Shown here: one piece after another, positions 1 to 30,138 of the stretch
How positions within the stretch are numbered: the first letter of the stretch is position 1
How the letters are laid out: the number at the start of each line of letters is the position of its first letter
Position numbers and translations under genes: made by a program
From: a virus
Reading direction: 5' to 3' (one strand)
IMG/VR virus record: IMGVR_UViG_3300029319_000315
Coordinates: 1-30,138 of that record
DNA: 30,138 nucleotides
Notes under the pieces: model-generated
Database searches by the model: none
Seen by the model: the letters and a program-made list of their open reading frames with translations, nothing else
Told to the model about the DNA's origin: nothing

Positions 1-3
1 TTT

Positions 4-219
4 ATGGAAAAGGTTTATCACATTTACGCAAAGAAAGAGTGTTTATATAACAATCTTAATGAGGAACAATTTAATAATACATGGGAAACCCTCAAGGGAA
101 TGGTTGGTCTAATGAAGACTGATTATGAACTTGAGGATTTATCATATGAGGAATGTATTCGCACCTATGAATATTATTCGGAAAACCGAAAGGAACCAGA
201 TGGTGCAGATTCATACTGA
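4..219 (+). CDS. Conserved hypothetical cyanophage protein, 71 aa
   Basis: A small acidic protein. It has no signal peptide, membrane segment or catalytic motif that I can see. Features are an aromatic N-terminus (KVYHIYAKKECLY), a W-x-T-L-K segment near residues 27-31 and an acidic block (YELEDLSYEE) at about residues 41-50. From memory, proteins with the KVYHIYAK start and the MVGLMKTDY segment recur as short unknown genes in T4-like cyanophages, but I know of no function. The ATG lies 3 bases from the window edge, so its ribosome binding site cannot be seen and a longer upstream form cannot be ruled out. The gene ends just before a perfect hairpin and a promoter-like sequence, so it probably closes a transcription unit whose other genes lie to the left. 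Confidence 0.8.
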   Translation: MEKVYHIYAKKECLYNNLNEEQFNNTWETLKGMVGLMKTDYELEDLSYEECIRTYEYYSENRKEPDGADSY

Positions 220-227
220 TAAGTAGA

Positions 228-247
228 GAAAACCGATCAAGGTTTTC
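228..247 (+). terminator. Perfect 7-bp hairpin, possible terminator
   Basis: GAAAACC (228-234) pairs exactly with GGTTTTC (241-247) around the six-base loop GATCAA. It lies 9 bases after the stop of the first gene and 4 bases before a -35 box, which suits a boundary between transcription units. The T-run is inside the 3' arm and no separate U-tract follows, so this would be a weak intrinsic terminator. It could instead protect the RNA end or mark a processing site. Confidence 0.4.
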
Positions 248-251
248 GATA

Positions 252-280
252 TTGACACCCTACATATAACCTGATAGAAT
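252..280 (+). promoter_or_regulatory. Sigma-70-type promoter with extended -10
   Basis: TTGACA (252-257) is a consensus -35 box. Exactly 17 bases separate it from TAGAAT (275-280), one mismatch from TATAAT, and TGA at 272-274 gives the extended -10 form TGn. Transcription would begin near 287, leaving a leader of about 16 bases before the ATG at 303. Box quality, spacing and position in the gap make chance unlikely. The host vegetative polymerase should read it early, unlike the late octamers further along. Confidence 0.7.
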
Positions 281-302
281 TGAACTGAAGTTTCTAAGAC
301 TT

Positions 303-1073
303 ATGGCAAAAGGATTTACTGTAAAAGCAAAAGCCCCCAAGAAGGCACCAAAGGAAGATTGGGATATTGCTGCGATTAAGGAAAGGATGAAAGGTAAGAC
401 GATTGTATTTTGCCTTCCAGGACGAGGATGTTCTTTTACGTTTCTGAAGAACTTCGTACAATTGTGCTTTGATATGGTACAGAATGGAATGAGTATTCAG
501 ATTAGTCAGGATTACTCTTCTATGGTTAACTTTGCACGTTGTAAGTGTTTGGGTGCAAATGTACTGCGAGGACCGAATCAAATTCCATGGGATGGTAAAT
601 TGGAATATGATTATCAGTTGTGGATTGACTCGGATATTGTCTTTGACTCTAACAAGTTCTGGCAGTTGTGTGATCTTGCTGTTTCTGAAGATGGCACAGA
701 ACGTGAAATTACGGCAGGGTGGTATTGTACGGAGGACGGACACACAACCTCTGTCGCACACTGGTTGGATGAAGAGGACTTCCGCAGTAATGGTGGAGTC
801 ATGAATCACGAGACCTTAGATTCTATTGGTAAACGTCGTAAACCATTTACTGTTGATTATACAGGATTTGGTTGGGTACTGATCAAGAAGGGAGTGTTTG
901 AGAATCTTGAGTATCCTTGGTTTGCACCTAAGATGCAAGTCTTTGAGTCTGGTAACGTACAGGACATGTGTGGTGAGGATGTCTCATTCTGTCTTGATGC
1001 CAAAGAGAAAGGCTTTGAGATTTGGTGCGATCCTCGTATCAGGGTTGGTCACGAAAAGACTCGGGTTATCTGA
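303..1073 (+). CDS. Glycosyltransferase-like protein, GT-A fold (GT2-like)
   Basis: This is probably a nucleotide-sugar-dependent glycosyltransferase acting in the infected host cytoplasm; the acceptor is unknown. A basic, Lys/Pro-rich N-terminus (residues 1-16) leads into the strand KTIVFCLPGRG. The segment LWIDSDIVFD carries a D-S-D motif at residues 109-111, the expected metal and sugar-nucleotide site of GT-A enzymes. The later segments YTGFGWVLIKKGVFE and GEDVSFCLDAKEKGFEIW, then RVGH near the C-terminus, match the acceptor-side and base regions of phage GT-A proteins as I know them. There is no signal peptide. The gene sits directly behind a strong sigma-70-like promoter. Nine of its eleven Arg codons are CGN and none is AGA, unlike the large structural genes downstream. 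Plausible roles are modification of host glycans, phage DNA or virion proteins; the sequence does not decide. Confidence 0.75.
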   Translation: MAKGFTVKAKAPKKAPKEDWDIAAIKERMKGKTIVFCLPGRGCSFTFLKNFVQLCFDMVQNGMSIQISQDYSSMVNFARCKCLGANVLRGPNQIPWDGKLEYDYQLWIDSDIVFDSNKFWQLCDLAVSEDGTEREITAGWYCTEDGHTTSVAHWLDEEDFRSNGGVMNHETLDSIGKRRKPFTVDYTGFGWVLIKKGVFENLEYPWFAPKMQVFESGNVQDMCGEDVSFCLDAKEKGFEIWCDPRIRVGHEKTRVI

Positions 1074-1079
1074 TATAAT
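1071..1079 (+). promoter_or_regulatory. Extended -10 element overlapping a stop codon
   Basis: TGATATAAT combines the TGn extension with a perfect TATAAT. TGA at 1071-1073 is also the stop codon of the glycosyltransferase-like gene. I see no good -35 box at 16-18 bases. TTGGTC at 1045-1050 lies 23 bases upstream, which is too far, so activity would rest on the extended -10 alone. The likely target is the 44-residue gene at 1142. Confidence 0.4.
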
Positions 1080-1087
1080 TGATTACA

Positions 1088-1108
1088 GGGGAGGTTAGAG
1101 TCCTCTCC
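1088..1108 (+). promoter_or_regulatory. GC-rich leader hairpin before the 44-aa gene
   Basis: GGGGAGG (1088-1094) pairs with CCTCTCC (1102-1108) across a seven-base loop, with one G-T pair among seven. It would lie close to the 5' end of an RNA started from the extended -10 at 1071-1079. No T-run follows, so a terminator is unlikely. RNA stabilisation or leader control is more plausible. Confidence 0.35.
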
Positions 1109-1141
1109 ACCTCGTATCTCGTATTAAAGGAGTTTTAAGTT

Positions 1142-1276
1142 ATGGCAATGCTGAAAGGTGGTAACTATGTACCTAGTGCCCCGAAAAAGACTCGTCAAGG
1201 AAAGTCACAAAATACGTTGCTTTCTGCGACCTCTCGTAATGGTAAAAAGAAACGTTATCGTGGACAAGGTAAGTGA
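1142..1276 (+). CDS. Very small basic protein, 44 aa
   Basis: The product begins MAMLKGGNYVPSAPKKTRQG and ends in a Lys/Arg-rich tail (KKKRYRGQGK). It carries about a dozen Lys/Arg residues and no acidic residue, so binding to nucleic acid or to an acidic phage protein is likely. A clear Shine-Dalgarno sequence, AAAGGAG at 1126-1132, lies 9 bases before the ATG, and this is the best ribosome site in the first 2 kb. From memory, similar tiny proteins starting MAMLKGGNY occur in cyanomyoviruses without an assigned role. The strong binding site, the conserved-looking start and the exact fit of the frame between its neighbours argue that it is real despite its length. All four Arg codons are CGT. 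Confidence 0.75.
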   Translation: MAMLKGGNYVPSAPKKTRQGKSQNTLLSATSRNGKKKRYRGQGK

Positions 1277-1283
1277 TTAAATA
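1276..1283 (+). promoter_or_regulatory. T4-type late promoter candidate (ATTAAATA)
   Basis: ATTAAATA lies 22 bases before the ATG at 1306, in a 29-base gap. It matches the T4 late consensus TATAAATA at six of eight positions. The gene behind it has no visible Shine-Dalgarno sequence. The match is weak in AT-rich DNA and is supported mainly by position. Confidence 0.35.
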
Positions 1284-1305
1284 AGTGCAGTTACATTAGT
1301 ACATA

Positions 1306-2019
1306 ATGGCTGCATTAATCTGCAACTTACCTTCAGTTGAAGTATGGGTAAGAAAAGAATATCTCACTGATCATCAATCTGGTCATGGTGAATTTGTAAA
1401 AGGCGTTTGGGTATCGTGTAAGTCGATACCTGGACGCACTTTTTATTTTGAGACGTATTTGCCAGAATATGCGGCGATGTATGATAAACTACCTATCAGT
1501 GCGTTTGTGTCTGCTCCAGAGGCACCTAGCCCTGATATGGACCTTCCTAACCTACAGTTCTGGAATTGTATGGATTATGGTGTAGTAGCAGTTACCAAGC
1601 AATTTATTGGTAGTATGGACTATGAATTGTATACAAGAGACTTTGGTATTCAGAAAGGTACTTATATCTGTACTATAGACAATTACCATCAGGATCCAGA
1701 GGTAGTTGATTATGCTACTAGTGAAAATCCTGCAGAACATAAGTCACATAACCTTATTGAGTTAGAAAATGGTCAATATGCATTGTATCCTAATAATAGA
1801 ATGCGTATCTATGATAATAGTTTGACACCTGTCGAACCAAAAATGCCTGATTTCAAGGTTTCAACTCAATATTATCAAGTTGAAAATGGATTTGAACGTC
1901 TTGGAATGGGTCGTGAGGATGAATATTTCTGGAAAACATCAAAAGAACGTGCAAAAGAGCAAGAATCAATAGAAGATATGTACAAATCACAAGATGGTCG
2001 TCCACTAGACACACAATAA
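1306..2019 (+). CDS. Conserved T4-like marine phage protein, 237 aa, function unknown
   Basis: I recognise this as a protein widely kept in T4-like cyanophages near the baseplate genes, but I know of no established function. Conserved-looking segments are VEVWVRKEYLTDHQSGHGEF (residues 11-30), GVWVSCKSIPGRTFYFETYL, LQFWNCMDYGVVAV, and in the C-terminal half YALYPNNRMR and PDFKVSTQYYQVENGFERLG. It is rich in aromatic and beta-forming residues, has no signal peptide or membrane segment, and ends in a charged helical tail (KERAKEQESIEDMYKSQDGR). A soluble virion or assembly protein is the most likely reading. Its stop codon sits inside the next late-promoter candidate. It does not resemble gp53, which might have been expected near gp25. 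Confidence 0.85.
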   Translation: MAALICNLPSVEVWVRKEYLTDHQSGHGEFVKGVWVSCKSIPGRTFYFETYLPEYAAMYDKLPISAFVSAPEAPSPDMDLPNLQFWNCMDYGVVAVTKQFIGSMDYELYTRDFGIQKGTYICTIDNYHQDPEVVDYATSENPAEHKSHNLIELENGQYALYPNNRMRIYDNSLTPVEPKMPDFKVSTQYYQVENGFERLGMGREDEYFWKTSKERAKEQESIEDMYKSQDGRPLDTQ

Positions 2020-2022
2020 ATA
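2015..2022 (+). promoter_or_regulatory. T4-type late promoter candidate (AATAAATA)
   Basis: AATAAATA matches seven of eight positions of TATAAATA and overlaps the stop codon of the preceding gene (TAA at 2017-2019). It would drive the 84-residue gene at 2081 and perhaps the baseplate genes beyond it. Confidence 0.45.
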
Positions 2023-2052
2023 TAAAAAAGGGATAGCAACCCCTCTAAAAGT

Positions 2053-2073
2053 TCTGATTTCACGTAAATCAGA
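2053..2073 (+). promoter_or_regulatory. Perfect 8-bp hairpin covering a ribosome binding site
   Basis: TCTGATTT (2053-2060) pairs without mismatch with AAATCAGA (2066-2073) around the five-base loop CACGT. The Shine-Dalgarno-like AGAGG at 2071-2075 starts inside the 3' arm, and the ATG follows at 2081. Closing the hairpin would partly hide the ribosome site. No T-run follows, so it is not a terminator. Confidence 0.5.
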
Positions 2074-2080
2074 GGCTAAA

Positions 2081-2335
2081 ATGGGAAATTCACCCGTTGA
2101 TAGAGACAAAAAATACATGAAACAGATGTGGGGAACCACAAAATTAGTAACAGACTACGTTGTAGAGGAAAAAATGGCAACTCAGAATGATTTTTTGGAC
2201 AATTTAGCAAATCATCAGCATCAAAAAATGCTCCGCGAGATCTCAAATGATGATTTGACACCTAAAAAGAGAGATACTGTCCAGGAAACAGAGATTTTTG
2301 AAGTAGAGAGTAATCCAGAGACTCTTTTTGAGTGA
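2081..2335 (+). CDS. Hypothetical small charged protein, 84 aa
   Basis: I do not recognise a family. The protein is soluble-looking and highly charged: a basic N-terminus (DRDKKYMKQMWGTTK), a central probably helical stretch (VVEEKMATQNDFLDNLANHQ), and an acidic tail rich in Glu and Thr (ETEIFEVESNPETLFE). There is no Cys, signal peptide or membrane segment. The start is supported by AGAGG six bases upstream, inside the hairpin described above. It lies directly ahead of gp25, so a role in baseplate assembly is possible, but only its location suggests this. Confidence 0.75.
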   Translation: MGNSPVDRDKKYMKQMWGTTKLVTDYVVEEKMATQNDFLDNLANHQHQKMLREISNDDLTPKKRDTVQETEIFEVESNPETLFE

Positions 2336-2354
2336 AAGAATAGTAAAATTGTGT

Positions 2355-2362
2355 GATAAATA
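2355..2362 (+). promoter_or_regulatory. T4-type late promoter candidate before gp25 (GATAAATA)
   Basis: GATAAATA matches seven of eight positions of the T4 late octamer and lies 21 bases before the gp25 start. TATAAT follows at 2366-2371 without a matching -35 box, so it counts for less. This is the best candidate for late transcription of the gp25-gp6 pair. Confidence 0.5.
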
Positions 2363-2383
2363 AGATATAATCGCAGAATTCTT

Positions 2384-2785
2384 GTGCCTTTAGAACGGGT
2401 AAGTCGTGGTTTTAAAGATGTCAGTATGACTTTTCAGAGGAATCCTCTGAATGGTGATATTCTTGGGCTAAAAAATGAAAATGCAATTGCTCGATCCATA
2501 AGAAATATTGTTTTTACAATTCCTGGAGAAAAATTTTTTAATCAATCTTTTGGTTCTGATATAAATCAGTCTCTCTTCATGAATATTGATGAAATATCTG
2601 CAGTTATTATAAAAGATCAAATATCATCATCTATATCTAAATTTGAACCAAGAGTAAATTTAGTCGAAGTTGTTATAAATCCAGATTTTGACAATAATAG
2701 TTTTGATGCAACTATCATTTATGAAATAATAGGTGCAGATATCCCTCCACAAGAATTACAATTCGTTTTGCAGCAAACCAGGTAA
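2384..2785 (+). CDS. 25: Baseplate wedge subunit gp25
   Basis: This is the T4 gp25 homologue (GPW/gp25 family), the small wedge protein at the sheath-baseplate junction that helps nucleate sheath assembly. The length of 133 residues agrees with about 132 in T4. The family signature E-P-R is present in SKFEPRVNLVEVVINPDFD in the C-terminal half, and the N-terminal region contains GLKNENAIARSIRNIVF and FNQSFGSDI, which correspond to the alpha/beta core. The reading frame opens at a GTG codon; the next in-frame ATG would remove 14 residues including RGFKDVS, so GTG is preferred although no strong Shine-Dalgarno sequence precedes it. Only three bases separate its stop from gp6, so the two are surely co-transcribed and probably translationally coupled. 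Confidence 0.95.
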   Translation: MPLERVSRGFKDVSMTFQRNPLNGDILGLKNENAIARSIRNIVFTIPGEKFFNQSFGSDINQSLFMNIDEISAVIIKDQISSSISKFEPRVNLVEVVINPDFDNNSFDATIIYEIIGADIPPQELQFVLQQTR

Positions 2786-2788
2786 AAA

Positions 2789-4849
2789 ATGCCATTATCT
2801 AATTTCTCTAACCTGGATTTCGACCAGGTTAAAACCACACTTAGAGAATATCTAAAGGAAAACTCTAATTTTACTGATTATGATTTTGAAGGGTCAAACC
2901 TTTCATCAATATTAGATGTTCTGGCTTATAATACCTACATCACCTCATACAACGCAAACATGGTTGCGAATGAGGTATTCATTGATAGTGCCACATTAAG
3001 AGAAAATGTGGTTTCATTGGCAAGAAATATTGGATATCTTCCTAGATCAAGAAAAGCAGCAAGAGCAACTATATCATTCTTCATTGATACATCGAATATC
3101 ACCCCATCACCAAGCACAATTACCTTAAAGAAAGGTATTGTTGCTACAAGTCAAGGTTCTTTTGGTAATCAATCATTTACTTTCTGCATCTTAGATGATA
3201 TCACAGTTCCTGTTTATGATAGTATAGCATCTTTTGATGATATACCCATTTATGAAGGAACATTCCTTACATCTAATTTCACATATAACTCAAGAACACC
3301 AAATCAGAAGTTTATTCTTAATAACGTTGGTATTGACACTGAGTTATTATCAGTTACAGTAAGACCAAATCAAAATTCAACTAGATCTGTCAAGTATAGT
3401 TTACAAGATAGTCTTTTTCAGATTAAATCAGACTCAAAAGTTTACTATTTGCAAGAATCTGTAGATGAAAGATATGAATTATTATTTGGTGATGGTATCT
3501 TTGGTAAAAAGTTAGAAAATAATAATTTCATCACCGCAAATTACATTACATCGAGTGGAGATTCTGCAAATGGAGTAGATCAATTCTCATTTGCAGGTCA
3601 ATTAACTTATACAAGAAATGCAATCGAGTATACTATTACTTCGGGTATTTCATTGGTAACTACTGGTCTTCCTGCTTCTGGTGGAGAAGCAATTGAAGGT
3701 GTAGAATCAATTAAAAAGTTTGCACCAAGAATTTATGCTTCTCAAAATAGAGCATTGACGGCAAATGACTATGAAACACTGATTCCAGCAAAAATTTATC
3801 CCGAAACAGAATCAATTTCTGTATTTGGTGGAGAAGAATTAGTTCCACCGCAGTATGGTAAGGTATTCATCAGTATTAAACCAAGATTTGGGGATTTCTT
3901 ACCAAATTTGATCAAACAAAATATTAAGACAAAACTCAAGCAATATGCAGTCGCTGGAATTGTTCCAGAAATCCTTGATTTGAAATATTTGTACTTGGAA
4001 GTCAATACAAAGATCTACTACAATTCAAATCTAGCACCTTCTTCGGCATTTGTTTCAAGTATTGCTCAAAATAATGCTAATAGTTATGCAGAATCTACTG
4101 AATTGAATAAGTATGGTGCTAGATTTAAGTATAGTAAGTTTTTGAAGATAATTGATGATAGTCATGAGTCTATCACATCAAATATTACCACAGTCTCTAT
4201 GAGAAGAGACCTGAGGGTAGTTACAAATAGTTTTGCGGAATATCAGATTGGTTTTGGCAATTCATTCCATATTAAGAGTATGAATGGATACAATATTAAA
4301 ACATCTGCATTCAGAATAGCAGGTATTCAACAAAATGTATATCTTTCAGATATACCAAATAGTGATGCTATTACTGGAAGTTTATTCTTGTTTACTCTTC
4401 CTTCTGTTGGATCTCAAGACCCAACGATTGTAAGAAGAAATGTTGGAACTATTGACTATGCTTCTGGTATTATTACAATAAATCCAATAAATGTTCTTGA
4501 TGGTAAGTTAAAAGATGGTCGTCCAATAATTGAAATTGAAGCATCACCAAGTTCCAACGATGTTGTTGGATTGCAGGATCTTTATTTACAACTAGATACT
4601 AGTAGTAGTTATTTTGATACAGTTGTTGATGAAATTGCATCTGGACTTGATCCATCTGCATCTAATTACATTGTTTCGTCTAGTTATCCAAATGGCAATT
4701 TAGTTCGTGCAGGAGGACCTACAAATACAAGTATAACTAATACAGTAGGAACTACTGCATCAACAAATACATCCACCACCACTACTACTGCAGCAACAAC
4801 AACAGTTTCCACTTCAGGTGGAGCATCTAACGGTTCAAGTTCATATTAA
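2789..4849 (+). CDS. 6: Baseplate wedge subunit gp6
   Basis: This is the T4 gp6 homologue (baseplate J family), which forms the continuous inner ring of the baseplate with gp7, gp25 and gp53. The N-terminal signature NFTDYDFEGSNLSSILDVLA, followed by YNTYITSYNANMVANEVFID and GYLPRSRKAA, lines up with the corresponding T4 segment. The central part carries the ring-forming motif RALTANDYETLIPAKIYPE. The length of 686 is close to 660 in T4. The last 42 residues (645-686) are an almost pure Thr/Ser/Asn/Gly tail ending GASNGSSSY, which I do not expect from the T4 fold. The start ATG is three bases after gp25, with CCAGG at 2778-2782 as its likely ribosome site. A hairpin lies within codons 7-15. 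Arg codons are now almost all AGA. Confidence 0.95.
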   Translation: MPLSNFSNLDFDQVKTTLREYLKENSNFTDYDFEGSNLSSILDVLAYNTYITSYNANMVANEVFIDSATLRENVVSLARNIGYLPRSRKAARATISFFIDTSNITPSPSTITLKKGIVATSQGSFGNQSFTFCILDDITVPVYDSIASFDDIPIYEGTFLTSNFTYNSRTPNQKFILNNVGIDTELLSVTVRPNQNSTRSVKYSLQDSLFQIKSDSKVYYLQESVDERYELLFGDGIFGKKLENNNFITANYITSSGDSANGVDQFSFAGQLTYTRNAIEYTITSGISLVTTGLPASGGEAIEGVESIKKFAPRIYASQNRALTANDYETLIPAKIYPETESISVFGGEELVPPQYGKVFISIKPRFGDFLPNLIKQNIKTKLKQYAVAGIVPEILDLKYLYLEVNTKIYYNSNLAPSSAFVSSIAQNNANSYAESTELNKYGARFKYSKFLKIIDDSHESITSNITTVSMRRDLRVVTNSFAEYQIGFGNSFHIKSMNGYNIKTSAFRIAGIQQNVYLSDIPNSDAITGSLFLFTLPSVGSQDPTIVRRNVGTIDYASGIITINPINVLDGKLKDGRPIIEIEASPSSNDVVGLQDLYLQLDTSSSYFDTVVDEIASGLDPSASNYIVSSSYPNGNLVRAGGPTNTSITNTVGTTASTNTSTTTTTAATTTVSTSGGASNGSSSY
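2809..2831 (+). promoter_or_regulatory. Perfect 8-bp hairpin at the start of gp6
   Basis: TAACCTGG (2809-2816) pairs exactly with CCAGGTTA (2824-2831) around a seven-base loop. A second copy of CCAGGT at 2778-2783 contains the presumed gp6 ribosome site and could pair with the same ACCTGG (2811-2816). The two pairings exclude each other. Confidence 0.4.
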
Positions 4850-4852
4850 GAC

Positions 4853-4860
4853 GATAAATT
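4853..4860 (+). promoter_or_regulatory. Weak late promoter candidate before the giant gene
   Basis: GATAAATT sits in the 17-base gap before the ATG at 4867 and matches six of eight positions of TATAAATA. The distance to the start is very short, so the giant gene may instead be read from the promoter before gp25. Confidence 0.25.
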
Positions 4861-4866
4861 CATAAA

Positions 4867-7800
4867 ATGTCAGAAACCAGAGTCCAGTTTAATACTATCG
4901 TATCTAATCAACTTCCTCTTTATGTGAGGGAGGACTTTCCGTTAATATCTGATTTTTTAAAGCAGTATTATCTTGGACAAGAGTATCAAGGTGGACCTGT
5001 TGACCTTATTCAAAATATTGATAGGTATATTAAGATTGATAATACGACTGGATTATCAGAATCGGTCGTATTATCTGGAGACTTAGATTTTAACACCACG
5101 GTAATTAATGTTGATCCTGATAAATCACCTACAGGAACTTTAGGATTCCCAGATTCGTATGGTTTGCTTCAAATTGGTGATGAAGTAATAACTTATACTG
5201 GAAAGACTGAATTCTCTTTTACTGGATGTGTTAGAGGATTTGTTGGAATTACTTCCTACAGAAGTGATATTAACAAAGAAGAAGTAGTATTTAAAGAGTC
5301 TCTTGCTGATGATCATGTAAGTGGATCTGACATTAAAAACTTAAGTTGTTTATTCTTAAAAGAATTTTTACTCAAAACCAAGCATCAAATTTTACCTGGA
5401 TTTGAAGATAGAGCATTAGCAGGCAAATTAGATCAAAATCTGTTTCTCAAGCAGTCAAAAGATTTTTATCTAAGTAAAGGTACTGATAGATCTTTTGAAA
5501 TCTTATTTAAAGCTTTATATAATGAAAATGTGCAGATCATCAGACCGGCAGAACATTTAGTATCTCCATCAAACGCTCAATACCTAGTTACTAATGATCT
5601 TGTTGTAGAACCAATTTCAGGTGATCCTTCTGAGCTGGATCATTCTACATTATATCAAGATCCATATAAGTTTGATAAAAATATTCAAAAATCTTATGGA
5701 CCAGTTACTAGTGTAGAAAAAATAAATGTTGGATATGGAGTAACATTCTATAGATTAAAGTTTGATTCTGGATACAATAGAGATATTGAAGAAGATGGTG
5801 CATTATATGGTAATTTTAAAGTAGAACCATCTACAAAAATTATTGGAAATGTTTCTGCAGGATCTACGATTGTTGATGTCGAATCAACAGTAGGTTTTGC
5901 TCATAGTGGAGAGTTATTTGTAAATTATTCTAATAGAACTACTGGAGTAGTATCATATACTTCAAAATCTCCAACTCAGTTTTTTGGTATAACAGATTTA
6001 GATAACAATATTTCTGATACTGCTGTTGTTGGTATCAATACTTTTTCATATGGACACTCTGCAGTAGATGGTAGTTTAATTGAAGTTAGAATTAACTCAG
6101 TTTTAAATTCAATTGAAATTCCAGAAGTATCTGATGAATTAGAAAGAGGTACTACTGCAAATATTACAAGTTATGGATTTACAGAAGTAAGTCCTAAAAC
6201 TCGTAATTGGTTCTATAATGTTGCTCCAGTTTATAAAGTTTCTAGTATTGAATTAGTAGATGTCTCTGATAACACTTATAAAATTACTCTAAATGTACCA
6301 AATCAATTTAGAGTTGGCGATAAGTGCGTAATCATTGGTTCAGATTCTTCAAGAAAAGAGTCAAATATTTCCACAATAATTGGAGAAAAATCTTTTACCA
6401 TAAAAGGTCAGGGAGTTCTTGACACCAATTTAACATATAAATTGCAAAGAACTATTCTTAAAGGATTATCTTCAGTTTTCCCATCAGTAGAGTCATTCTC
6501 AACCGATGTTGATAGAATTTATAAAAATAATACTAACGATTACTTGGTATCGTCACCATCTATTCCAAATTATGGTTCTCAGTCTTTAAATTCAACACTT
6601 AGAGAGAAAATTTTCTCAGGAACATTTTTAGGTGATGAGTTTGAAATTAGTGAACATGGATTTCATACTGGAGAATCTATTTACTATAAGGCAAACTCAG
6701 TTTCTCAATCTACAATAGACTCTCTCGGAAATTCAATTACTAAGACAGTTCGTGGACAAGGACTTTTTAGTGATGGATTGTATTTTATCAAACGAGTAAA
6801 TGAAAGTAAAGTAAAATTTGCTAAAAGTAGAGAAGATATCTATAAGTCTAAATTTATTTCTTTAGATAATGAGACAACAGTTACTGATAGTAGTATCATA
6901 CCATTTTCTTTTAATGATAAAACGGTAAAACCGCAAAACATCTTAAGAAAAATTTCCACACCAATAAGTGATGGAACTAGATCTGAAACCAAACCAGGTG
7001 CTACTGGAATATTTGTTAATGGTGTAGAAATTTTCAATTACAAATCTAGTGATTCCATTAAATATGGAAAAATTGAAAGCATTGATGTACTATCTGAAGG
7101 AGTGAATGTTGATGTTGTAAATCCACCAGATCTTGTTATTAAAGATGCTGTTGGTAACGGAGCATCTGCACATCTCGCAGTTTCTGGTCGATTTACCGAT
7201 ATTAAGATTGTAAACCAGGGTTTTGATTATGTAGAAACTCCCACTTTAAAAATAGAAGGTGGTAATGGTCAAGGAGCCACTGGTTCCGTTAATATGAAAT
7301 CCATTGACCATATAGCAGAATTTTATGCAGATGAAAAATCTAATCAGGTCAATATAACACAATCTACAATTGGATTTTCGACATATCATAAATTTAGAAA
7401 TGCAGAAAAAGTAATTTACAGAACAAAGTTACAAAATGCAGTTTCCGGAATAGTAACTGATTCAACTTACTATGTAAATACTGTAGATGAATTTACAGTA
7501 AAACTTCATGAAACTGAAAGTCAAGCTCTAAATGGAAGTAATCCAATATCATTGACTTCTTACGGTGAAGGAAAGCACTCTTTACAATCTTTTAGTAAAA
7601 AGTTAGTTGTACAATCAATAAACATTGTAGACAGTGGATCTGGGTACGAAAATAAAAAGAGAACGGCTCAGGCAGTATCTGGAGTCAGTACATCCTCAAA
7701 TTCTTTTAGTATTAGAAACCATGACTATAATTCTGGAGAAAAGGTAAAGTATACATGTACAGATACTCCTGCTTCTGGAATTTCTGTAGGCACGGAGTAT

Positions 7801-10800
7801 ATTTTAACTAAGATCGATGACAATTCTTTCAAATTATCCGAAGTTGGATTATCTAATGATCCCAACTTTTACTACAGAAATAAACAATATGTAGACATTA
7901 CGTCTGTTGGAGTAGGAACTCATATATTCAACTATCCTGATATTACGGCAACTTTAATTGGAAAAGTTGGAATATCTTCAGTTGGTACAGAAACATTTAA
8001 AGCATCATTACTTCCTATTGTAAGAGGATCGGTACAATCTGTTCATGTAGAAAATTCTGGATCTAACTATGGATCTGAGGAAATTTTAAATTTTGATAGA
8101 CAACCACAAATTATAGTAAATTCTGGATCAAATGCACAGGTAAAGGCAATTGTTAGTGCAGGTTCAATTCAAGAAGTCATTGTTTTGAACGGTGGTTCTG
8201 GATATTATTCCACTCCCGATTTAATTATAGACGGTGAAGGATCTGGAGCAGTATTGACTCCAATCATTGAAAATGGATCATTAGTTTCTGTTACTGTAAT
8301 TGACAAAGGAATTGGATTTGATGAAGATAGTACAGTAATTGATGTTATCCCTTCTGGGTCTACTACTAATGTTCCAAAGTTTAAATGCAATATTCAAAAT
8401 TGGACTGTAAACTTATTCAGTAAATATGAAAATGTATTTACTGATGATGATGGATTTTTGACAGAAGGTCTTTATAAAAATGAAATTCAATACACTCACA
8501 TCTACACCCCAAGAAAATTAAGAGAGAAGGTTTACAGCGTAAATCAAGTTGGTGAGATTTTATATGGAAAACAAGATTTAAGAAAAATTAATGGCATTGA
8601 ATCCGACTCAAAATACCATTCACCAATATTAGGATTTGCATATGATGGAAATCCGATTTATGGTCCTTACGCATATTCATCCAAGACTGGTGGATTTATA
8701 ACTCAGATGTTGTCTGGGTATTCCTTATCAGATAATCGGACTAATAGACCATCCACTTCAATTTATCCCGAAGGATTTTTTGTTGAAGACTATGTATATA
8801 AAAAGTCTTCTAGTGATTCGGTTCTTGATGAAAATAATGGAAGATTTTGCATAACACCAGATTATCCAAATGGAACTTATGCATATTTTACAACAATAGA
8901 CGGAAGATTTCCAGAAACTTTTGGTGTATTTAAAAATTATAAAAAACCAGCTTTCCCATATGTCATTGGACATAATTACCATTCAATTCCAAATAATTTT
9001 AACTTTACCAATGATTCAAACTCTAATGATTATGATTTGGAAGCAAATGGTTGGAGAAGAAATACAGATCCAATTAATTTAATAGAAGATGAATCTCAAT
9101 ATCCATATTTGAACGTTCCAAATAAATTAAATCAAACTGCTGAGATTGTTGGAACAAATCCAGGTGTTGTTGGTGGTGTTGGAATTATTACTGGAGGAAC
9201 CGGATATAAAGTTGGTGAATCTATAACCTTTGATAATACTAATACTGGAGGAACAGGAGCACAGGCTAAAATTAGTAGAGTTAAAGGCAAGACAGTAAGT
9301 TCTATAAGTGTTAACTCAATCATCCTGGAAAATATTGAATTTTATCCTGGACAAAAAAATGGTGAGTATTTTGCCTTTGCTAATGATCCACATGGAATAG
9401 AGAATTTAGATATAATTTCCATTTCAGGTTTATCTACAACATCTTCTTTCCTTGAAAAATCTTATGTTGCTGGAATATCTACTAATAAATTAACCTTAGC
9501 TGGTGTTGGATCTACAGCAGTCGCAATCGGAACAGATGGATCTACTGGATTAACAACGTACTTCAGTGTTACTGGAAATCTTGGATATCCTCATATTAGA
9601 GAGAATGACATTCTTCAGTCTGGAACTGAGAAGTTTAAAGTTCTGAATATTGATGTTGAGTCTTCAAGAATAAGAGTTTTAAGAAAAGTAAGTGGGTCAA
9701 TTGGAACCACATTATCGATAGGAGATCATTTCTACGAAATACCAAGAAAACTGAAGATTTCTTCTGGATTTAAAACAGATTCTAACTTAAAATTCAATAA
9801 ACAAATCTACTTTAATCCAACAGAATCTATCGGTGTCGGAATAGGTTCAACATTAACTATCTCCAATCCTGGATTTGGGGCTACCCAATTGTTTGTACCA
9901 ACCAAATCAATTTTTGTAAGAAATCATAACTTAGAGACAGGTGATCAATTAACTTATTCTGCTGGAGATGGTGGAAGTGGAATCATAGTTCAAGATGAGA
10001 CTAACGTTGGGGTTGGAACAATCTTAGCAGATGGACAAAAGTTATTCGTTGCCAAAATCGATAATAATTTAATTGGACTCTCTACAGTAAGAGTTGGACT
10101 CGGAACTACTGGAACATTTGTTGGAATTGCTGAGACTTGTAGAAATTCTACAACGTTGCTCTTCACAAATTTTGGTGCTGGAGACACTCATAGTTTTGTA
10201 ACCAACTACTCTGCGATAACTGGAGAAATTCAGAGAAATATTGTTACAGTTTCAACCGCACAGACTCATGAATTAAGCCCAGATCACAATGTAACGGTTT
10301 CTATAAGTCCAAATAATACTAAGAATATAGCATTATCGTATAATGATACTCACAGAAGAATAATTGTCAATCCTGTAGGATTTGTTACCGCAGGTGTTAA
10401 TACTTCAACAAATTCAATTACTCTTAATTCGCATGGATTTGAAACTGGAGATAAAATTATTCATACATCAGATACCCCTTCTGAGGGATTGACTAGTGAA
10501 AAGATTTACTATGTTGTAAAAGTTGATAATAATACAATCAAACTTTCAAATACTCTTACTGATTCTAAGAAAATTAATCCAGTAATTGTTGGAATTAGTA
10601 GTGCTTCTCATGGCAATATCAATCCAATTAATCCAAAAATTGATCTTTACAAAAATTCTAAAGTAATATTTGATTTATCGGATGATTCTTTATCTTATGT
10701 AAAACAAGGATCTACGTATTCCGCATTTGAATTTAACTTATATGAAGATGAGAACTTTACTTCTATGTGGAATACTTCATCATCTACTGGAGTATTTGAA

Positions 10801-13800
10801 TTTTCAAAATCAGGTAAATCTGGAACTTCTGGAGCATCTGCAACTTTATTAGTAAATGATAAGATTCCAGAAAAATTATATTACCGTTTAGATCCCATTT
10901 ATGAAGGAAATATTCCTGCAGTAAAATCTGAAATTATTTCCGATAGTGAAGTTGTTTCTGGAAGTAAATTATTAATAAAAGATAGTAAATATAATGGAAC
11001 TCATGACATAACAGTTAATTCTGCTAGTAGTTTTACATATACTCTTAGTGATGTTCCTGAAGAAGTTTCTTATGGATCTACATCAACTATTTCTTACATT
11101 ACTGATTGTACTCATACAACAGGAGAGATTGCTCAAATTGACATTACAAATCCAGGTAGAAATTATTACTTAACACCAGGAATTTCTAATATTAATACTT
11201 CAAACGGTAAAGGAGCAATTCTTAAAGTTGATCCTAAGAATATTGGTGGACTGAAGAAATTAAACTTCAAGGATATTGGATTTAATTATCCTTCAGATAA
11301 AACTTTAAATCCAAGAGTTTTATTCCCACAAACTATTAAGATTGACTCTCTTGCTTCAATAGAATCTATTGGAATAACTTCTTTTGGAAGAGGATTTAAT
11401 ATTCCACCAAAACTGATTGTTATTGACGGCAAAACAAATAAAGTAGTAAAAGATTTAGCATTCAAGGTAACTCTTGGTAATAGAGATGTTGAAATTTTAC
11501 AGAATACTAATGGCATCAGTAATGTAACTCCATTGATCATACCAACTGAAAGTGGTGCTGGCGTAGGTATTAAAACAATAACATATAACTCTTCAGGAAT
11601 TGCTACAGCAACTCTTTCTGTAGGATTTAGCACTATCAACTCATTCCCATTTGCAGTTGGGGATAAAGTTTTAATTGAAAATACGAGTGTTAGTGTTGGG
11701 TCTACTGGGAAAGGATTTAACTCTGAAAATTATGATTATAAGTTATTCACTTTAACTGGAGTAACTGAAAATCTTGGTGGAATTGGTAATGTTACTTTTG
11801 ATATGTCAGAATTTTTGAAAGAATCAGAAATTCCTGGTACATATGATACTGTTAATTCAACAGGAAAAATTCTTGCACAAAAACACTTCCCAATTTTTGA
11901 TACAATTCTTGTTACTAAAGATTATTCGATTGATGAAGTTGTAAAATCAGAAAATGCAACTGGTATTGTAGAAGGATGGGATTCAAAAACATCATCTCTT
12001 AGAGTTTCTTCAAATGATAACTTTGCTGTTGGAAGTGTAATTGAAGGAACTTCTTCAAAAGTTCTTGGTATAGCAAATTCAATCAAAGCATACGAGTCAT
12101 ATGCTAATTTTGAAGCAATGTCCAAAACTACTCTTGGGTGGTTAGACGATAAAGGATCTTTAAACTCAGATCTTCAAAGAATTCAAGATAGTTATTACTA
12201 TCAGAATTTTGCATATTCGATTAAGTCAAAAGTTCCATATGATACTTGGAATGAAACTGTATCTACACTGAATCATACTTTAGGATTTAAAAAGTTTGCA
12301 GATCTCCAAATGGAGTCTTCTAATGATAATAATGGATCTGTTAAGACAAATTCATCTTCGTTTGAACAAGTAACGAATCTCGATGGATTTGCAAGCTTAC
12401 ATTGTGTCCATGACTTTGATTTAGTTACAGAAACTAATAGAACTCAATCTTCTAGATTAGTTTCTAATGAGATTGTCTTTTCTAATAGAATTCTTATAGA
12501 TTTCTTTGAATCTGTTGGTAATAGAGTTCTTTCCATTGACAATTTCCAATCTCAGTTTAATAGTAATCCTAGACCAACTGAGTTTTCAATTATTGATTCA
12601 TTTAGATCATCTGAAATTAGAACAAGAAAGTTTATTACTTATGTAAGAGACAAGAGATTCACTGCACAAAGACAGATGATGTTGGTAAATGTCATGCATG
12701 ATGACATTTTTGGATATATAAACCAATATGCTAGAGTTGAAACTGCATATGATCAAGGATCTTTTGATCTTTCATTCTCTTCAGGAACTGTAGATGCAAA
12801 TCTTCAATTCTATCCAACTAAGTTTACTGTAAATGATTATAATGTCAGTGTTCTTTCTTATGACTTTAAGGACACACTTCTTGGAACAGGAACAACAAGT
12901 TTAGGTGGTGTAGCAATTATTGATACCACCAGTGTTAATGTAAATGCTGGTATAAAAACGACTATAGTATCGATTGCAAATACATATACTTCCGCAAAAG
13001 TTTTAGTGAGTATCAGCGCAGATACCTCTATTACTTCTGGATTAGATAATAATTTTGAATATCAAGAACTGAATATTCTACATAATGGTTCTGATATCAA
13101 TATGCTAGAAATTGCAAGGATGTCAACTGAGATATCAAATTCTGCTCCTGGTCTTGGAACATATCATCCTTATTTTAAAGGAGATAATTTAAATATTGAC
13201 TTTTATCCAGCAACTGGAATAGGAGCTATCGGAGTTATTAATACTGTTTTCGTTGGACTTGCCACAGAAACTTCTAGTGGAATTGGAACCATTGAGTTAA
13301 GTAGAGCAAAGGTTGAGGCAAAAACTACCACTATCGCAACATCACCTTCTCCTGGACCAGTTCCTGTTGCTCAGTATTCTAATAATTATGACGGAGCATA
13401 CTTTATTGCTCAAGTTGTTGATACTACGAATAATGAACGCCAGTTATCTGAAATTGTTGTCGTTGATGATTATGTAGAGTCTACAACAACTGCAGATACC
13501 TGTTATGTTGAATATGGAAATATTGAAACTTCTAGTGGATTAGGAACTTTTGGAACAGTAGTTTCTAATGAAGGAGTTGTTTCACTCACATTTACTCCAA
13601 TTGCAAATGCTAATATTGAAGTTAATGTTTATACAAACGCAATTGGTTTAATTGAAGATACTACTGTCCCATCTGGTGTAGATTTTACCAATACATCAAT
13701 TAATTCTATAGTTGGGGAGTATGAAGGAACTGAACGTGATGTTAAGAGAAAATTCTATCTTGAACATGAAAATCTTGGAATTTTTGAAAGATATTTTGAA

Positions 13801-16800
13801 GGAAATAATTCAAATATTGTTAATACCCTTCAAAATTTAATCTCTATTCCAAATCATTATTTTGTTACTGGTGAAAAAATTAGATATGCTCATGTTGGAT
13901 CTGCAAATTCATCAATCGTAATTGCACCCACAACTTTTGTTGGCGTATCTAATACAACATTCTTACCTGCGGAAAATCTTTATGTAGTTAAGTATGATGA
14001 AAATAATATTCAAATTGCGACCAGTGCAGAAAATGCACTTAAAGCAATACCTGAAGTTGTAGATATTGTTCAAGTTGGAATTGGATCTTCGCATAGATTT
14101 ATATCAACTAATCAAAACGCAAAAGTTCTTGTTTCTATTGATAATATTATACAATCTCCAGTAGTATCAACGGCAGTAACAACTACTCTTTCAAAAGAAC
14201 TTACTATTTTGGATGATTTGATTACTTTTAATGAAATTACTTCGTTCTTTGGATCAGATTTAGTTAAGATTAATAACGAAATAATGAAGATCGAAGGTGT
14301 TGGTATTGGTAGCACTAATAGAATTAGAGTACGTAGAGGTTGGTTAGGAACAAATCTTGGAGTTGGTGCTACTGGTGATTTGGTTACTAAAGTTGTTGGA
14401 AACTATAATATTGTCGATAACGATATTATCTTTTCAGAAGCTCCTTTTGGAAATATTCCATTAGGACTAGAAACAAATGAACCTGATGAAAGAGATTGGA
14501 CTGGATTATCAACTTCTTCAAGTTTCCATGGAAGAAGTTTCATGAGATCTGGTATTCTGCAAGGGACTAATGAGTCTTATTATAAGAATTATGTTTTTGA
14601 AGATGTTTCTCAAGGATTCAATGCATTAAATAATGAATTTACATTAAAGTCGGATGGATCGGATGTTTCAGGAATAGAAAATGAAAATGCAATCATTCTT
14701 GTAAATGATGTTTTCCAGTCACCAGGAATTTCTGATCAATATGTACTTGAAGAATCTGCTGGAATTACTTCAGTAAGATTCCAAGGAACTGAAACAACAC
14801 CATTAGGACCTGATGTTGGAATTTCCAATTTCCCTAGAGGGGGAGTTATTGTTTCAGTTGCATCCACTGAAGGACTTGGATTCCAACCATTAGTTGCTGC
14901 TGGTGGAACGGCAATCGTATCTTCAGCGGGAACTATTACTGCAGTGTCCATTGGCAATAGTGGTTCTGGATATAGATCTGGTATTCAAACAAATCTTTCT
15001 GTAGGAGTGCAACTTCCAGATACTACAGGTACAACAGTAATACCAATTGGAATTGCTTCTATTTCTGAAGGACATGTAACTTCGGTTGCTATCACAACAG
15101 ATAGAGTTTTCTATGCTCCACGCGATATTTCAAATGTCCTTTACGACAACACAACTGGTATTACTAGAGTTACAACTTCTACTTCACATGGTTTATCTGG
15201 TAATGAAGAAGTTATTGTTTCTGGAATCGCATTCACATGCGATTACACTGGATCTGAACCAGTTAATATCTCTAACGTTGAGTACAATAATGTAACTGGC
15301 ATTATGGTAGTTACAACTTCTGGTCCACATAATCTTTCGACAAGTGGTCAGAAGAGTGATGTTCTGTTAACTGGTATTGGAATGACTTGTGATTTGGATA
15401 ATGGTGGTTCTACACATGTATATCCAAGAACAACTGATCCTGCATATTGTGGTACTCCAGTTCTTGCAGTTAATAGTGCTACAGAATTTGAAGTCAATGT
15501 TGGAACTTCTACAGTTGCTACTTATTATCAAAGTGGTGGAGTCGCACAACCTGTTCTTATTGCACCAAGATTAAATAATAACTCCGATAGTGGATTTGAT
15601 CCTGCATCGCAGGGGTCAACTGTTCTTAGAGTTATTGATAGCACTAATTTTGAAATAAACACTGGCATTTCCACTCGGGAACACTTCTATGCAAGATGTG
15701 GAACTGTTAGTAAACCAGTTGATATTGTATTTGATGAACCAGCATCTTATTCTAATATGAGACTGACATACAGTTCCTCCTCTGTTGCTGGAGTTGGAAC
15801 TGAGGCAACTATTGATGTAGTTGTTGGACAGGGATCCAGTGTTATTGACTTTGAAATTAAAAATACTGGATACGCATATGGTAATGGTGAGATTCTGACA
15901 GTTGAAGTTGGTGGAACCACTGGAATTCCGACTACATCATCATACAAAGAATTCCAGGTAACTATTGATGAAGTTGCTACTGACAAATTCAGTGGTTGGT
16001 CTTTAGGAACTCTCGAAGTTCTCGATAATGTTGATGAATATATTGACGGGCAACGAAAGGATTTCCCATTATTCCTCAATACTGAAAGAATATCTATCGT
16101 TTCTGCTAAAGGATCAAGAATTAGGGTTCAAGATGTTCTTTTAGTATTCGTTAATGACATTCTTCAAGTTCCTGGAGAATCTTATATATTTGAGGGTGGA
16201 AGTGTAATTACATTTACTGAACCAATTGCTGTTGGAAATAATATCAATATTTTGTTCTATAAAGGAACGGGAGATAGTGATGTTATTCTTAGAAATGTGA
16301 TTAATACAGTTAAAAAAGGTGATACTCTGCAAATAGTTCATGATAAGTCAATAGATCAGCAAAAGTATTTGACTGAAGAAACAAGGGATGTTCAAGATAT
16401 TCTTTCTACTGATCTTGTTGAGACAAATACTTATGATGGTCCAGGAATCACAAATGATGTAACTTTAGAAAGACCAGTTGTATGGTGTAGACAAACTGAA
16501 GATAAATTTATCAATCAAATTGCTGTTGGTAAGGATAGAGAACTCTATGAACCTATTATTAATCCAATTTCTTATATTATCAAACCTGTTGCAATTGGAT
16601 CAACAACAATCTATGTTGATAGTTTAAGACCTTTATTTGACGGTAGAAACGAAAATGATACAGATTTGTCTTTCCAAAACAAAGTTAAATTTATATCACA
16701 AAAACCTAGAACTGGGGCAGTTGCATCTGCAATTGTTTCTGGTCTTGGTACTATTTCATCAATTTCAATTTCTGATGGCGGATCTGGTTACTCTTCAGTA

Positions 16801-17607
16801 CCAGATGTAACGATTGGTAATGTAGTTGGATCGGGTGCAGTAGCAACAGCAGTTCTTACTGATGGTTCGGTGACTTCTATAACATTGACAAATGCTGGAA
16901 TAGGATATACAAATACAAATCCACCACAAGTTCTTATTGCACCACCTTCACATTCTGAAGAAGAAGTTACTGTTGACTCTTACTCAGGAGATAATGGAGT
17001 TATTGTTGGATTTGGAACTACAACCATAGGCGATTTTGATGAAATGATCTTTGATTTCCATATTCCTTATGACTCATTCCTTAGAGACACTTCTTTAGTT
17101 GGAACAGCAATTACTCTAAGTTCTATATCGGTTGGTGACTATTTCACGACCTTCAATTCAAATGTAGGTTTTGAACGACCACCATTCTACACATATGCTA
17201 ATAATGGATCTGCATCACCAATTGGAATAGCAACCCACTTCATTGATACTGTGCATCAAGCAAAACGAGTTGAAGTTGTTTCTAGAGAAGTTGCTGGAGT
17301 TTCAACAAACGTACTGAGAGTAAATTCGGTTATTACTGGTATTGGAACTGTTAACTTTAGTGTTAATAATATTACTATGGATAATTCTTACCTTACTGTT
17401 GATAAAACTGCAGGTGGTTCTGGTTATGATGGTGGAATAACAACTTCAAATTATTTTGGAGAATTCTCTTGGGGAAGAATTAATCTAGTAGGAAGATCTA
17501 AACAGGTTTCTTACGATGCAGAAGTTCTTAATGGACATGCTGGTATTTCAACATCAGTTATTGTGACAAGAAAAGATTCACTTAGATCCAGGAGATACCT
17601 GGTATAA
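4867..17607 (+). CDS. 7: Giant gp7-like baseplate wedge/virion protein, 4246 aa
   Basis: Probably the wedge initiator gp7, greatly enlarged; cyanophage annotations often call it VrlC or structural protein. It follows gp6, as gp7 does in T4. From memory, three blocks match the C-terminal third of T4 gp7: PLYVREDFPLISDFLKQYY (residues 17-35), DFYLSKGTDRSFEILFKALY (199-218), and SIKSKVP...W...V....H..GF (about 2451-2474). Some 2,200 residues lie between the last two. That insert holds H-x-x-x-T-G-E repeats (His 597, 952, 1687, 1856; further copies at 2997, 3441 and 3488 beyond it), glycine-tyrosine repeats (S-G-S-G-Y) and a YHYH-type domain at about 1249-1372. The C-terminal region has LVFVNDILQVPG at 3759-3770, RPVVWCRQTED, and two more glycine-tyrosine repeats. 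No signal peptide or membrane segment is visible. The remaining repeats look like beta-rich peripheral domains. Confidence 0.85.
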   Translation: MSETRVQFNTIVSNQLPLYVREDFPLISDFLKQYYLGQEYQGGPVDLIQNIDRYIKIDNTTGLSESVVLSGDLDFNTTVINVDPDKSPTGTLGFPDSYGLLQIGDEVITYTGKTEFSFTGCVRGFVGITSYRSDINKEEVVFKESLADDHVSGSDIKNLSCLFLKEFLLKTKHQILPGFEDRALAGKLDQNLFLKQSKDFYLSKGTDRSFEILFKALYNENVQIIRPAEHLVSPSNAQYLVTNDLVVEPISGDPSELDHSTLYQDPYKFDKNIQKSYGPVTSVEKINVGYGVTFYRLKFDSGYNRDIEEDGALYGNFKVEPSTKIIGNVSAGSTIVDVESTVGFAHSGELFVNYSNRTTGVVSYTSKSPTQFFGITDLDNNISDTAVVGINTFSYGHSAVDGSLIEVRINSVLNSIEIPEVSDELERGTTANITSYGFTEVSPKTRNWFYNVAPVYKVSSIELVDVSDNTYKITLNVPNQFRVGDKCVIIGSDSSRKESNISTIIGEKSFTIKGQGVLDTNLTYKLQRTILKGLSSVFPSVESFSTDVDRIYKNNTNDYLVSSPSIPNYGSQSLNSTLREKIFSGTFLGDEFEISEHGFHTGESIYYKANSVSQSTIDSLGNSITKTVRGQGLFSDGLYFIKRVNESKVKFAKSREDIYKSKFISLDNETTVTDSSIIPFSFNDKTVKPQNILRKISTPISDGTRSETKPGATGIFVNGVEIFNYKSSDSIKYGKIESIDVLSEGVNVDVVNPPDLVIKDAVGNGASAHLAVSGRFTDIKIVNQGFDYVETPTLKIEGGNGQGATGSVNMKSIDHIAEFYADEKSNQVNITQSTIGFSTYHKFRNAEKVIYRTKLQNAVSGIVTDSTYYVNTVDEFTVKLHETESQALNGSNPISLTSYGEGKHSLQSFSKKLVVQSINIVDSGSGYENKKRTAQAVSGVSTSSNSFSIRNHDYNSGEKVKYTCTDTPASGISVGTEYILTKIDDNSFKLSEVGLSNDPNFYYRNKQYVDITSVGVGTHIFNYPDITATLIGKVGISSVGTETFKASLLPIVRGSVQSVHVENSGSNYGSEEILNFDRQPQIIVNSGSNAQVKAIVSAGSIQEVIVLNGGSGYYSTPDLIIDGEGSGAVLTPIIENGSLVSVTVIDKGIGFDEDSTVIDVIPSGSTTNVPKFKCNIQNWTVNLFSKYENVFTDDDGFLTEGLYKNEIQYTHIYTPRKLREKVYSVNQVGEILYGKQDLRKINGIESDSKYHSPILGFAYDGNPIYGPYAYSSKTGGFITQMLSGYSLSDNRTNRPSTSIYPEGFFVEDYVYKKSSSDSVLDENNGRFCITPDYPNGTYAYFTTIDGRFPETFGVFKNYKKPAFPYVIGHNYHSIPNNFNFTNDSNSNDYDLEANGWRRNTDPINLIEDESQYPYLNVPNKLNQTAEIVGTNPGVVGGVGIITGGTGYKVGESITFDNTNTGGTGAQAKISRVKGKTVSSISVNSIILENIEFYPGQKNGEYFAFANDPHGIENLDIISISGLSTTSSFLEKSYVAGISTNKLTLAGVGSTAVAIGTDGSTGLTTYFSVTGNLGYPHIRENDILQSGTEKFKVLNIDVESSRIRVLRKVSGSIGTTLSIGDHFYEIPRKLKISSGFKTDSNLKFNKQIYFNPTESIGVGIGSTLTISNPGFGATQLFVPTKSIFVRNHNLETGDQLTYSAGDGGSGIIVQDETNVGVGTILADGQKLFVAKIDNNLIGLSTVRVGLGTTGTFVGIAETCRNSTTLLFTNFGAGDTHSFVTNYSAITGEIQRNIVTVSTAQTHELSPDHNVTVSISPNNTKNIALSYNDTHRRIIVNPVGFVTAGVNTSTNSITLNSHGFETGDKIIHTSDTPSEGLTSEKIYYVVKVDNNTIKLSNTLTDSKKINPVIVGISSASHGNINPINPKIDLYKNSKVIFDLSDDSLSYVKQGSTYSAFEFNLYEDENFTSMWNTSSSTGVFEFSKSGKSGTSGASATLLVNDKIPEKLYYRLDPIYEGNIPAVKSEIISDSEVVSGSKLLIKDSKYNGTHDITVNSASSFTYTLSDVPEEVSYGSTSTISYITDCTHTTGEIAQIDITNPGRNYYLTPGISNINTSNGKGAILKVDPKNIGGLKKLNFKDIGFNYPSDKTLNPRVLFPQTIKIDSLASIESIGITSFGRGFNIPPKLIVIDGKTNKVVKDLAFKVTLGNRDVEILQNTNGISNVTPLIIPTESGAGVGIKTITYNSSGIATATLSVGFSTINSFPFAVGDKVLIENTSVSVGSTGKGFNSENYDYKLFTLTGVTENLGGIGNVTFDMSEFLKESEIPGTYDTVNSTGKILAQKHFPIFDTILVTKDYSIDEVVKSENATGIVEGWDSKTSSLRVSSNDNFAVGSVIEGTSSKVLGIANSIKAYESYANFEAMSKTTLGWLDDKGSLNSDLQRIQDSYYYQNFAYSIKSKVPYDTWNETVSTLNHTLGFKKFADLQMESSNDNNGSVKTNSSSFEQVTNLDGFASLHCVHDFDLVTETNRTQSSRLVSNEIVFSNRILIDFFESVGNRVLSIDNFQSQFNSNPRPTEFSIIDSFRSSEIRTRKFITYVRDKRFTAQRQMMLVNVMHDDIFGYINQYARVETAYDQGSFDLSFSSGTVDANLQFYPTKFTVNDYNVSVLSYDFKDTLLGTGTTSLGGVAIIDTTSVNVNAGIKTTIVSIANTYTSAKVLVSISADTSITSGLDNNFEYQELNILHNGSDINMLEIARMSTEISNSAPGLGTYHPYFKGDNLNIDFYPATGIGAIGVINTVFVGLATETSSGIGTIELSRAKVEAKTTTIATSPSPGPVPVAQYSNNYDGAYFIAQVVDTTNNERQLSEIVVVDDYVESTTTADTCYVEYGNIETSSGLGTFGTVVSNEGVVSLTFTPIANANIEVNVYTNAIGLIEDTTVPSGVDFTNTSINSIVGEYEGTERDVKRKFYLEHENLGIFERYFEGNNSNIVNTLQNLISIPNHYFVTGEKIRYAHVGSANSSIVIAPTTFVGVSNTTFLPAENLYVVKYDENNIQIATSAENALKAIPEVVDIVQVGIGSSHRFISTNQNAKVLVSIDNIIQSPVVSTAVTTTLSKELTILDDLITFNEITSFFGSDLVKINNEIMKIEGVGIGSTNRIRVRRGWLGTNLGVGATGDLVTKVVGNYNIVDNDIIFSEAPFGNIPLGLETNEPDERDWTGLSTSSSFHGRSFMRSGILQGTNESYYKNYVFEDVSQGFNALNNEFTLKSDGSDVSGIENENAIILVNDVFQSPGISDQYVLEESAGITSVRFQGTETTPLGPDVGISNFPRGGVIVSVASTEGLGFQPLVAAGGTAIVSSAGTITAVSIGNSGSGYRSGIQTNLSVGVQLPDTTGTTVIPIGIASISEGHVTSVAITTDRVFYAPRDISNVLYDNTTGITRVTTSTSHGLSGNEEVIVSGIAFTCDYTGSEPVNISNVEYNNVTGIMVVTTSGPHNLSTSGQKSDVLLTGIGMTCDLDNGGSTHVYPRTTDPAYCGTPVLAVNSATEFEVNVGTSTVATYYQSGGVAQPVLIAPRLNNNSDSGFDPASQGSTVLRVIDSTNFEINTGISTREHFYARCGTVSKPVDIVFDEPASYSNMRLTYSSSSVAGVGTEATIDVVVGQGSSVIDFEIKNTGYAYGNGEILTVEVGGTTGIPTTSSYKEFQVTIDEVATDKFSGWSLGTLEVLDNVDEYIDGQRKDFPLFLNTERISIVSAKGSRIRVQDVLLVFVNDILQVPGESYIFEGGSVITFTEPIAVGNNINILFYKGTGDSDVILRNVINTVKKGDTLQIVHDKSIDQQKYLTEETRDVQDILSTDLVETNTYDGPGITNDVTLERPVVWCRQTEDKFINQIAVGKDRELYEPIINPISYIIKPVAIGSTTIYVDSLRPLFDGRNENDTDLSFQNKVKFISQKPRTGAVASAIVSGLGTISSISISDGGSGYSSVPDVTIGNVVGSGAVATAVLTDGSVTSITLTNAGIGYTNTNPPQVLIAPPSHSEEEVTVDSYSGDNGVIVGFGTTTIGDFDEMIFDFHIPYDSFLRDTSLVGTAITLSSISVGDYFTTFNSNVGFERPPFYTYANNGSASPIGIATHFIDTVHQAKRVEVVSREVAGVSTNVLRVNSVITGIGTVNFSVNNITMDNSYLTVDKTAGGSGYDGGITTSNYFGEFSWGRINLVGRSKQVSYDAEVLNGHAGISTSVIVTRKDSLRSRRYLV

Positions 17608-17610
17608 ATA
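17603..17610 (+). promoter_or_regulatory. Perfect T4-type late promoter (TATAAATA)
   Basis: TATAAATA matches the T4 late consensus at all eight positions. It overlaps the stop codon of the giant gene (TAA at 17605-17607) and lies 20 bases before the fibre gene. It should drive the fibre-protease pair independently at late times. Confidence 0.7.
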
Positions 17611-17629
17611 TTTTTAAACTCATACGATA

Positions 17630-20600
17630 ATGGCATATCAGGGTATAGGGACAGGTACATTACCAAATGATAACACTGGTGATAACCTAAGAGATGCTGG
17701 TATAAAAATTAATGATAATTTTTCTGAAATATACAATCATTTTGGGGATGGAACTAATCTGACAGCAATTGTCGGGACTGGTATAGCAACTGAAAGTGGA
17801 CTGGTAGGAGCTGGTGTCACTCTTATTGATTTTAGAGGATCTGCGGTTGGTGAAGTTGTAGTTGAATCTGGAATTGCTACTATTACTGTTAGTGATTTTC
17901 AAGAAAGTTTGTATGGAGATACTGATGTAAATGCTCATTTAAATCTTTCATCTGCTGGAGTCAATGAAGTTTTAAGTTATGATGGTTCTGATTATACTTG
18001 GGTAAGCAATGCTGGATATACAAACTCTAATGTAGATACTCACCTTAATAGAGATGGAACAGTTGGCGTAAGTTCTGTACTTAGTTGGGATGGTAGTGAT
18101 TATGCATGGGTAGAACAGTCTGGTGGATCTGACGGTGTTGTAGTTCAAGAAGAAGGGTCGGATGTAGGGACTGCAACGACTATTAACTTTGTCGGAACTG
18201 GAGTAACTGCAACATTTGATAGTGGTATTGCTACCGTTTCTATTGCAATTGGATCAACGTTCTCTGGTGATTATACTGATTTAACCAATAAACCTACAAT
18301 TCCCACCAACAATAATCAGTTAACTAATGGTGCTGGATATATTACTGCTGGATCTACATTCTCTGGCAATTATAATGATTTAAGTAATAAACCTACAATT
18401 CCTGCAGATACTGGAGATCTTACTAACAATGTAGGGTTTATTACTGCCGGTGATTCTGGAGCAGGATTAACTGCATTAACAGGAGCTGATGAGGGAACAT
18501 ACGGAAATGCAACTAACGCTCCCCAAATAACTGTAGATGCTAATGGTAGAATTACTAGCATTAGTGCCGTTGCAATTTCCGGAGGTGGAGGTGGTGGTGG
18601 TATTTCTGGAATTAATGTTTTTGATAGTTCCAGTTCACTTGGAATAACAACTATCATTTCTTTTAATGACAATCTAGATGTTGTTTCCATAGGAGACACT
18701 TTTACTGTTAGTGTAAGTGGTGTTGTTACATCTCTTGTAGGTTACGCAACTGAAGGTTATGTTGATAATGCAGTTGTAGGATTAGCAACCACAGGAGCAT
18801 TAGTTGGATTCATCACTTCTGGAGCACTTATAGGATATGCAACTGAAGGTTATGTTGATAATGCAGTTGTAGGATTTATTACTTCTGGAGCACTTGTAGG
18901 ATATGCAACTGAAGGTTATGTTGATAATGCACTTGTAGGATATGCAACTGAAGGTTATGTTGATAATGCAGTTGTAGGATTCATCACTGCTGGTGGTTCA
19001 GGTGCAGGATTAACCGCATTAACAGGAGCTACTCAAGGAACATACGGAAATGCGACTAATTCTGCTCAGATAGAGGTAGATGCTAATGGTAGAATTACCA
19101 GCATTTCTGCTGTTGCAATCTCCGGAGGTGGAGGTGGTGGTGGTATTTCTGGAGTTAATGTTTTCGAGGATTCTACTTCACTTGGAGTAACAACTCATAT
19201 TGCTTTCAATGATAACTTAACTGCTACTTCTATAGGAAATACTGTTACTGTTAGTGTTACCGGTATTACTGGTGTCAATACAGATACTTCGCAAAACACT
19301 TATGCAGGTATAGGTGTTGGAACTGCTTTTGGTGCTAATCCAGAATCTAATACTTTATTTGGTTATAATGCTGGTAAAGATATTGTTAATTCAGACCGCA
19401 ATACTTTTTTCGGATCTCATGCTGGCAAAAAAGTTAATGCAGATTATAATACTGCTATAGGCGCATATTCATTAAGCGCCTCTGTTTCTGGAACTAGTAA
19501 TGTTGCTATAGGATATCAAGCTGCTAACGATTTATCGATTGGAGGTGATAATGTCTTTGTTGGTGCTCAAGCAGGAAGACAAGTATCTGATTCTAACCAG
19601 TCTGTTGTTCTTGGCGCTTTCGCAGCAGCTACTGGTACAACACTCAATAGATCTATTGCAATTGGCGATGGTTCTTGTTACCAAGGTGGTACTGATAACA
19701 TTGGTATTGGTGTTCAGAACCTACAGCAAGGTGGGAATAGCCAGGGTATTATTGGTATTGGTTACAGGGCTGCTAGATATTGTGCCGGTAATTACAGTAT
19801 TCATATTGGTGTAGAGGCTGGTCGTGGTCCTTCTAGCAGTCCTTATACCACAGGAGATCACAATCTTTCTTTAGGACATAACTCTTTAACTTCAGTTAGT
19901 ACTGGATATCAAAATATTGCTATTGGACACAGCAGTGGAGGAGTTACTACTGGATCTAACAATATAATACTTGGAAATAATGCTCAAGTTTCTTCAGGAT
20001 CTACATCTAATCAAGTAATTATTGGTGATTCGAATATCACCAAGTTTAGTATTCCAGGTATTGGAGTTACTCTCAAAGATAATGGTGGAACTCCAACTCA
20101 AGGTCATGTACTAACTGTTGATGCTAATGGTGAAGCAAGTTTTGCTGCTGCTTCTGGAGGCGGTGGTGGTAGTGGTGATTATTCAGAAGTTGCAGGAATT
20201 GCAACTTATACCTCAGAATGGACTTTAGGTGCTGATGGGATTAATCATTACACATTTACTGGACCTGGTTTAACTGGTGCTGAGAATGATCCTGCATTGT
20301 ATCTGACAAGAGGACAACAGTATAAGTTCTATAACAATTCTGGTGGACACCCATTCAGAATTCAAAGCACTCCAAATGGTTCTACTGGAACTCAATATAA
20401 TGATGGTATTCCAACTAATGATGTTGGTGCTGGATCAACCTTAACTTGGGATGTTCAGTTTGATGCTCCAAACAAACTTTACTATCAATGTACATCACAC
20501 CCTAATATGGGTGGTCCTATTTACATTATACCAAGAACTGAACCAGCAGTTGGTGTAAGAACGGAAGTCTCTGGAACTACAGGATCTGTTGGAGCAGGTG

Positions 20601-20935
20601 CCACAACAAACTTAGACATTGATGGATTTAAGTCCTATGGTCTACTCAAAGTTGGAATTAGTAGTGCTGCATGGGTTAGATTGTATGTTGATACAGCATC
20701 AAGAACTTCGGATGCAAGTAGATCATATTTAACAGATCCTTCTCCAGGATCTGGATTGATTGCAGAAGTTAGGACAGAAACTGCAGGAATAAGCACTTTC
20801 TTAATGACACCTGGTGTTATTGGATGGAATAATGAGGTTTCTATTGGAAGTTCGATTTATGCAGCAGTAACTAATAATGAATCTAGTTCTGCCACTATAA
20901 CTGTCGATTTAACCGTAGTTAAGATGGAGGACTGA
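17630..20935 (+). CDS. Gp10-like tail fibre with YadA-like and cupredoxin domains
   Basis: An elongated, probably trimeric baseplate fibre. Residues 13-35 (NDNTGDNLRDAGIKIN plus DNFSEIY) resemble the N-terminus of T4 gp10, from memory the part that joins the wedge, so attachment to gp7 is likely. The shaft has LTNKPTIP/LSNKPTIP fibre repeats (about 209-265), four EGYVDNA repeats (about 370-450), two copies of a VDANGRITSISAVAIS unit, and Gly-rich linkers. Residues 574-803 are left-handed beta-roll repeats of YadA head type (NTLFGYNAGK, NVAIGYQAAN). Residues about 860-970 form a cupredoxin-like domain with H907, C954, H957 and M960 in copper-ligand order. A beta-rich tail domain ends the protein. 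There is no signal peptide. The stop overlaps the protease start. It might instead be a long tail-fibre component. Confidence 0.85.
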   Translation: MAYQGIGTGTLPNDNTGDNLRDAGIKINDNFSEIYNHFGDGTNLTAIVGTGIATESGLVGAGVTLIDFRGSAVGEVVVESGIATITVSDFQESLYGDTDVNAHLNLSSAGVNEVLSYDGSDYTWVSNAGYTNSNVDTHLNRDGTVGVSSVLSWDGSDYAWVEQSGGSDGVVVQEEGSDVGTATTINFVGTGVTATFDSGIATVSIAIGSTFSGDYTDLTNKPTIPTNNNQLTNGAGYITAGSTFSGNYNDLSNKPTIPADTGDLTNNVGFITAGDSGAGLTALTGADEGTYGNATNAPQITVDANGRITSISAVAISGGGGGGGISGINVFDSSSSLGITTIISFNDNLDVVSIGDTFTVSVSGVVTSLVGYATEGYVDNAVVGLATTGALVGFITSGALIGYATEGYVDNAVVGFITSGALVGYATEGYVDNALVGYATEGYVDNAVVGFITAGGSGAGLTALTGATQGTYGNATNSAQIEVDANGRITSISAVAISGGGGGGGISGVNVFEDSTSLGVTTHIAFNDNLTATSIGNTVTVSVTGITGVNTDTSQNTYAGIGVGTAFGANPESNTLFGYNAGKDIVNSDRNTFFGSHAGKKVNADYNTAIGAYSLSASVSGTSNVAIGYQAANDLSIGGDNVFVGAQAGRQVSDSNQSVVLGAFAAATGTTLNRSIAIGDGSCYQGGTDNIGIGVQNLQQGGNSQGIIGIGYRAARYCAGNYSIHIGVEAGRGPSSSPYTTGDHNLSLGHNSLTSVSTGYQNIAIGHSSGGVTTGSNNIILGNNAQVSSGSTSNQVIIGDSNITKFSIPGIGVTLKDNGGTPTQGHVLTVDANGEASFAAASGGGGGSGDYSEVAGIATYTSEWTLGADGINHYTFTGPGLTGAENDPALYLTRGQQYKFYNNSGGHPFRIQSTPNGSTGTQYNDGIPTNDVGAGSTLTWDVQFDAPNKLYYQCTSHPNMGGPIYIIPRTEPAVGVRTEVSGTTGSVGAGATTNLDIDGFKSYGLLKVGISSAAWVRLYVDTASRTSDASRSYLTDPSPGSGLIAEVRTETAGISTFLMTPGVIGWNNEVSIGSSIYAAVTNNESSSATITVDLTVVKMED
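18454..18622 (+). repeat. Direct repeat copy A within the fibre gene
   Basis: This stretch of about 169 bases recurs with moderate divergence at 18997-19164. Both copies encode GAGLTALTGA, TYGNAT and DANGRITSIS, then a seven-glycine linker. The glycine tract and the bases following it are nearly identical between copies, so they are candidate recombination points. Confidence 0.85.
18740..18978 (+). repeat. Four copies of a 41-bp fibre-shaft repeat
   Basis: Copies of GGATATGCAACTGAAGGTTA and the bases after it begin near 18740, 18833, 18899 and 18938. Each encodes GYATEGYVDNA(V/L)VG. The last two copies are in direct tandem. Divergence is one or two bases per copy, so the duplications are recent or kept alike by recombination. 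Confidence 0.9.
18997..19164 (+). repeat. Direct repeat copy B within the fibre gene
   Basis: Second copy of the unit at 18454-18622. It differs mainly at third positions and in the segment after LTGA (TQGTYG against DEGTYG). It is separated from copy A by the four EGYVDNA repeats. Confidence 0.85.
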
Positions 20936-22617
20936 TGACACAGTACTTAGTAACCGTAAAAAAAGGAACTGATATTGATGCTTTTTATAATGAGATGGAA
21001 ACCCCAGGTGGTAGTTCTACCATACCTGATAGGGAGGTGACTTGCTACAAAAGAAAACCCATTAGTAGAACTACTGGATATGATTTGGAAGATAGTGAAG
21101 TTGAATCTTTATTGAATGATGATAGAGTTATAGGAATTGATAGTCAAGAGTTACTAGATTTGGTAGTAACCCGACCACTATGGGAACAAACATCATCAAA
21201 CTGGTATAAAGGTAGTACTATTTCGAGTACTATGAAAAATTGGGGACTATATCGATGCATATTAGGTTCTCAAGTTGCAAATTGGGGTGACGATGGAACT
21301 ACTGCCGTAAGTGATACTATTAGAACAACATCATCAGGAAAAAATGTAGATGTTGTAATCGTTGATGGTCAGTTTGATCCAAATCATCCTGAGTTTGCTG
21401 TTAATCCTGACGGTACTGGTGGAACTAGAGTTCAGCAATTTAATTGGTTATCATTAACAAGTCAAGTTACAGGTGGATCAAACGGAACTTACACTTATAG
21501 ATCTGGAACTGATCTGCAGAATGAGGATGATAATCATGGAGCTCATGTTGCTGGAACAGTAGCAGGAAACACTCAAGGTTGGGCTAGAGATGCTAACATT
21601 TATTATATTGATCCATTTTCTGGACCGACAGCGGGTGACGTTGCTTATGATTATGTAAGAGCTTGGCACAATCAAAAATCAGTAAATCCAGAAACTGGTA
21701 GAAGAAATCCAACCATCGTCAATAGCAGTATTGGTTCATATATTTACAAAACTAGATCTGCTGTTACTGGAGTTGTTTATCGAGGAACTACGTATAATGC
21801 ACCCGAATCTGGATTTACTGACGCACAATTAGACTCATATGGAATAAGGCACTATGGTCTTCACCCTAGTGGTTCTGGAGTAGAAGTACTTTTTATTCCA
21901 ATATCAACAAGTCAGTTCACTCAATATCTTCCAACTATAGAAGATCTTGTAGATGATGGGATTATTCTTGTAGGAGCTGCTGGGAACGGATCTTTAAAGA
22001 TAGACGTTGAAGATGGTACTGATTGGGATAACAGAACTCAAGGAGGATCTGCTCTCTATTATAATAGGGGACATTGGCAATCCTCTACTTCAAAGACTGG
22101 TGTCGGTGGACAACGACTTGTAGTTTGCGTAGGTGCAGTAAGTTCATTAGTAAATGAATCTAAAGCAACTTTTAGCAATTGTGGTCCAAGAGTTGATGTA
22201 TTTGCTCCAGGACGTTGGATAATATCTTCTGTTCATAATGATAGTGGTGGTGGCCCAACAAAACCTGATCTAAGAAATACTTCATACAAACTTGTAAAAT
22301 ATAATGGCACTAGTATGGCATCTCCTCAAGTTTGTGGTACTATTGCTTGTTTACTTGAACAATATCCAAACATGAATCAGAGTGATGTTATGGATTATAT
22401 AAATCAACATGCAAAAGATGATCAAATGACCACAACCAGTGGTGGTCACACTGATGATACCGACCTTCAGGGTGCTGATAATAAATATCTATTCTATCAT
22501 AAAGAAAGACCAGAAACTGGGGTATCTATTCCTAGATATACCCATAGAGAGAGAAAAGCAACAACTAATGGCGTAAAGTATCCAAGAACCAATAGAATGG
22601 TGACAAAACGTCAATAA
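20935..22617 (+). CDS. Subtilisin-family serine protease (peptidase S8)
   Basis: A complete S8 protease frame. The Asp motif VVIVDGQFDPNHPEF places D144, HGAHVAGTVAG places the catalytic H201, GAAGNGS places the oxyanion-hole N351, and NGTSMASPQV places S460, all in subtilisin order. Residues 1 to about 75 (QYLVTVKKGTDIDAFYNEM ... SEVESLLNDDRVIGID) look like an I9-type inhibitory prodomain, so self-processing is expected. There is no signal peptide, so it must act in the host cytoplasm or on the virion. The C-terminus (about 510-560) is basic and poorly conserved-looking, perhaps a docking tail. The ATG overlaps the fibre stop as TGATG, with GGAGG at 20926-20930, which indicates translational coupling. 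Likely substrates are the fibre, other virion proteins or host surface proteins. Confidence 0.95.
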   Translation: MTQYLVTVKKGTDIDAFYNEMETPGGSSTIPDREVTCYKRKPISRTTGYDLEDSEVESLLNDDRVIGIDSQELLDLVVTRPLWEQTSSNWYKGSTISSTMKNWGLYRCILGSQVANWGDDGTTAVSDTIRTTSSGKNVDVVIVDGQFDPNHPEFAVNPDGTGGTRVQQFNWLSLTSQVTGGSNGTYTYRSGTDLQNEDDNHGAHVAGTVAGNTQGWARDANIYYIDPFSGPTAGDVAYDYVRAWHNQKSVNPETGRRNPTIVNSSIGSYIYKTRSAVTGVVYRGTTYNAPESGFTDAQLDSYGIRHYGLHPSGSGVEVLFIPISTSQFTQYLPTIEDLVDDGIILVGAAGNGSLKIDVEDGTDWDNRTQGGSALYYNRGHWQSSTSKTGVGGQRLVVCVGAVSSLVNESKATFSNCGPRVDVFAPGRWIISSVHNDSGGGPTKPDLRNTSYKLVKYNGTSMASPQVCGTIACLLEQYPNMNQSDVMDYINQHAKDDQMTTTSGGHTDDTDLQGADNKYLFYHKERPETGVSIPRYTHRERKATTNGVKYPRTNRMVTKRQ

Positions 22618-22623
22618 ATCTTA

Positions 22624-22631
22624 TCTAAATA
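22624..22631 (+). promoter_or_regulatory. T4-type late promoter candidate before gp8 (TCTAAATA)
   Basis: TCTAAATA matches seven of eight late-consensus positions in the 32-base gap before gp8. A second, poorer match (CAATAAATC) overlaps the protease stop. It would return late transcription to the core baseplate genes after the fibre-protease cassette. Confidence 0.45.
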
Positions 22632-22649
22632 AAGAAAAAAGTCCGTCAA

Positions 22650-24203
22650 ATGGCTGCCATTATAACTGATCAGATTAGAATATTAAATGCAGGAAATTTT
22701 GTAGCTGGAGTTACTAATTCTAGTAATTCTTACTATTCTTTTATTGGATTACCAAATCCTGCAGATTATCAGGAGGATTGGAATCAAGACCCACCATCTC
22801 CTAAAGATAATTTTGATCAAGAGAGTGATTATTGGGACACAATGGTTGCTCTCAAAAAAATTAATGCGGCAGACATTAGGCAAGTTGTTCCTAAGAGAGT
22901 TTGGTCTTCTGGAACTACCTATGACATGTATCGTCATGACTACAGCAGAACAAATACTGCGGTAGTCTCTGGTTCTACATCATTATATCTTGCAAATTAT
23001 ATTGTAATGAATAGTGATTTTAGAGTCTATATTTGCCTTCATAACGGAATTGATCCAGATAATCCAAGTGCTAAACCATCCTTGGACGAACCAACATTTA
23101 CTGATTTAGAACCAAGATCTGCGGGAACAAGTGGTGACGGTTATATTTGGAAATATCTTTATAGTATCAGACCAAGTGATGTTGCCAAATTTGAATCAAC
23201 AGAATACCTTCCAGTTCCTTCCGAATGGTTGACTTCTGCAGATAACTCTGCAGTTAGAGAAAATGCTGTTGATGGATCAATCAAAATCATCACCATTACT
23301 AATAGAGGTGTTGGATTAGGAACTGCAAATACAACATACACCAATGTTCCAATCCGAGGTGACGGATCTGGTGCAGAATGTACTATTACAATTGATGGTA
23401 ATCAACAGGTAGGTTCAATAACAGTTTCTGATCAAGGGTCAGGATATACTTACGGCAGTGTAGATTTTGTTGCAGGAGGAGTTCCTACAGGAACTACTAG
23501 ACCAGAGTTTAATGTAATTATTCCACCTCAAGGTGGACATGGTGCAAATATCTACAGAGAACTTGGTGCATATAATGTGCTTCTTTATTCAAGAATTGAG
23601 AACGACAACACCAACCCAGATTTTATAACAGGAAATCAAATTGCAAGGATTGGTATTGTAGAAAATCCTCAGCAGTTTGGATCAACTAATCTTCTTACCG
23701 CAGATAAAGCAAGTGCTCTGGGTGCTTTAAAATTAGTTGGAACTGGATATAGCACAGCTACATTTGATCCAGACTCTTACTTTACACAAACTATTTCTAC
23801 AGGAACAACTGCTGTTGGTAGAGTTGTAAATTATGATTCTACAACTGGAGTTCTTAAATTCTGGCAAGATAGATCACTGGCAGGATTTGCTACTGTAGGA
23901 ACTGGACAAACAAATCCAACTTATGGGTATGAGTTGCAAGAGTTTACTGCAACTCCAGGATCGGGTGGTTCTTTAACTGTTACTCCATCTACTGGATTAA
24001 ACTTGACAATTGATACAGACTTTACAGGTATATCTACCGTAATAAATAATAGGACATACTATCTTGGTCAAACTTTTACAAATGGTGTTGCCAATTCTGA
24101 GGTCAAGAAACACTCTGGTAGTATAGTTTACGTTGATAATAGACCTTCTATTACAAGATCGTCAAATCAAAAGGAAGACATAAAAGTTATTTTGCAGTTC
24201 TAA
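22650..24203 (+). CDS. 8: Baseplate wedge subunit gp8, enlarged
   Basis: T4 gp8 homologue, a wedge protein that dimerises and binds gp7, gp10 and gp6. Segments matching T4 gp8 (from memory) are QVVPKRVWSSGTTYDMYRHD, SGDGYIWKYLYSIRPSDV in the middle, and the C-terminal HSGSIVYVDNRPSITRSSNQ followed by KEDIKVILQF. The length of 517 exceeds 334 in T4. The extra length lies largely between about residues 210 and 460 and includes a glycine-tyrosine repeat (VSDQGSGYTYGSVDF) like those in the giant protein. The start has only a weak purine-rich site (AAAGAAAAAAG). Six bases separate its stop from the next gene. Its place after an inserted fibre-protease pair differs from the direct 7-8 order of T4. 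Confidence 0.93.
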   Translation: MAAIITDQIRILNAGNFVAGVTNSSNSYYSFIGLPNPADYQEDWNQDPPSPKDNFDQESDYWDTMVALKKINAADIRQVVPKRVWSSGTTYDMYRHDYSRTNTAVVSGSTSLYLANYIVMNSDFRVYICLHNGIDPDNPSAKPSLDEPTFTDLEPRSAGTSGDGYIWKYLYSIRPSDVAKFESTEYLPVPSEWLTSADNSAVRENAVDGSIKIITITNRGVGLGTANTTYTNVPIRGDGSGAECTITIDGNQQVGSITVSDQGSGYTYGSVDFVAGGVPTGTTRPEFNVIIPPQGGHGANIYRELGAYNVLLYSRIENDNTNPDFITGNQIARIGIVENPQQFGSTNLLTADKASALGALKLVGTGYSTATFDPDSYFTQTISTGTTAVGRVVNYDSTTGVLKFWQDRSLAGFATVGTGQTNPTYGYELQEFTATPGSGGSLTVTPSTGLNLTIDTDFTGISTVINNRTYYLGQTFTNGVANSEVKKHSGSIVYVDNRPSITRSSNQKEDIKVILQF

Positions 24204-24209
24204 AGAATT

Positions 24210-27200
24210 ATGCCACAACAAACGAACCTCAATGTATCCCCATACTTTGACGACTTTGACGCGCAAAATGATTATTATAAAGTATTATTCAAACCAGGGT
24301 ATCCAGTTCAAGCAAGAGAACTAACATCTCTTCAATCAATATTACAAAACCAGATTGAAAAATTTGGTCAACACTTTTTTAAAGAAGGTGCTGCTGTAAT
24401 TCCAGGAAATACTAATTATAATGGTCAATATTATGGAATTCAGTTGCAGAATAATTATCAAGGAGTTCCAGTTTCTGCTTATGCGGATCAGTTAGTAGGA
24501 ACAAGAATTACTGGAGATAGATCAGGGGTTTCTGCGTTTGTTGATAAAATTCTTTATCCAGAAGATTCTGATAATGGAAATCTGACACTTTATATTAATT
24601 ATTTAAATGCAGGTTCTGTAGATAATACTACTGTAGAGTTTTTGGATGGAGAAACTTTAATTTGCAGTGAGCAAATTGATTCAGGTCTTCTTGGAAATTC
24701 TTCAATTCCTGCTGGTTCTCCATTTGCGTCAACTATAGACGTTGATGCAACTGCAAATGGTTCATCATTTGATATTGCAGAAGGTGTCTATTTTATCAGA
24801 GGTTCTTTTGTTAATGTTTCTGCTGAGACTCTGATTCTTGATCAATACAGCAATGGACCAAGTTATAGAGTAGGTCTTTTCATTACAGAAGAGATTGTAA
24901 CTTCGGATATTGATGAAACTTTAAATGATAATTCTCAGGGTTTCAGTAACTACTCTGCTCCAGGTGCAGATAGACTTAGAATAACTGCGTCTCTGTTCAA
25001 AAAACCATTAACAGATTTTAATGATGATAACTTTGTTCACCTAGCAACCATTGAAAATGGTGTAATGGTGAATAGATCTAAAAAAGGTCTTACCATAGGA
25101 TCTGGAGGTGTAGCTTATAAAGACATTGAAGAGACTTTAGCAAGGAGAACTTCTGAAGAGTCTGGCGATTACTATGTAAAACCATTTACAATCAGAGCAT
25201 TAGAATCTCTAAATGATCATCTCGGTAATAGAGGTTTGTATGAAGAAGGACAAACTACTCCAACTGGCGGAGTAGTTTCTGAGGATCTTGGTGTATATAA
25301 AGTATCTCCAGGAAAAGCATATGTCAAAGGATTTGCTGTAGAAACAGTTGGTTCTACAATTATTGATTTTGATAAACCAAGAACTACAAGAACTTTAGAA
25401 GGTCAGAATTTAATTTACAATACTGGTCCTACTCTCACTTTAAATAGAGTTTTTAGATCTCCAACTGTTGGACTTGGTAATACTTATTTTGTAAGTTTGA
25501 GAGATCAAAGGGTTGGTTCTGTACAAGATCCCGTTACTCATCCAGGAAAAGAAGTTGGAGTTGCTAGAGTATATGACTTTAGACTTGAGTCTGGATCTTA
25601 TGATACATCTAACGCAAATTTAAATCAATGGAATCTCTGTCTGTATGATATACAAACTACCACAGAGATTACATTAAACCAAGCAATTAATCTTAGTATT
25701 CCAACTCATGTAAAGGGTGCTAATAGTGGAGCTACTGGTTTCTTGAGACATGAAGTTACTGCAGGAACTGCAGTAACTGTTTATGAAACTAGTGGTTCTT
25801 TTATCCCCAATGAAAGACTAATTTTTAATGGAATTCCTGATGGAAGAATTGCAATAGCAGTTAATACACATAGCATTTCTGATGTTAGATCTGTATTTGG
25901 TGGTGGTGGAAATACTGGAATCAATACTTTTAGTGCGGATGTTATTCCATCAACCTCTTTTGTTGTTGGAATTGCTACAGTCAGTTCTGCTTCAAATGGA
26001 ATTAGTACTATTATTAGTAATAATCCAAAGTTCCCCGGAACTGTCGTTAAAGAAAATGATTTAGTTGAATATACTGATACTGCTGTAGATGATCCTATCA
26101 TCGCAAGAGTAACAGGAGTTACTGCCAATTCAATTGCTGTTGAGGGTGTAGAGTCTGTAGGAGGTATTGCTGCTGGAGGATTGCCATCTACTGTATTATC
26201 AGTAACTGATCTTAGAATTCTAAGAACACAATTATCACCATCATCTGATGATACTCTTTTTACAGCACTTCCAAAAGATAATATCGCATCTTTGTCATTG
26301 ACAGATGCTTCACTGACAATTAGAAAGACTTTCACAGTTAATATTTCTGCAAATCAGTTGAGTGGAAATGGAGTAACAGCAGATAATAATGAAACTTTCC
26401 TTCCATTTGATGAGGAAAGATATTTACTTACAAGGTCTGATGGAACTACAGAAGCACTTACTTCTGATATGATTGATATCAGTACTGATGGTTCTGCTCT
26501 TCAGATTAGAAATCTTGGGTCTAATGATGTTGGATCTACTTTAGTTGCTTCACTGAAAAAAATTAAACCAAAATCAAAAGTTAAGATTAAAAATAGAGTT
26601 AATTCTATTATTATTGATAAATCAAAACTTGAGGGATCTGGTATTGGCGCAACAACTCTCAATAATGGACTGGTTTATGGAAGTTATCCATATGGAACTA
26701 GAGTTGAAGATGAAGAGATTTCACTGAATGTTCCTGATATTGTAGAAATTCATGGAATCTTTGAATCTTCAGGAACCGATGATCCTTCTGCACCTTCATT
26801 AACTCTTCAGACTATTAATAGTCAATCAACAACTACTGCAGAAATTCTAATTGGTGAGCAGTTAGTTGGACAGACAAGTGGTAGTGTTGCAGTTGCTGTT
26901 GAAATTACAAATAGCAATACTATTAGATATACACTTAAGAATGCAATTGGATTTACAGAAGGTGAAACTGTAGAATTCAAAGAATCTGGTGTCACTGCAG
27001 TAATATCTGCAAATACATCTTTGGATAGAGACGTATCTTCAAACTTTACATTTAAGTCTGGTCAAGAAAATACTTTCTATGATTATGGAAGACTTAAAAG
27101 GAGACCAAACTCTTCAGAACCTTCTAAGAAAATTAAAGTTTATTTCTCTAATGCATATTTTGATCCAACTGATGATGGTGACATTACTACAGTAGAGTCT

Positions 27201-30138
27201 TACAAGCAATTTGATTATAATCGTGATATTAAAATAGTTGATGGAAATAGAACAACTGATATTATTGATATCAGACCAAGAGTTTCTGATTATACTGTAA
27301 GTGAAAGTGTAAGATCTCCTTTAGAATTTTTTGGAAGATCTTTTAATGCTGCTGGACAATCCGCACCCAATGTATTAGCTTCTGATGAAGGAATTAGATT
27401 AGATTATTCTTACTATCAGGGAAGAATTGATAGGATTTTCTTAACAAAGAGAGGAACTTTCCAGGTAGTTTATGGAACTCCTTCCGACAGCCCTCAACGA
27501 CCAAATCCAATTGAAGATGCAATTGAAATTGCACAGGTTTCATTGCCACCATATCTTTATGATCCAAAAACAGCTGATATCAAATTCTTGGAATACAAGA
27601 GATATCAGATGCGTGATATCAAAAAACTTGAAGATAGAATTAGAAATCTTGAGTATTATACCTCACTGTCTCTCCTTGAAGTAGAAACTGCTAACTTATT
27701 TGTTGAAGATAATGAAGGTCTTAATAGATTTAAGTCAGGATTCTTTGTAGATAATTTTACAGACTTCAAAGTTCAAGATACTTTACTTCCTATTAATAAC
27801 TCTATTGATAGAAAATCAAAGGTTCTGAGACCAAGACACTACACAACTGCACTTGACTTAGCTTTCGGTCCAGTTATTGGAGATACTTCTAATGAAGATG
27901 TAAACTTTAATACAATTGAAGGAACTAATGTCAGAAAGCAGAATGGTATTCTGACTCTTGACTATGCAGAAAGAGAACTCATAAAACAGACATTTGGAAC
28001 AAGATCCGAAAGTGTAACTCCTTTCTTGAAGAGTTTCTGGAAAGGAACTTTAGAAATGGTTCCTGCATCTGATGTTTGGGTAGACACGGTTAGATTAGAA
28101 CCTCAAATCATTGGTGTTGAAGGAGATTACGCAAGAACATTTGATGATTTAGTTGAGTCTGGTGATATTGATCCTCAGACTGGATTTGGTCCTATCATTT
28201 GGGATTCTTGGGAACAAAACTGGACTGGATCAAGTTTTGTTGATAGAGATAGAAGAAGAAATGAAACTCACATTCTTGGTAATTGGAGACATAGAAGAAC
28301 TGATGTTATTGAAGAAACTCTGAGGACTACAACCAGAACTGGAACTAGAACCAGAGATGGTCAAGCAACTGCAGTATTTGAACAGTTTGATCAATCTACT
28401 GTTGGGGATAGAACTGTAAGCAGAGATCTCATTCCTTACATGAGATCTCGTAACGTAGAATTTACTGCTAAGCAGGTTCTTCCACTTGCAACGATGTATG
28501 CTTTCTTTGATGGTGTAGATGTAACCAAGTATTGTATTCCAAAATTACTTGAAATCTCAATGATTTCTGGAACTTTCCAGGTTGGTGAGACTATTGAAGG
28601 TGTAACAATTAGAACAGGACAAGGTGGAAACCAAGTTTCTACTGAAGAATCTGATCCATCTATCAGATTTAGAGTTGCTCAACTTAATCATAAGGAAGGT
28701 GCATTTGATACTCCAACGAAAACTTATGCAGAGAACCCATATACCAATCAACCAATTGGTGCAACCTATTCTTCTACCTCAACTCTCTTAAATGTTGATA
28801 CTGCAGCATTGGCAGAACAAGCAAGAGGAGATTTCTTTGGATGGGTAGGAACTGGAATGGCACTGAGAGGTGCAACAAGTGGAGCAACTGCTACTATTAC
28901 TGGTATCAGATTGATATCTGATAGGGGTGCAACTCTGATTGGCAGTTTCTTTATTCCAAATCCAAATAACTCTAGTTTCCCATCGTTTGAATCTGGAACT
29001 AAGACTCTGACTTTGGTTAATGATCCTAATAATGATCAAAGAGCATCAACTACAGTTGCTGAAGAAGAATTCAATTCTTCAGGCACTATTGAATCAAAAC
29101 AAGAAACTGTACTCTCTGTAAGAAATGCAAGAGTTGATGTACAAATTTTCTCTGAGGCAGAACCAATTAGATCTGTTGATACTGCAATTATTGAAAGTAG
29201 AGTAGTCAATAGTTGGACATGGTGGGTGCCACCTCCACCACCACCTCCACCACCACCACGTCCAAGACCACGACCAAGAAGAAGACGTGGAGATCCACTG
29301 GCACAGTCTTTCTATGTTAGTGAAGACACTGGAACATTCTTAACCAGTTGTGATTTATTCTTTAGTTCTAAAGATGACATGGACATACCAGTCACTTGTC
29401 AGATTAGACCGATGGAAGGTGGACATCCTTCACAGAAGATTCTGCCATTCTCTGAAGTAGTTTTGGATCCAGATGAGATATCAACCTCAGCTGACGGATC
29501 AATTGCAACAAATATTCCGTTTAAGGCACCTGTTTATGTTGAGGGTGGAAATGAGTATTGTATTGTTCTATTATCAAATTCGACAAAATATCAAGTCTTC
29601 ATTTCGAGAGTTGGTGAGAATGATTTAGTTTCGGATGACTTTGTTGCAACACAACCAACTTTAGGATCTCTATTTAAATCACAAAACGCATTTACATGGG
29701 AACCAAGTCAGTGGGAAGACCTTAAGTATACTCTTTATAGAGCAGAATTTGAAACTACTGGTAATGTTGAACTTTACAGTCCTGAACTTTCTGAGGGTAA
29801 TTCTCAGATTCCAAAACTAATGCCAGATCCATTGGAAATTGAATCTAGAACTATTAGAGTTGGATTAGGAGAAACTGTCATAGATTCTTATGAAATTGGC
29901 AATACATTCTCTCAACTTGGAACAAATGCAACTGGTAACCTGGTAGGAACCGCAGGATCGGCAACAGGAACACTGACAGTCAGCAATGCTGGTATTGGAT
30001 ATACTCCAGGAAATGGTTCATTTACATTCAATGGAGTAAATCTAATTACCTTAACCGGAAATGGAAGAGGTGCAACAGCTAATATTAGTATTCAGGATGG
30101 AAGAATTAATTCTGCACCAACAATCGTATCTGGTGGTT
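24210..30138 (+). CDS. DUF4815-type large virion structural protein, 3' end outside window
   Basis: Open from ATG at 24210 to the window edge, with 1976 codons and no stop; the C-terminus is missing. The N-terminus (SPYFDDFDAQNDYYKVLFKP then GYPVQARELTSLQSILQNQI) and ARRTSEESGDYYVKPF are the marks of the DUF4815 family of phage tail proteins. A heptad-like segment MRDIKKLEDRIRNLEYYTSL begins near residue 1134. VYAFFDGVDVTKYC-like sequence (YAFFDGVDVTKYC) lies near 1430. Ten consecutive prolines (1674-1683) are followed by RPRPRPRRRR (1684-1693) and then DPLAQSF at 1695, which opens a domain common in cyanophage structural proteins. The visible end has another glycine-tyrosine repeat (SNAGIGYTPGNG). 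Position after gp8 suggests the place of T4 gp9/gp10, but no T4 homologue is recognised. Confidence 0.9.
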   Translation, partial: MPQQTNLNVSPYFDDFDAQNDYYKVLFKPGYPVQARELTSLQSILQNQIEKFGQHFFKEGAAVIPGNTNYNGQYYGIQLQNNYQGVPVSAYADQLVGTRITGDRSGVSAFVDKILYPEDSDNGNLTLYINYLNAGSVDNTTVEFLDGETLICSEQIDSGLLGNSSIPAGSPFASTIDVDATANGSSFDIAEGVYFIRGSFVNVSAETLILDQYSNGPSYRVGLFITEEIVTSDIDETLNDNSQGFSNYSAPGADRLRITASLFKKPLTDFNDDNFVHLATIENGVMVNRSKKGLTIGSGGVAYKDIEETLARRTSEESGDYYVKPFTIRALESLNDHLGNRGLYEEGQTTPTGGVVSEDLGVYKVSPGKAYVKGFAVETVGSTIIDFDKPRTTRTLEGQNLIYNTGPTLTLNRVFRSPTVGLGNTYFVSLRDQRVGSVQDPVTHPGKEVGVARVYDFRLESGSYDTSNANLNQWNLCLYDIQTTTEITLNQAINLSIPTHVKGANSGATGFLRHEVTAGTAVTVYETSGSFIPNERLIFNGIPDGRIAIAVNTHSISDVRSVFGGGGNTGINTFSADVIPSTSFVVGIATVSSASNGISTIISNNPKFPGTVVKENDLVEYTDTAVDDPIIARVTGVTANSIAVEGVESVGGIAAGGLPSTVLSVTDLRILRTQLSPSSDDTLFTALPKDNIASLSLTDASLTIRKTFTVNISANQLSGNGVTADNNETFLPFDEERYLLTRSDGTTEALTSDMIDISTDGSALQIRNLGSNDVGSTLVASLKKIKPKSKVKIKNRVNSIIIDKSKLEGSGIGATTLNNGLVYGSYPYGTRVEDEEISLNVPDIVEIHGIFESSGTDDPSAPSLTLQTINSQSTTTAEILIGEQLVGQTSGSVAVAVEITNSNTIRYTLKNAIGFTEGETVEFKESGVTAVISANTSLDRDVSSNFTFKSGQENTFYDYGRLKRRPNSSEPSKKIKVYFSNAYFDPTDDGDITTVESYKQFDYNRDIKIVDGNRTTDIIDIRPRVSDYTVSESVRSPLEFFGRSFNAAGQSAPNVLASDEGIRLDYSYYQGRIDRIFLTKRGTFQVVYGTPSDSPQRPNPIEDAIEIAQVSLPPYLYDPKTADIKFLEYKRYQMRDIKKLEDRIRNLEYYTSLSLLEVETANLFVEDNEGLNRFKSGFFVDNFTDFKVQDTLLPINNSIDRKSKVLRPRHYTTALDLAFGPVIGDTSNEDVNFNTIEGTNVRKQNGILTLDYAERELIKQTFGTRSESVTPFLKSFWKGTLEMVPASDVWVDTVRLEPQIIGVEGDYARTFDDLVESGDIDPQTGFGPIIWDSWEQNWTGSSFVDRDRRRNETHILGNWRHRRTDVIEETLRTTTRTGTRTRDGQATAVFEQFDQSTVGDRTVSRDLIPYMRSRNVEFTAKQVLPLATMYAFFDGVDVTKYCIPKLLEISMISGTFQVGETIEGVTIRTGQGGNQVSTEESDPSIRFRVAQLNHKEGAFDTPTKTYAENPYTNQPIGATYSSTSTLLNVDTAALAEQARGDFFGWVGTGMALRGATSGATATITGIRLISDRGATLIGSFFIPNPNNSSFPSFESGTKTLTLVNDPNNDQRASTTVAEEEFNSSGTIESKQETVLSVRNARVDVQIFSEAEPIRSVDTAIIESRVVNSWTWWVPPPPPPPPPPRPRPRPRRRRGDPLAQSFYVSEDTGTFLTSCDLFFSSKDDMDIPVTCQIRPMEGGHPSQKILPFSEVVLDPDEISTSADGSIATNIPFKAPVYVEGGNEYCIVLLSNSTKYQVFISRVGENDLVSDDFVATQPTLGSLFKSQNAFTWEPSQWEDLKYTLYRAEFETTGNVELYSPELSEGNSQIPKLMPDPLEIESRTIRVGLGETVIDSYEIGNTFSQLGTNATGNLVGTAGSATGTLTVSNAGIGYTPGNGSFTFNGVNLITLTGNGRGATANISIQDGRINSAPTIVSGG

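Follow-up and report, generated by a model that had tools for sequence, protein, structure and literature searches.

A gp7-type wedge protein of 4,246 residues with a giant insert at the site of T4 domain V

The sea is rich in T4-like phages. A known relative of the protein analysed here is T4 gp7 (PDB 5IV5 and 5HX2; 9F4A for the variant of Klebsiella phage KP1). The type VI secretion counterpart of gp7, TssG, anchors TssK trimers by two loops (PMC6300606), and in phage XM1 the tail spike is bound by parts of the gp7 counterpart, gp17, that are not resolved in the structure (PMC10457771). According to a 2020 statement, cyano- and pelagimyophages lack T4 gp7 and have VrlC in its stead (PMC7029224). 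Sullivan et al. (2010) listed gp7 among the non-cyanophage core genes, and in the same work protein T4-GC969 of phage S-SM1 was detected in purified virions (PMC3037559). We looked in the literature for a baseplate structure from a cyanomyovirus; the search turned up only the tail of the unrelated Anabaena phage A-1(L).

The DNA studied here (the window) is a stand-alone virus record of 30,138 bases. Its giant ORF starts with ATG 17 bases past gp6 and lies directly after gp6 and before gp8, with two extra genes preceding gp8 (Table 1). The order gp25-gp6-gp7-gp8-VrlC is kept in the cultured phages and, among about 30 contigs, in the ones long enough to include the neighbouring genes. By Pfam, window gp6 retains the helical stem together with C-terminal domains I and III, the last of these under the cut-off. 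Upstream of the baseplate genes, a gene at 1306-2019 matches the ferredoxin-labelled PHROG 3704. The fibre-like gene contains a 66-base tandem repeat at 18806-18941, and the region is highly variable among phages of about 90% identity. The subtilase appears to have a full catalytic triad, with Asp in VDGQFDPNHPEF, His in NHGAHVAGT and Ser in NGTSMASPQ; L133 and L142 carry distant versions only (43% and 26%), and most relatives are without it.

Table 1. Features of the window, with coordinates and the evidence for each.
Feature	Position	Strand	Evidence or remark
gp25 (sheath initiator, wedge subunit)	2384..2785	+	Pfam PF04965 6e-13; PHROG 261
gp6	2789..4849	+	Pfam Gp6-like_1st 6e-16, Gp6_C-I 2e-6, Gp6_C-III 4e-4 (below cut-off)
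Giant gp7, 4246 aa, 460 kDa	4867..17607	+	PHROG 2885 over residues 1-4241, E=0; S-SM2 orthologue annotated gp7
Core helix 1 (residues 1-39)	4867..4983	+	HMM E 4e-18; tied to T4 645 onward via OC gp7
First, smaller slot, helix 1 to block 1 (residues 40-187)	4984..5427	+	HMM positions; alignment A2
Block 1 (residues 188-237)	5428..5577	+	HMM 5e-24; equivalent to T4 gp7 ~730-760
Giant slot insert (residues 238-2428, 238 kDa)	5578..12150	+	T4 domain V fills same slot
Apparent remnant of domain-V-type beta domain start (residues 245-300)	5599..5766	+	hhalign 65%, E 6e-5, 0/40 shuffles
YHYH domain (residues 1174-1347), inside insert	8386..8907	+	Pfam PF14240 2e-26; conserved in relatives
Weak domain-V-like stretch before block 2 (residues 2371-2412)	11977..12102	+	hhalign 25%, E 8e-4, 0/40 shuffles
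Block 2 (residues 2429-2484)	12151..12318	+	HMM 1e-25; equivalent to T4 gp7 ~862-895
C-terminal half (residues 2578-4246, 179 kDa)	12598..17604	+	Independent ORF in L152, L158, L160, L161
Residues 3411-3619	15097..15723	+	Nearly all missing from L133 and L142, 90% identical to window
Fibre-like protein, 1,101 aa	17630-20935		N-terminal 45 residues match gp10 (PHROG 958)
Subtilase (S8)	20935-22617		Sits between gp7 and gp8
gp8, next conserved wedge gene	22650..24203	+	Pfam Phage-Gp8 3e-18
VrlC-type gene	24210..30137	+	PHROG 358, DUF4815; runs off contig end; without gp7 blocks

An earlier note on this DNA, made from the sequence, had proposed that three stretches of the giant ORF match T4 gp7. 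All three are present, and the homology of the ORF to gp7 is confirmed about as securely as sequence methods allow. The block HMMs, which were built without any T4-type sequence, both matched, in the right order, each of the five T4-type gp7 proteins tested; in T4 gp7 itself the matches lay at 729-758 (7e-10) and 865-891 (1.7e-3), while the best reversed-sequence control reached E 0.5. When every ORF in the window and in 164 loci was scanned, block 1 preceded block 2 in every intact homologue, that is, every ORF carrying both blocks (136/136). ORFs with a single block were contig ends or broken frames, except for four T4-type gp7 proteins with block 2 at E 0.001-0.007. When profiles were compared directly with that of the T4-type gp7 family, a check of the kind that the note had suggested, the match was clear for residues 1-300 (96%, E 2e-9, score 73) and less so for the block-2 region (55%, E 1.2e-4, score 37), against top scores of 25 and 22, respectively, from 60 column-shuffled control profiles. 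Block 2 alone is marginal PDB-wide (E 0.1-0.2), though gp7 chains are its sole matches. The match to T4 is direct for blocks 1 and 2, whereas for helix 1 (17-35 in the note) the link to T4 645-690 runs solely via compact homologues. T4 gp7 matches PHROG 2885 weakly, over 29 residues, and therefore the gp7 link was tested independently of PHROG.

The gp7 core in the window begins at residue 1 of the ORF, so the large N-terminal part of T4 gp7 (domains I-IV, about residues 1-640) is absent, as had been noted. These domains are also missing in the compact homologues and are thus a feature of the T4 lineage. There was no Pfam match to domain VI (PF21456) in the giant ORF and no NCBIfam match to P2 gpI / tail protein I at E 0.1. 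Pfam PF23786 (Baseplate_wedge) gave 20.4 bits in the window, under the curated cut-off of 27, and 29-49 bits in the compact homologues.

The cyanophage and T4-type groups are linked by gp7 of Ochrobactrum phage OC (631 aa). When this protein was searched against 177,635 distinct PDB sequences with phmmer, the sole significant match was gp7 (9f4a, E 8e-7), its residues 6-311 aligning with 645-923 of 9f4a and spanning both blocks. A ten-member profile was likewise significant in the PDB only for two T4-type gp7 sequences (4.5e-8 and 1e-7); alignment A2, with its 10 rows, proved too diverse as a seed for the contig scan. By tblastn, OC gp7 found hundreds of T4-type phages, and among the matches listed the annotations were gp7 or baseplate wedge. 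Moreover, the AlphaFold2 model of a natural 449-aa compact homologue, of moderate quality (pLDDT 64, pTM 0.29), was searched with Foldseek against 350,542 PDB chains and matched 9f4a (6e-10), 5iv5 (9e-9) and 5hx2 (2e-7); below E 1e-3 there were gp7 chains only. Its global superposition on gp7 was poor (TM 0.19, rmsd 21), and therefore the Foldseek support is for local fold and sequence together, not for overall shape.

As the note had seen, about 2,200 residues separate the two blocks; the distance from block 1 to block 2 is 2,191-2,192. The length of this slot is graded from 93 to 2,712 residues within one gene family. It measures 93-116 residues in the compact homologues and 106 in RB43; BUCT608 has 258, most environmental contigs have 326-434, pelagiphages 503-541 and phiM12 802. 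Longer slots are those of S-RIM32 (1,583), the window (2,192), S-SM2 (2,215), Bellamy (2,225), MED4-213 (2,347) and S-SM1 (2,712). The smaller slot before block 1 also varies, with 42-44 aa in compact homologues, 149 in the window and 648 in S-SM1. In L110, L111, L122 and L123 about 143 extra residues stand before the core helix, either as a third place of growth or because an upstream start was taken.

The note had the core newly opened to take the insert, but in T4 the same slot already contains Pfam domain V (766-861, 96 residues). With hhalign, T4 domain V matched the domain that opens the slot in mid-length homologues (86%, E 5e-6, 0/40 shuffles). The giant ORF has no Pfam match to PF21427, and its domain-V start comes from the hhalign comparison listed in Table 1. 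A compact-only slot profile gave no signal against the window; the signal needs the wider mid-length family. Since T4 has domain V in the slot and the window appears to keep its start, growth within domain V or behind it describes the insert better than a fresh interruption of the core.

Two beta modules repeat in both the slot insert and the C-terminal half, some of the copies being weak. One, with the motif H-x-F-x-(T/S)-G-(E/D), lies at residues 590-665, 825-890, 938-1030, 1679-1751, 1841-1915 and 2984-3068, and the other, GGxGY, at 731-815, 1080-1165, 1426-1483, 2083-2141, 3343-3416 and 3935-4020. An AlphaFold2 model of insert residues 930-1480 was mostly beta but weak (pLDDT 59), with confident parts at about 930-1030 and 1080-1165, and had no significant PDB match. 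Identity of the giant gp7 to those of S-SM2 and Bellamy is fairly even, mostly 40-60% and 61-66% at the N-terminus. A hypervariable cassette is therefore unsupported within the S-SM2-like clade, where the insert is not freely swapped.

In four contigs (L152, L158, L160 and L161) the gp7 ORF stops at about window residue 2571-2577, and a new ATG a few bases past the stop opens an ORF that matches the window from 2581; this second ORF has 1,496-1,501 aa in the three split loci where it is complete. Whichever the direction of change, this shows that residues 2578-4246 are able to exist as a separate polypeptide. As relatives encode them as a separate gene, gp7 proper comprises residues of about 1-2577 and the rest is not needed in gp7. 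In a quick tree the four split loci form one supported clade among fused relatives; a single gene fission near residue 2577 is thus the likeliest origin, with the root of that tree uncertain.

The gp7 in this ORF was not as hidden as the note had put it, since its identity is already present in the annotation of near relatives: GenBank labels the orthologues of S-SM2, S-SSM7 and Bellamy as gp7 or 'baseplate wedge initiator', and PHROG 2885 is annotated as 'baseplate wedge subunit'. The S-SM1 protein T4-GC969 (6,180 aa) is a homologue of window gp7. Some labels look like errors. The gp7 of HTVC008M (L003 14001-17051) carries the RefSeq label 'head closure Hc2', while two other genes downstream are labelled 'baseplate wedge initiator', and S-SSM7 has a second gp7-labelled gene (L017 18890-27895) with neither block, which is likely mislabelled. 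What is new here is the identity of the slot, the series of its lengths, the apparent remnant of domain V, a C-terminal half that can be separate, and a correction about VrlC.

That correction also bears on the note, which had taken the giant ORF for a VrlC-type gene. The ORF has no match to PHROG 358 or DUF4815; the ORF at 24210 has that match and is the VrlC-type gene, separate and further downstream. A VrlC-type gene does follow gp8 in the loci reaching that far, in keeping with the published statement that gp7 is missing from these phages and that VrlC takes its role. However, in cyanophages, HTVC008M, Melnitz-2 and others the gp7 core sits in another gene, the one right after gp6, and VrlC-type ORFs match neither block 1 nor block 2. 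Gene order and block HMMs thus contradict the statement in PMC7029224: the gp7 and VrlC genes are both present, in HTVC008M itself with only gp8 between them, and replacement of gp7 by VrlC is next to untenable. The probability that short motifs merely came together by chance in a very long protein is negligible. Each motif is short when taken alone and block 2 is marginal by itself, but the ordered pair recurs without exception, the shuffled and reversed controls were negative, and the unbiased PDB searches returned gp7 as the sole significant match, which together rule out a chance match.

Two further readings accept the gp7 core. The ORF could be a large fibre or adhesin that has borrowed the core as an anchor, the working gp7 being encoded elsewhere; most of its length is beta-module sequence resembling other virion proteins, and the window is a 30-kb fragment only. 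This is hardly likely, given that the giant ORF occupies the place that gp7 has in T4, between gp6 and gp8, that each locus examined has one gp7 gene (that of L021 broken into two ORFs), and that the compact homologues found at this position consist of little beyond the core. Alternatively, once the baseplate is assembled, a protease such as the subtilase encoded nearby might sever the insert from the core, leaving separate pieces in the virion. The apparently intact triad of that enzyme and the clade in which the C-terminal half is a protein of its own would fit such cleavage, but we regard it as very improbable, most relatives with the same giant gp7 having no subtilase between gp7 and gp8.

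Instead, we hold it very probable that the ORF is a Kyanoviridae-type gp7, in which a core that builds the wedge with gp6 is interrupted, at a domain-V slot, by an arm of about 2,190 residues and is followed by a C-terminal half. The N-terminal helix, block 1 and block 2 form a small universal gp7 core, which would bind two gp6 copies as a (gp6)2-gp7 heterotrimer and build each of the six wedges. Between blocks 1 and 2, at the site of T4's 96-residue domain V, the chain would exit the core, run through repeated beta modules including the YHYH domain and return to complete the core, before continuing past it as a second beta-rich region of 1,670 residues, in some relatives a separate protein. 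Six copies projecting outward would add arms of about 1.4 MDa (insert) and 1.1 MDa (C-terminal half) around the baseplate, and the extra density on each wedge predicted by the note is plausible on these grounds. The arms may take the place of the N-terminal domains of T4 gp7 as a platform for peripheral parts and for host contact, a role for which the anchoring loops of TssG and the spike-binding parts of XM1 gp17 provide the basis. It is possible, though we would not expect it, that the domain-V slot is a general growth site for a covalent baseplate periphery in T4-like phages, and that in marine cyanophages the slot arm and C-terminal half replace the T4 network of gp7 N-terminal domains, gp10 and gp11 and make the first host contact.

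In summary, the gp7 core is identified across the T4-like cyanophage group, the claim of a missing gp7 is corrected, and a small loop domain, domain V of T4, appears to have grown about twentyfold in the window. A slot that ranges so widely in one wedge protein makes it testable whether phages enlarge their baseplates by growing one core loop, and the compact relatives (400-630 aa) suit structural work.

Among known systems, S-SM2 gp7 (ADO97439) is the same gene as that of the window, with 47% identity over the full length and the greatest divergence around residues 3451-3600, although S-SM2 is without the two genes that the window has between gp7 and gp8. The compact homologues of OC, Stenotrophomonas phage BUCT608, Caulobacter phage Cr30, Sinorhizobium phage phiM12 and pelagiphage HTVC008M share the core and the gene order, in which gp8 is followed by a large gene of the VrlC type or an equivalent one, but have 503-1,016 aa and slots of 96-802 residues. 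The VrlC-type protein shares the baseplate operon with window gp7 and is the product of a different gene. T4 gp7 and window gp7 have in common the helical core, block 1, slot and block 2 and their place between gp6 and gp8, and the slot of window gp7 appears to open, like that of T4, with a domain-V-type fold; window gp7 differs in being without domains I-IV and a Pfam match to domain VI, and in having a slot of about 2,190 residues instead of about 100 and the extra C-terminal half. TssG and Vibrio phage XM1 gp17 (242 residues) are small and without a giant insert, and we liken them to window gp7 by function: they work alike in that a small core sits in a 2:1 heterotrimer while its loops carry the host-contact parts (PMC6300606, PMC10457771).
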